Shown piece after piece: positions 1 to 64,000 of a stretch of 64,000 bases of DNA. Below the pieces are notes generated by a model. That model was not told where the DNA came from and made no database searches. It saw only the letters and a program-made list of their open reading frames with translations. Within the stretch, counting starts at the first letter, position 1; each line of letters begins with the position of its first letter. A program made the position numbers and the translations under genes. The stretch is from Spinacia oleracea (lineage: Eukaryota; Streptophyta; Magnoliopsida; Caryophyllales; Amaranthaceae): assembly GCF_020520425.1 (NCBI RefSeq), contig NC_079491.1:5691143-5755142 (forward strand), written 5' to 3'.

Positions 1-1960
1 GTGGATTAAGTAGAGGAGCAACAAGTGGGGCTCTCAGATCTTCGAAGTTTGCATACGAACGAGAGAACACGCTACAAAGGTGATTATTCTTTCATCTTAA
101 TCTGATTCATATTATTGTTATGCATGTGATCCTGTAATAGATGTTAGGAAATTGTTTTCCTGAAATTCTGCTTCATGCATCTATATTATCCTACAGTGAC
201 ATCAGTTTGAGTCTTTTGCATAATTTTTTATGATCATGATTGTAGGAAACATTATTATTTTGATTCAATTAAGGGAAGATTTATTTATGGCTTGAATTTG
301 CAAAATTAATATATGATATTAATTGATTGGAATTAACAAATCGTGATTTATTTAATTTTTGCTCAAAACAAATTTATAAAATTCAAATTTTTATCATAGG
401 GCCGAAATTAACATTTTATTTCACACAAAAAATTTTGGATTTTTTAAAACTAATTACGTTAGATTTTAAATTATTTATTGGTTAATAAGATTAATCATGA
501 TAATAATTTGTTAACAATTAAAGATTTGATTTTTAATTTGTTAAATAAATCTATTGATAATCTCCTAATTTTTATACAGTAGCCGAAACTTTTTTGTAAT
601 TTTTCCACCATAATTTTTTCAAGCATAATGTTCGGATGATTAAACCTAATTAAATTCTTTAATCTTTTAAACAAAAGTTGGATAAAGATTAGTTTAAATT
701 TGGATAATAGTTACACAAATTTACAAAGAATTATCCACCATGGCTGGGTGGCCCCAACTGCGACGGTGGAGCCACAGTGGAGGATGAATTAGGGTGGTGG
801 AAAACCGGTGCGGGTGGCTGAGACAGGCGGCAGAGCAGCGACGCAACTGTTCCGACGCTGTTGTGTTGGCCACGCTGTCGGTCTTGCTGCCGGCATTTTC
901 TGGTGGTCGGGTCGGCCTCCGTGGAAGCTGATCGGCGGCCTTGGCGGCTGCTGGCCGGCGTCAGATTGTTGTCCCTCGAAGGTTTTGAGCAGTTTCTAAT
1001 CGTTATGAAGCTGCCAATCTTGCTTCTGTCAAAAGTTGTTTTTTTCTTTCCTTGGCTGTTTCTGCAATGTTTAACTTAATTAAAAAAAGGAATATTAAAA
1101 ATCAGTCTTCCTAAATCAATTTGGAAATGTTGGAGATTATATAAATTTAGTTTTTCTAAATTTAGAATAATTTCCAAAATCAATTTTGAGTAATTTGTAA
1201 ATATTTTTTTTGGGAAAATAATATTTTCTATGTTGAGCATAAATCAATAAATTTCCTTTAAATGAAAATTTGTGATTAATAAGATTATTCTAGCCATATT
1301 TAAATAGTAATTGAATTAAAATAATAAAGTTTCCTAAATAATGTTAAAATTAATTTGTTTAAGTTTTTATATTTATTTTGGAAATGTTATTTGCTTATTA
1401 ACAGTTAATAAGTAAATATTTTGTGTTTAATATACTTTGTATTATATGAGTGTATGGAATATATATGATATTTTGTTACAGGCAAGTGACTAGTATGGCC
1501 CAAAATAGGATAGAAAATACAATCTGCGTATCGTTTTGTTTTCTTGTAAATTTCGAAATACGATCTGATCATCGTTCTGTGTTGTTGTAATATACTTTAA
1601 AAGTTTAAATTAGATTATAAAGTTCGTATTATGAGCTCGATGGAGTAAGAATTTCCAATCGGAAATTCAAGGATGGAGAACCAAGAAAGATGAACAGGAA
1701 CCCAAGAAATTTTGAGCTTATTTTTTAGGGGCCATACTAGGATCAAATTTAATTTTATGCATTTTATATTACCTTAAAATTCTTATTAAGTTTATGTATG
1801 TGGTTATTTAAGCTATGTGTTCACTTTTAATTAACCAACATAGTAAACTTAGGTCCCAAATAATATTGAGTTTAAGAGCTTCTCCATACAACACCTATAA
1901 AGCCTCAGATCATGAGTAATAGGTTCTGCCAAAGCAGGGTGTTGCTCGTAATTCCGGGGA
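1..1960 (+). other. Non-coding repeat stretch, possibly LTR-retrotransposon leader
   Basis: No convincing gene. A stretch ending near 195 is followed by TGACATCAGTTT (197-208), which resembles a degenerate copia primer-binding site (TGGTATCAGAGC), so the window may open inside an LTR. The rest is AT-rich, with a short GC-rich island at about 740-1000 whose small open frames match no family I know. The family is unproven. Confidence 0.25.
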
Positions 1961-2117
1961 TAGTAGGATAGGTTTTTGAAACTTAACTAGTGTGTGTCCC
2001 GGGCGACGCCCCGTTTACAAACTTACAATGTTGAATAATACATGAAATGTTTTATTTACGTTGTTTACATGTGTTGTGTATTCGAGTTTGACATTTTTAA
2101 TAACTATCTGGAAATCG

Positions 2118-2276
2118 TTTTTTTTTGGTGTACCACGGTTCATCCTTAGGGCCAATCCCGATTCGGGGCGAGTTCTGAGTGGATAGGTTACATTCCCCTC
2201 CTAATTGTTGTTGCGGGGGATCGAACACGGGGTCCTCCCTACCACGTATAACCTCAATCACCACTGAACCAACAGA
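2118..2276 (-). mobile_element. tRNA-derived SINE (family A)
   Basis: Read on the minus strand, the element starts with an A-box-like head (TTCAGTGGTGATTGAGG), has a B-box GTTCGATCCCC, and ends in a poly(A) run seen as poly(T) at 2118-2126. The body matches the plus-strand SINE at 39575-39722, sharing the Gs-and-Cs-rich CTCGCCCCGAAT block. SINEs are Pol III-transcribed and mobilised by LINE machinery. I could not define target-site duplications for this copy. Confidence 0.65.
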
Positions 2277-2820
2277 CAATTAGTTAGATCGTTTATTTTA
2301 TTTAGATGCGAATGTAATGTATGTAGTACGTATCATTTTTTAGTAATAGCGTTCTTCCCTTTTTGGGTTGTTAGTATTCGTAAATCATGTCTAATATCTA
2401 AAAAATATTTTGTATATATGCTATGATACATATATGCTAGCACAATTGTTGACTAATTAATGAAAAAACATGTTCTATTATATGTGAAAAATAGACAAAT
2501 TAAAAATGCAACAATTATTCAAACCTATTTTTAATAATGGTAACAAAATTAAATTTTCTTGCAATCACTATGTGGTGAACATTAATAACATTTATCATGT
2601 GAAAAATAGTATAAATATATGTACACTAATCCTATCCCACTTAAGTATATTTAAATAGAGTTCAGAGGCATAAATTATAGTATAGCTAAGATGGTAAGCT
2701 TTCTATTATTTTTCTTGTTGGTTCCATGTTCGAACCCTAACAAAACATTTTGTGTATCAATATATCAAAAGCACATCCTCCATGTCATTGTTGATGTGGC
2801 ACCTTGTCATGTTTAGAAAA

Positions 2821-2875
2821 GGTGACACATGGCGGCGTAACATGATTTGCCTTGGAGATTTAATAATAGTATAGA
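2821..2875 (-). mobile_element. Helitron 5' terminus-like sequence
   Basis: On the minus strand the sequence begins TCTATACTATTATTAAA after a flanking A, then runs into CC-rich sequence with a GCCATGTGTCA block. The same design is seen at 10791 and 63808. Helitrons start with TC and insert between A and T. No matching 3' hairpin plus CTRR end was located on the low-coordinate side, so only the terminus is called. Confidence 0.4.
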
Positions 2876-3207
2876 TAGATGTTAATGTTTGGTTTAACTC
2901 AACAAAACCATCAAAAGATAAAGTTTTGGGTTCTAAAGCTAAGAGATAGGAAAATAAAAAGAGTTGTTAACCTGTCTACCAAGAGTTACAATTAGTTATA
3001 ATTAGTAAAATGTTTACTAACCTCAACTACTATAAAAGTAGCAGGGCCAAAGTCGTTTGATTGTAGTGGGAGGGGATCTTGGTTATTTCTTTATTCAATG
3101 GGGACTTCTAATTTTGAATAAAGGGTAGTAGTTAATTAAATTTGTTTAATTGCTACTTTTGATAAACATTATATTGAAGCTTGCTTTACCATTTTGTTGT
3201 AGTTATC

Positions 3208-3525
3208 ATGTCTGGTGCAAACAACAACTCTATTTTTAACTTGTGCCCTCTAATTGAAAACAAACTGAATGCACACAACTTACTACAATACGAAATGGCT
3301 ATGAGAATTGACAATCCACTCCCTCTTGAGCCCCTTCCAGAAAATGCTATTGAAGCTCAATGTCGAGTTAGACAAACTCTCCAGGATAACTCCCTGCATG
3401 TAACATGCTTGATGCTTGCTTGCATGGAACCAGAGTATCAAAAACGTTTTGATGGTCTAGATGCCTACACAATAATCCAGCAACTGAAAACTTTGTTTCA
3501 GAAGAATGCTAGATTAGGGAGGTAA
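3208..3525 (+). pseudogene. copia gag-like fragment
   Basis: About 105 residues resemble the N-terminal gag region of plant copia elements: an asparagine-rich start, a KLNAHNLLQYEMAMR segment and a later segment ending near LKTLFQKNAR. This is the capsid-like part of the fossil. It is a fragment. Confidence 0.6.
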
Positions 3526-3654
3526 CATTGTATGATGGTCCAGGGCGAGGGGAACTTACCTAGTGAACCTGAACATAAGGATGTTCTAATGGTTAGAGAG
3601 GTAAGCAGTTCAGGAGTATCAATGTCATAGAAGTTAATTTAGCTACAACTACTT

Positions 3655-4060
3655 CTTGGGTATTTGATACCGCCTGTGGGTCTCACATAATTGGTAATGT
3701 GCAAGGACTAAAAAGAAGTAGATCTTCGAGTAGGCAATGGAGCAAGAGTTGCTGCTTTAGCTGTAGGAGATTATAGTTTACGCTTGCCTTCTGGTTTAAT
3801 ACTAGAACTATATAATTGTTATTACGTTCCAGTTATTACCAAGAACATAATTTCGATTCCAATTTTGGATTCGGAAGGATTGTTGTTGTTCAGCATATTT
3901 GAATGGTATGTTCTATGTCTCTGCTAAATAAGAAAATCGTTTATATGTACTAGACTTGAAAAACCATATCTATCACATAGAAAACAAGAAACACAAACCA
4001 AATGACTTGAACCCTACTTACCTATGGCATTGTCGATTAGGCCACATAAGCTCAAAGCGC
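3655..4060 (+). pseudogene. copia protease and pre-integrase region
   Basis: A stretch with WVFDTACGSHI resembles the copia aspartic-protease active-site region (usually D-S/T-G-A/C with SH). Downstream, a LWHCRLGHISSKR-type segment near 4020-4060 is the usual GAG-pre-integrase zinc-binding motif. Fossil sequence with several breaks. Confidence 0.55.
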
Positions 4061-4135
4061 ATAGATAAACTTCATAAGGATGGAATTCTCAAATCATTTG
4101 ATTTCGAATCATTTGAAGTATATGAGTTTTGATTA

Positions 4136-4701
4136 ATGGGAAAAATGACAAAGTCTCCTTTCACAGCCTCAAGTGAAAGGGCCAATGATCTTTTAGCCCT
4201 CATACATACTGATGTGTGCGGACCTATAAGTACTTTGTCTAGGGGAGGGTACGGATATTTCATTACTTTTACCGATGATGTGAGCAGATTTGGATATATT
4301 TACCTCATGCTGCATAAGTCGGAATCCTTTGAAAAGTTTAAGGAATCCCAAAATGAAGTACAAAACCAAAAGCGTTGCCATCCGATCGTGGTGGTGAATA
4401 TTTATCTCAAGAGTTTGGTGATCATTTGAAAGATTGTGGTATACTTTCGCAATTGACTCCACTAGGAACACCACAGTTGAATGGGGTTTCCGAAAGAAGG
4501 AATCGAACTCTATTAGATATGGTTCGGTCCATGATGAGTCTTGTGGACCTTCCTGTCTCATTCTGGGGAGTTGCGCTTGAAACAGCTGCATTCACACTCA
4601 ACAGAGCTGCGTCCAAAGAAGTAGAGAAGACGCCATATGAGATTTGGCATGGAAAAGTTCCAAAATTATCTTTTCTAAGGACATGGGGTTGTGAAGTTTA
4701 A
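4136..4701 (+). pseudogene. copia integrase core fragment
   Basis: Two open stretches carry integrase-core hallmarks: a LIHTDVCGP segment (first acidic residue), YFITFTDDVSRFGYIYL (second), and a later TPQLNGVSERRNRTLLDMVR segment that ends the core. The conserved motifs and their order are typical of plant copia integrase. The fossil is broken. Confidence 0.75.
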
Positions 4702-4830
4702 CTTTTACTTTCTAATAAGCTTTCACCCAAGTCCGATAAATTTCTTTTTGTGGGTTACCCAAAACAGACTAAGGGATACTACTTCTACAACCAAAGCAAA
4801 AACAAAGTGTTTGTTGCTCGTGATGGTGTC

Positions 4831-6224
4831 TGTTGATTCTGAGTTTTGATGATGACAACGCAAACTTCCTAATTATTGTTTAAGTGTGTTATTGTAATAC
4901 TAAGTTAGGGAGTGCCTGAGTTGGACAAACTAAGCGTGTGGACCAAACACAAGCAATACAAGGAGCTCCTAAAGAATCGATCAGTTTGCAAATAATATCA
5001 ACGAGTGATCCTCAAGAAGATTGATCCTCTAGAAGGTTGATCCTCAATATGGTTGATCCTCAATGTGGTTGATCCTCAAAGTGGTTGATCCTCAATGTGG
5101 TTGATCCTCAAAGTGGTTGATCCTCAAAGTGGTTGATCCTCAACGGTTGATCCTAAACAAGTTATTAAGCGTGCTCCTCATATATTATGAGGATCATCGA
5201 AGTTCCGGAGAAGGAACAATGCGTGAAGCGTTCAAGCAAAGCTTCAAAAGGTGCCAACATGAAAGTTACAACATATGAGTTTATGTTTAGGTTTTATGTA
5301 AGTATTTTAATATTGTTTATGCATAATATGGAACAAAAGGAACACGTGTGTTTTAATACGTTTTGAGAAAATAGTTTTTGTAAATAAAATAAATTTTTAT
5401 AAAGGAAAATTCTTTGGAAAATAAATAAAACGATTTTAATAAAATCAACATTGGATTTTGATTCAGAATTCCTTGTTTTCCAAGAAAAGGTTTTTACTTG
5501 TTCCTAAAACTACTCCCACTATTTTCTCTGAAATGAACGTGTTAAAAGTGGTTTAAAGAATTCTTCCTGTTTCTCACAAGTAACGTGCACGTTACTGATC
5601 CCAGTAACTGTTAGTGGCAGTTGAGGGGAACATGGGAAACTGACCTAGGAAGTTCCTCTATAAAAGGAAAAGAATTTCAAAACACAACTGACAACGTGTA
5701 ATATTTCTAAAGAGCTTAAGGGTTTTTTTTTTATCAAAAGTCAGTTTACAAAAGAGCGTGTTCCTAAAGTTCCTTTATTATACATAACCTTTATTAAATA
5801 CTAGAGTTTTCATAATTCGAGTTGTAATTGTGGGGTTAAGGATCGAGTGATCCTTGAGTTGTGGGGTGCAAGGATTGAGTAATCCTTGAGTTTTGAGTGT
5901 AAGGGTTGAGTGATCCTTAAAGTGACTTAGAGTCAAGTCAGTGAGAGAGTGTGAAAGGAGCAAGCACGGTAATCAACGGGGATTGTTGTGAGGAACTCGT
6001 GTTCAAGTGGAACTCGAGTTGTTGAGTGTATTGTATTCGAGGCATTGAAATATATAAAGAGGTTGAGGTTTTCCTTCTTGATTATTGTCAATAAGGTTCC
6101 TCATTTTCAAATTCTTCTTGTTTATTGATCGTTGTTCCTTTAACATTTAAATTCCGCAAGAAACGTACTAAGTTCCTCAAAACAATTCACCCCCCCTCTT
6201 GTCAGTGTTCCTACTGAACTATCA
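4831..6224 (+). mobile_element. SIRE/Maximus-like solo LTR inserted in the copia fossil
   Basis: The 1,394-bp insert begins TGTTGA and ends TATCA, and is flanked by the 5-bp duplication GTGTC at 4826-4830 and 6225-6229. On either side the copia reading matches an uninterrupted ancestral site. The start (TTTTGATGATGACAA) and the C-rich end (AATTCACCCCCCCTC) are what I recall of SIRE-lineage copia LTRs. There is a TATA box at about 5659 and internal GATCCTCAA minisatellites. It has no internal region, so it is a solo LTR left by LTR-LTR recombination. Confidence 0.85.
4990..5160 (+). repeat. GATCCTCAA minisatellite in the solo LTR
   Basis: About eight imperfect units of roughly 17-18 bp (GGTTGATCCTCAAWGTGG style) lie head to tail in the U3-like part of the LTR. 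A related decayed set, with inverted GATCCTTGAG motifs, lies at about 5836-5925. Such arrays are common in SIRE-type LTRs and vary in copy number. Confidence 0.8.
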
Positions 6225-6577
6225 GTGTCTTTCTGGAAAAGGATTTCATTTCTAGAAAAACAAGTGGGAGTAATGTATATCTCGAAGAAATTCGAGATGA
6301 GCAACAAATGGATGAGGTTCACACCTCGTTAGAGACGACCCAGCATGAATATGCTCAGGAGGCGGTGCATTCCATTCACGCGCCTTCTACCGTCCCACTT
6401 GGAGATAATCCATGCGAAGTCCCTCAACCTAATGAGGTAGAAACTTCTTCTGTTGTTCCCCAACGTAGGTTTAGTAGGTTCGTCATTCCGTCAAAGAGAT
6501 ATATTAATTTCCTTTTGACTGAAAGTTCTGAAATAGAGATTTTATAACATGAGGAACCTACTAGCTACACAAATTCT

Positions 6578-7335
6578 TTGACGATTCAAGACTCCGAGAA
6601 ATGGCTCGAAGCCATGAGATCCGAAATGGATTCGATGTTTGAAAATCAAGTATGCGACTTGGTTGTTTTCCCTGATGGGGTTAAACCCATTGGTTGCAAA
6701 TGGATTTTCAAACTGAAACAGGACAAAGATGGAAATATTACTAGTGGCAAAAGGTTTTAGACATATTCATGGTATTTACTATGATGAAACCTTCTCACCA
6801 GTAGCCATGCTGAAATCCATTAGGATAATCCTTGTGATTGTTGCCTTTCATGACAATGAGATTTGGCAGATGGACGTCAAAACCGCTTTCTTGAATGGGT
6901 TCTTGAAAGAGGATGTGTACATGACACAACCACAAGGTTTTGAAGATCCGAAAAGTCCAAGGAAGGTTTGCAAGCTTAAGAAGTCCATTTATGGGCTAAA
7001 GCAAGCATCCCGGAGTTGGAACTTCAGATTTGATGAAGCAGTAAAATTTTTTGGCTTTCTCAGAAATGAAGAGGAATCTTGTATATACAAGAAGTTGAGT
7101 GGGAGTAGTATTGCTTTCCTGGTCTTGTATGTGGATGACATACTTCTCATAGGAAACGACAAGACCATGCTTGAATCAGTCAAGGAATGACTTAAAAGTT
7201 GTTTCTCTATGAAAGACCTAGGAGAAACTGACTACATCTTCGAAATAAGGATCCATAGAGATAGATCCAAAAGGCTGATTGGACTTATCCAAGAGACTTA
7301 TATTGATAAGGTTCTTGCATGGTTCAAGCTAGAAA
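6578..7335 (+). pseudogene. copia reverse transcriptase fragment
   Basis: Visible copia RT motifs include KWLEAMRSEMDSM and CKWIFKLKQDKDG (N-terminal), QMDVKTAFLNG, the SIYGLKQASRSWN segment and the catalytic YVDDILLIG. A further stretch to about 7335 resembles the MKDLG...YID segment that follows. The RNase H domain is not recognisable. Fossil with breaks. Confidence 0.85.
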
Positions 7336-7549
7336 ACTTTCCTTGCTTATCGTTCTTTTAAACAGTTGACTTTCCTTGACCGCCCTTTGAAACTTGTAAT
7401 TCGATCCCCGAACATTCGACACCTACACAAAATAAAAATAGAAACTAGGAGAAAAACAAAAAAATAGAAAAATAAAATAATAATAATAATAATAATAATT
7501 ATTATTATTATTATAATTATTTGTAAACTTTTAACTTTGTTAGAATTTG

Positions 7550-7587
<38 letters not shown>

Positions 7588-7864
7588 GTAATAACTAAAT
7601 AAGAAATAGAAAGAAAATAAAAATAAAATATAAAATTAATAACGAAAACTATAATAATTAAAATATAAAATTATAAAACAAGGAAAACAAACAAATTACA
7701 AACTTAAAGCCTAAAAACAAAGAAAAATCACTAAGTACGCTAATTAAGCTACAAAATATAAAATAAAATAAATAAAGGCTAAAATGATAAAATTAGATAA
7801 ATATATAATAAAATAAGCTAGAAAAATACCTAAAAACTACCCCTAAAAGTGACATAAATGTCAC
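7336..7864 (+). other. AT-rich filler with (TAA)n microsatellites
   Basis: No gene is visible. There are two trinucleotide tracts, (ATA/TTA)n at about 7478-7515 and (AAT)n at about 7550-7590. The stretch ends GTGACATAAATGTCACTCATCA-like just before the CACTA fragment, which looks like an LTR end. It is probably a scrap of another LTR element, unproven. Confidence 0.35.
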
Positions 7865-8237
7865 TCATCAAGAGGAGCATCTCTATATTATGAACCATCT
7901 TCTAGAAGGGGTGGTAGTTCTTCTAGCTCATACACCCCATCTATTTATTCTCAACTCTCAACACGTTTGGAAGAAACTCAACAACAACTGTCTCAAAAAT
8001 CCATTGATCTTGAAACAACAAAAGTTGAGATGATAAAATCTATGTATGATGAGAGACTTCTGAGGCAAAGGGAGAGAGAAGACGAGCGAAAGGAGAGAGA
8101 ACAAGAGCGACTTGAGCGGCAGAGGGACGTCGCCGGCAATGGAGTCCTATGAGAGGATGTTCAGTCAGTGTATTGGTTTTCCTTTCTCGCAGTCGCAGGA
8201 CCCTCGAGATCCCACAGGCGACGGGACACCTTTGTGC
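7865..8237 (+). pseudogene. C-terminal fragment of a CACTA-encoded protein
   Basis: An open frame reads through a serine-rich segment (GGSSSSSYTPSIY) into a long charged helix (LRQREREDERKEREQERL) that looks like a coiled coil and stops at 8152. Another frame, from about 8138, continues MESYERMFSQCIGFPFSQ to a stop at 8237, so a frameshift or missed splice probably separates the true C-terminus. The style resembles plant transposase_24-type second proteins of CACTA elements. The assignment rests mainly on position next to the CACTA end. Confidence 0.5.
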
Positions 8238-8316
8238 TAGGTAGTTAGTATTTATGTATGAGTTTGAACTAATTGTGCTAGGTAGTAAGTATTTATGTAT
8301 GAGTTTGAACTAATTG
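8235..8316 (+). repeat. 41-bp direct duplication
   Basis: Two adjacent copies of a 41-bp unit starting TGCTAGGTAG differ by one base. The first begins at the presumed stop codon of the CACTA open frame. Confidence 0.85.
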
Positions 8317-8456
8317 CAACTTTTCTTTATATATGCAACATCAGGTTTAACAGGTTTGGACATCAAGTTTATTATGAATTTTGTTGGTTGAGTTTGAACA
8401 GGGTTAATATAACTTTGAGCAGTTTTCATACGATTTTACAGGCTATATATTAATTC

Positions 8457-8457
<1 letters not shown>

Positions 8458-8495
<38 letters not shown>
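8458..8495 (+). repeat. (AT)n microsatellite
   Basis: About 18 uninterrupted AT dinucleotides. This is a likely polymorphic marker. Confidence 0.95.
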
Positions 8496-8498
<3 letters not shown>

Positions 8499-8529
8499 GA
8501 CAATAGATCATGCAAAATGATATTTGCAT

Positions 8530-9027
8530 ACAAATTTACCGACCACTACAGGCAGATTAACGACCTCAAAAACAAATCTTAGCAGAAACTATAATACCCA
8601 AATTAGCGACTAAATATGTAAGTTAACGACTACTATAGGCAGTCACAAAATTTAGCGACTGCTAAGCCGGTCGCTAAGTTAACGACTGACTAAGCAGTCG
8701 CTAATTTAACGACCGCCTAAGGTAGTCTTTAAAACATCCACTGTAAAGGTAGTCGTTAATTTAACGACTGCTTAAGCGGCCCTTAAAGTAACGACTGCTA
8801 AAGCAGACGCTAATTTAACAACTGCCAAAGTTGTCGCTAATTTTACGACTGCTAAGCAGTCGGTATTGCAGACGGTAAACTTTAGCGACCGCTTTTCTGT
8901 CGGAATTTAGCAACATACCGTCCAAGTGAATACTGACCGACCTTTTGCGACCGTTGGCAGTCGCCAAACTGTTACCAACCGTTCTTCGTGTTTTACCGAC
9001 CACTTTTGGCGGTCGAAAATTAGCCAA
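8530..9027 (+). repeat. CACTA subterminal inverted-repeat array
   Basis: Dozens of short motifs of the form TAGCGACTGC / GCAGTCGCTAA alternate in both orientations and can form many hairpins. Such arrays bind the CACTA DNA-binding transposase. A similar array would be expected at the missing 5' end. Confidence 0.75.
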
Positions 9028-9467
9028 TTTCTTGTAGTGATATGATTTCTAAGGACATCAATGGCATCCTTCTGAAACCAATTGCAAATATTTGAGTTCG
9101 ACATTTATCTCACAAAAAGAGTTATTGCGAGGAAACGGATCTTGGAAAGTAAGTCAAATGAAAAAAAATAATTTTAAAAATAGTCTCAGTTTTCCAAATC
9201 CAACCATAGTTAAGTTCATATTGAATTTATTTTTGACAAAATTTCAGAGCTTTTTAAAAATCAAATTCTCATGGTGAAGTAGACGAAGTTATCGGTTAAA
9301 GAATTTAAATGAATGGATTAACTTCGAATGGGTCAAAGAAACATCAAGTAGATTGTAGTTCAAGCTTCCGAGCAAAGTGTTACAGTTTTATTATACCTAA
9401 AGATCATATATACACCAAAAGTTTAATACGGAATTGCAGAGCTGGGATCGTTCCCGCTCTGTTGCCA

Positions 9468-9998
9468 TGATAGATTTCGTGATTGATCTAAGGTGGAAGA
9501 AAATCATAAAGAAAGAGTAGAGAAGACATTAAAGGAAGCTTCACCAAGTGAGGGAGAGAGAAAGAGCGGGCTAAATAAAATGTTTTATTATTTTTTTTTA
9601 TTATTTTTCAACTAACTAATGAATACAAAGAGAGTATTGTATATATACAAGCTACTAATAAGAGGGCAATCTCCAACCAGAAATTTGTTGCATATTTTAC
9701 TGGTAAGTTATTTTTCGATTTTCTTTTTTTTAAAATGGTCTCTTCAATTAAAGTAATATTGTTCGATAATCTTAAAGTAAAGGAAGTGCGTGGAGCAAGA
9801 ACAGAACTCACGCTAGCAACTTCAGCAATGCATCTACCACTCAAACCAACTAAGCAACCTTAGACTAAAACTAGTCATACATCTAAACCTAAATCTTTCA
9901 GAGTTGAGTGCTCCTCCTATTTGATTTGTTGGAGGAATTCTTGTAAACTTTTGCCTCTAATATGTTGATTTCTTTTAGCAAAATGTTTGCTCAAACAT
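9468..9998 (-). mobile_element. Copia-type LTR with adjoining primer-binding site
   Basis: On the minus strand the 531-bp segment starts TGTTTGAGCAAAC and ends ATCTATCA, followed at once by TGGCAACAGAGC (9467-9456), a near match to the initiator-tRNA primer-binding site TGGTATCAGAGC. A TATA-like GTATATATAC lies at about 9638-9649. The neighbouring 9040-9455 stretch would be leader or gag remains cut off by the CACTA end. No second LTR is seen. Confidence 0.5.
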
Positions 9999-10196
9999 TA
10001 ACTTTTCCCATGTATTTGGCCAAGATCATATAAATATGTACATATTTGACTTGGATATAAGAATGATAGTCTTTTGCCAACGTAAACAATAAATTTAATA
10101 GTAACTAATAATTATGCTATATTATGTTGGGAAAAAAATATAACAATTATGCTATAGCAAACAACTTAATTTGAAAATTATATATACTTTCTCTAT

Positions 10197-10873
10197 TTTC
10201 CCAAGTTCTACCCATTTACTATTCGTGGGTAAACATTAAAAGTTTTGACCATGTCTCTTCATCTATGTAAATGAAAATAAATATCCTGAAATGTCTTATT
10301 AGATTTGTTTCATTATATATATTCTCAAAATGTAATTGCCCCGCATAGTAGAAAATGGATTAATTAGATTCTTATATAACTTGTTTCGAATCTAATTTAA
10401 TTTGCCACATTACAATATATCTTGCTTTGAGTATGCTTTAATAAATTTTAACAGGTAAGGATTCCTAACTCGTAAAAGTAATAATTAATTAGTGATGTGA
10501 TCGAGATTATTAATAAATGATTCAGATCATTTTTCTCATTATATTGACTTAATATAATTGTGCACGTACAAGAAATAACAAAATAAATTGTGGTGAAATT
10601 GTTAAAATATGTGACTAACAAAGGAGAGGGTCACATGTATGAAACCTATAACTAACATTTTTTCATGATCAAGAAAATTATATGAGATGCATGACATGTC
10701 AAAGATGACGATGCGGCATGTCATCGATAATAGGAAACGACATGTGGCGAGATGACATTCATTGCCTTGGAGTTTTAATAATAGTATTAGATTTACAGAA
10801 ACAAATGGTCAAAGTACGTACTACGTTGGAGACTGCACAAAATATAAGTGATAACTTAGAAAAATGGAGGAAG
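10197..10873 (+). mobile_element. Stowaway-like MITE with a nested Helitron end
   Basis: The ends are imperfect inverted repeats (CTTTCTCTATTTTCCCAAG at the left, complement of a CTTCCTCCATTTTTCTAAG type end at the right), each next to TA, the Tc1/Mariner target. At about 680 bp it is long for the family, which fits insertion of other DNA, including the Helitron-like terminus ending at 10791. Confidence 0.5.
10680..10791 (-). mobile_element. Helitron 5' terminus-like sequence
   Basis: Minus strand: a flanking A, then TCTAATACTATTATTAAAA, then CC-rich sequence and a CGCCACATGTCG block. It parallels the ends at 2875 and 63808. The matching 3' end was not found, so the lower boundary is arbitrary. 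Confidence 0.4.
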
Positions 10874-10912
10874 TAGTACTTAACCCGATACGTACAATGC
10901 AGGTGCCTTTAA

Positions 10913-11162
10913 GTCTCTGTTATGTGCGACTTATTTTGACTTATTTCAGACAAAATAAGTTCAGATAAATTAAACAAAAATAAGCTTTTTTTCCAGACAT
11001 TTCGCACACAAATAAGTTTATTTCAGACAAAATAAGTTTTTTTTAAGATAAAATAAGTTAAGATAAGTGTAGTTAAGTTTAGATAGATAAATTTAAATAA
11101 ATACAATTAAATTCATATAAATTCAGATAATATAAGTTCAGTCGTCCAAATCGAACGGAGCC
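10913..11162 (+). mobile_element. Tourist-like (PIF/Harbinger) MITE
   Basis: 250 bp flanked by TAA on both sides (10910-10912, 11163-11165), the favoured PIF/Harbinger 3-bp target. Ends are imperfect inverted repeats: GTCTCTGTT at the left, GAACGGAGCC at the right. The interior is AT-rich with repeated ACAAAATAAGTT-like motifs. The right end resembles that of the MITE at 31221-31532. Confidence 0.6.
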
Positions 11163-11500
11163 TAACTAGTTATTAAAAAAAGTCCACGAAGAAGAGGTGA
11201 TTTGGGTGGATACGCGGCATAAAAAGGGACTTAATTTAGCATCTCCCTCCACCATGGGATAAGTTGTGTAATACGTCACTACCGGCCCATAATATACTAC
11301 TTGCAGACTTGCAGTTGCTTCACATCATTATTTATATTTAATTTAATTCTTACACCAAAAAAAAAATTATACTTATTGAATTTACTCTGGTATTTTTTTT
11401 TGGGGGGGTGATAAACAAAAATATTTTAATTTGAAAAAGGGCTGATAGACACAGGTTTAGTAGTTTCTTCATTTTAATTTGAAAATATTTTTTTTTTAAG

Positions 11501-12053
11501 GCAAATTTATTAAAAAGGACATTTTATAACCCAAATTTTGCGAGAAAAGACCTTATATAATTTTTTTGTGAAATAACACCTTAATGTAATTTTTTTTGCG
11601 AGAAATGACCTTATATATATTTTTTTTTGTGAAATCACACATTAATGTAATTTTTTTTTTGCGAAAGACAACCAAAAGTAAATTTGCGGCATTGCTGAGT
11701 TTTTTCGGCCATTGACTTGCACGTGAGAAGCACGTGTGGCTTAGTTTGCTAATCACACCCAATTTTCCTCCAAAATTCTAAGATTTAAAACTTAAAGTTG
11801 AAAAAAAAAATCGAAATAAAATCAAGTTTGAAAATTCAAGAGTCGAGAAAATCAGTGTCTTTAGCCAACGTAAGCCACACGTGCTGCTCACGTGCAAGTA
11901 AATGGCCGGAAAACCTCGGTCAATGCCGGAAACTTCTCTTAGGTCCTTTCTCGCAAAAACAATTACTTTAAGGTGTGTTTTCACACAAAAAAATTATATA
12001 AGGTCCTTTCTCGCAAAATTTGAGTTATAAAAAGTCATTTTTGACAAATTTGC
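11501..12053 (+). mobile_element. MULE-type MITE with long TIRs, copy 1
   Basis: 553 bp with inverted arms of about 250 bp containing repeated TTTTGCGAGAAA and TTTGTGAAAT blocks. Outermost bases are GGCAAATTT and AAATTTGCC. It is the same family as 22448-23466, whose 9-bp target duplication identifies it as Mutator-like. The flanks here are poly(T), so the duplication is not readable. This copy lacks the roughly 460-bp centre present in copy 2. Confidence 0.7.
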
Positions 12054-12774
12054 CTTTTTTTTTAGTGTAAACTGAACCGGGTGGGCTTGACTCTTGAGCA
12101 GTCCAAAGCCCAAGACTATAGCTAATTCAGCTGTTACAGAGCCATATCGGCCCATATGTGGAGGATCTAATGCATACCCCACGAGACTTGTATAAAAAAA
12201 TTAAGTAAATTAAGGCACAATAGTTTGACAAGTTGGGCTAATGTGCTTCATATAGAGCTTCTCAGGACCAGATGATCACCGGTCCGGCTTAAGGCACGAC
12301 ACAATCCAACACAGAAAAAGCATTGCAACTACACGTCTACACATTACTGTACTGGTAAGATCGCCCCTGGTACAGTAAACCACAACATATAATACGTATG
12401 TGAAATGCAACCAATGTACTTCGTATCGTATATTATAAAAGGTCGAAATCTTGTATTTTCGTTTGGTTGTCTTCGTTCCAATAAGGTCCAAGACCTTTTA
12501 TATTATATATGTAGGTTGGAATGTGATGGGTTGGATTCGACCGACACAACTTGGGTTCGGATGCGGGTTCCTCGATCGAGAAACAAGTTTATGTGTTTGA
12601 TTGGATTTGACCTAGTTCGTGGGTATAAACTTTAGTCCGTGGACAACATTGCTTAGTTGCTTCTAAGCAAGGTCGGGTAGAATCTGGATTGTCAGGGGGT
12701 CAAACTCGATTGACCCATCTACTGAGGGATGATTTATAAAATCGGAGATAACCTAGCCAATTGACGAGGAAGTC
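12054..12774 (+). other. Intergenic, no gene seen
   Basis: Mixed sequence upstream of tufA with no family recognised. Small open frames on both strands lack any conserved feature. Confidence 0.5.
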
Positions 12775-12971
12775 ATTTCGGCATGCTGTGATGTGTTTCA
12801 AAACACATCACAGAGGCATTTCTGTAAATAAATTGAATTTCAATGGTACATGTTTTAATCGTAATGGTACATGTTTTAATCGTAATGGTACTCCGTTTAA
12901 CGAAATGGTACCTTTTTTTTAATGAATGGTACACAAAATGCTCTGTGATGTACATCACAACATGCCGAAAT
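12775..12971 (+). mobile_element. MITE with ATGGTAC minisatellite core, copy 1
   Basis: 197 bp bounded by ATTTCGGCATG and CATGCCGAAAT inverted ends. Next to each end is a second inverted motif, TGTGATGTG...CACATCACA. The core holds four to five 20-bp-class units of the pattern AATGGTACATGTTTTAATCG. The same head and units occur at 53996-54240. The superfamily is not determined. Confidence 0.65.
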
Positions 12972-13098
12972 TTCGCACCCGCCAATTGACCATCTCTACG
13001 ACTCTATCCATTCGCAAAATGAATTTTTTTAGAAAAAAAAAACAATGAAAAGCAAACTCAACCCAAGAGTTAGAAATGTAACTATAGTAGAGTTAAAA

Positions 13099-13106
13099 AG
13101 GCCCAT
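13099..13106 (+). promoter_or_regulatory. Site II-like AGGCCCAT element upstream of tufA
   Basis: AGGCCCAT sits about 220 bp before the tufA start codon. Site II motifs (TGGGCC/GGCCCA) recruit TCP factors and are typical of plant translation and organelle genes. From about 13170 to 13327 the sequence is strongly C/T-rich, like a plant 5' UTR. I saw no clear TATA box. Confidence 0.4.
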
Positions 13107-13327
13107 ATCCACAATCCACAATCCACAAAACTCAGAAATGGATAGAAAAACACCACCACACAACAAACAATTGAGAGGCCCTCCTTCCTTTTCATTTTCA
13201 CCCCCAAATCTCTTCTCCTACCTTCTTCAAGATAACACTCCCCTCTTTCTTTCTCTCACCTCAATCTCTTCCCACTCCTAATTTCCCCCAAAACCCCTCT
13301 CTCACTTTCTCTCTCTACCCAATTTCC

Positions 13328-14785
13328 ATGGCGTTATCCGCTACTTCTTCCGCCATGGCAGCCATTGCCTTAACCCACCAACCACCCCACAATCAACCTT
13401 CTATGTCTCTCCTCCCAAATCTCACTTTCCACCCTAAAACCCCATCTAAACTCATCCTTTCCTCTTCTTTTACCCCCTCACTCGCCACCTCCTCAAGCGC
13501 CACTTCTACCGCCGCCGCTACCACCTCCACACGCCGCCGTACCTTCACCGTTCGCGCTGCTAGGGGGAAATTCGAGAGGAACAAACCCCATGTCAATATC
13601 GGCACTATTGGCCATGTTGACCACGGTAAGACCACCCTTACCGCCGCCCTCACCATGGCTCTTGCGTCAATGGGAAACTCCGCTCCGAAAAAGTACGACG
13701 AAATTGACGCTGCCCCGGAGGAGCGTGCTCGTGGTATTACAATTAACACCGCCACCGTCGAATACGAAACCGAGAACCGCCACTACGCCCATGTCGACTG
13801 CCCCGGTCACGCCGATTATGTGAAGAATATGATTACCGGCGCTGCCCAGATGGACGGCGCTATCCTGGTTTGTTCCGGCGCCGACGGGCCTATGCCGCAG
13901 ACAAAGGAGCACATCTTGCTTGCTAAGCAGGTGGGTGTCCCTAACATGGTTGTATTTCTGAACAAGCAAGACCAGGTTGATGATGAGGAGCTTCTTCAAT
14001 TGGTTGAGCTTGAGGTGAGAGAATTGTTATCTAATTATGATTTTCCTGGTGATGATATTCCTATTATTTCTGGGTCTGCTCTTTTAGCTCTTGAGGAATT
14101 GATGAAGAACCCTACAATTAAAAGGGGGGATAACACCTGGGTAGATAAAATTTACCAATTAATGGATGCTGTTGATGAATACATCCCAATTCCCACTAGG
14201 CAAACCGATTTACCCTTCTTGATGGCCATTGAAGACGTGTTTTCGATCACCGGTCGTGGGACCGTGGCCACCGGGAGGGTCGAAAGAGGGACTGTTAAAA
14301 CTGGGGAAACTGTTGACATTGTAGGAATGAGGGAGACTAGGAATACTACTGTAACTGGGGTTGAAATGTTCCAGAAGATTCTAGATGAAGCTTTAGCTGG
14401 TGACAATGTTGGGTTGTTGTTGAGAGGTATTCAGAAGATTGATATTCAGAGAGGTATGGTTCTTGCTAAACCAGGAACTATTACCCCTCACACTAAGTTT
14501 AGTGCCATTGTTTATGTGTTGAAGAAGGAAGAAGGTGGTAGGCATTCACCTTTCTTTGTCAAGTACAGACCTCAGTTCTATATGAGGACTACTGATGTAA
14601 CTGGAGAAGTGTCGAAGATTATGAATGACAAAGATGAAGAGTCTAAGATGGTTATGCCTGGTGATCGAGTTAAGATGGAGGTTACGCTTATTCACCCTGT
14701 TGCTTGTGAAGCGGGAATGAGGTTTGCTATTAGGGAAGGTGGAAAGACTGTTGGTGCTGGTGTTATCCAGTCTATCATTGAGTAA
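13328..14785 (+). CDS. tufA: Elongation factor Tu, chloroplastic (nuclear gene)
   Basis: 485 residues in one exon. EF-Tu delivers aminoacyl-tRNA to plastid ribosomes with GTP. Residues 1 to about 77 are Ser/Thr/Ala-rich with few acidic residues, a chloroplast transit peptide, probably cut near VRAA. G-domain motifs are intact: GHVDHGKT (95-102), RGITIN (135-140), DCPGH (157-161), NKQD (212-215) and SAL (250-252). Domains 2 and 3 follow, with the [14 protein letters not shown] segment and the C-terminal [16 protein letters not shown] motif. The start is the first ATG after a pyrimidine-rich leader and gives a normal plant length. The first half uses GC-rich codons (many ending in C), the second half AT-rich ones. 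It looks functional. Confidence 0.98.
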
Positions 14786-16129
14786 GTTGGCAATGGTAGA
14801 AGTAGTTTGAGTCTCTTTGTATGTTTTCTGGGGGTGAGGAAAGAGGAGTGAAAGGGGGTTTTACTTATTTGATTAGGTGATTCAGGAATGTAATGAGATT
14901 GGGCTTAAAAGCTGTAAAATTTCAGTCTTTTTTACATGTCTTTTTGGGGAGTAGGGTTGAACATTTTGAGATATTCTCATAAATTGTGCAATTTAATTTA
15001 CACCTTTTACAGAATAACCTTGCCAATTTCAGTCTTTTTATCTAATGTTCATATTCAATTAGCTTATTTTGGATTTGTGCTTGTAATTGTTGCAGTACTT
15101 CAAGTTATATTTGAATGTAATTTTTCATGGAATCAATTGTATGATGGTTGATTAATATTTCCCTGCAGAAACTGTTTTAGTCATTTTTATGATTCAGTGA
15201 GTAGCTAATTGGTTGTTCTTAGATTCTCGGATGCTCTGTTTCATGGTATTTGATTGATCAGCTTGGAAAAGTTGTACATGTTATTGCTTCGTCAAGATTA
15301 TAAATTCCTTGTTAAGAACGGTGGTTTATGGTGGTTGTTTGTGTACTTGCATTAACAGATTTCAATGTCTTAGTGTCTACATTACAAAGAATTACAACCT
15401 GCTGCAGTCTATGATACCTGAATGTAGCTTGATCGTAAAAGTATTGTGTTTTGTTTACCCGGGTGCATCAGTTTAGAAATATTAGCAGGTTCTGAGGGCT
15501 CTTTAGTATGAGAAACTTGTCACGACACACTGTATGTCTTTAGTCTGCATGATAAAGTCGTTTACTTCGTAGCATATTTACCCCATTTCTCTGCCTTCTG
15601 TGACATGAAAAAGAATGAAACTTGTTATACACAGATGCAGAGTTTTTTTTTTTGGCAGATAAAGAAAGAGATGGGAGTTTTACCATCTGAAGCACCATAA
15701 ACAGAGTGTGAGAGTTTTAGGCAATTCAAATTGATACTTCTCTTAGTTTCACTATTTCTTGTTTCATTTCCTGTAAGCTCTTGAAAGTCTTAGGCCCTGT
15801 TCTTTTGAGCTGAGTTGAACTAAACAGAATGCAACCGAACTGAATTTCCCTGAAATTCAACTACTGTTGCCGGTTCGTTGAAAATTTATGAACATCCTTG
15901 AGAGTCTGCACCATCTTTGGCATCTTACTACCCAGCAAAAATCCTCATTGTACACAATAAAGTTTCTAACTTTCTACAATACCCAGCCCCCTACCCTCTT
16001 TGGAGGTGTAACTAGCTAAGTACTACCCCCACGCGAACACTTCGAAATTTGAAACTTAAAAGAAAGATATTCAAGACCACACTGAGCTCCAGTTTTATCA
16101 CCAAATTAGAGCCTTATTGTTAGCTGATA
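14786..16129 (+). other. tufA 3' region and intergenic
   Basis: The first few hundred bases are probably the tufA 3' UTR and terminator. No further gene is seen. At about 15794 a TTA followed by GGCCCTGTTCTTTTGAG looks like the left end of a Tourist-type MITE, but I could not find its partner. Confidence 0.5.
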
Positions 16130-16820
16130 AAAGTTAACAACAAAAATCAATGACACAAGAAAAAAAATAGCAAAAGAGTCTTAGGTCTTAGACGAACTGT
16201 AGCAAACACTATATTAAATTATTAATTGACTATATCTTTTCTCCACCGGTTTTGTCGAGCTAATATACCTAAAGACAAACAGTATATTAATTGACCATAT
16301 ACCTAAAAATGGTTGTGGGTTGTGTCCGGGGCTGTATTTTGGTCTAGGCCCATGGGTCTAAATTGGTCTAGCCCATGTCAAATGCTAGGTTGTGCAGCCC
16401 ATGCCGAGTCTCGGGCTAGACCATTTCACGTATAGGGCGGAATAAGCCTAATTCAATTTGACGTGCTTTGCCATGTTTTTTGTGCTGTGCCTCAGCCCGT
16501 AGTGATCCACCTAACACAAGTTAACCAGCCCGTACTTATCTGCAAGTCTATCGCTTGAGTCACTCCTAAGCATTTCGCAGTTGATGGAGCTCGATCGAAG
16601 GTGAGTTCCCCACCAACACCACCAACTTATGTTAGGTAATATGTGTAGTATATACTACGTGTATACCGTAAAGGGAAAGGACGCTCGTATGATCAAAAAC
16701 TAAAGAAACAAGTTCTCAATGGATTACAAATGTTTAAGGAAATAAATCAACAATATGTCTGAATCAATGATTAAGTATGTCATATGAATCAAAATATTAA
16801 CTGATACTAGTGCAAAATAA
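16130..16820 (+). repeat. Segmental duplication, copy 1
   Basis: Shares blocks with 18300-19545 and 20340-23950: GACGAACTGT(A/G)GCAAAC, TTTCGAGCTAATATACCTAA, the GCCCATGCCGAGT run, and the tract before the PMEI genes (AAGGAAATAAATCAACAATAT). No PMEI gene follows in this copy. The acidic-protein gene on the other strand lies there instead. Confidence 0.65.
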
Positions 16821-17059
16821 TCACATCGTACTACCCATTGCAAATGCAAGTTCAACACCATCATGCCTTATAATCATAATTCATTGTAATTCTTCCGAAA
16901 AGATAATTAAGATTGTCTGTCCTAGTTTTCTTTCCTTATTAAAAAAAATCATTATAATAATACTACTCCGTAGTTTAATTCGATGAAGGCAGAAAGTTCA
17001 ACACCATGATTATGAAAAAGAACATCACAAAGCAAAATCTTCCAAACTTCCTGCATGGA

Positions 17060-17632
17060 TCACCAATGACGATCATCATCAAGAAAATCCTTTGGCAAAC
17101 TCTCTACAACCTTCCCTAACCACTCATCATGCTCATAATCATCCTCTTCCTCTTCCTCTTCGTCTTCGTCTTCGTCTTTGTCGTTGTTGTCACGATCCAC
17201 AAGATGAATGGTGGAGACATCAACTACCGCCGTTATCTTGTACCCCAAGGTACTATCAAAATAAACATGTCTCCTTAAAAAAGACAAGACTTTTTCTTTG
17301 ACAAAACTCCAAACTTTAGGAGTTACGTAATTAGGCAAACCTTGTTTACTCTCGGCATTCAAAACATTAACCTCAAGTTTAGTGGGATTAAGTGGAAATT
17401 TTAGGCAGACTAAATCTGAATGATAATAGTTAGTAGAATCATCATCAATAGTTTCCCTTGTAATGGCGAAACGATTACTTTGACAAGGGCAGTTAATTGT
17501 ATGGTGAACTTCACGCCAATTTGTAAAATAGAGGTGAACTAGTATGCAATTTGAATGATCAATTTCGTCGTGGTAGGGTTCGGTTATTTGGAAGGTAGTG
17601 GTGCATGTTGCGGTAGGATGAACGAACACCAT
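17060..17632 (-). CDS. Hypothetical acidic-tail protein
   Basis: 190 residues, one exon, family not recognised. The N-terminal two thirds contain six cysteines (10, 29, 48, 50, 76 and the CPC pair at 48-50) and a WSFVKEKVLSFLRRH helix-like segment (108-122). Residues 147-170 form an almost purely Asp/Glu run, followed by a short tail WLGKVVESLPKDF. There is no signal peptide and no membrane segment. A TATA-like TTATATATAC lies about 110 bp upstream on the minus strand. It sits inside the duplicated block, between copies 1 and 2, on the strand opposite to the PMEI genes. The open frame length and clean promoter suggest a real gene, but function is unknown. Confidence 0.6.
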   Translation of the reverse strand: MVFVHPTATCTTTFQITEPYHDEIDHSNCILVHLYFTNWREVHHTINCPCQSNRFAITRETIDDDSTNYYHSDLVCLKFPLNPTKLEVNVLNAESKQGLPNYVTPKVWSFVKEKVLSFLRRHVYFDSTLGYKITAVVDVSTIHLVDRDNNDKDEDEDEEEEEEDDYEHDEWLGKVVESLPKDFLDDDRHW

Positions 17633-17905
17633 AACTGGCTAGGTTGCACGGAAACAAGAAACGTGGAAAAAATCAGGAGATGCAAGGTTATGGAAATTGA
17701 ATCAAATGATTAAGCTAGTTAATAATTAAGGTACTTGTATTGTATATATAATAACGTAAGTAAAAAAAATAAGGAAACAAATATTCTAGTTCATATTTTC
17801 TACTTTGATTAGGAGTAAGTTAACAAATTATACTAGTGATGGAATTCCGAAGTGGTTAGATCTGTTAACGAATTAGGAAAGTTAACAAATTATACTAGTG
17901 AGTAC

Positions 17906-18297
17906 TAGACCTGGTTATCGGGCGGGGCGGGTCAGGGTCGGTGCGGGTCAAAAGAGGGTCGGGTATTGAAAGGGTCATTTTTAGCGGGTCGATAGTGGGC
18001 GGGTCAAAAGCGGGTCGTGGGTCAATAGCGGGTCATTAGTGGGCGGGTCAATAAACGAGCAATGAAAAATGAAAAACAAAAGAGCCATGTGCAAGTACAA
18101 GTAAATACGAAGCTATACACGTAATTTTTTGAATCATTACTATTTTAATGTTCAAAATAATTGTAGTATAAGTTTGACCCTATAATGACCCTGTCCAATA
18201 GAGGCCCTGTCCAATAAGAGCCCTGCCCAATAAAAACCCTATTAACTTGACCCTAACCCAATATCTATTGGAATACCCTGTCCAATAACCAGGTCTA
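17906..18297 (+). mobile_element. hAT-type MITE, GGGTC-rich, copy 1
   Basis: 392 bp starting TAGACCTGGTTAT and ending ATAACCAGGTCTA, flanked by a perfect 8-bp duplication GTGAGTAC (17898-17905, 18298-18305). Eight-bp duplications and short TIRs are hAT hallmarks. The left half is dense in GGGTC/GCGGGTC motifs and the right half in GACCCTGTCCAATA motifs. The element occurs again inverted at 18627-19002. Confidence 0.9.
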
Positions 18298-18377
18298 GTG
18301 AGTACTGAGTTAGTGACACGAGTTTGAAAAAAATAGGAAAGAGTTTACATCTTTGACGAACTGTGGCAAACAGTATT

Positions 18378-18577
18378 TTTTTTTATTATTATTATTAATT
18401 TTTTTTTTTTTGGTAATAAAACAAGAAACAGGAAAAACTGCTTTTCTCGCCTGAGCGGCTAGAAAATGAGTCTTAGCAACAGCCGATCTAGGAGCTTTAG
18501 AATAACAAAAATACGCGAAGGGCGGAATAAAAGAAAGGATATCTCGAATTAGGGACCTGACTTCCATCTTAGCCATT
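18378..18577 (-). mobile_element. 3' end of a LINE
   Basis: A poly(T) tract (about 18396-18411) is the poly(A) tail of a minus-strand LINE. Upstream on that strand, a frame reads MEVRSLIRDILSFIPPF and further to a KTHFLAAQARKAV-like end, the pattern that closes the RNase H domain of plant L1-type LINEs. It is heavily 5'-truncated. It interrupts the segmental duplication between GGCAAACAGTAT and TTGACGGTATC. Confidence 0.55.
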
Positions 18578-18626
18578 GACGGTATCTTTCCTCCACGGGT
18601 TATTTCGAGCTAATATACCTAAGGAT

Positions 18627-19002
18627 TAGACCTGGTTATTTGACAGGGTAGTCCAATGGATATAGGGTTAGGGTCAAGTTAATAGGGCTTTTATTGGGCA
18701 GGGCTCTTATTGGACAGGGTCATTATAGGGTCAAACTTATACTACAATTAGTTTGAAAATAAAAATAGTAATGATACAAAAAATTACATGCATAGCTTCG
18801 TATTTACTTGTACTTGCACATGGCTCTTTTGTTTTTCATTTTTCATTGCTCGTTTATTGACCCGCCCAATAATGACCCGCTATTGACCCGCGACCCGCTT
18901 TTGACCCGCCCATTATCGACCCTCTAAAAATGACCCTTTCAATACCCGACCCTCTTTTGACCCGCACCGACCCTGACCCGCCCCGCCCGATAACCAGGCC
19001 TA
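18627..19002 (-). mobile_element. hAT-type MITE, GGGTC-rich, copy 2 (inverted)
   Basis: 376 bp with the same TAGACCTGGTTAT / AACCAGGCCTA ends, flanked by a perfect 8-bp duplication CTAAGGAT (18619-18626, 19003-19010). Its interior is the reverse complement of copy 1. The two copies and the spacer form a large potential hairpin. Confidence 0.9.
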
Positions 19003-19010
19003 CTAAGGAT

Positions 19011-19545
19011 GTATGTGTGTTGAATCGGGTTGAGCCATGTGACTTGGGTCTAACAGGACCGACAAGTGTCAGGGTAGGCCATTTTTTTTTCAAAAGTGCA
19101 GCCCATGCCGAGTGTTGGGCTGGACCATGTCAAGTGTTGGGGCAGAGGGGTGGATGTCTTGCCTAAGCCTAATTTTCTCCATTTAGTGTACCATGCAGCA
19201 TCTTGTTTTTTCCAAAACAAATGCGGCCAAGACCCCCGCCCACAGCTTCGTGCTCGTGTCGGATTGTACTTTTTTCGTAACCATACTAGATCATGCTCTT
19301 TTTGGTGAATGGACCTCGGCCCGGTCTGATCCAGTGTCATCTTTATAAACGGTATAATGTAAACCAAAAAGGAAGAAAATCACACCCTTATGATGAAAAA
19401 CCAAAGAAACAGAATCTCAAAGGATTACAAACATTTAAGGAAATAAATCAACAATATATCTAAACTAATTAATGATTTATTATCCCATACGAATCAAAAT
19501 ATTTATTGATACTAGTGCAAAATGATGTATATTATAAATATATAA
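19011..19545 (+). repeat. Segmental duplication, copy 2 (PMEI upstream region)
   Basis: Matches 16300-16820 and 23650-23950 (GACTTGGGTCTAA, CAAAAGTG(C/A)AGCCCAT, GGCTGGACCATGTCAAGTGT). A TATA-like ATTATAAATATATAAT at about 19530 precedes the first PMEI gene by 65 bp. Confidence 0.65.
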
Positions 19546-19595
19546 TCTCATTAATTTGTTCTTCCCCAAACCCTCCCTAGAAACCAAAAACAAAA

Positions 19596-20129
19596 ATGTC
19601 TTCCAAATCTGTAAAACTTGCATTCCTCTGCATCATCTTCTCCATCCAATCCTTGACCCTAATCAAAGCAGACGAAGCACTAATCACAAAATTATGCTCT
19701 TCAACCTCATCCCCAAAAGTCTGCACCAATTGTCTCGAATCAGACCCGAGTAGTAAAACTGCAAATGATGTTGGTTTAGTTGACATTTCCATGATTTGTG
19801 CTACAAAAGACATGGACATCTTATACCAGGATTCATTCAGGTATCAAGGTAATACTACTGATCCTGCAACAAAAGAGGCTCTTAATCAGTGTTTAGATCA
19901 ATTTGAGGATGCTAAAACCAAAGTTAATCAAATTTCAGATACAGTTCATAGCAGAGATTTCAATCTTGCACAACAACTTAGTAATAAAGTCTCACAACAG
20001 GTTATGAGTTGTAATCAGTTTTTTCAGGCTAAAGGGGTTCCAATGCCAGATGTTGTGGCTAATGACTTGAGTACTGTTTCTGGTGATTGGATTATTGTTA
20101 TGGACATTTTGGGTTCTCTCAAGTCTTGA
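19596..20129 (+). CDS. Pectin methylesterase / invertase inhibitor-like, copy A
   Basis: 177 residues, one exon, secreted. Residues 1-25 are a hydrophobic signal peptide (LAFLCIIFSIQSLTLIKA). The mature part has the PMEI fold markers: a first Cys pair C34-C43 spaced by eight residues and a second pair C99-C139 that closes the four-helix bundle. Two extra cysteines lie at 46 and 68. The length and the LITKLC...P..C start fit the family, which blocks pectin methylesterases or acid invertases in the apoplast; which target cannot be told. Copy B at 24410 is 149/177 identical by my count, with an identical signal peptide and homologous 3' flanks. Confidence 0.88.
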   Translation: MSSKSVKLAFLCIIFSIQSLTLIKADEALITKLCSSTSSPKVCTNCLESDPSSKTANDVGLVDISMICATKDMDILYQDSFRYQGNTTDPATKEALNQCLDQFEDAKTKVNQISDTVHSRDFNLAQQLSNKVSQQVMSCNQFFQAKGVPMPDVVANDLSTVSGDWIIVMDILGSLKS

Positions 20130-20498
20130 TACTTTATGAACTAGCACTTTTATGTAGTTTGTAATTTAAAAACGCAAACACAATAATATTTATTGATTAA
20201 TTATTTCTTGCCGTTTTTATTGATATGTTTTTCCTTGTTTTAATATTTAGTGATTTTAGTAAATATATATTTTAATTAAATTGATGCCCTTTTATTTGTA
20301 ACATAAAATGATTTAATTTTTTGGTTTTAGGGTAAAATAAGCAATCACTTTTTTGACACAAGTTTGAAAAAAATAGCAAAATTGTTTGATCTTTAACGAA
20401 CTGTGGCAAACATGCAGTATATTAACGACAATGTTTGTGTAAGATCGCCTTACTTAAAAGATCGTTTTGATTGCTTAACTAATTGATTTCATTGCTTA
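20130..20498 (+). other. PMEI copy A 3' flank and duplication remnant
   Basis: The first 200 bp match the flank downstream of PMEI copy B. From 20340 the block AAGTTTGAAAAAAATAGCAAA...AACGAACTGTGGCAAAC recurs as in 16150 and 18310. No gene. Confidence 0.6.
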
Positions 20499-20514
20499 AC
20501 TAACTAGCTCTTTT

Positions 20515-22115
20515 TTTTTTTGACAAGTAAGAGAGCTTTTTTCTATATTAATCAACAACTATTACAAACTAAGCACAACTAAAGGGAGACAAACCTTCTA
20601 GGAATGACCCCCTCCACTTTAGAATGCTAAACAAAGCTCAAAAGAGCAAAAACTAGTGCTATTATAGGGAATACAGCCAATCCCTATCTCTAGCACTCAC
20701 TTTCTTACCTAGGATACTCTTAATTCTATGCCTAACAACAAATTGAATACAACTTACACTACTATCCAGAGAGGGGACCATGACATCCCAAATAGCTGAA
20801 TTTCTTGCCTTCCAAATCTGATAGACCACTCCTGCAACAGCAGCATATATAGCAGACTTTCCTCCTAAAACCACCCACACAGTACCTATGAGCCCACTTA
20901 AGGATCATGAACAAGCTTGTTCTGTGAGTGCTGAATTCCAACCAGTGAAGAACTTTCCTACAACATTCTGTGCTGTAGTGGCAAGAGAAAAACAGATGAG
21001 AGCTATCCTCTGTATGTAAACCACAGAGGGCACAAATATCATCATCAGTAACCCCATAAGGGAAGAGCCTGGCTTTGGTTTTTAACCTGTCCTGTAGAGC
21101 TAGCCAAAGGATGGCCCTATGTTTTGGAATGGTGAACCTGTTCCAAACAAAATGAGACCAATTGGTCTTATCTTGTTGCTCACTCAGTTGCCTATACATG
21201 TCACCAATAGAGTATTTTGTGGTTGTTAACCAAGAGTCAGAGTCAAGTCTGTTGGTGCAATCTAGTTTGACTTTACAGATGTACTTGACTGCTCCACTGA
21301 CAACTACAGAGGGCATGTACACCAGCCAATTCTTTTGTTTAACATAAACAACATGAACCCATTTTACCCATAAATTATCTTCCTTTTGAGCTTATGGACC
21401 ATGCCAATTTCCCAACTGCTGCTTGATTCCAGATAGCAAGGTTTCTAAATCCAAGTCCACCTTGTGTTTTTGAAACACAAAGGTTAACCTAAGCCACATG
21501 ACCAGGTCTACTATCATCATAGGTACCATGCCAAAGATAAGCTCTGCAAACAGAGTTTATTTTCCTAATCACTCTTAGGGAGGATGAAGATTTGGCACCA
21601 GTACACACTGATACTCATCAGAACGTACTGAGTTGACAAGCTGCATTCTTCCTGCAAATGATAAGTGTCTTGAACTCCAAATTTTAATTCTAGCAACCAT
21701 TTTGTTCACCAGTTGTTCACATTCACCAGCTTGAAGTTTTCTGGTACTAATTGGCACACCCAAGTATCTAAAAGGTAGTTCTCCAAAGCTGAATCCAGAA
21801 ATAGCACCAATTCCTTCTTTGTCAGTATTGGAGATGCCACAGCAGTACACTGAGGATTTGCAGGGATTTGCTTGGAGGCCAGTAGTGTTTGAAAACGGGT
21901 GGAAGCTTTCCAAAAGCAGGCTAACTGAGGTAATATCACCTTTACAGAACATCAGCAAATCATCAGCAAAACAGAGGTGATTCAATTGAAGAGTTCTACA
22001 CCTGGTATGGAACTTGAATTGAGGGTGTTCACCAACTGTAGACATAGCCCTGGAGAAATACTCCATGCATAAAGTAAAGAGAAGGGGGGGAAGGGGATCC
22101 TCTTGTCTGAGAAAT
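20515..22115 (-). mobile_element. 5'-truncated L1-type LINE with 16-bp target duplication
   Basis: A 1,601-bp insertion flanked by the same 16-bp target, ACTAACTAGCTCTTTT, at 20499-20514 and 22116-22131. The poly(A) tail is the T run at 20515-20520. On the minus strand it opens in reverse transcriptase (DPLPPLLFTLCMEY), continues through HLCFADDLLMFC (catalytic FADD) and FRYLGVPIS, then KTQGGLGFRNLAIWNQA, and ends in a zinc-binding RT domain (WNRFTIPKHRAILWLA, CALCG...SSHLFFSC). At least one in-frame stop and frame changes between 21575 and 21322 make it inactive. Both ORF1 and the endonuclease are missing. Confidence 0.92.
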
Positions 22116-22447
22116 ACTAACTAGCTCTTTTGAACGAGCAGTTAGATATTAGTTGTTTAGCGGTATTTTAAAGTCCTAATCTTATTGGAAGTTTGTGATT
22201 TTAGTGAGATATAGGTGGAATTTTAAGGTTGAAATAATATATAAAATTAAATGAAATATTAATATTGATTGAGATGAAGTAGAAAATGTTGAATAAATAT
22301 ATATAAATTAAATAGTTAATTGATGTTGAATGAGGAATGTGGAGTGGTAGGTGCGTTAGAAATATAGCAAACAACAAAAAGGAAATTTAAAAAAAAAAAA
22401 ACCAAAATGAAGGATGGATGGAGGGAAGACACATGTCATTTAATTAT

Positions 22448-23466
22448 GGAAAATTTGCCAAAAATGACCTTTTATAACACAAATTTTGCGAGAAAGGACC
22501 TTATAATTTTTTTTTTGTGAAAGCACACCTTAATGTAATTTTTTTTTGCGAGAAAGGACTTAAGGGGAGTTTCCGGCATTGACTGGGCTTTTCCGGCCAT
22601 TGACTTACACGTGAGCAGCATGTGTGGCTTAAGTTGGCTACCCATGAGTCACTTCATTTTAGACGGCATTCCACGCAAAACCCTTATTGAGAAAACTGTT
22701 GCTAGAGTTAGAGGTTAGGCTGCAAAAATGCGAAGCTTTCAGATTTGTAATAGCTAAAGCTATGCTTTTGGAGGGGATCATAACTTTATTCCGCTTAAGC
22801 GAAGCTTTTTTTGACTTGCTTAAGCATCGCACTAAGCGAGTAAACAAAAACAGAGCTTTAGCGAGTCAACTTCCAGCTGTGATTGAATCAGTAAGCGCTG
22901 CAGATGTCTAAGGAACTCGGCAAAATGACCCCGTAACTTCGGGTCCATAGACTGCAGTAAAAGCAGCACCAAAATTCCCCTCTGAATCCAGATCGAAGAC
23001 ACTTTTTAAGGATCGACGTCGATACGAGAAGCAAATTGTTGTGTGGAGGAATCAATATCTCGACATAAGCCAAGGGGATCCCGGAAGTTGGAAAAAAATG
23101 GCTCCGTCTTCCGCTAAAGACACTGATTTTCCCGAGTCTTGATTTTTCAAACTTGATTTTTTTTTGTTTTTTTTTTCAACTTTAAGTTTTAAAGCTTAGA
23201 ATTTTGGAGGAAAATTGGGTGTGGTTAGCAAAATAAAGCCACATGTGCTTCTCACGTGCAAGTCAATGGCCGGAAAAACTCAGTCAATGTCGGAAACTTA
23301 CTTTTGGTTGTCTTTCGCAAAAAAAAAAAGTTAAATTAAGTTGTGATTTCACACAAAAAAAATCGCAAAAAAAAATTACATTAAGGTGTGATTTCACAAA
23401 AAAAATTATATAAGGTCATTTCTCGCAAAATTTGGGTTATAAAAGGTCCTTTTTAGCAAATTTGTC
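22448..23466 (+). mobile_element. MULE-type element with long TIRs, copy 2, carrying extra DNA
   Basis: 1,019 bp flanked by a perfect 9-bp duplication TTTAATTAT (22439-22447, 23467-23475), the Mutator signature. Arms of about 200-250 bp contain the TTTTGCGAGAAAGGACC blocks shared with 11501-12053. Relative to copy 1 it is inverted and has about 460 extra bp in the middle (about 22645-23110), including a 74-codon open frame at 22687-22911 whose family I do not recognise. This may be a captured host fragment (Pack-MULE) or sequence lost from copy 1. Confidence 0.85.
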
Positions 23467-23589
23467 TTTAATTATCTATGGTTTTGCTAGTTATAGATTG
23501 GTGTCATTGTTTATTAATTGGCTACATTGATTAACTAATTTGCTCTATTGTTTAACTTATATGACACCTAGGCGGTCTTGTATGTAAGA

Positions 23590-23950
23590 TCGTCTTATAA
23601 AAAAAGTTGTAGTATACTAATTGACGGTATCTTTTCTCCACGGGTCTTTTCGAGCTAATATACCTAAAGATGGTTGTGTGCTGTGTCAGTTTGTGATACG
23701 GGCTGAGCCCATGTGACTTGGGTCTAAACGAGACTGGCTTATGACAAGTATCAGGCTGGGCCAAAATTTTCAAAAGTGAAGCCCATATCGAGTGTCGGGC
23801 TGGACCATGTCAAGTGTAGGTCGGGCGGGAGGCTGTTGTTCCTAAGCCTAATTTCTAAGATGCGGCTAGACCCCAGCTACGACTTCGTGCTTGCATCGGA
23901 TTATGTTTATTTCGTGGCAGGTTATGCTTTTTTTGGTGTATACGGGGAAA
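23590..23950 (+). repeat. Segmental duplication, copy 3
   Basis: Same order of blocks as copies 1 and 2 (TTGACGGTATCTTTTCTCC, TTCGAGCTAATATACCTAA, GACTTGGGTCTAA, GGCTGGACCATGTCAAGTGT). It leads toward PMEI copy B. Between 23950 and 24390 is AT-rich DNA without a recognised feature. Confidence 0.65.
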
Positions 23951-24409
23951 TAATATTACAAATAATCTTGCAGCGGAAATAATATTCGTTTTCCCTTCGT
24001 GTATAAATAAAATAGGCTAACAATTATATCTCTATAATATAATAAAATAACTCACAAAGTCATTATAAAATATAAACTAATATCCAATGGTATACTCCCA
24101 AAAATATAACGTGTTTCTCTATATCTAAATTATGTTACAATGTTATGTACAATTCCTGAAAATGTTATTAAATAACTATAAATCTGATTACATATTTATA
24201 ATCAACCTATTATTAAGAAACTGAATGCACATTATCGCTGAATAATTTGCCAATAATATATTGTTTCATGTTTTCTCATTTCTCTCCTTTTTTTTCGCTC
24301 CTTTTATTTCTCTAATTCTTTGCTAATTACATCTTCTCCAAATTAAGGAGAAATAACCAACATTATAATCTGTATAGTGTAAACCAAAAAGAAACAAATC
24401 ACACCAAAC

Positions 24410-24943
24410 ATGTCCTCCAAATCTGTAAAACTTGCATTCCTCTGCATCATCTTCTCCATCCAATCCTTGACCCTAATCAAAGCAGATGAAGCACTAATCA
24501 CAAAACTATGTTCTTCAACCTCATTCCCAAAAGTTTGCACCAAATGTCTCCAATCAAACCCAAGTAGTAAAACTGCAACAGATGTTGCTTTAGTCGACAT
24601 TTCCATGGTTTGTGCTACAAAAGACATGGACCTGTTATACCAGGATGCATTCAGAATACAAGGTAGCAGTACTAATCCTGCTGCAAAACAGGCCCTTAAT
24701 CAATGTTTAGATCAATTTGAGGATGCTAAAACCAAAGTTAATCAAATTTCAAATACAGTTCATATCAGAAAATTCATTCTTGCACAACAACTTAGTAATA
24801 AGGTTTCACAACAAGTTTTTAGTTGCAATCAGTATTTTCAGGCTAAAGGGGTTACAATTCCAGATGCTGTGAATAATGACTTGAGTATTGTATCTGCTGA
24901 TTGGAGTATTGTTATGGACATTTTGGGTTCTCTCAAGTCTTGA
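24410..24943 (+). CDS. Pectin methylesterase / invertase inhibitor-like, copy B
   Basis: 177 residues, one exon, in the same orientation as copy A 4.8 kb upstream. The first 40 residues, including the whole signal peptide, are identical to copy A; nearly all 28 differences lie in the mature protein, many of them non-conservative (Y/I, D/K, N/I, M/F, I/S). The disulphide cysteines C34, C43, C99 and C139 are kept. Role: secreted inhibitor of pectin methylesterase or invertase. Flank similarity continues to about 25190, so the duplication unit includes the 3' UTR. Confidence 0.88.
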   Translation: MSSKSVKLAFLCIIFSIQSLTLIKADEALITKLCSSTSFPKVCTKCLQSNPSSKTATDVALVDISMVCATKDMDLLYQDAFRIQGSSTNPAAKQALNQCLDQFEDAKTKVNQISNTVHIRKFILAQQLSNKVSQQVFSCNQYFQAKGVTIPDAVNNDLSIVSADWSIVMDILGSLKS

Positions 24944-25313
24944 TTCTTTTACGAACTAGCTCATTCTGCAAGCGATGCGTGCTTGTAACTTAAAAACGCA
25001 TACACAATAATATTTATTTGATTAATTATTTCTTACCTTTTTATTGATATTTTTTTTCTCGTTTTAATATTTAGTGATTTTAGTATATATATTTTTTAAT
25101 TAAATTGATGCCCTTCTACTTGTAATATAAAATGTTTTAATTTTTTAATTTTAGGGTGAAATAGGCAATAAGTTTTCTGACGTCGTCTCAAGCGTTGCCT
25201 TATATGACAGAGATTTAAATAATAACGATTAACAAAAAAAATTATTGTTTTGAGGAAACAATAATAATGTTTTATGAAATAATATAATCAATATAATATT
25301 GTATAGTATCAAG

Positions 25314-25810
25314 TAGGGGTGTGCAAAAATCGATCCGGACCGGACCGGAGGCAATCGGTCCAGTCTCCGGATTGAGAAATATTACTTTTCGGTCATAGGT
25401 CCTGTCCAAACCCCTTAAAACCGGTTTTTGGACCGGACCAATTTTTTCTTGATAGAGTATAATATAAATTATTTTAAAAGTTAATTTCCTCGTCTAATAT
25501 CTATATTATGAGATTTTTTTTATCTTTCAAAAAAAGGTGTTAAACAATTATTTTTCTACATGTACATATTTATTTTTTACTGTTTTTTTGTAGAAAAAAA
25601 AATTTCCGTATAGATATAAGCGTACAACCGGTCCAAGCTTGTCCAAGTATAACCGGTACTATCTCTGTGTCTAAAAATTTCGTATAGATATAAGCGTACA
25701 ACCGGTCCAAGCATAACCGGTACGGTCTCTGTGTCTAAAATTATCCAAAAATAGATCTTCGATCCGGTCCGATCCGATCCGATCCGGGTTTGGACCGGTG
25801 ACCACCCCTA
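25314..25810 (+). mobile_element. hAT-like MITE, CCGGTCC-rich
   Basis: 497 bp with TAGGGGTG and CACCCCTA inverted ends, the same termini as the element at 62077. The interior repeats CCGGACCGGACCGG and ATCCGATCCGATCC motifs. An internal block of about 65 bp (TAGATATAAGCGTACAACCGG) is directly duplicated at 25608 and 25683. A clear 8-bp target duplication is not visible (flanks GTATCAAG and GTAGTCTC). Confidence 0.65.
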
Positions 25811-26081
25811 GTAGTCTCAACTCTTGAGTCTCAAGTATTGGAACCGATTTAGTTACATGAATTTCAAGGATAAAATCCAATTGGGTTCTCCAATTGAAGC
25901 ATCTTGATTATCATATGTTCTTTAGCATGTCTATCCTACTAGAAAGTAAAGACAACATTGGGCCAGACAAGTACGATTCACGGCAAGGCCTAACATGAAA
26001 AAAAACACGGCCCAAGCAGCCTAAAATTACATGTTTTGAAGTTTTCCTATTTAAAAAATAGATAAGTAATTCGAGTTTCAA

Positions 26082-26831
26082 TTTTTTTTTTTTTTTTTTT
26101 TTTTTTGACATTGGATAATGATACAAGGAGAATATTAAAATTAAACACTAATTAACCAGCCGCCTTATTACCCACTCCTGAAGAAAATTGCATTCCATCC
26201 GTAGATGCCCTCTTGGCCAGAACATGTGCTGAATAAATCTGGTCTCGATGTACCTTGTAAATAATACACTTTTTAAACCTCTTACCGACTTCAAAAATGG
26301 TGTCAATTGTCCACAGAAGCTGAATATTTGGTTTAACTTGTTTCCGCAAGTAAGAAACCAAATTAGTTGAATCAGTAAAAACTACAATGTCATTAAAGGA
26401 TAACTCCATTGCCCATTGTAATGCTCGTAGACAAGCCATATATAGCTTCAACATGTAGTGCTGAATTACCTAAACCATAATCGCAACCCCCAAGGATTTC
26501 CATTCCGTCGGATTGTCGTTGCTTAAGAACCCAACCCATTCCTGCTCTGAACGTATCTTTATTCCATGCTCCATCTATAAGAATAACTGTTGTTAACGTT
26601 GGTAAAGTAATTTCCATACCTATATTTGCAAAGTAAAATCCTGGTGGATAATCTTGCTTATGTTCTGGAGGATGTAGAAAACCCAATTTACCATCATCTT
26701 TTCCCCTAAACATATTGTGTTGTTCTAAGGCAAGATTAAACTGAACCTGAAACACAGTAATGCCTCCAGCATTTGAACGGAAAACCCTTTCGTTCCTTGA
26801 ATATCATACCTATATTTGCAAAGTAATATCA
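26082..26831 (-). mobile_element. 3' fragment of a LINE (RNase H domain) with 15-bp target duplication
   Basis: A 750-bp insertion flanked by TAATTCGAGTTTCAA at 26067-26081 and 26832-26846. The poly(A) tail is the T run at 26082-26106. On the minus strand two overlapping frames encode a plant LINE RNase H (RVT_3 type): IDGAWNKDTFRAGMGWVL, ALHVEA, IVVFTDSTNLVSYL and a closing YSAHVLAKRAS. A frameshift near 26393-26454 separates them. At the truncated 5' end an 18-21 bp piece (CCTATATTTGCAAAGTAA) is repeated from 26623 to 26808, a filler typical of LINE 5' junctions. Confidence 0.88.
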
Positions 26832-26846
26832 TAATTCGAGTTTCAA

Positions 26847-28264
26847 GGGGATGATTAACAGAACTTTAAAGATACCATCAAAAAATTAAACAATCAAAAC
26901 TTTGAATATATTAATACGTACATTGAACCATAATAATGGTCTTGTAAAGTTCAAATTATAGATCATTCTTATAGTTTGGATAAAAGCTAATTGGGGTACG
27001 AGTCGGTTGGTACTTCTTGTACATTGAACAATCTAAGATAGCCCCAATTAAATAATAGACTAGTCATGTTACATTTTTTATCAGATGTCTTCAAAGAGAT
27101 TGTCTCATCACTTATGTAGTCATGTACTCATGTGTGATGCAGGCTTTGGTAGAAAGCGTGTCCATTGGTCTATCAGACCATTACAATACTACATGGTGGG
27201 CTAATTTGTGAAGTTTTTATTTAGTTTTACGATTTAATTTTTCTCAAATTAACATCAGATAAAAAAACTATATTTAAGATCGAATCTCGTCTACCTACCT
27301 GCCTTATAGGACTCTATTCACACCAAAATAAGGATACTACTATGTGATACTCCTTATCTTACCATATCTTTCTTTGTACACACTAACATACAAACTTGTG
27401 TAATCCCTTGGCACTTATTTCCTTCCAAAAAATAGATTCATTGAGATATTTGAGTATATTGTTTTAATATCTCTTATGCTTATATCTTACCATAACTTTA
27501 CACCCAAGATGTGTTAATTAATTTAATTTTTTGGGTGAATATTTAGAAATTACAAGTTATCCCAATTATTTTTACGTATCATGTATTTCTACTTATTTAA
27601 AATGTAATATAAAAAATCCTATTAACTAGTATTTTTCATAAGTATTTTCAATCAGTTTTACAAGTTAAACTCGATGAATGCTCATATATTTATTTACTCG
27701 ATTTAGTAGGTATTTATACCATATAAAGATTCCAAAGTACCATAAAACATACAAAGTACTTCGTACGTCCTAGCTAGAACGTTCTTCCATAGTTCCATTC
27801 ATCGAAAGAAATCAAGTGAACTTTATTTTTAATCAAAAGAGATCAATTTGTTAATATTCAATAATTAAGTCCTTGTCTATACAATTAACGAAGGGTTAAC
27901 CAACATAAAACGATCTTATACTTAATCCGACATAACTTAAATAAGTAAGGTGTCACCCCCTAATTTCCAACCTGCCCATGTGCACCACATGACTCCCAAA
28001 ATTCTCTCCAAATTCCCTCCTCCAATCACCACCATTATCACCCCTTTCCATAATTTTATATTCCGTCTCTATTTATTTGCTCCATTTAACTTTTTACGGT
28101 CACCAACAACGATTTAAAATGCAAATATCTTTAATTATGTAAACATAAAAATTCTAAAATATTGATTTCTAAAAATATTAAACCGAGTCTAACAAGTTCC
28201 CACACAATTTATTTCTTATAAATTAATGATAAAAGTTCGATCCAAAAAAAATCAAAAAGGCTTA
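26847..28264 (+). other. Intergenic, no gene seen
   Basis: AT-rich sequence without convincing open frames or recognised repeats. Confidence 0.5.
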
Positions 28265-28550
28265 TGTACCCGGGTGCATAATGATCATTGTGCATCCTAT
28301 TTTTAAATGAACACTTAGTTCAAATATAAAGAACATATCGTTATTCCCAAAAAACATATATAATTATATAGTAAATGAACATATAGTTCAAATCCAAAGA
28401 ACATATATAGTAAATGAACATATAGTTCAAATCCAAAGAACATATATTAAAATATTCACTTATACGCATACATTAAAATCAATCTCCATATTTATTAGGT
28501 TCTCGTGAATGTTTATTAGGATGTACAGTGAACATTGTGCACCAGGATTT
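28265..28550 (+). mobile_element. MITE-like element with GTGCAYAATG ends
   Basis: The left end (GGGTGCATAATGATCATTG) and right end (GTGAACATTGTGCACC) are near inverse and each is itself palindromic. The 61043-61327 element has the same architecture (GGTGTACAATAAAT...). Inside, a roughly 38-bp unit (AAATGAACATATAGTTCAAA) is tandemly repeated at about 28371-28446. The superfamily is unknown. Confidence 0.45.
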
Positions 28551-28702
28551 ATAATCCAAATTGCGCAAAAAAATAGAGTAGTGAAAACATTAAATAATGG
28601 AGGGAATAATCCATTGATTTTCCTCATATAAATATCATCGGATATCGTAATATACAATGACCCTCAAATCAACACTAATTGTTCCCCCCCTCAAACCCCC
28701 AA

Positions 28703-29095
28703 ATGACAACAACAACAACACCAAGAAGCATTTCATCAACTTCTACTTTCCTTTTCTCTCTTTTCCTTGTAACATATTTCTTCTCCTCCTACCCAAATGA
28801 GCCCGGCCCGTCCTCAGCCCTACGGACCACCGTCCTCACCGTCGTAGGGCTGTCCATAGTGTCAATATGCTTGGTCGTGGTGGCGCGTACCACCATGGTT
28901 GCTTGGATTACTGTCCTTGTGGTGTTGGCATTTTCCGGGACACGGCGGCGTGTTTTGGTTCATGATGGGAGGAAGATTACTGTTGATGTTGCAATGAACT
29001 TGATTAAAGTCATGTTTAAGGAAAGACAGTTTCTTACTGTTGTTTGTGCTGCTGTTGTAAGTCTTTTGGCCATGGCTCAAGTAACAAGAGTCTAG
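28703..29095 (+). CDS. Small multi-pass membrane protein, unknown function
   Basis: 130 residues from the ATG at 28703, one exon. The N-terminus is Thr/Ser-rich (MTTTTTPRS). Hydrophobic segments are at about 15-30, 42-61, 64-78 and 110-126; a basic stretch (RRRVLVHDGRK, 81-91) and an amphipathic segment lie between the last two. TATA-like CATATAAATATC is about 75 bp upstream and the coding part is GC-richer than the flanks, both in favour of a real gene. The family is not recognised; it resembles short plant-specific transmembrane proteins. Confidence 0.75.
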   Translation: MTTTTTPRSISSTSTFLFSLFLVTYFFSSYPNEPGPSSALRTTVLTVVGLSIVSICLVVVARTTMVAWITVLVVLAFSGTRRRVLVHDGRKITVDVAMNLIKVMFKERQFLTVVCAAVVSLLAMAQVTRV

Positions 29096-29757
29096 AATTT
29101 TTGTACTTAAAAAATGATTGATAGGGAAAAATATAGAGCAAAGTTTTTAGATTTTAGGATAATTTTTGCTCTGTAAATGTAACTATTAGTTTTGTTATAC
29201 TGAAATGATACACAAATTTTGCACAGTATATTGATTAATTCGAGAAAATCTATGTAAAAAATGGCTTGCTTTAGACTTAACTCTTAAGTGACTCTTGTTG
29301 GTAGTTTGGTACTGATTAATTTGGATTTTTACTGATTTTGTGTGTTATTGGCTAAACAATACACTACTGATTATTACCAATGAGATCCACTATTGGTTTA
29401 TTGGTACTTACATGCTCCTTATTGGTATTAAAAATGGTTACATTATTTTGATTACAAACCACTTGACGTTTTTAGAAACCATTAATTTTGGTTCCTTTAA
29501 AGTCGTTAACATGTAATTCAAAAGTAGGCTTTTGAAGAATTAAAAAAAAATGTGTTAAGAGTATAACCCACATATATGTTTTAGTTGGGACTAGGTGTTC
29601 CATGTTAAAGAAATATAGTTAGATTAACCATATAAGATTGTTTGACTACTCCACCTATCACCAATTGATTTTAGGATGAGACCTGTCAGACAGGCTTATA
29701 TGTGACCAGTCTCTCCTCCAGTGTGGACAACTGGTCCGGTGTGAAGTCTATACACTA
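29096..29757 (+). other. 3' flank and intergenic
   Basis: Probable 3' UTR to about 29230, then AT-rich sequence with no gene. Confidence 0.5.
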
Positions 29758-29804
29758 ACCGAGCCAACAATCTTGTCCCACATTATACAGTAACAGAACC
29801 AACC

Positions 29805-29963
29805 AAGCCAACTGGGGTTGACGTGAGTGGTTAAGGGTCTCTTGCTCATTAACTACGGTCTCGGTTCGAGCCTTGGGTATGGAAAAAACCTCATATGGGA
29901 GGGATGCTGCCCATCGAGATACCCATACAAACTCCCACTGGAAATTAGTCCTCTCGCCAATAC
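29805..29963 (+). mobile_element. tRNA-derived SINE-like insertion
   Basis: An A-box-like GTGAGTGGTTAAGG (about 29824) and B-box GGTTCGAGCC (about 29873) have tRNA spacing. The flanks CAGTAACAGAACCAAC (29789-29804) and CAGTTACAGAGCCAAC (29964-29979) look like a decayed target duplication. A longer block, GAGCCAACAATCTTGTCCCA, is also repeated on both sides (29760, 29971). No poly(A) tail is clear. Confidence 0.45.
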
Positions 29964-30468
29964 AGTTACAGAGCCAACAATCTTGTCCCACATTGAAGAA
30001 ATGGAGTTAGACTATTAAGAGTAGTTGCCTTCAGAGTTCAGATCTACCATTGCTTTGACATTCAGTAAAGGTGTATAAGTATGCCTGAACACTTTTAATA
30101 ACTTCAAGTAAAGGACCTTATACCAGTAGTTCTAATCAAACAATTATTTCCCAGAGGCAATGTTATATATATATAATATTACTCCGTAGCATTAAAACGG
30201 GGAGAATAATGTTTTCCTACATAAGTGCAAAATAAAGCTCATCTTCACTACACTAAACAGACTAACACTTGGATAATTTACCATACCTATCCTATACATT
30301 GCCTTTTATAACATAAATACTTTTAATTTCTGTGGAAATTTGCTAGACCTTGGTGATGGAAATGGGAAGATAATCGCGCAACTGAAAACACGTGCTACAT
30401 CTCTTACCATAACTTAACAGGAAGATATACTCATATTTGAGCAGTGTGACTTTCAAGGAGGGATTTTT

Positions 30469-33400
30469 TTAGACTATGGTTGAGAAAAATAACTGTTGAC
30501 AGAATGCAGCTCTCTGCCTTAGTTCTTCAGAGTCTTCCTTTTCTTTGCTTTCTTTCAACTTTGATGATTTTGAGCTGCATTTCCACAACAAAACAGTAAT
30601 ATAACCACAGTTAGTTGTGTCAGATGTGATTAACATCAGTTTTATTGCATCACATTGTCAAAGTTGAGTGAGGAGTATATACATATTGATCATATATACG
30701 TAAACAGGATATGCAAACAGATAAATCGAAGGGAAGCAATTCAGACTTCGAATATGTTTGCTTCAAGTAGGAATATAATGTATGACATTTACTTATAAGA
30801 CCACAGCGAAATGTATGTTTTCAAGACCAAGAAACAAGTTGTTTTAGAAACATTCAGTTGTAAACTTAGAGTATTAAACCAATTGGTGATGGAAGGAGTA
30901 GCTCCTCAAGCTTATATCTCCCCTCTTCTTCAGTCTAAGATAACTCGGTGTGCTTCTTATCAAGGGGTCTCAACAAATAAAGGAAACAAAGTCTCCTTGG
31001 TGCGAGGCAGTTCCAAAATCATCAAGCCATCATCACTTTGAGGATTTTCAATTGGGTGAGGCTAAATAGCTATATGAGCCTAACACTATAAGAGAATTAA
31101 GAAATTATATGGACCAAGTTTAACCTACACTACTGCTTATTTCAGGGACATTTTACCCAATTGAAAGTGTACTAGGTACCTAAACTGCCAAACATAATAG
31201 GAGAAGATATTTAGTACTACGGCTCCGTTTGTTTTGACGGAAAACGCCTTTTCGGAAAATGATTTTCCCATTTTCTTTTGTTTGTTTGTTTGTTTGTTTG
31301 TTTTGTAAAGGGTGGAAAACAATTTTTTCAAAGGTGGAAAACAACTTTTTCCAGGGGAAAACCAACTTTCCTTTTGAAAAGAAGTAATGCCACATTTTCC
31401 ACTTCTATGTTCTTACTCTTTATAATTTTTCTTGTATGGAAACAAATGAAGGAAAACTATTTTCCCTTGAAAATTGTTTCCATGGAAAATTATTTTTCTT
31501 TGAAAATGTTTTCCTTTGAAACAAACGGAGCCTACGTACTTCTTCCTTTACTATATGAAAAATAGCTAGAGGAAATTGGCAAAAAACATTTTGGAAACTT
31601 GATTGGGCACGGTAAGTTGCCAAAACATGACATTGTAGTCTAATGACTCTTACCATATGGCTATCCTTAGCACAACAAACACATAAAGAGCAATAAATAA
31701 TGAAACATGGCTTGCTTTTTAAACATACGAAAGCACTGCACGTTGCTAGGACAAACATATGGGACACCAAACATGGAACTTCAAATGCATAAAGATTCGA
31801 CATTTTGTTCACTTTTGCTCAAGGATTTTGCATGTCCTCTGTTTTCATGCTATGCAAGCATAAGAAATGGCAACCAATCAATCAAGCTAGACTACTAGAG
31901 TATAATATGTACCTTTCTTTCTCTGGAATGGATGGGAGATCATCAACGGAACACAAATCTTGAGATTGATCATCCTTAATTTCCGAATATGGTGCGCTAA
32001 ACAAAAAAGGGGAGAGAAGTGGATCAGGTGATAAGGCATTCACATTTTCCATGCCATTTTTAGCACTCATGCCACCGATCATTCTTCCAGCATAGAAGTT
32101 CCAGAATCCTGACTTATGAGACCTTCTCCGAGTCTGTGAATCATTGGAATTTATTAGGAAACATAACCAATGTTTAGGAAACACGATGAATGACAAATGT
32201 CAAATTAAAGTTCTTAATTTACCTTGATTGAGTTCATATGATGCGTCTTGAAATGCCCGACAACATCTTTGCCCAAATTTAGTGCACAAACTGGACAAAC
32301 CTGAAACCATGGATATGGATAGATAGGAAGTTAAGTAAAGAAGTTGTATAATTGACTGAAAACTTCTCCAACATTGTCAACTAAGCACCAAAAATCTACT
32401 TATATATGCGACTAATTGCTTTTGAAAATCTCAAATAGATACACTCTAATCATGGTACTAGAAAAATATCTTAGATTCATGGACCCAATTCAACTCAGGG
32501 TATCTTTCACATCACATTTATCCTCATTCATTCAAGAATTCTATGCTTGTTTTTGGCACATGTACATAATTTAATTATGAACTGTATGACTAATTAGAGC
32601 AAACATTTGGACTCGAAACCTTTGTCGGGTAATTTTAGGCAATGAGACATTAATAAAGTTGTCATAATAAGCAATGCACTTCAAAAGCACATTGTGGTGA
32701 TTCCTAATCCGAAATGACAGCAGAACATGGACATTGTCCGCCAATATAACTTCACTCATCAAGAAAAGAAAAGAGAACGTATATATACAAAGATAAACAT
32801 ACGGCGTTTTTGACATCAAAGCAGTGTTCTCCTTGTAGATGATCACAAAGTGCAGACAGCTCGATATCGACATAGCAGAATGGACAAGTGAAATAAGTCC
32901 TTGCATCATCTTTTACTTCTGAATCATCCAACACTAATCGATTTCCTGTCAATTTACAAACAAAATGATTCAATAATGTAAGAGAAAATTTGATCTTTTT
33001 TGCAAGGAACAGACAAAGTTTACATGTAGGACCAACAAAACCACCCAAAAAAAGTTTGTCCTTAAACCTCTGACCCCTCTTTCCTCCAAATCTCCAATCA
33101 ACTTTCCCCCAAGTTGTTGGCTGCTTAAAGATTGTTTTTTTTGTGCTATTGAACTCAAATTCTACTTGAGTTCTACCTTAAAACTTCTGGGTTTTGACAT
33201 AATCCACAAAAGAATCAGTAACAATTAAGGAAAATAAACCCTTGAAAAAATGCAACAAAATTATAGTGAAGAACAAAAAGGACAAGTGAGAAAATTCATC
33301 CAAGTAATCTCCATAGATTTTCTAAAACCCACATACTATATACAGTTAACAAGCATAATTAACTAATTATTATCACTAAATCTGCAAAATTTCAATAAAA

Positions 33401-33638
33401 TTCTAAAACCCATTAATTATGTACTACAAGCAAGCAAATTTAACAAGTTGCAAACCCCAATTTTGCATAAATCAATTAAAAATCTAAAACCCACTAATTG
33501 TATAACATTAACAAGCAAAATTAACAAATTAATTTGCAGAAAAAAGAAATGAAGTTACTGAGAAAGTGAACCTGAGCTGAGATGAGAAGAAAAGTGCTTA
33601 GAAGAATGAATCTTTGATGCCCAGGAATCCATATCCAT
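30469..33638 (-). CDS. DI19: Di19 (drought-induced 19) zinc-finger protein, five exons
   Basis: Exons on the minus strand: 33638-33572, 32945-32803, 32300-32223, 32133-31913 and 30574-30469, all with GT-AG introns and in phase, giving 204 residues. Di19 proteins are small nuclear Cys2/His2 zinc-finger proteins linked to drought, salt and light responses. The MDMDSWASKIHSS start is the usual Di19 start. Zinc fingers: C43/C46 with H58/H63, and C72/C75 with H86/H90. A basic KTRRRSHK segment (96-103) is a likely nuclear signal. The C-terminal Di19 domain ends RAAFCQQLFFSTIV, as in the family. Intron 4 (1,338 bp) contains a complete MITE. Exon edges are my reading, without transcripts. Confidence 0.93.
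31221..31532 (+). mobile_element. Tourist-like MITE in Di19 intron 4
   Basis: 312 bp with ends GGCTCCGTTTGTTT and AAACAAACGGAGCC, perfect inverse over 14 bp, flanked by TAC on both sides (31218-31220, 31533-31535). The interior is rich in GGAAAA/TTTTCC motifs and a (TTTG)n run at about 31277-31303. The 3-bp duplication and termini suggest PIF/Harbinger. It lies in a host intron, antisense to the gene. Confidence 0.8.
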
Positions 33639-34260
33639 TGCTGCTACTGCTTCTGCTTCACCAGGAAAATGTGTCAGCATTAATCAAGTAAAATTAAACA
33701 AAAAGAAATCAGAAATTTGGGGGTTTTTCAGAGAAAGTAGAGAGAGAAAGAGGGGGAAAACCTTGTTTTTTTTGTTAATTTTCTTTACAGATGATGAATT
33801 GATGATGCATAAATATTGGAGTTTGTCCTATTTCTCTCTCCTGTATTTTTCTACTGCTACTTCTGCTGTTCTGAGTCACTCACTCTTGGTTTCTTTGATC
33901 TCCTTTTTAAATTGCTTTCTTTTTCATTCTCTTTTAATAAAAGAAAAATAAATATTGGAAGAATATGTGGAAATGCTTTAACTTTCCTTGGAAAACAACA
34001 AATTAGACTAAAGTTTGTGTGGATAACTGACACGTGGAATTATTAAAATAAATGGGTGGAAAGTAGGGAGAAAAATTAAAGAGGTGAAATGATGTCATTA
34101 TTACAGGTGTCCAATCAGAACTCAAGGAGTCCATGTCATTTGCTCTTGTGCTTTTTGTTACCTTACTTTCCAAACTTTGTCAACTTGGAAAATTGGTTCA
34201 CTCCCTTTGAGTCCATGACTGAGACTCCTTTTTTTTCGAGCTTGGCTAAACAAAACTAAA
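33639..34260 (-). promoter_or_regulatory. Di19 5' UTR and promoter region
   Basis: The stretch just before the Di19 ATG contains a GA/CT-rich leader (AGAGAGAAAGAGG near 33740). No unique TATA box could be fixed. No other gene is seen up to 34260. Confidence 0.4.
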
Positions 34261-34278
34261 ATGAAATGAAATGAAATG

Positions 34279-34820
34279 AACTGAACTGAAATGAACTAAA
34301 TTGAATAGAATTAAAGTCTAAAAGTAATGGTTGATTATTCATTTAATTGCACGTAAGAGGTTATACTGGTTACAAAAGATGAAATTTTAAAATTTCACAT
34401 TGTGCGAATAGAAGTTTCATCAAGAATTGTTTTTTCTCTTGTTTCAGTTAACCAAAAATCTTACACGCAGTAAAAAGTACGAGTATATATATGTCAAACA
34501 AACAATAACTAGTTAAACCAACATAACTAGTAAAACCAAAATTAAAATGAACTGAACTAAATTGAACTAAATGAAAATGTAACAAAATCTAAAAGTAATG
34601 GTCGATTATTCACTAATTGCGCGTAAGAGGTTACACTGGTTACAAAAGATGAAATTTTAAAACTTTACATTGTGCGAAATAGAAGTTTCATCAAAAATTA
34701 TTTTTTTTCGTGTTTTAATTAACCAAAAATCTTTTTAAAATGCGTTTATATAACACACTGTAAAAAGTACGAGTATATATATGTGGATCAAACAATAACT
34801 AGTAAAACCAAGATGACTTG
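34279..34820 (+). repeat. Two-copy tandem duplication of about 265 bp
   Basis: Unit A (about 34279-34540) and unit B (about 34545-34820) share in order: GAACTGAACT, TCTAAAAGTAATGGT, GTAAGAGGTTA, ACTGGTTACAAAAGATGAAA, CATTGTGCGAA, AGAAGTTTCATCAA and AAAAAGTACGAGTATATATA. Small indels separate them. It has no coding capacity. A (TGAAA)n tract marks the start. Confidence 0.85.
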
Positions 34821-35249
34821 AATTATTATGGTTAGTTAATGAAGATGTCTTGTATTGGAAAACTGGACTTCCAATGGCATAAGAGTTTCTCTTTTTGTTT
34901 TAGGCCAATCACAGGACTTTAAATTTCACAATGATCAATGCATAACTTTTTAAAAATAATTTTTAGAAATAATCCTTCCCAAGATTAAAGTATACTGTAG
35001 TACGGAGAACAATAGAAGTCTATGATTGACTTGTAAAAGTATACAGTACTTATATTTTGCTGTCCACCATTAGTTAATTGTCATGTGTTAAAAATTTAAA
35101 ATCATTTTTCTTTATTTACAAATTTTGATGTTCTGATAAAATTTGTCAATAATATTATGGAGTAATCCATAATCACTAATCAGAGCCAGGCTTATGCTCA
35201 GTACAATCACGGATAACTCGGAAAATACAATCAATAATAATACTATAAA

Positions 35250-35360
35250 TGACAATACAAATTACAAATGGAGAAGAAAAAAAATACAAAAATGTAACAC
35301 ATTGTATATAAATGCTCGATTTTAACCACTAGATTAAGACATTATTAGCAGTCATGCACA
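35250..35360 (-). mobile_element. Decayed SINE (family B)
   Basis: Resembles the intact copy at 37019-37159: ACAATACAAATTACAAATGG and TTAACCACTAGATTAAGACA occur in the same order and spacing. It lacks the GC-rich centre. An old copy. Confidence 0.45.
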
Positions 35361-35769
35361 TACGGAGAATTATTGGTACTCATGCACATATATATGGAGA
35401 AGTATTTAAACAAATAAACTGTTGTCATTAAAACTTAAAAGTTGCTTTATTAAGATTAAGACATTTTGCTTGTGATGCACGTTCAAAGGAAAAAAGAGAA
35501 TCTTTGCTGTGTGGAGTGTGCTTCTTTCTTTCTTTTCAATGGAAACTCACACTTTCTGCGTCTTTTTTTTTTTTTTTTTTTTTGGTAAAAACTTTGTGCG
35601 TCTTCATTAACAATTGTTTAGTGTGTTACGTGTTACCTAATTAATCTTCATTAAAGTTAAGCAATGTTCACCAACAAAAAGGCTTTTAAATATTTATTAC
35701 TCCTAGCTTCCATTTCAAAGTAATAGTTGCACCTCATTTTTCATTAGAAAAGTCAGAAAAAGAACTGAG

Positions 35770-36140
35770 AAGTGATAAAAGTTTAAAAAAATTAGTTTTT
35801 GTAATTAAACACCTTACTTATTTTTTATTATATTTAAACACCTTAAAAATCTAAAAATTTATAAATCAACACCGCTTAACGATTTCCATAAGAAAAAAAC
35901 GTTGATTTTTAATCATGCTATAACTTCCAAAGCATAATTTGATGGTAGAAGGAGTTGTTACCACCATATCATGCCTTGGGAACTTTAGCATAGTTAAAAA
36001 CTAATGTTTTTTCTAACAAAAATTGTCAAGTGGTGTTGATTTCTAAATTTTTTTTGTTTTTTAAGGTGTTTAAAAACAATAAAAAATAAGTAAGGTGTTA
36101 AATTACAAAAACTAGTTTTTTTTTAAGGTATTAAATGACA
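35770..36140 (+). mobile_element. Long-TIR MITE (MULE-like)
   Basis: Inverted arms of roughly 90-110 bp: ACACCTTACTTATTTTTTAT and AAATCAACACC at the left are mirrored by GGTGTTGATTT and ATAAAAAATAAGTAAGGTGT at the right. The central part is unique. The target duplication is not resolved because the flanks are A/T-rich. Confidence 0.65.
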
Positions 36141-36324
36141 AAAAATCCTAAGAAAGATGTTAATAAAAAATTTGTTTTTAGTCGAATTAATTATAAGCTA
36201 ATATAGTAATTAGCTTTTTTCCATTAGTACCTTGATTTCACGAAAATATTAAAAGTACCGATATCTTTTGGCTAAAATGTCCCTTCTCAAACATTACTTT
36301 GTCAAATTTTAATTCATTGCGGTT

Positions 36325-36548
36325 TGTTAAGGATAACGTTATCCCGGAGGATAGAATATCATATGAGATAGAAGTCTATAGGACTTAGGAATCCTACGAA
36401 ATGTAGGACATCTAGTTTTATATTACAAACTAGATGTCCTACACTTCGTAGAATTCCTAAGTCCTATAGACTTCTATCTCATGTCATATAACATAACTCT
36501 ATCTCATATGATATTTTATCCTCTATGATAACTACGTTATCCTTAACA
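36325..36548 (+). mobile_element. Foldback element, near-perfect palindrome
   Basis: 224 bp starting TGTTAAGGATAACG and ending CGTTATCCTTAACA, flanked by CGGTT on both sides (36320-36324, 36549-36553). Nearly the whole length folds back; the inner arms AGAAGTCTATAGGACTTAGG and their complement flank a short TTTTATATTACAAA loop. The superfamily is uncertain from a 5-bp duplication alone. Confidence 0.8.
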
Positions 36549-36791
36549 CGGTTCCATTCAAATTCATTCAATAATAAAATTGCAAAGAGAGAAGGTGAGG
36601 CATGCTAAATCAATTGGGACAAGTGCATGTCGAATTGGCAATTGTCCATTGTCCAGAGTTCCAAACTGAAATCCACAGGCATGCCATTCAATGAAACACA
36701 ATATTTTAGTCCGCAATGGTTGACTCATCATGCAGTAATTCCAGAGAAAGCAAACGATATTTTATAATTGTATAAACAATAATGCGTGTGG

Positions 36792-36820
36792 CAAAGACAA
36801 AGACAAAGACAAAGACGAAG
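36792..36820 (+). repeat. (CAAAGA)n microsatellite
   Basis: Four and a half near-perfect CAAAGA hexamers. Confidence 0.85.
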
Positions 36821-37011
36821 CCGCTGATTCAAGTTGGGTTAACCGTAAAGTGATTCTGGACAAATAGGACCCTTTTACAAATGGTTGGTCATGAATCATG
36901 ATTGTCAAATTGCTAATTTAGATGGTAAATATTCCCCTTTTTCTCTTTAAATTTGCAAAATTAAAAATTCGGACAAACTTAAGTAAACATTGAGAGTATC
37001 TAAAAAATAGA

Positions 37012-37018
<7 letters not shown>

Positions 37019-37044
<26 letters not shown>

Positions 37045-37159
37045 GGTGCGAATGAGCCACAAGGGCAATATAAATTACAAATGGGGGCGGGGGGATTCGA
37101 ACCTGAGACCTATTGTACACAGGCCCTCAGTCTTAACCACTAGGCCAAGACATCATTGG
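37019..37159 (-). mobile_element. tRNA-derived SINE (family B) with 18-bp target duplication
   Basis: On the minus strand: A-box TGGCCTAGTGGTTAAGACT, B-box GGTTCGAATCC, and a poly(A) tail seen as T(26) from 37019. It is flanked by TAAAAAATAGACAAATTT at 37001-37018 and 37160-37177, perfect over 18 bp, which makes this a young insertion. Related decayed copies are at 35250 and 42620. Confidence 0.93.
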
Positions 37160-37220
37160 TAAAAAATAGACAAATTTAAAAGTACAGAGAGAGTATGTAA
37201 TTCACATATTATGCATGTAG

Positions 37221-37513
37221 TAGATTTGATCAAAAGGCGGGTTGGGCTGGGTTCGGGTTGAGTCGATTGAATAAAAATCTGCCCATTATGTTGAGTTGGG
37301 TCGGTTCAAGCTTCGGACGAATTTTGTGTGCCCAAACTCGCTATTTCGGGTCATTTCGGGTCGGGCTAAATTTTTAACTAAGTTGTTGTTTTACGTTGCC
37401 CAAAATCCGCAATTTTTTAAAAAGTTCGGGCCCGAAAATTGGTCCGAAATATTCTGCCCAAAACATGCTAATTTTCAAGTCGGGTCGGGCCGGGCCCATG
37501 TTGATCAGCTCTA
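37221..37513 (+). mobile_element. hAT-type MITE, GGGTC-rich
   Basis: 293 bp. The ends TAGATTTGATCAA and TTGATCAGCTCTA are inverse, flanked by GCATGTAG (37213-37220) and GTATGTAG (37514-37521), an 8-bp duplication with one mismatch. Internal GGGTCGGG/CGGGCC motifs resemble the 17906 and 18627 elements in style only. Confidence 0.8.
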
Positions 37514-37521
37514 GTATGTAG

Positions 37522-38467
37522 CAATAGTATCAACTTGTTTCTCTTATTAAATACTACGTACTTCGTAATAGGGTCAATGTTTAATTTTAAATCTTGCTTA
37601 CAATTGATGACTTGGATGCTTAGCTTACTAGCTTAGTGACGAAGAATGAAGGTATACGTGTTCAATACGTTACAAGTTCAAATCTTCTTCTCTATTTAAA
37701 ATATGCACTGTCCTTATAACTCATTCACACCCGATATTATATCCCGCTTTAATAGACTGTATTTGTTTGCACTTTGCAACTCCCTCTTACCAACCCCAAA
37801 ATAATAAATAAAAAAGATAAAAAAAACATTTATTTGTGACCGAAAGTTGGGTCATTGATTAATATTATTTGAGGCAACCTAATGAAGCGATGCGATGGCA
37901 TATATATCTATGTCCTACAAAATGGAACGACGGCATGCAATAAGCGGCCAACAACATCATAATTTTGATCGCCAAATTATTAGACATCTCTTTTTTGTTC
38001 TTATTTAATTAATTATAATTAAGTAATGGGAAATGGTGGCCACTTTTCCGTTGAATGAATCCACATAAATTTATTTATATTAATGAATGTTTGCTATTAT
38101 AGTCAATAATAATTATTAAACTATAAGTTACGTAAAAAAATAGATTAGGCATACTAATTTGTTTATTCTTTCTTGTAAACAAGACCGACCTTCATATTCA
38201 CACGACATATTTATTTTCACAAGAACCCCTTAAAATATACTTTGTGTGAATGAGGTAAGAGAGCAATACTTTGGACACTGGTGAATTTTCAACAATTTTA
38301 CAAGGAGGTCAGCAGGTCCATTACAAGAATTAGACAATATACTATGTAGTATGTAATGTCAAACAATTATACTCAGTTTTTTTTCTTTTTGGTATGAAAG
38401 AGAGGCAAAGCCCAATCCCTAATTATACTCATATTTTAGGGGATTGAAATTGAAAATAAAATGCCTC
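37522..38467 (+). other. Intergenic, no gene seen
   Basis: AT-rich and without recognised features. Confidence 0.5.
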
Positions 38468-38472
38468 TTACG

Positions 38473-38855
38473 TGTTAGAAAATTCCTTGAATCGGTCAAA
38501 CCCCTTACTGCAACGCCCCATCACAGGGATCTCGCTGCCCGGTCAGCGAGTCGGGGTCCAGGGGTGACGCCCCTGGTTTAGGGGTTCGAGGACGCAACAT
38601 GGGTTATCGGTTATTCCGGACTAGGGTTATCTGTTTTGAGCCTATTTTCTGGATTTTTCTGCATCTGTCTAGAGAGTACTACATAAACTATCTAGGTCAT
38701 AACTTAGTTGTATTATGTAATATGTACTCCTCAAGATCAATAAAAATTTTCTTCCCTCTGTATGTGGACGTAGCTAACACATTGTTAGTGAACCACGTTA
38801 AATCTATGCGTTCTTTATTTACGTTATTTAATTTTTCTTTGCATCCGTTATAACA
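38473..38855 (+). mobile_element. Solo LTR, copia-like
   Basis: 383 bp starting TGTTAGAAAATTCC and ending CGTTATAACA, flanked by TTACG on both sides (38468-38472, 38856-38860). The AATAAAAATTTTC polyadenylation-type signal and the GTGAACCACGTTAAATCT segment in the right part are familiar from plant copia R-U5 regions. There is a GC-rich block at 38515-38600. With no internal region attached, it is a solo LTR. Confidence 0.85.
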
Positions 38856-38860
38856 TTACG

Positions 38861-39574
38861 TATTTGAACAGGCTCCGGTAGAAGGAAATTAAAATATGGT
38901 AGCTAGGCCGGTAGCTGGACTGTTAAGGTGGTAGTAGTTGGCTAGTTGCCACGCAAAATTAGCATAAAATTTATACTTTTTCATAGAATATATAGTCTTC
39001 TTTAGGTTGTTACCTACCCTAATTAACTAGGAAATAGGCACAATGGACTACTCTATTCCTTGCTGGTATACCAAATATTATACCCTACAAATTCAGTTTC
39101 TACGTTATGGTTGCACCACATTAGAGCCTTTTATGTATAATCAATATATAATACTACATCACTACAAATTATGTTTTGACCTAATAATTAAGACTGAGAG
39201 TCTGTGCATGTGAAGTGTAAACTGCTTTAGGTCCAAATCTCTTCCCTCCATTTATAATTTGTATCATCCTTAGACTCCTCGTGGCTCGCACCAAAAAGGA
39301 AAATAAAGTAATACACTATTACGGTCATACACTCATACGTACATCGGTACATGCATATGTTCAATAATCGCATTTGTTGACTTTCCAATATTGAATATGT
39401 AAAAATAGAATTACGTATACAATAATTGCATTTGTTGACTTTCCACAATTCAATAAGTAAAAATAGAATGCAGATAAGCGCAAGAGCTAGAGTTATGCGT
39501 TGACAAAATAAGATAAACCCATCGCCTAACAAGAAACGTCGATATAGGATAGAGGTTGTAACTTGTAAGATTAA
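38861..39574 (+). other. Intergenic, no gene seen
   Basis: The minus-strand open frame at 39227-39634 has no recognisable domain and runs into the SINE. A direct repeat (AATAATTGCATTTGTTGACTTTCCA) of about 20-25 bp is seen near 39363 and 39420. Confidence 0.45.
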
Positions 39575-39722
39575 AAAATCTCTATTGCTGAACTTGGTAG
39601 GGAAAACTCGTGTTCGATTCCCCCGCAACAACAATTTGGAGGGATTGAAACCTAACCACCCAAAACTCGCCCCGAATTCGGATTAGCCCTAAGAGTAAAC
39701 CGGGTGCTAACATAAAAAAAAA
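39575..39722 (+). mobile_element. tRNA-derived SINE (family A)
   Basis: Plus-strand copy of the 2118-2276 family: B-box GTTCGATTCCCCC, the shared CTCGCCCCGAATTCGG and GCCCTAAGAGTAAACCG blocks, then a poly(A) tail ending at 39722. Target duplication not found. Confidence 0.65.
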
Positions 39723-39937
39723 TGTCTATAATGTAAACAAATCATAAAAAAAACAATGGAAAACCCATTTAGGTCCAAAAACAAAATAGCTACGAACTTT
39801 AAAAGAGATAAAAAAAAAAAAAATCAAATTCTTAGCTAAAAATACATGAAATCATGTGAAACATAACTACGTCCTGCCACGTTATGATTAAGAGTCTGTT
39901 TGCAATACGTGTCTGATGTGAATCTCCGTCTACCCAT

Positions 39938-41518
39938 TTACACAAGAAGTTGTAATGGCCGCTTACTCGCTTGTTTAAACAAAACCAAACTCTCAACATA
40001 AGTAAAAACTGTATAATTAGAAGATCTAGCATAAGTTTTGGCAAGATCTCTAACCCTTTCTTTCTTCACATCATATGACTTTATCCCTTTCCCATCAACA
40101 GCAAACAATAACTCACCATTACTCTTGAAATGCAACAATTTATCAAATTGTAACGAAAATGTGTAACGTTTACTCCACGAATTCGACACACCGTACTCTC
40201 CCATCACCCAAATATCATTCCTAGATTGATAATGAGAACAATACACGGCGAGTGATCCTCCCAACATTGTCGGAAACTTCTCCTTTGGCTCATCATCGGT
40301 TTTTAACCCCTTAGGTAGCTCAAAATACTTAAAAACCTCGTTTTCAACATCAAATGAAACAATGTACATATCTTTATCCTTATACCATAAATCATCCTCG
40401 AGTTTCGGGCCAAAGTTTATCCAATGTATCGCGCCATTAACAAAGACTTGCCCCCCAACACTCCAGTACGGCGGAGGACTAACATTGTTGTTACTGGTCC
40501 ACGAGTTTGTACTAAGTGTATACACTTGTACGAAACCCGGGCCCGTGGCCCGGTACCGTTCCCCGAAATAGTACTTAATCTCGGCTTTAGGGTAAACCAT
40601 TACAACAACCTTATAATCTTTCTTAGATGCATCATAACCTAACCCTAGCTCAAGATACGTTGCTTCCCTCATAGCTTCGAACATAGGGTTAGGAACATTA
40701 ATAGAGCTATTTATAGAAGGATTCCATAATATAATCTCACGAAAACCTCTTGATTTACCTTTTTTAACCAAAACTAACCCATTAATATAGCTAATTAATT
40801 CATAAGCACCTTCATAATGATCATATAAGCTTTGTAATTCCATGACTTTTCGAAACGTATCACTTCGACGAACTAAAACATGTTCATCTTTAAGCCAACT
40901 TCTAGCTGGTCGATACATGACTAGTAAATGACTAACCTCGATATTGTTTTTGTAAGTTTCCATATGTGTAGAAACGAAATCTGAGTCATCGATTAAAGAC
41001 CGCCACGTGGAGGACACGGTCCGGAATTTTAGGAGGTCACGTGCGGGGAGTCTCGAGAGGATTTCTTCGACGAGGATTTCTTCCGGTAAGCCGCCGCCTT
41101 CGGTTTTAACCCTTTTCTTCCCCGCCGTGACAACCACCTCGTGTAGGGAGGAAACCTCCGTGAGTTTGTTAAAGAGGCGTTTTTTATCGGCTTTATCGAA
41201 GTTAAACTTGGTGGCGAAATATGATGCGATTGAATATAGCCACGCGTCGCTATGTAACGCTACCATGGATATCCACTCGTGTTTTGTCATGGTGTTCCGT
41301 ACAAAGTTGATCCCTAGTCTTGGTTCGGGAAGGTCCGAAAAAGATGGTATGTTGACCTCCCATTTTTGGTTCGGGTGCCCGTATAAGCATAGATTCGGGC
41401 TATTCGGATCACATAAACGGTAAAACTCTTCAAATTCCTTTGTTAATGCCTTGATCATTCCTCCTCTTCTACCTTTGAAATCCTTGATGACATCCTCCAC
41501 CGTTCGAGGATACGCCAT
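39938..41518 (-). CDS. Alfin-like domain / F-box fusion protein
   Basis: 526 residues from the MAYPRT start (ATG at 41518); an upstream in-frame ATG at 41584 would add 22 residues. One exon. Residues 1-134 are an Alfin-like N-terminal domain: PRTVEDVIKDFKGRRGGMIK, LCLYGHPNQKWEVN, LGINFVRNTM, EWISMVALHSDAWL, KADKKRLFNKL. In Alfin-like proteins this domain is followed by an H3K4me3-reading PHD finger; here the PHD is absent and an F-box follows (LPEEILVEEILSRLPARDLLKF, 144-165, then TVSSTWRSLI), then an F-box-associated domain (ILWNPSI, LGYDASKKDYKVV, FVNGAIHWI). F-box proteins bind SKP1 in SCF ubiquitin ligases. A TATA-like TTATATAAC is about 210 bp upstream. Lack of introns suggests that Alfin cDNA joined an F-box gene. 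Confidence 0.9.
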   Translation of the reverse strand: MAYPRTVEDVIKDFKGRRGGMIKALTKEFEEFYRLCDPNSPNLCLYGHPNQKWEVNIPSFSDLPEPRLGINFVRNTMTKHEWISMVALHSDAWLYSIASYFATKFNFDKADKKRLFNKLTEVSSLHEVVVTAGKKRVKTEGGGLPEEILVEEILSRLPARDLLKFRTVSSTWRSLIDDSDFVSTHMETYKNNIEVSHLLVMYRPARSWLKDEHVLVRRSDTFRKVMELQSLYDHYEGAYELISYINGLVLVKKGKSRGFREIILWNPSINSSINVPNPMFEAMREATYLELGLGYDASKKDYKVVVMVYPKAEIKYYFGERYRATGPGFVQVYTLSTNSWTSNNNVSPPPYWSVGGQVFVNGAIHWINFGPKLEDDLWYKDKDMYIVSFDVENEVFKYFELPKGLKTDDEPKEKFPTMLGGSLAVYCSHYQSRNDIWVMGEYGVSNSWSKRYTFSLQFDKLLHFKSNGELLFAVDGKGIKSYDVKKERVRDLAKTYARSSNYTVFTYVESLVLFKQASKRPLQLLV

Positions 41519-41914
41519 CGAAAGAACAGAACAGGATGGTGCGATATTTAGGGAACAGATGAAGTATAACGAACGGGAAATCAACGAAAAACGATCATCG
41601 TTTTCGCCTTTTGAAAGAGAAAATTAGAGATTTGAGTGTTTGAATTGAATAAAAGCTTAAATTTCTTGATGAAAATTCAAAGAAGTTTGGGGAAAAACTA
41701 GGAGAAATTGGTAGAAGTTATATAATAAGGCATGATGAAGGAAAGTAGTGGAGGAAAAGAATGAGTTTTGATAGGCCCAAAGAAGTAGAGGTAGGTGTAG
41801 ATGTTATATTTGACTATTATTCTTTTTTTCTTTTTATAGTGTGAATGAAGTGATTTCCATGTCCCTTAATAAATAAATATTATCCTTAACTATATACAAT
41901 TATTTATTTTATTA
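41519..41914 (-). promoter_or_regulatory. Alfin/F-box fusion promoter region
   Basis: A TATA-like TTATTATATAAC on the minus strand (about 41717-41730) lies at a reasonable distance from the ATG. A Stowaway MITE starts at 41915. Confidence 0.35.
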
Positions 41915-42164
41915 CTCCCTTCGTCCCGGAATACTTGACCTGTTTTCCTTATCGGGCCGTCCCATAATATTTGACCTGTTTCTAAAAATGAAAATATTCT
42001 AACAATATTATATTATTTCTCACTCCACCCCTATTAACCCACCTACCACCTACTCCATACAAAAAATAATTAAAAATTTCACCCTATTAAATTAAATAAG
42101 TCAATTCAAATCCCTTAAACTTTGTGCCGGTCAAACCGGGTCGAGTATTCCGGGACGGAGGGAG
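41915..42164 (+). mobile_element. Stowaway-type (Tc1/Mariner) MITE
   Basis: 250 bp with ends CTCCCTTCGTCCCGGAATACT and its inverse AGTATTCCGGGACGGAGGGAG, flanked by TA on both sides (41913-41914, 42165-42166). This is the classic plant Stowaway terminus. It sits about 400 bp upstream of the Alfin/F-box gene. Confidence 0.92.
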
Positions 42165-43551
42165 TATGAGTCATTGACATAAACCCAAGAAAGGTATATG
42201 TATTTTCCCTTAAAAAATAAAAATAAAAAATACTACGTATATATGTATGGGAGCCATTTGGGATTACTCTTGCCCCCCAAGAAAGAATGGAATAGGTCTT
42301 TTTGAAGTTGTAAAGTGTGTTATGCCTTGCCAATTTCCAATTTTATCTTTTTGTTTTGAATTCAAACTTGTATCAACATTATTGATGAGATTTAAGAAAG
42401 CTTAATTATCTCATCAGATGTGGATTGGATTTATGCAAACGAAAGACTGGGTATAACAAATTAAACAGAACGAGAGATATATATGAAAAGTAACTCTAAT
42501 AGATAATCACAAGGATGATTAATATCCTTAACAATTACTTGTGCTCGTTTTTGGGTATTTGATAATTGATACCCTACCACAAAAATAGGGTAGTTCCATT
42601 TATTTAGAATGAATCAGATTTTTTTTTTTTCAAGGGTAAATCTAGCTTATAAATGCGGGAGGGGAAACTCAAAATTGAAATGTATCATATACAGGCCCCC
42701 AATCTTTATCACTGGGCAAAACTTTTTTTGTTGGGTGAAACAGAATGGCCACCCAAAATAGTTAAATAATTCTTCTGTTTCAAAAAAAATTGCAACACTT
42801 TGAATAGCACGTTTGCCACGGAATAAATTTGACAATAATTATCTCTAATTATCTTTTTCAAAAACATCTTAAAATTTAATATTATATATAGTGAAATCAA
42901 TTCAACGACATTTACTTGATAACATTTGTTTTTAATAAATTAGTAAAAATATATGATCAAAGTTGGTGGATGAATAGTGTTGCAATTTTTATGACACGGT
43001 GGAAATATATTATTCACACAACAGTGCATCAACTATCTCATGGTAAACTTTAATCATTAACTCAACCTCGATTATTTTTGTGGTACCCAAGACTTGAAAT
43101 CAAATCTTGTATACGTCGTTATGTTCTCCACATTCAGAAAAAAGAAAAAAATAATTTTGTGGTATATGACTTTTTGGACATACCCTTGTACGGTTATACC
43201 CTTAACGTACAAGACTTAGCATCTTACAGTCTTACCTTCGTATCTGTACGTTTTCTACAAAATCAATTATTGGAAATTTAACTGTTTTTCGTAGTGAGCA
43301 GAGAAAATAGACGTTTGCCCCCACTCAACCCAACACATTAGTAGGTCTATGGAATCATGAACAGAGAGTATAGGATGATAAGCAAACCAATACATCAGTC
43401 AGGCCAAGTAAAAACGAATTTACATCAGTCAGGCCATCTGATAAAACATCGGTAACATGACCGTGGATTTACTTGTGAATATCACTAAGAAGTATTTCAA
43501 TTAGATGCTAACTGGACTTGCAATTCTCAATGTTTTTTAGCTTTTCAGGAA
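42165..43551 (+). other. Intergenic with SINE and MITE remnants
   Basis: A decayed family-B SINE (minus, about 42612-42718: poly(T), AAATGCGGGAGGGGAAACTC, ATACAGGCCCCCAATC) and a Stowaway-like remnant at about 42768-43005 (inverted ATTGCAACAC / GTGTTGCAAT) are visible. No gene is seen. The last 100 bp may be the NLR 3' UTR. Confidence 0.45.
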
Positions 43552-46500
43552 TTACACCACAGAAATATCAGGGATGTGTTGAATAAGTGGCCAGTTTTCG
43601 CCATCCGGGAACTCACATCTTCTCTGAAGTTCAGGACACAGAGAGATCCGAAGTTCCTGTAACGAAGTGAGGCGATGGAAAGACTCTGGAAGTACAACTA
43701 TCTTAGGACATTCACGGATTTCAAGAACACGAAGCTGACTGAGGTTCCCTATCCACTCTGGTAGGGCTCTTAAGTTGGCGAGACTGACGATTTTTAGCCT
43801 CTGAAGTACTGTCAGACTACCAACTTCCTCAGGGAGCATCTCTATTTTCGGGATGTCCCACAATTCTAAGGAACACAGGCTCTTGAGACCGTGCCAAGCT
43901 GTTGATTTGATACTATTGTATCCAAAGTCCAACTCTTCACAATGCCGAATTTCCAGTTCCTTGAGAACAGAAAGATGCAGTAGTGCACTCGAAATGTCTG
44001 TCAATCTGCAACATTCTTCAATTACAAGTCGATGGAGAAAGGTTGGAGATTCGGCAACCAAATGGATCAGTTCTTGGCATTCAGAAATTAATAGGGCTTT
44101 TCCAGTGAAAAGATTGATCGAGAGTGAAACTAGTTCCTGCACCGAGTGTATATTAAGCCACTTCATTGTGAAAAGAGCTGATTCCTCTGCAGAAAGAAGA
44201 TCTTTCAGTAGCTTCCCATGGATTTCATTGGCATCCAGGGACTCAAGCCTTGGTACCACAGGGACCCACATCAGTTTCGAGCAACCTTCTATCCAGAGTT
44301 CAGAAACACAAGGGAAATATAACCTCTGCATCAGAGAATTCTGATGTTCCTCCAATCTTGACCATCCCTTTAACTCAGGCAAATCTAACAACATCAAAGA
44401 TTCTAAGGATGGAAAGTATTTCTCTGCAGAAGAACTTCTTATACTGTTATCATCACCACCGCTCTCTATGTACTCCAACACACTGAGGTCACAGAGACGA
44501 AGAAATCTGAGATGAGGAAGTCTACTGAAGCTTGGGAGATGATTGCATCTATGGCAGGATCTAATAGATATATAAACAAGGTAAGGGAACTCGTTCATCC
44601 CCCATCGTGGAAACTGCACTCCTTTCCAACCCCAAACTTTCAGACGTTTTACAGATGGAGGAGGCTGCAGCCATTTTAACACATCTTCCTCCACATCGGC
44701 ATAAACATCATGCTCTACATATGATGATGACCATTTTACGAATAAGTTTGTCATCTTCTTATCCTTCAAATTTGCTGCTCTGGCTTCTGATACCGCTTTC
44801 TGACGATGTTTTACATAACAGATTTTGAGCTCACCGGCAAGATTATTCAATCTAGCTAGTGCATCTAGACCATTACTTTCCCCCACTATAAATATGTCTA
44901 ATGCCCGGAGAGATGTTAATTCCCCAAAGCAAGAAGGCATATCAATCAATCTCTCTCCATTATGCAAATTTCGGAGCTTGATCAATTTATTAAAACCTCT
45001 TGGCAATTCCTTAAGCTTGTAACACCTCTTGATATCCAGAGTACACAAGTTCTTCAACTTTGTGATGCCATATGGGAGAGATTCTAAACTTGACCCAAGT
45101 CTGACATACCTGAGGTGCTTCAGTTCCTCGATGGAGTTCGGGAGGCTCTTACAGCTCGCATTAAACAAGTCCAATGAGCGTAAGCACCTCATACTTGAAA
45201 ACATTTTATCAGTCTTTTGTAAGACGGAATCTGACAAAACAAGAAGAGATCGCATTGTCTTGGCAGCAAACAACTCTAATGGAGCTGATCCAGCATTCAA
45301 ACTCAAGTGGAAAATACAGTCAGTATTAGTAATCTGCTGATTTGGCCTTTCTATCAAAAGACAATCATCTGATGCCATATTTCGTGCCAAGTCATTCATT
45401 AAACTGTGCATCTTGCAGCTGATTACATCATCATACTCATTTCGTATAACATCTTGAAAGAAAGATCTTCGAAGCAATTCCATGAAATATGCATGACCAA
45501 TATCCTCCGGGGTTTCATTCCCAGTTGATGACCTAATAAACCCTTGGGCCATCCAAAGGTAAATCAGACATTGCTTATCGATTTCATAATCCTTGGGAAA
45601 CAACGAACAATAAGCAAAGCACTGCTTCAAGTGTGATGGTAGGTGGTCGTAGCTCAATTTCAATGTTGACATGACACTGTTGTCATTTTGTTCTATCATT
45701 CTGAGCTCACTATCCTTGAAACACTCCCATTCCTGCTCGGTATCTTTAGAATAGAGAAGGCCAGCAATGGTCCTAATAGCAAGCGGAACATTGGCACACT
45801 TCTTAACAATTTCTTTGCCGATGGTTGTAACCCTTGGATTCCTCTTCTGTTGTCCCTCCTTAAACGCTAGGCTTTTAAACAAAGCCCATGACTCATCCTC
45901 TAGCAAGCCTCCCAATTCATAGGGTTGAACTGTGCCCAGGTTTTGAGCAACTACTCCAGACCTCGAGGTCACAATTATTTTACTTCCTCGTTTACCTCCA
46001 AACAACAGCCGCCTCAAAACAAGCCATCTCTCACGGTCTTCATCCCACACGTCATCTAATACAAGCAGGTATCTTTTATCATCTACAACTTCCCGCAGGC
46101 ATGATTGAAGTTGATCCATATTGAGCTGTTGATAATCATCTTCATCAGTAACAAGACTAACAGCTATAAGAATTTTCCTAGATAACTCTTCTACACTAGA
46201 AATCCCAGAAACACATGCCCAGCCTTTTAGCTCAAAATGTTTTTGAACATCTTTGTCGTTGTAAGCAAGTTGGGCAAGTGTAGTTTTCCCAAGACCACCA
46301 ATCCCAACAATTGGGATGATTGACACACTTGCTGCTTCAACATGGTCAGCATCCAAAAGCATCTGTACAATCACAGTTTTGTCCCCGTCTCTACCAATCA
46401 CCTCTTCCTCTGAAATGAAAGAAGATGTTTCTCTCCCATTCATCGAATTAATCACACGTTCCTCAAATGAAAGCACCCTAAGGTTAAGGGTACTCATATC

Positions 46501-46917
46501 TGATCTAATAGCCTCAAGTTCCCCAATAACAACCTTCGCCTCTCTTGCAATTTTTTTATTGATTATAACAGGATTTGAAGATGAACACAGCATAAAAGCC
46601 ATAAATAAGTGTTTGGTCATCTTACCTGCAGGAATGCGTTCATTCTCTTTATCAGCCATAGCAACCTCTTCGAACAAGTCCTCCAATCGGTAAATTATAA
46701 TTTTCAATCTATTAAGCCACTGTTTGACCAGAGCTTCATTCTCACCTTCACCTCGTCTCTCTGCATCCAGAAGTCGGGCTTGGATTAGCTTCATTGTCCT
46801 GTTAAGCTCTTTCAGTTTACGTCTTCCACCTAAATAAGGGGTGAGAGCATTAACAGTTGAATGACTCATATACTCCAAAAGTTTCACGACAACACCAGAT
46901 ATAATGGATTCTGCCAT
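43552..46917 (-). CDS. CC-NB-LRR disease resistance protein (RGA-like)
   Basis: 1,121 residues in one exon. An intracellular immune receptor. N-terminal Rx-type coiled coil (1 to about 150, with LVKQWLNRLKIIIYRLEDLFEE at 63-84). NB-ARC: P-loop GIGGLGKTT (205-213), FELKGWACVS RNBS-A (228-237), kinase-2 YLLVLDDVWDE (283-293), GSKIIVTSRS RNBS-B (311-320), a GLPL site reading NVPLA (376-380), CFAYCSLFPKDYEI RNBS-D (433-446), and an MHD site reading MHS (503-505). About 560-1110 is an LRR domain with LPNSIEELKHLRYVRL, LPRGFNKLIKLRNL and LPEEVGSLTVLQRL repeats. The full length looks intact. The Asp-to-Ser change in MHD and the NVPL variant are unusual, as MHD regulates nucleotide exchange. Confidence 0.95.
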   Translation of the reverse strand: MAESIISGVVVKLLEYMSHSTVNALTPYLGGRRKLKELNRTMKLIQARLLDAERRGEGENEALVKQWLNRLKIIIYRLEDLFEEVAMADKENERIPAGKMTKHLFMAFMLCSSSNPVIINKKIAREAKVVIGELEAIRSDMSTLNLRVLSFEERVINSMNGRETSSFISEEEVIGRDGDKTVIVQMLLDADHVEAASVSIIPIVGIGGLGKTTLAQLAYNDKDVQKHFELKGWACVSGISSVEELSRKILIAVSLVTDEDDYQQLNMDQLQSCLREVVDDKRYLLVLDDVWDEDRERWLVLRRLLFGGKRGSKIIVTSRSGVVAQNLGTVQPYELGGLLEDESWALFKSLAFKEGQQKRNPRVTTIGKEIVKKCANVPLAIRTIAGLLYSKDTEQEWECFKDSELRMIEQNDNSVMSTLKLSYDHLPSHLKQCFAYCSLFPKDYEIDKQCLIYLWMAQGFIRSSTGNETPEDIGHAYFMELLRRSFFQDVIRNEYDDVISCKMHSLMNDLARNMASDDCLLIERPNQQITNTDCIFHLSLNAGSAPLELFAAKTMRSLLVLSDSVLQKTDKMFSSMRCLRSLDLFNASCKSLPNSIEELKHLRYVRLGSSLESLPYGITKLKNLCTLDIKRCYKLKELPRGFNKLIKLRNLHNGERLIDMPSCFGELTSLRALDIFIVGESNGLDALARLNNLAGELKICYVKHRQKAVSEARAANLKDKKMTNLFVKWSSSYVEHDVYADVEEDVLKWLQPPPSVKRLKVWGWKGVQFPRWGMNEFPYLVYISIRSCHRCNHLPSFSRLPHLRFLRLCDLSVLEYIESGGDDNSIRSSSAEKYFPSLESLMLLDLPELKGWSRLEEHQNSLMQRLYFPCVSELWIEGCSKLMWVPVVPRLESLDANEIHGKLLKDLLSAEESALFTMKWLNIHSVQELVSLSINLFTGKALLISECQELIHLVAESPTFLHRLVIEECCRLTDISSALLHLSVLKELEIRHCEELDFGYNSIKSTAWHGLKSLCSLELWDIPKIEMLPEEVGSLTVLQRLKIVSLANLRALPEWIGNLSQLRVLEIRECPKIVVLPESFHRLTSLQELRISLCPELQRRCEFPDGENWPLIQHIPDISVV

Positions 46918-47279
46918 AATTGTTCCCCACCCCCTGATCCCTACTGTTTTGACTCTCTCTTCCCTCTTCTATTTCTAGCTTTGATCTTGCTAACTCTTTG
47001 AATCAGAAAACTGGGTAAGTATTGCAGAAGAGTTTTTGCAATCTCGCCATACAATTACCCTATTCTCTGAAAAGCCTAAGATATTTTTGGGTATGAAATT
47101 GCAGGGAAAGTACTGGGACCAAAGATCTGACTCTGGTGAGTGGTGAGGATCCTTCATCCTTTGCTTTTCAGTGTAGCTTCCTGGGCTATTATAAAGTCAA
47201 CAAGGAAAAGTCAAAATTGGCTATTTGATTATCACTTAAATAATTATCCCTGCAACACCAGGCTTTTGCGAATTAAATA
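46918..47279 (-). promoter_or_regulatory. NLR 5' UTR and promoter region
   Basis: The stretch before the NLR start is C/T-rich near 46930-46980 and probably contains the 5' UTR. The transcription start was not fixed. A 5'-UTR intron is possible. Confidence 0.3.
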
Positions 47280-47538
47280 CTTCTTCCTTTCTCTTTTAGT
47301 TGCAACGTTTTGACTTTTACGATTGACAATGCACATCTTTGACCATTAATATCTCTAATCGTGTACAAGTAAAAGTTATAAAAAATTGATATTGTGAAAA
47401 TACATAATCGAGATAAATTATAACAAGAACCTACGTGACCCTGTTTTAGTTTATGCAAAATCATCAAAGCCGGTCAAAAGAGAAAATATGAATAGTGTAA
47501 AAGTCAAAAACGTTGCAACTAAAAGAGAACGGAGTAAG
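47280..47538 (+). mobile_element. Stowaway-like MITE upstream of the NLR
   Basis: 259 bp with long inverted ends: CTTCCTTTCTCTTTTAGTTG at the left and its near inverse CAACTAAAAGAGAACGGAG at the right, flanked by TA (47278-47279, 47539-47540). It lies about 360 bp upstream of the NLR start codon. Confidence 0.85.
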
Positions 47539-48204
47539 TACGTTTAATTTAATTAGATAACCTGACCATAATAGCAACTAATCATGCCGTTAAGAGTAAT
47601 ATCCTACGAGTATATTCTAAGAGCCAAGAAGGATAGTATATTATTGACAACTGATTGCAATAGATTAAGGTCTTTCTGATTAATACTTCATACCTTCCTT
47701 GTGAAAGTGATGGCTAACAGAATATTCTGGATAGTTATAACAGCAGTGACAGTTGACCAATCTCCCTTTCCTCCTTCCCACACGTCGTTAACAGCATAAT
47801 CTGGATCATCTGAAATAAAACAAAACAGTCACCTGCTCATTGTATATTTACCATTAAACCATTTCTACAACAACTTTTTAGCATCCTATGTAACTATTAG
47901 ATATCCTTGTAGGTTCATCCAGAAAACCCTTGCGTTCTGTTCAATTACAACAATGAATCTACATTTGGTCTTTTGGATGCCTTCTTCCTTCACGATTAGT
48001 TGCTTTAATCAATTTACTGGACTACTACCCTGAATCTGGCATTTTCCGGAATCACAAATGCTACCGCAAGCTGAATCAATCAAATTCTGCATAATTTATC
48101 CCAAATAATGCCAAAATCCTTCATTTCCAACCTAATTTGAACCAATAGAAGCTGGACTATGCAGACACAGATTTTGAGCTCGTAAAGTACTGAATGAAGT
48201 CCTT
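47539..48204 (+). other. Intergenic, no gene seen
   Basis: No convincing open frame or repeat. Confidence 0.45.
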
Positions 48205-49147
48205 AGACTTGAGTAATTCATCCGTAATCACTGGTACTGTTTCCACCTCCCAACTCTAGTAACTATACTACTTTGAGGAAGGCTAGTAGATTATAAATGA
48301 GGCACATCTAGCAGCAATTTATAGAAAATAAATTTTAATTTGGAAACATTAAATATGAGGTCATTATTCCAAAAAAAAAAAGGGTTGAAGATAGCCACAA
48401 CTTTGATCACATTGTAAAATGTCAAAATCCCTAGCAAGTTCCAAAAGTACAAGTACCGCTTCAGAAGGTTAAGGTTAATCCCAACTAAAGTAAAACTTCT
48501 AAACAACCTTCCTCCGAATGATGACATAACTGGCATGAACCACCATGGTAGGAGTTAGAGAAGGGTGATGAATGGATCAAGAGTTTAAGACAGATTTTCT
48601 AATGTATTTGGCTCCAAAGTATAGTTCCAAAATTCTTTCAAAAATGTATCTCTATGATGTATGAAGAACTGTTCTTTCTTCTTGGCATGTAATGACTGTT
48701 CAACAACGAACCGATTGTAAGCTACTTTTAACTCGGGCACTTAAATGTAATAGCAGATAGAGTAATGTGAGCTTAGGATGACACCAAGAAAAACAGCAAC
48801 AGCAGGGTTGAATAATTCATGAAATATGCATTATAAAAGCCATAATCTTTCAAGCTACAACCTTACACTCAAAAAAATCACTTCCCTACACTTAAAGAAA
48901 ATACATTGATGATATCCTTTTGAAGTAAAAGAGCTAGCATTAGAAAGTTACCCGGAGCATTTTCCAACACAACCTTTTGAACATCAGGGATATTCTTTGA
49001 AGTATATTTCAAAATTCCAAGAAAATTACACATTTTCAACAAATAATTCTCGCTTTCATCATGAAGACATGTAGGCATCAGAGAGAACCACAACAGCCTT
49101 GGCAGAGGGGTGGAACAACCTCCCTTAGTGGATGCAGCCCTGATGTT
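48205..49147 (-). mobile_element. Internally deleted hAT derivative
   Basis: 48205-48885 matches 50020-50670, the 3' non-coding part of the full-length hAT (for example GGTTAAGGTTAATCCCAACT, GGTAGGAGTTA, GGCATGTAATGACTGTTCAA). It is joined directly to 48890-49085, a near copy of 52240-52430 that encodes NIPDVQKVVLENAPGNFLML. About 1.6 kb of coding DNA is missing between the two parts, so this is a deleted, non-coding relative. Confidence 0.75.
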
Positions 49148-49427
49148 CATTAATTGCTTTTGTCCTAGTCATTCCAGTTTAATTGCTTTTGTCCTATTAT
49201 TAGAAGTTGTGTTTAAATAGGAAAGGGGAAGGAAAACAGAAGTATGTTGAGAGCGAATGGTTAAGTGGGAGAGTTGAGAGCCTCTCGAAACGTTCTCTAT
49301 TTTGTAAACAAGCCTTAGCTTTATCCCTTAATATTACAAATTACTTTCTCTATTTCTTGTTGTTCTCTGTTATTGTTATCACTAGTCTGCTTGGAATTCC
49401 TGAGTTGCTTGCATAAACCCAATAACA
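49148..49427 (+). mobile_element. Solo LTR-like remnant
   Basis: 280 bp ending CCCAATAACA, flanked by ATGTT on both sides (49143-49147, 49428-49432). A TATA-like TTTAAATAGG and a GAGAGCCTCTCGAAACGT segment are in LTR-like positions. The 5' terminus is not a perfect LTR start. A fossil. Confidence 0.5.
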
Positions 49428-49432
49428 ATGTT

Positions 49433-50019
49433 AAAATTCCTCCATTTCTTTAATTCCTTGCAGAAGCTTACACTTTACATATGCAAGCTTTGATGGCCAA
49501 ACACATCAAGTAGTGGCTAACTGCTACAATTTAAAGACACTACTTGACTCTGCTTCACAGAATCACAGTTCATAAAATTACAGCACAAACGCCGGAAACA
49601 AAGACACCAGTGATAAAAAAAAACGGGTTCCACTATAGTTGCTGGGGTATCAACACATAGTCACATACATATAAATATATAAAAGCAACTAGTGAATTCT
49701 TTTGAATCAACTGAAGAATAATGTAACAAGTCAACAAAGATTAGAGAAAGGACATACCTTATTACCCCTTATCATAATATCATTCTTCAACCCATGCAAC
49801 ATTTTCATCTTGCTTCCCTCCACCTACTGCGTCATAGAATACTAAGCTCTTGTGCAAGCAGACTTTGTAGTCAAAGAGTTTACTGTTCCTTCTTTCTGGA
49901 AGATACTTGGTCAACTTCCTTAGAACATGAAACAGCTCCACCCCTTCATCTTTTATAACAAAAGGTAACCCAGTAGACGAAGTACTAGAACAGTTATCAG
50001 CTAAATCGACTTATTGAAT
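49433..50019 (-). other. Unidentified coding-like remnant
   Basis: Minus-strand frame at about 49790-49996 reads without stops for some 68 codons (LFHVLRKLTKYLPERRNSKL, then HKSLVFYDAVGGGKQDE) and ends WVEE before a stop at about 49789, with a GT site (GGTATGTCC) about 20 bp further on. It looks like an exon of a gene I do not recognise. No partner exon was found. Confidence 0.3.
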
Positions 50020-53000
50020 AGAGCGAGTAGTTAATCCGTAATCACTGGTACTATTTCCATCTACCTGCTCTAGTAAATCTACTTAAAGGTCTTACAGCAA
50101 CTGAACTAGGTCTTACAGCAATAGAGTGAAATAAAATTTTATCCGGAAACATAAAATATGAAGTCATTATTCCAATAAAAGGGTCTCATATAGAAACAAC
50201 TATGACCACATTGTGAAATGTAAAGATCCCTAGCAAGATCCAAAAGTACAAACTCCCCTTCGGAAGGGTTAAGGTTAATCCCAACTTAGGTAAAACTTCT
50301 AAACAACCTTCCCCTGAATGTTGACATAACTGACATTAACCACCACGGTAGGAGTTATAGAAGGGTGATGAATGGATCAAGAGTTCAAGAAAGATTCTAT
50401 TGTATTTGGCTCCAAAGTACAGTTCCAAAAATCTTTCAAAATGTATCTCTATGATGTATGAAGAACTGTTCTTTCTTCTTGGCATGTAATGACTGTTCAA
50501 CAAAGAACCGATTGGAAGCTACTTTTAACTTGGGCACTTAAATGTAGCAGATAGAGTAATGTGAGCTAAGGATGACACCAAGAAAAACAACAACAGGGTT
50601 GATAATTTATGAAATATGCATTATAAAAGCCACAATCTTTCAAGCTACAACCTTACACTCAGTACTTAAAGAGAATAATATTACAATTGTTCTAGTACTT
50701 CTAGTTGAGTTCTCATATTTTCAAACTGATTTACAATAGCATCAATGCTAACATCTACAAATAAATCTTTCTCTAAAGTAGTAACCAAACAATCACTCAA
50801 CACTTGATCTCCTGCACTATTACGCAATTTATTTTTAACAAAATTCATTCCAAAACATGCTCTTTCTACATTTGCCATTGCCACGGGCAGAAGCAAAACC
50901 AACTTCAAAAGCATGTAGACTTTGGAATGAGCTTCATTCTTCGTTGCCTCGACAAGTTTAATAGAAAGCTCATTAAGATTCTTCACCTCCCAAAATCTCT
51001 CATCATTCTGAATATCATCAATGAAATTCCCAAGTGCTTGTTCAAAATTTAACAAATCAACATTTGAAAATTCATTGGGATAAAACTTGGCAAGCCGGAG
51101 CAATTTTATTTTGTCAAAGGAAGAAAATCGATTAATGGGATCAAAGCAAGACATACAAATAAGTAATTCTTTGTTTACCTCATCAAACCGATTTTCAAGT
51201 TCCTGCAATTGTTGATCAATTACACTTTCAAAGACTTCAACTCGAAAATGGTGAAGATTCGCTACTTGTGGCATACCACAACCATACTTTCTTCTCCTCG
51301 GAGCAACATACATTCCCTCCATATTAGGAATCTCAACCCCATGTTTAACCATAAAAGAGGTGACTGTGTCCATATGAGAATCCCAACCATCATCCCTTAA
51401 CTCTTGTAAAAGCTTCTTACATATATCAACCACAGATATTGCATTCGCAAGATTTCGATCCATCAATTGTAAAGATGCGTCGAAAGTATTTTCAATCCCA
51501 AATACAGATATCATCAAAAATGCCACAAAAACAAAATCAAATGACATCAATGAATATGTAAGTGACTCGGCTTTATTCTTGTCACCTCTTTCTTTGGAAA
51601 CATCACCAATGGCATCAAGCGACTCAAGGATTGTGGGATACAAATCAATAACATTCAAAACCATTGTAAGGTGAGATCCTAAACAAGTGCTCCAACGGCT
51701 GCTCGAGCTAAGTTCCTCAATTTTATCTAAAGATAATGCCTCTACAACACGTTCACCTTGTCTTTGTCTAAGAAATTATTTCCGCTCGGGTGAACCATCC
51801 ACATAATTCACCAATGTGGTAAGTACATCAACAAACAACCAATTACAATCAGCATTCTTTTTAGCAACAACAGCTAGAGTTAGCTGAAGTTGGTGAGAAA
51901 AACAATGAACATAATACGCTGATGGAGATTCCCTCATGATTAAAGTTTTGATGTCATGAATTGCATCTTGCATTTTCCCAGCACCATTGTAACATTGACC
52001 TCGAACTCTAGACAGACTTAGAGAGTGCTCCATAAGCAATGACTCGGTTGTAGCTTTCAATGTCAAAGAATTAGTATCGGGAACATACACAATACCAAGA
52101 AAACGCTCTATTATTTCTCCTTTCTTACTGATATACCGCAAAAAGAGAGTCATTTGATCTTTATCACATAAATCTGCACACACATCGACAAGGATAGAAA
52201 AAATTCCATCACCAAGTTCTTCAATGATGGCTTTAGTTGTCTCTTTTGCACAAACATTGATGATATCCTTTTGAATTAAAGGAGCTAGCATTAGAAAGTT
52301 ACCCGGAGCATTTTCCAACACAACCTTTTGAACATCAGGGATATTCTTTAAAGTATATTTAAAAAATCCAAGAATATTACACATATTCAACAAATAATTC
52401 TCGCTTTCATCATGAAGACGTGTAGGCATCCCTTGAAGTAAAATCCACCTCATACATCCAACTGAATCTTTTAATTGCTTTCGATATCGACTTGTAACTT
52501 GTTCAGAATTGGAAAAAACAGATGATTGAACCCATTTGACATTGAAAATCATTTAAACTTCGCAAAGCTTGATTATGAGCACTCAAAGGTCCACCAACAT
52601 GCTCGTCAAACGCATTTGACTTGCTCCATGTTCTAAATCCTTCACTAACAAAAGCGTCTCCCCCAACCGAAACCTCATTTTCAAACAGATAGCAAATGAA
52701 GCAAAAAGCTGCCTCTTTGGTAACACTATACTCAAGCCAAGGTTTATACTTTCCAAACCATCTACGGTTAAAACGGCACACTGTTTTCTCAAAAGGACTT
52801 TGACTGAAGTTGGGTTGAAAAGGTTTTCTTCGAATATATTCTCTCCTAACCATATCCCTATGATTCGGATGAAAAGCACTCATCTTCCTTCTTTCTCCCG
52901 GGTCTTGAGGAAGACTTCGAACATCCAATTTACTTAATCTTCCATGATCAATCAAAGCTTCAGTCCTAACATTCGAACTATCTCCAGATTCTGTTTCACT

Positions 53001-53177
53001 CTCTTGTTTTAGAGCAATACCCCCGGTTTCATCAAATGGAGGAATATGGGTAGATGATGAAGAATTTTTTTTACTTGCTTGAGTTGGGATGGGATTTGGA
53101 CTAGTGGTATTTACAATTTCTTTACAAATCCGTTTCTTAAAGAAACTTGAAATATCCTTCTCTTTTGTTCTCTTCAT
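50020..53177 (-). mobile_element. Full-length but broken hAT element (ZMYM1-like transposase)
   Basis: On the minus strand from ATG 53177: a basic FFKKR start typical of hAT TTF proteins, a TTF-type zinc finger (KPWLEYSVTKEAAFCFICYL), a DUF4371/RNase H-like core with RVRGQCYNGAGKM, and a C-terminal hAT dimerisation segment (LLLPVAMANVERACFGMNFV, then LEKDLF). It ends at 50681, with roughly 650 bp of 3' sequence to 50020 shared with the deleted copy. A frameshift at about 52540 and one in-frame stop at 51774 (after GSPERK) break the frame. The terminal repeats were not resolved. Confidence 0.85.
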
Positions 53178-53995
53178 TCTGAAATTTATTTGATGAAATT
53201 AATTAGACCCTAATTTATACAAAATCGCCAAATGCAAAACTAAAATGAATAATTCATCAATTTTCAAGTTAAAATCAATAATTTACTGAATTGAACAACT
53301 TCATTCTCAAATTAAAATCTATCAATCAGCAATTCATCCTATTCAAAACCTAATTCCTAATTTGGAAATGTACAGTTAAATGTAAATTGCAAGAGAAAGA
53401 GAGACTGAGAAGGGGGAAATTAACTGACCTAGCTGCCGGAATCAATGAGCTGGTCTCCGGATTTGAAGCTGACGTCGTATATCCTCATCAGCCGTTACAC
53501 CGCGTCGCCGCCGGCAAGACCAACACGCTGCTCAGCCGCAGTAGAAAACAGTGAAGAGAGACACTGAGCTATTTTTCGAACCAAAATTGAATTTTGTTTA
53601 TTTGGAGTAGCACGTGCACATAAACACATTTACAATATTTCTAAATTGAACCTGTTTATTAGGAAAACCATAAAGCATAAATATGATCTTAAACTCAATT
53701 TGTAATTATATTGTTTTATTATTGGATTGGACTATTGGATTCATGTGTAGGATCTTGCTTAGGATCCTTTCAAAGTTGGACTAGATAAATTAAGTTAACT
53801 TTTAAATTTGTCAAAAAAACAAGAGTTTTATTAAGAAATTGGAGCATTAAGTAACGGAGGAAGTGCTTCTTTTGATTTTTTAAAAGTATAATAATTTGAC
53901 TTTTAATTTTTCCTCGTATTAAGATCATATGGGATATGAGATATAAAAAATGAATGTTATTGTTAAAATGGTGTTGATCATAGAGGTCGGCGAGG
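53178..53995 (+). other. hAT 5' flank and intergenic
   Basis: A GC-rich patch at about 53430-53540 (CGCCGCCGGCAAGACC) resembles a gene leader and may be the hAT 5' UTR. No other gene is seen. Confidence 0.4.
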
Positions 53996-54240
53996 CGGCA
54001 TGCTGTGATGTGTGAGCAAACACATCACCACACATCACAGCGCCAAACATGTACCATTTATTTAAAAAAGAGTACCATTTCATTAAAAAAGAGTACCATT
54101 TCGATAAAAACATGTACCATTTCGTTAAAAAGAGTATGATTTCGTTAAAAACGTAGTACCATTTCGATTAAAATATGTATCATTTCATTGATTTTTTTCG
54201 CTGTTATGTTTTTACAAAAACAGTAAAAATATAACAGACT
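53996..54240 (+). mobile_element. MITE with ATGGTAC minisatellite core, copy 2
   Basis: Starts CGGCATGCTGTGATGTG as at 12779, with an inner CACATCACAGCG. The core has seven or eight 20-bp-class units (AGTACCATTTCGTTAAAAA), in the reverse orientation to copy 1. The right end is replaced by a CTGTTAT...ATAACAG hairpin. Confidence 0.6.
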
Positions 54241-55109
54241 GCGATTTTAACTTCCTCGTTGATCATATGCTTACTTGCTTTGGTCAAAGTTATTTACTTC
54301 AATTTATTCACTTATTCTAAACAATTTGGCGTTGATCATATGGTACTGGGACGTATTTATGGAGGAATACGTACTCCCTCCGTTTTGAAATAATGGGACA
54401 CTTACACATTTCACAACAACCAAGATAAATGATGGAAAGTACTCCGTATCCCAAACCTTTAAAATGCATGAACTCAAAATACTATGCTTAACAATAGTGT
54501 ATTGAGTCACATTTAGGTGAAATTCACTATTCATAAGGAAAGTTTTTATTTTCCTTCCCTTTGAAAGCTCTATCAGCCTTGCTCAATCAACCAAGGTTCG
54601 ATTCTTGGTCCTTGCATATTTCCAAAAAAATTTGCTATCCCTTTTCTCCTTTCCTTTCTTTCTTCTGATCCACCTCCTGGATCGTTTTCAATTTTTCCTG
54701 TCGGAACACTAAGACTCCTTCTCTCTCCAACTTCGTCACACACAGCAAGACTTATTCATCGAAAAACGCTAATTCCTCCGAGTTCATCTTCATCAACATC
54801 AATGCGGTCCTCAATTTAGGGTTTGTTCTTTAGATAAGAATCGTGTTAAAAGTGTTTGATTATTTTCTTCTTAGGTAGTTAATTTGGTGGTAGTGGTTTT
54901 AATCTGCACGTTTTTATTGTTTATTTATGCAATTTGGGTGTTAGATTGAATATCCCATTATTTAAACCAATGTAGGGGATTTAATTAAAAGATGGTTTAA
55001 CTAGCAATATTTGCTGGTATAAATGGATCAAAAGCTTGTTTAATTGTTGCTTGTCTTGACAATATAGTATGATTTATACAGTTATTGATCTGTTTGTGAT
55101 CTTGTACAG

Positions 55110-55195
55110 ATGCAAATCTTCGTCAAGACTCTTACCGGAAAAATCATCACTCTCAAGGTCGAGAGTTCTGACACGGGCTACTGGCCACTTTAATC
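55110..55195 (+). pseudogene. Ubiquitin gene fragment captured by the Helitron
   Basis: MQIFVKTLTGKIITLKVESS plus DT is ubiquitin residues 1-22, with Thr12 to Ile and Glu16 to Lys. Sequence then switches to foreign DNA and stops at 55193-55195. The ATG directly follows TGTACAG, as in polyubiquitin genes whose leader intron ends just before the start codon. About 54680-55109 probably is the captured leader exon and intron. Confidence 0.9.
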
Positions 55196-56249
55196 AGGCT
55201 AATTAAATTTGTTGTAAGTTGGGTTCATAATTTTATCAGTTGAATAAGTTTATTAGTTGGGTTTATTCTGCATAAGTTTATCAGTTGGGTTTATTCTGCT
55301 TCCACCCCCCCCCCCCCCCGTTCTCATCTTCATATTAACAAGTTTCTCCTTTTCACTCTTATGCATCAGCTTCTAAAGAATTTTAAGGTGCAGAATGTTC
55401 ATAATAGCATTAGTGCAGCCTTTGCGTTTCCTTTTATTTCCTGCTGATTTTGGGAGGTAACCCAACTGTCTATAAACCAATTTAATCTTATTATATCATA
55501 TTCTAAAATATTATTTTATTTCTTTCTTTGGTTTTAGAGCATGAACTTTGATGGTTCATTTCTTGAGAATGTTCATAGTAGCTTATCAAGTCAATTAATT
55601 ACCTAATTATTTGCATACTATCTGATAAATGTCTAAGATTTCCCCGTACCTCTTTCATAACATTATGCCTATTGTTTTTAGAATATAATCCACACATGTT
55701 TTCTATATGCCGTCATTCTGGGAGTTTTTGGTGTCTTTAGTCGGCATTGCAACAGGTTGTCAAGAGCTACATTCAAGTCCAAGTAAACTTAGAAGGTCAT
55801 CTTAATAGTGATGTTGTTCTTGTAACTTCGTCAGTATTTCAGCAACAGTTTCTTTCGAGTTGCATGTGGTACCTAATCAGAAACTTATTGTTTCTTATTT
55901 GGAAATCAAAAACCATTTGAAATGAAACTTAACTTAAACATGGATTGTATGTATATTGCATAGTGTGCAGCTAACCCTTTCGATCAATAAGTGAGATAGC
56001 AGCTTTTGAATAGATGTTATGAAGATACAGTTTTTGTCAAAATTTGCAACTACATACCACCTTTTTTGTTCTTCCTGCAGGTCTGCTCCTTTTAGTTGGT
56101 GTTTGAACATGGTTGTCGGAACTGCATAAACATGGGTATACTGTTGGCTTTAGGGTATTCATAATTATGTCCACAACTGAGTGTTTCATGCTTACGCCCG
56201 ACATATTTTCTGTTTATAATCATGTGCCTACATTATATGTTTACAAGAC

Positions 56250-56690
56250 AGGCTCTTGTGCTCACCGTCCCCTGGACCACGGCGCAGAAAACGACTAAGG
56301 ACTATTGAAAACACGATTCTTACGAGCTCGTACAGGTAATGTCTTTGTCTATGATCTTCTCACTTTCACAATTGAAGTTTGTGAATATCCTGGCTGGATA
56401 TGTACTCATTAACTTGTGTCTTCGCCCAGATTTTTGTTGTCAAGGTTAAGTTTTTACACTGCATATTTTTTTTCCTTGCTTGCCTTCCTATCTAATGTTA
56501 TGTAAACTTGTTATATGCAGGGTCCTGAAAATGATGAGCTTTCTATTGCTTCATGGCTTGAAGATGATGTGATCTTTTATCAAACCGTGGAGATTAATGT
56601 GTCAAAGCTTTTTGGGATTTACGCTGAAGCTAAACAACCTGCTTTAGTTTTGGATGTTGAGAAATTAAATCATTTTGGTGAGTTGTTCAT
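56250..56690 (+). pseudogene. Unidentified host gene fragment, two exons
   Basis: Exon-like 56250-56336 (KRLRTIENTILTSSYR) ends at a GT donor. A second (56521-56680) opens after TATGCAG and reads GPENDELSIASWLEDD then TVEINVSKLFGIYAEAKQPA and LVLDVEKLNHFG, and ends at GTGAGT. No stop within the second exon. The coding look is strong, but I do not recognise the family. Confidence 0.6.
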
Positions 56691-58319
56691 TTTCTTTTCT
56701 TGATGATTTACTTAATTGTTTGTTCTGTTATTGGTTCTATATTTTATCTCCTCCCAGTTGATTTTTGAAGTATCATATAAGAGTAAATTCCTCAATGGTT
56801 TAATCTTGACTTTTACAGATGACAAATTTAAAAAATCCTGCATTTCTGAAATTTTATCTGCCACAAACCGCAACCAGTGTAACTTCAAACTTAAATTCAA
56901 GGAAAAAAATGTACTATATAGGCTAAAATTAGAAACTTTAATAATTAATTAAACATTAAAGCCCAATTGTGCAGCCTATATCAAAACCTAAAATCAAAAT
57001 GTTAATGCCTAGACCTAGACAATTCAGTAATTGAGAGAAGATAAGAATTTGGACACTGCAAAACCCTTAAAAATATAAATATAAATTGAGAAAAGATAGG
57101 AATTGAAAGATGGCTTACAGAGTTACAGGGGACTCTGTATCAAAACAATATTCTATTATGCATTTCTTTTCTGATCCGTATCTTGAATTCATTGATGCTT
57201 ACAGTTTTTTTCAATTTATGCATTTCTTTCCTCTCTTTTCTGATCCGTATCTCAGTCAGGTTAAAGGATCTTCTGGTTCTTAAAATTACTTTCCTATGGT
57301 ATGTATTTACTCTAAGTTTTTGTACGATGAAACATTGAATCGCCTTACGCCTTACGAAAGGAATGAAACATGAACTAATGTATTTAATCCAGTTACTTTT
57401 TAAAATAAAACAGTGAATTCTCTTACGCCTTACAAGGGGAATGAATTATGAACTAATGTGTTTACTTCAGTTACTATTACGGTGCTAGCTAGATCACTTT
57501 CTGGATGTTTTTTTTAGTTTATGGAGCTCTCAATTTTTGGGGTTGCTGCATAATTTGACAAAAGCCAAATTCAATGTGGTTGGTACTGAGATGTGATTGA
57601 TTGTTAGTAGTGGAGGAAAAGATGAAAATTGGGTAGCTTTTTCGCCTTTCGAGGTTGAGAATAAGGTGTAGTTGGTGCATGAAATAGTATTTCTTGCACA
57701 CATCTATGGGGATGCGTCGATATATAGAGCATAATTTCAAATTTTGAGAGTTGGGTGCATGGGTATCCTGTTATTATTCCTGTTTTGTTGTTGATTTAAG
57801 TATATTCCAATTATTTTGGAGAAATGTATTGGATGTTTATAGCTGAGTAACCTGATTTTAATGAATTGATTTCACTGCTACTGATTAGAAAATGGTTTTT
57901 ATTTGGATAAAGTTTATTTTACTAATGATGATTTGTACGTTGAAAAGATACTTATGCAAGGATCGTAAAGTTGGTTGAACTTGTATGACAAAGGACATCA
58001 GATGGTGTCATGGGTGATGGCAGCTTCAGGTAAGAATGGATTTGAATTTGTAGGCTAAATTTTGAAGCTTGGATAACTTTTTTTTATTCATTTCCTTTAT
58101 ATGTTTATTATATATTGAAAAATCGGTGGCCTAAACATCTCCTAGGAACTCTCTTATCGTGAGTCAATCATTCTTTCATGACGACCGAAGGGACTTCAAA
58201 GTTTGTTCCTCATAATTTCAGATAAGTAGTGAATATAAGCCACAATACTAACGCTATCATATCCAAGTCAGAGGTTCCTAATGCCTATTGTTTTTTACCA
58301 GGTCTTTTTTCTTTAATCA

Positions 58320-58390
58320 CCCTACTAGCTCAAATGGTAGAGCATTGTGCAAATACACAAAAGATGTGGGTTCAAATCCCACGTAGGCTC
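58320..58390 (+). tRNA. tRNA-like sequence, probably a pseudogene
   Basis: Cloverleaf parts are visible: acceptor stem with 5 of 7 pairs (CCTAC/GTAGG), D-arm GCTC...GAGC with A-box TAGCTCAAATGGTAGAGC, anticodon stem TTGTG/CACAA with only a six-base loop, and a perfect T-arm GTGGG TTCAAAT CCCAC (B-box). The short loop and weak acceptor argue against function; anticodon uncertain. Confidence 0.5.
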
Positions 58391-58675
58391 TCCTATTTCA
58401 ACTAATAATTAATTATATGTTGGTTATGAGAATTATGTACTGGGAATGAGCTTAGCTAAAAAGGTGAAGGGTATATTTATCTCAACTTATTTTGGTAAAG
58501 GTTAAAGGTTAAGTCTGCATGAATTTCAATCGCTCTGGAAACGAAAAGAAGGGAGTAACGTTCAAGTGCGATTCTACTGATGAAGTTACTCCAAATCAAA
58601 TGAAGTAAGACTTGCTAGAAAAACCTCTTTTATTGAAACTTTCCAAGGAGATCAAGTACATGCAGTTTGCTTACT

Positions 58676-59398
58676 TTGATTAAAGGTGCCCCTGAACAGG
58701 TATGTTATTTGTTTACATACTAATTAAAACTAGCCATGTAAATGGAAGAGCCAACTCGCCATTGTGCTAATCATTGTAGGCATGAGACTGCATAGTTTGT
58801 ATCATTTTACTATATATTTAAAGATCATCGATCTTTGTCAAAAAGAAGGTTCGTGCTGTTATTGACAGTTATGCTGATCGTGGGCTCAGATCTCTAGCTG
58901 TTGCGACACAGGTTTGTGCATCAGGCGGACCGACCCTATGTCAATGCTTCAAGTGCATGAAGCTCTCTCACGTATTTCTTCTGTGAGTTAGAGATGACTA
59001 AGTACATCTTTTGTTATTGTCTTTCTGTAAGAAGTACCGGAGAGAACAAAAGAGAGTCCAGGAGGTCCATGGAAGTTTGTTGGTTTATTGCCCTTATTTG
59101 ACCCTCCCAGACATGACAGTGCTGATACAATTAGTAAAGCCCTTAATCTTGGTATCAATGTAAATATGATAATAGGTAATGCAATCCCATATTTCTTTAA
59201 TCTTGCTTTTCTTTTCTTATTTCTATTGCCAACCTACAAGTGATCACCTTGCCATTGCCAAGGGAACTGGATGGCGACTTGGAATAGGGACCAATATGTA
59301 GCCCTCGTCTTCATTGCTTGGACAAGATAACAATGTCTCTGGTCTTCTTGTGGATGAGTTGATTGAGAAGGCTGATGGATTTGCTGGGTGTTTCCTGG
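58676..59398 (+). pseudogene. Plasma-membrane H+-ATPase gene fragment
   Basis: Four exon pieces of a P-type proton pump in order: KGAPEQ (about 58684-58701, ATP-binding region, then GT donor); VRAVIDSYADRGLRSLAVATQ (about 58850-58912, GT donor); [20 protein letters not shown] then [19 protein letters not shown] (59031-59169); and DHLAIAKGTGWRLGIGTNM...SSSLLGQD...VDELIEKADGFAG (59242-59398). These cover part of the N and P domains; the phosphorylation DKTGTLT motif and membrane helices are absent. A TAG at 59299-59301 replaces the usual Tyr. It lies inside the Helitron, same strand. Confidence 0.9.
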
Positions 59399-59518
59399 TA
59401 TGTAGTGGCTTAATTTCTACAGCTGAAAACCATTCTACCGAGATACCACATAAATTTACTCTATTTTTAATATTGAGTGTTGGTTTGCAACTAAATACTA
59501 CCCGCGTGATGGTTAAAG

Positions 59519-59648
59519 GTTGAAGAAGAAGAAAGGAAGCTTGAAGCTACGATTGAAGAAACAGAGAAGCAGTGCTAGAAAGTAAACACTAAACTGAAAG
59601 AATTAGAGATGAAGTCCAACCATTTTAAAGAATTGGAGGAGAGGTAGC
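59519..59648 (+). pseudogene. Coiled-coil gene fragment
   Basis: VEEEERKLEATIEETEKQC, a stop, then KVNTKLKELEMKSNHFKELE and EER to a stop. Charged and helical. The pattern is compatible with the leucine-zipper part of a SWI/SNF subunit (SWI3) but this is only a guess. It may be a further captured fragment. Confidence 0.35.
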
Positions 59649-60268
59649 CAAATCTTAGTTCTCCATAAACTTTGAAGGAGCAGTATATCTTATGATTAAT
59701 ATTATTTAGTTTCCAACGGGAAGTACTATGTTTTAGATTTATGTATCACGGGAATGCAACAAAATTGATGGAAATTGTTATTTACGTAGATATATCCAAC
59801 CCTAACATATTAACATACGTATTAATGAATCATGTAATCTTTCCAATTGTTATTTTTTTCCCTAAGTTCCTTTTTCCGGGGTTTCTCTCCTAATCGTTTT
59901 GCTTGTTTGCTAATTTAGTTTTGGCAATTGATTTTAATATCTTGGGGGACCACGCGCGTTAGCGCGCGGTCCAACAACTAGTATGAGAAAAGTGGAATGT
60001 TGTAAGAAAAGAATAATAAAAAAATTACGGAGTAGGTTGAGTGGAGTAGTGTAAGAAAAGAAGAATAAAAAAAATAGGTTGAGTGGAAAGTTACGAGTAA
60101 AAATAATATATAAAAATAGATTGAGTGAGATGTTGTAAGTAAAGTGGGAAAAAGAATGCATTAAATATGATGAGCCATCTATCAAAAATAGAATATAGCA
60201 CATTGTCCCTATTATTTTGAAACACTCATTTAAAAAAATTGTCTCCATTGTTTCGAAACAGGGGAGTA

Positions 60269-61035
60269 CATGCCACCAAGAGTAACACCATAGCTTGAAA
60301 ATGATGTGTTTAGGACTAACATCCCAACTTCCCTTCAACCCTAAGATAAATATGTTATCCTTATATATACTTTTCATTTTCCGCACACCGACCTCTACAC
60401 TTTTCAGATACTGGATTTTTCAAAAACATACTCTCTCCCTCTCATTTTGTTAATTTTGTGGATTTTTCCCGCACGCCGACAAGACAACACCGTCCAAAGA
60501 AAACACATTGGTTGCCCATTGGAACGAGCTCCCCACTCATTTCAAAACTTAGAATTTCTCCACAAAAACAATATGAGTATATATTTTCAACCTAATTTTT
60601 TTTATATATATACTAATAAATAATTAAATACACAGTATACGTACGTATTTATGTACTAATTTGTGCATTAGCTAACGTAACCCGTGAAGGTTATGAAGTT
60701 AGAATCAAATAATCAGTAGCACTATCATTCCATCTGATCGATTATTTGCAAGCATGCAAATCTCATGATTTAATGCAGCACAAGATCGATCTTCTGGTCA
60801 ATTAATTAGCATAAAATTAAATTAATAGTACAACGTAAAATATGTTGGTCCCATTCTCCAACTCGTAGCTTTTGGCCTTTACTAGTCAATCAAAAAATTC
60901 CTCCAAAACAAGCAAACAAGGAAACAAAAGGGGAAACAAAGTTAAGATTCTTACAGCTAATTATGTTTTGTTTCTCATAATAAAAAAAAAAATACCATTT
61001 GAATTTACATGATTAAAAGAACACAAATTCTTATT
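60269..61035 (+). other. Intergenic, no gene seen
   Basis: No recognisable gene or repeat end. Confidence 0.5.
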
Positions 61036-61042
61036 TATAATG

Positions 61043-61327
61043 GGTGTACAATAAATATTGTACACCAGAGTAATAGTTGACTCAAAATGTTTAAAAGTTA
61101 CATTTATATATGTAAAAGTTATGTACTTTTTAATGATAAATTTTTTCATTTGAATAAAAATTATTTCTTCAAAATCACTAATAATGTATAAATTAATCAT
61201 TTAACACTTTAAAATGTTTATCTATCAACTTTTTGATTTTATGATATAAAAGTTACAGAAAAATAGGTTAAAGTTACAAAAAACTGCATAAAAGTTATCT
61301 TGGTGTACAATAAATTTATTGTACACC
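61043..61327 (+). mobile_element. MITE-like element with palindromic ends
   Basis: Both ends are nearly the same palindrome: GGTGTACAATAAATATTG... at 61043-61066 and GGTGTACAATAAATTTATTG... at 61302-61327. The interior is AT-rich with AAAAGTTA motifs. The layout matches 28265-28550. Confidence 0.5.
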
Positions 61328-61421
61328 TTAATGTTGTACATAGTATTAATTTTAAATAGAGATCGATGTTATTGAATATCTATTTAAATGTCATGTAACT
61401 TTGATCAATGCATGCAATTTA

Positions 61422-61675
61422 GGGTGCGTTCTCTTCACATTAAAAAAAATAATTTCAAGTTTAAATTCACATAAGTTGTAATTAGGTCCTCTATTAGGTA
61501 ATATATATAATTTCCAATCAGGTCTTATAAGTTCCAATCAGATTCTATAAGTTGACTCTCTTGCAATGAAGTCTGACCAATTTCAATCAGACTTAATCAT
61601 GTTTTATCAGGTCAATCATATTTAATCAATTCTAATAAGTTCGGGTTTCATTCGACGAATTGAATAGGACGCCCC
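61422..61675 (+). mobile_element. Tourist-like MITE
   Basis: The left end TTA/GGGTGCGTTCTCTTCA and the right end AATAGGACGCCCC/CTA are imperfect inverse. Internal motifs (CCAATCAG, AATAAGTT) recur. The 3-bp flanks TTA and CTA differ by one base. Confidence 0.5.
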
Positions 61676-61679
61676 CTAG

Positions 61680-62068
61680 CTTCCTTTGGTACTACCTTTG
61701 GGAGGAGGGAACAGATATCAGATGTGTTCAATAACTTTAATTTAAATTGATAATTAATCTATTGATAATTGTTTTGGTTAATTAATATGCATGGATAATT
61801 GGATATATGATTCGATCACTATATTGGCAGTAGCACTAGTGTAAAAGTAGTTGGGTTGAGATCCTGCAAGGATAAGCATGATAACCAAGTTGGGGTCAAT
61901 CATCAATCATCATCATGTAACTCACTATCATATTCATGTTACACTTGTGATTCAACATTACTCTTCAAATCTATACGTATTCTCTAATCTTTTACTAATT
62001 CAAATTAATTAATTTTATCACAGACATTAACTTTCTCGATCTAATATACGTATTCCCATGAAAATGAT
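61680..62068 (+). other. Intergenic, no gene seen
   Basis: AT-rich. No feature recognised. Confidence 0.45.
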
Positions 62069-62076
62069 ACCTATGG

Positions 62077-62975
62077 TAGGGGTGCAAGTGAGCCGAGACT
62101 CTCAATAAACTACTTGAGTTCGAGCTCGTTTAAACCTCGTTCATGTTTGTTCATTTATTAAACGAGCCGAGCTTGAACAACTTTTGCAGCTCGCTTAATA
62201 AACGAGCTTGAACATGAACATATGTATGCTCGTTTATTTAAGTTCATGAACAAATCTTTTTTATTAATGTTCGTGAACAACTCGCGTTCACTTATATTCA
62301 TGAACAACTCGTTTATTAATGTTCGTGAACAAGCTCATCTAGTTATGTTATGTATCATATTTAACATATAAACATTTTTTAAATATAGATAAAAATCATG
62401 TTTTTGACTTTTGACATGCATAATAGAATAAAAATATTTCAAAATAAAATTTTAATTGCTAAATTAGTGCTCTTTCTAAATCATGTTTGGAGGGAATCAA
62501 ATTTTATACGATTATCTCCAGTTCTTTATATCTCATACTCTTCTTTTCTTTAAAAAGTTTCACAGAATTTATAAAACATTCAAAACCCCAAACTCCAAAC
62601 CCTAAAAGCGTGATATTCACTATAAGTTTGTTTATCAAATAAAGTAATATACTTTAATCTTTATTACGAAGTATTAGATATGATTATAACTTGTGACATT
62701 TTCAATTGGTTAAACCCTAAAGCGCAAAGCTCGTATAAGAAAGCTCGCTCGATCATGAAAAAAGCTCGTTTATAAACCCGGCTTGATTAATAAATGAGCC
62801 GTTCACAAACAGTTCGAGAACAAAAAATCTCTTAAACGAACCGAGCTTGAACAGATTTTTGAGCTTGGTTGAAAGCCCGGGCTCAGGCTCAAGCTCGTAT
62901 AAGTTGAATGAACATGAACATGAACATGAACAAGGTAATACTCGGTTCGGTTCAGCTCGGCTCATTTGCACCCCT
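62077..62975 (+). mobile_element. hAT-type non-autonomous element, GAGCTCG-rich
   Basis: 899 bp with TAGGGGTGCAAGTGAGCCGAG-type ends in inverse (CTCGGCTCATTTGCACCCC at the right), flanked by a perfect 8-bp duplication ACCTATGG (62069-62076, 62976-62983). Inside are many AACGAGC/GAGCTTGAACA and TTCATGAACAACTCG motifs and a short (TGAACA)n tract at about 62905-62932. No transposase. Confidence 0.92.
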
Positions 62976-62983
62976 ACCTATGG

Positions 62984-63374
62984 GCTATGGTGCTGGTATT
63001 ATGAGATGAGAATTGAGGGGGCACAAAATGATTGCCATTAATAAAAAAAAATGAGGAGAATTGTTAGTAAGAGTAACTTTGTAAATTCATTATTTATTTT
63101 CTCTAATCCGCGAATTCTCATTCCCACGTACCAAACACACGTACCTTTAATTTATTTTATCTCGTCGTTTGACATGCAACTTTCACCTTCTCTTTCTCTC
63201 ATTGAACACTCAACAATTCAAAGATCACGGTTCTTACCAAACACTGACCTTTTACATTCACTTGCCGTTTATAAAAGTCCAATACTCACGATAGTGTCAA
63301 CAAAACAAACCGATTATAATAAAATACTAGTTTAGTTCAATAATAATAATGTATACATATATTTAATATTTATA
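62984..63374 (+). other. Intergenic, no gene seen
   Basis: No supported feature. Confidence 0.45.
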
Positions 63375-63808
63375 CTAGATTAAATCCCGTGCACGTACGG
63401 ATTTTGATAAAAATTTTCACAAAATAATTAATAGAATATCTCTCAAACTACTGCATATTTATAACACTTTTAACATACTCGTTTAAATTTATTCATCTAA
63501 TAATGCATATTTAAAATGCTAATATGGTAATGTGACCAAAATATGGAGTGGTATATTTCCATTAGTAATATAGCGATTTGACTAAAATATTACCAATTTA
63601 GAATAATTATTATTACGTCGTATCTATTATTGCCATAATTTGTAAACTAAATTTTGTTTACATACCTAAATAATTTATAAAAAAGGTAGAGAATAAAAAT
63701 AAAATAAAACAAATACACTTTTTTGGGAAAGAGTTTTTGACGGGAAAAAATCGCACCAGGAATTGACATGTGGCATTCCTGGTGTCTCTTTTAGTATATA
63801 GTAATAGA
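63375..63808 (-). mobile_element. Small complete non-autonomous Helitron
   Basis: 434 bp. On the minus strand it starts TCTATTACTATATAC after an A (complement of 63809) and ends with a hairpin (CCGTACGTGCACGGG, about 63387-63401) then ATTTAAT and CTAG (63378-63375), followed by T (63374). A/T insertion, TC start, 3' hairpin and CTAG end are all Helitron hallmarks. The 5' end matches the partial termini at 2875 and 10791. Confidence 0.85.
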
Positions 63809-64000
63809 TTCCGATAATCATAGATAGTCTCATGGATAACCTAAAGAACTAAAAGATATGCATACGAAACCAAAAACCATAAATAAAAGAGGGAGTTGAA
63901 TAGGTATATAAATGATAAATCTATATATCTATATATAGATATAGCTAAAACGGATACAATCTTATGTCAAAAAAAAAAAAAAAAAACGGATAATCCAAAC
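63809..64000 (+). other. Window end, AT-rich
   Basis: Short (TATA/GATA) tract at about 63920-63945 and a poly(A) run at about 63969-63986. No gene. Confidence 0.5.

Follow-up and report, generated by a model that had tools for sequence, protein, structure and literature searches.

The minus strand of the window, that is, of the whole 64-kb stretch of DNA analysed here, carries at 39938-41518 a single-exon chimeric coding frame in which an Alfin-like domain is followed by an F-box and an F-box-associated region. The frame starts with an ATG at 41518, its stop codon ends at 39938, and it comprises 526 codons plus stop, giving a product of 526 aa. We tentatively read this product as a lineage-specific SCF adaptor that could be aimed, by means of its captured Alfin/PAL domain, at Alfin-like (AL) proteins or at Polycomb PRC1, a reading that we hold as a real possibility rather than a probability. 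As found in one genome, the fusion adds a new interaction module to a plant F-box protein, a combination that looks unusual.

Domain Organization of the Fusion Protein

The Alfin/PAL domain occupies residues 6-130 (41129-41503, minus strand). Pfam PF12165 matches here with an E-value of 7.8e-46 and 155.4 bits (cut-off 21) over profile positions 1-126, so that 126 of the 127 positions are covered with no stop or frameshift. The F-box lies at residues 144-181 (40976-41089, minus strand; Pfam PF00646, E 7.4e-10, 38.8 bits, cut-off 20.5). It is followed by an F-box-associated region at residues 243-476 (40091-40792, minus strand), delimited by the NCBIfam model TIGR01640 (F_box_assoc_1; E 1.7e-26, 93 bits, cut-off 37.9) and including the Pfam matches FBA_3 (E 1e-06) and FBA_1 (E 1.7e-06), both above their cut-offs and located between residues 358 and 475. 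The sequence-only reading of this DNA had named the same three parts in the same order within one intronless frame, and the models that it proposed for scanning (PF12165, PF00646 and F-box-associated models) all scored above cut-off; the 526 codons run without interruption. The Alfin and F-box domains are separated by a linker of residues 131-143, TAGKKRVKTEGGG, at 41090-41128 (minus strand), close to the 41095-41120 at which the junction had been placed by eye. The linker includes a basic stretch, KKRVK, which we take to resemble a monopartite nuclear localisation signal.

A frame of this length would be expected by chance with a probability of about 3e-17 at the local base composition, and the five other frames of 39938-41518 contain 18 to 63 stops each. 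When the whole fusion protein was compared with solved structures, two distinct sequences only were retrieved at an E-value of 0.1 or better, both of them AL N-terminal domains: those of AL7 (5xvj, 4.3e-44) and AL2 (5xvl, 1.7e-41). The part from the F-box onward gave, up to E 10, one weak match, to F-box only protein 44 (E 0.63). Structure models of the full-length protein (mean pLDDT 33) and of the Alfin half by itself (mean pLDDT 48) were too poor for use. A Foldseek search with the Alfin-only model returned 114 matches at E 10 but none reaching E 0.001, with no AL chain in the best 50 of the 114; this outcome was disregarded because the model is poor.

No PHD finger was matched in the fusion protein at E 0.1 (Pfam), and none was found on the minus strand of 37001-43500, the region and strand to which the scan extended. 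The earlier claim that the PHD is missing thus holds for the protein and for that stretch.

Continuity of the Alfin and F-box Halves

In-frame methionines occur at codons 1, 21, 77 and 85 and then at codon 186, downstream of the F-box. As no further ATG stands in frame in the interval bounded by codons 85 and 186, the F-box lacks a separate start. Neither is there a YAG splice acceptor in codons 90 to 179; AAG and GAG trinucleotides are present in these codons, YAG being the usual acceptor and a rarer one possible. Lacking both its own start and a YAG acceptor, the F-box is therefore most simply taken to continue the Alfin half, and the coding sequence indicates that the two halves are most likely one protein.

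These results also bear on an artefact of assembly or gene modelling that merged two genes. That a single assembly is the source of the sequence speaks for it; yet the junction is in frame, the F-box has neither start codon nor YAG acceptor, and the 64-kb window holds no further copy of Alfin or F-box from which a misjoin might have resulted, the remaining tblastn hits up to E 10 having E-values of 1.2 and 8.6. We regard such an artefact as highly improbable.

The GC content at third codon positions of the first 140 codons is higher by 0.15 (p 0.0021), which fits two origins of the coding sequence. We place little weight on this shift because the value falls near codon 200, away from the Alfin/F-box junction.

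Upstream Region and Genomic Neighbourhood

The upstream region of the fusion gene (41519-41896, minus strand) provided word matches only. TATA-like words stand at -206, -320 and -378, as expected by chance in A+T-rich DNA, and upstream ATGs, likewise word matches only, at -80 (41598, minus strand; 5 codons), -215 (11 codons) and -342 (8 codons). At 41913-42166, roughly 400 bases further upstream than the gene, we observed an inverted-repeat element that begins TACTCCCT and has 34-base arms, 88% complementary to each other; presumably this is a Stowaway-like MITE.

The gene adjoining the fusion (43552-46917, minus strand) is a single frame of 1121 aa with Rx_N, NB-ARC, winged-helix and LRR matches, i.e., a CC-NB-LRR disease-resistance gene. 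On the plus strand, an EF-Tu gene was found at 13328-14785; its product is extended N-terminally by about 77 residues, and the gene is probably a nuclear one that encodes plastid EF-Tu. The plus strand also has two similar frames of 177 aa at 19596-20129 and 24410-24943; the former of the two was scanned and matches the invertase/pectin methylesterase inhibitor family. Of three adjacent frames at 50681-53177 (minus strand), one matches DUF4371 strongly (1e-46) and another has a weak match that stays under the cut-off; together they are probably a hAT-like transposase relic. Frames at 6729-7190 (plus strand) and 20762-22066 (minus strand) resemble by eye fragments of copia-type and LINE-type reverse transcriptases. 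Other features of the window are a local duplication whose two to three copies are spaced 270-290 bases apart (34249-34818) and a tRNA-like gene (58319-58390, plus strand; 45.7 bits), to which ARAGORN gave no anticodon identity.

Origin of the Fusion

Five exons are usual among AL genes. According to the available part of one report, this number applies to all AL genes on a tree of three Brassicaceae species (PMC3698079); cotton AL genes are described, in the excerpt at hand, as having five exons with few exceptions, poplar genes with six and eight being cited (PMC11243875), and the corresponding part of a wheat study gives 2 to 5 exons for AL-B genes (PMC11256656). The Alfin half of the fusion gene is uninterrupted by introns, as against the usual five exons and four introns, and an RNA intermediate is therefore suggested.

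Other traces that retroposition can leave were sought around the gene. In the 600 bases downstream there is no A run of at least 8 and none of the words AATAAA, AATGAA or ATTAAA. As to a target duplication, the junction and the 400 bases upstream of the gene share no word longer than 7 bases, a length in line with chance (p 0.53). No direct repeat of at least 30 bases brackets the gene within 34000-50000, as LTRs would. Old retrocopies can lose both the poly(A) tract and the target-site duplication, as stated in the part of PMC2846932 on which we draw. Retroposition, put forward as the origin in the sequence-only reading, is thus plausible: the absence of introns speaks for it, but neither poly(A) tract nor target duplication was found. 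It may have taken place into or beside an F-box gene, or an RNA produced by read-through or template switching may have been reverse transcribed; either is plausible. In outline, the gene probably goes back to a processed AL cDNA that ended short of the PHD and was fused in frame with an F-box gene.

Divergence and Selection on the Alfin Half

Aligned with AL7, the Alfin half is identical at 69 of 127 positions (54%), and with AL2 at 63 of 127, while AL2 and AL7 agree with each other at 96 of 127 aligned positions (76%). Its PF12165 score is 155 bits, compared with 233 for AL7 and 235 for AL2, and relative to both it is three residues short in one loop. Judged by alignment and profile match, this is a genuine Alfin domain that has diverged. 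The stretch FDKADKKRLFN appears to resemble AL3/4/5-type proteins, and some of the changes may come from the parent AL lineage.

Such divergence, far beyond that of AL2 from AL7, would also suit a chimera that is young or unexpressed and serves no selected function, a recent fusion whose frame has not yet decayed. This explanation is possible, if somewhat doubtful, and the substitutions themselves point both ways. The Alfin half keeps 57 of the 96 positions at which AL2 and AL7 are the same (59%); at the positions where these two differ it equals one of them in 18 of 31 cases (58%), a count that accepts two residues per position and is thus easier to meet. With the two proportions so close, the changes do not spare the shared positions, and the conservation pattern of the family is not visibly preserved. 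The open frame is also weak evidence, because neutral runs (600 for each setting) stayed free of stops in 11% of cases with 39 amino-acid changes, and in 31% with 20.

Against a chimera of this kind, the changes lean towards the conservative: 27 of the 39 at positions shared by AL2 and AL7 have a BLOSUM62 score of at least 0, where single-base changes made at random would give 20.8 (p 0.022). The nearly end-to-end Alfin match, and F-box and F-box-associated matches above their cut-offs, are further points against it. None of these is decisive, because many of the changes may predate the fusion. Overall, signs of selection on the Alfin half are weak and mixed.

V34 of AL proteins is reported, in the accessible portion of PMC9603649, to be necessary for binding a G-rich DNA motif; the same portion states that AtAL6 also lacks this valine and is yet functional. 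In our alignment, in which the register of position 34 is our own reading, the equivalent residue of the fusion protein is F29, with E30 next to it at the DNA-binding positions. With F29 and E30 at positions reported to bind DNA, binding of G-rich DNA by the Alfin half has probably been lost.

It could then be asked whether the Alfin half is merely a passenger that gives a start codon and promoter to an active F-box half. The divergence of the domain, the replacement of the valine by F29 and the want of a separate F-box start would all suit such an arrangement. However, the domain is kept at 126 of 127 profile positions, and the cited account of a functional AtAL6 shows that loss of the valine need not mean loss of function. 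We consider a passenger Alfin half distinctly unlikely.

Comparison with Known Families

The fusion protein has its N-terminal Alfin/PAL domain in common with the Alfin-like PHD proteins AL1-AL7. It differs from them in having an F-box and F-box-associated region instead of the PHD, in being encoded with no introns, and in its more diverged PAL domain. The AL domain order, one Alfin and one PHD, is called extremely conserved across the green lineage in the part of PMC6599366 available to us, where one exception, with three Alfin domains, is named. With plant F-box proteins of the FBA_1, FBA_3 and TIGR01640 type, the fusion shares the succession of F-box and F-box-associated region; in contrast to them, it carries an additional domain, Alfin, ahead of the F-box, and the F-box lacks its own start codon. 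F-box genes turn over fast in plants.

Fusions of an F-box with a phloem lectin domain, described in the excerpt of PMC2846932, likewise pair the F-box with a binding module that might steer the ligase. In those proteins the added module comes from a lectin family, whereas in the present one it is the domain with which chromatin-associated AL proteins bind their partners, and it lies N-terminal to the F-box.

No description of an Alfin–F-box fusion was found in the open literature searched, which was judged mostly by titles and the openings of abstracts; this agrees with the initial statement that no established family is known with the order Alfin then F-box. An earlier annotation of this architecture in databases is quite possible. 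Relatives were also sought in collections without plants. Prokaryote genomes and viral contigs were each scanned with six short patterns that detect close relatives only; in the former 10 stretches matched a short peptide pattern and 0 were confirmed, in the latter 1 stretch matched and 0 were confirmed. No relative was found in plasmids or phages. As these collections hold no plants, the results have no bearing on plant orthologues.

Proposed Function

An SCF adaptor of the kind favoured here would work through all three parts of the protein. To go by its domain, the F-box would bind an SKP1/ASK protein and hence CUL1. The PAL domain would place the ligase on AL proteins or PRC1, its partners in a normal AL protein presumably being other ALs and, in RING1, the C-terminal (RAWUL) region; the F-box-associated region may bind substrate or assist. 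Components of PRC1 or AL proteins would then likely be turned over or titrated. Since it lacks a PHD, the fusion protein should not read H3K4me3 itself.

The notion that SCF is tethered to Polycomb-linked partners was part of the sequence-only reading, and it gains a footing in the available text of PMC3900384, where yeast two-hybrid assays show that the N-terminus of AL6, lacking the PHD, binds AtRING1a as well as other ALs; the contact in Arabidopsis is with the C-terminal part of AtRING1a. The Polycomb link has a basis because this PHD-less fragment binds AtRING1a, but binding by the fusion protein itself remains putative. From the same source, complexes of AL PHD proteins with PRC1 were proposed to switch H3K4me3 chromatin to repression.

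That a fragment without PHD is enough for these contacts (PMC3900384, in the part cited) is also what a decoy would need. In such a case the PHD-less PAL domain would dimerise with ALs or block RING1/BMI1, whether or not SCF is recruited, and the absence of the PHD from the fusion protein is in keeping with this. The F-box and F-box-associated region are nevertheless present, with scores above cut-off, and a pure decoy has no need of them. A decoy in place of a degrader seems to us quite improbable.

A more specific form of the SCF adaptor reading is that of a natural degrader, in which PAL domain and SCF adaptor together bring about the proteasomal removal of H3K4me3 readers or of PRC1 RING proteins and so control the switch between active and repressed chromatin. 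We consider this unlikely, if worth stating. More generally, a protein that retains the AL half for binding partners, has lost the histone reader and has acquired a ubiquitin-ligase adaptor would link chromatin-state switching directly to targeted protein turnover, and would exemplify regulatory wiring newly made by domain fusion.
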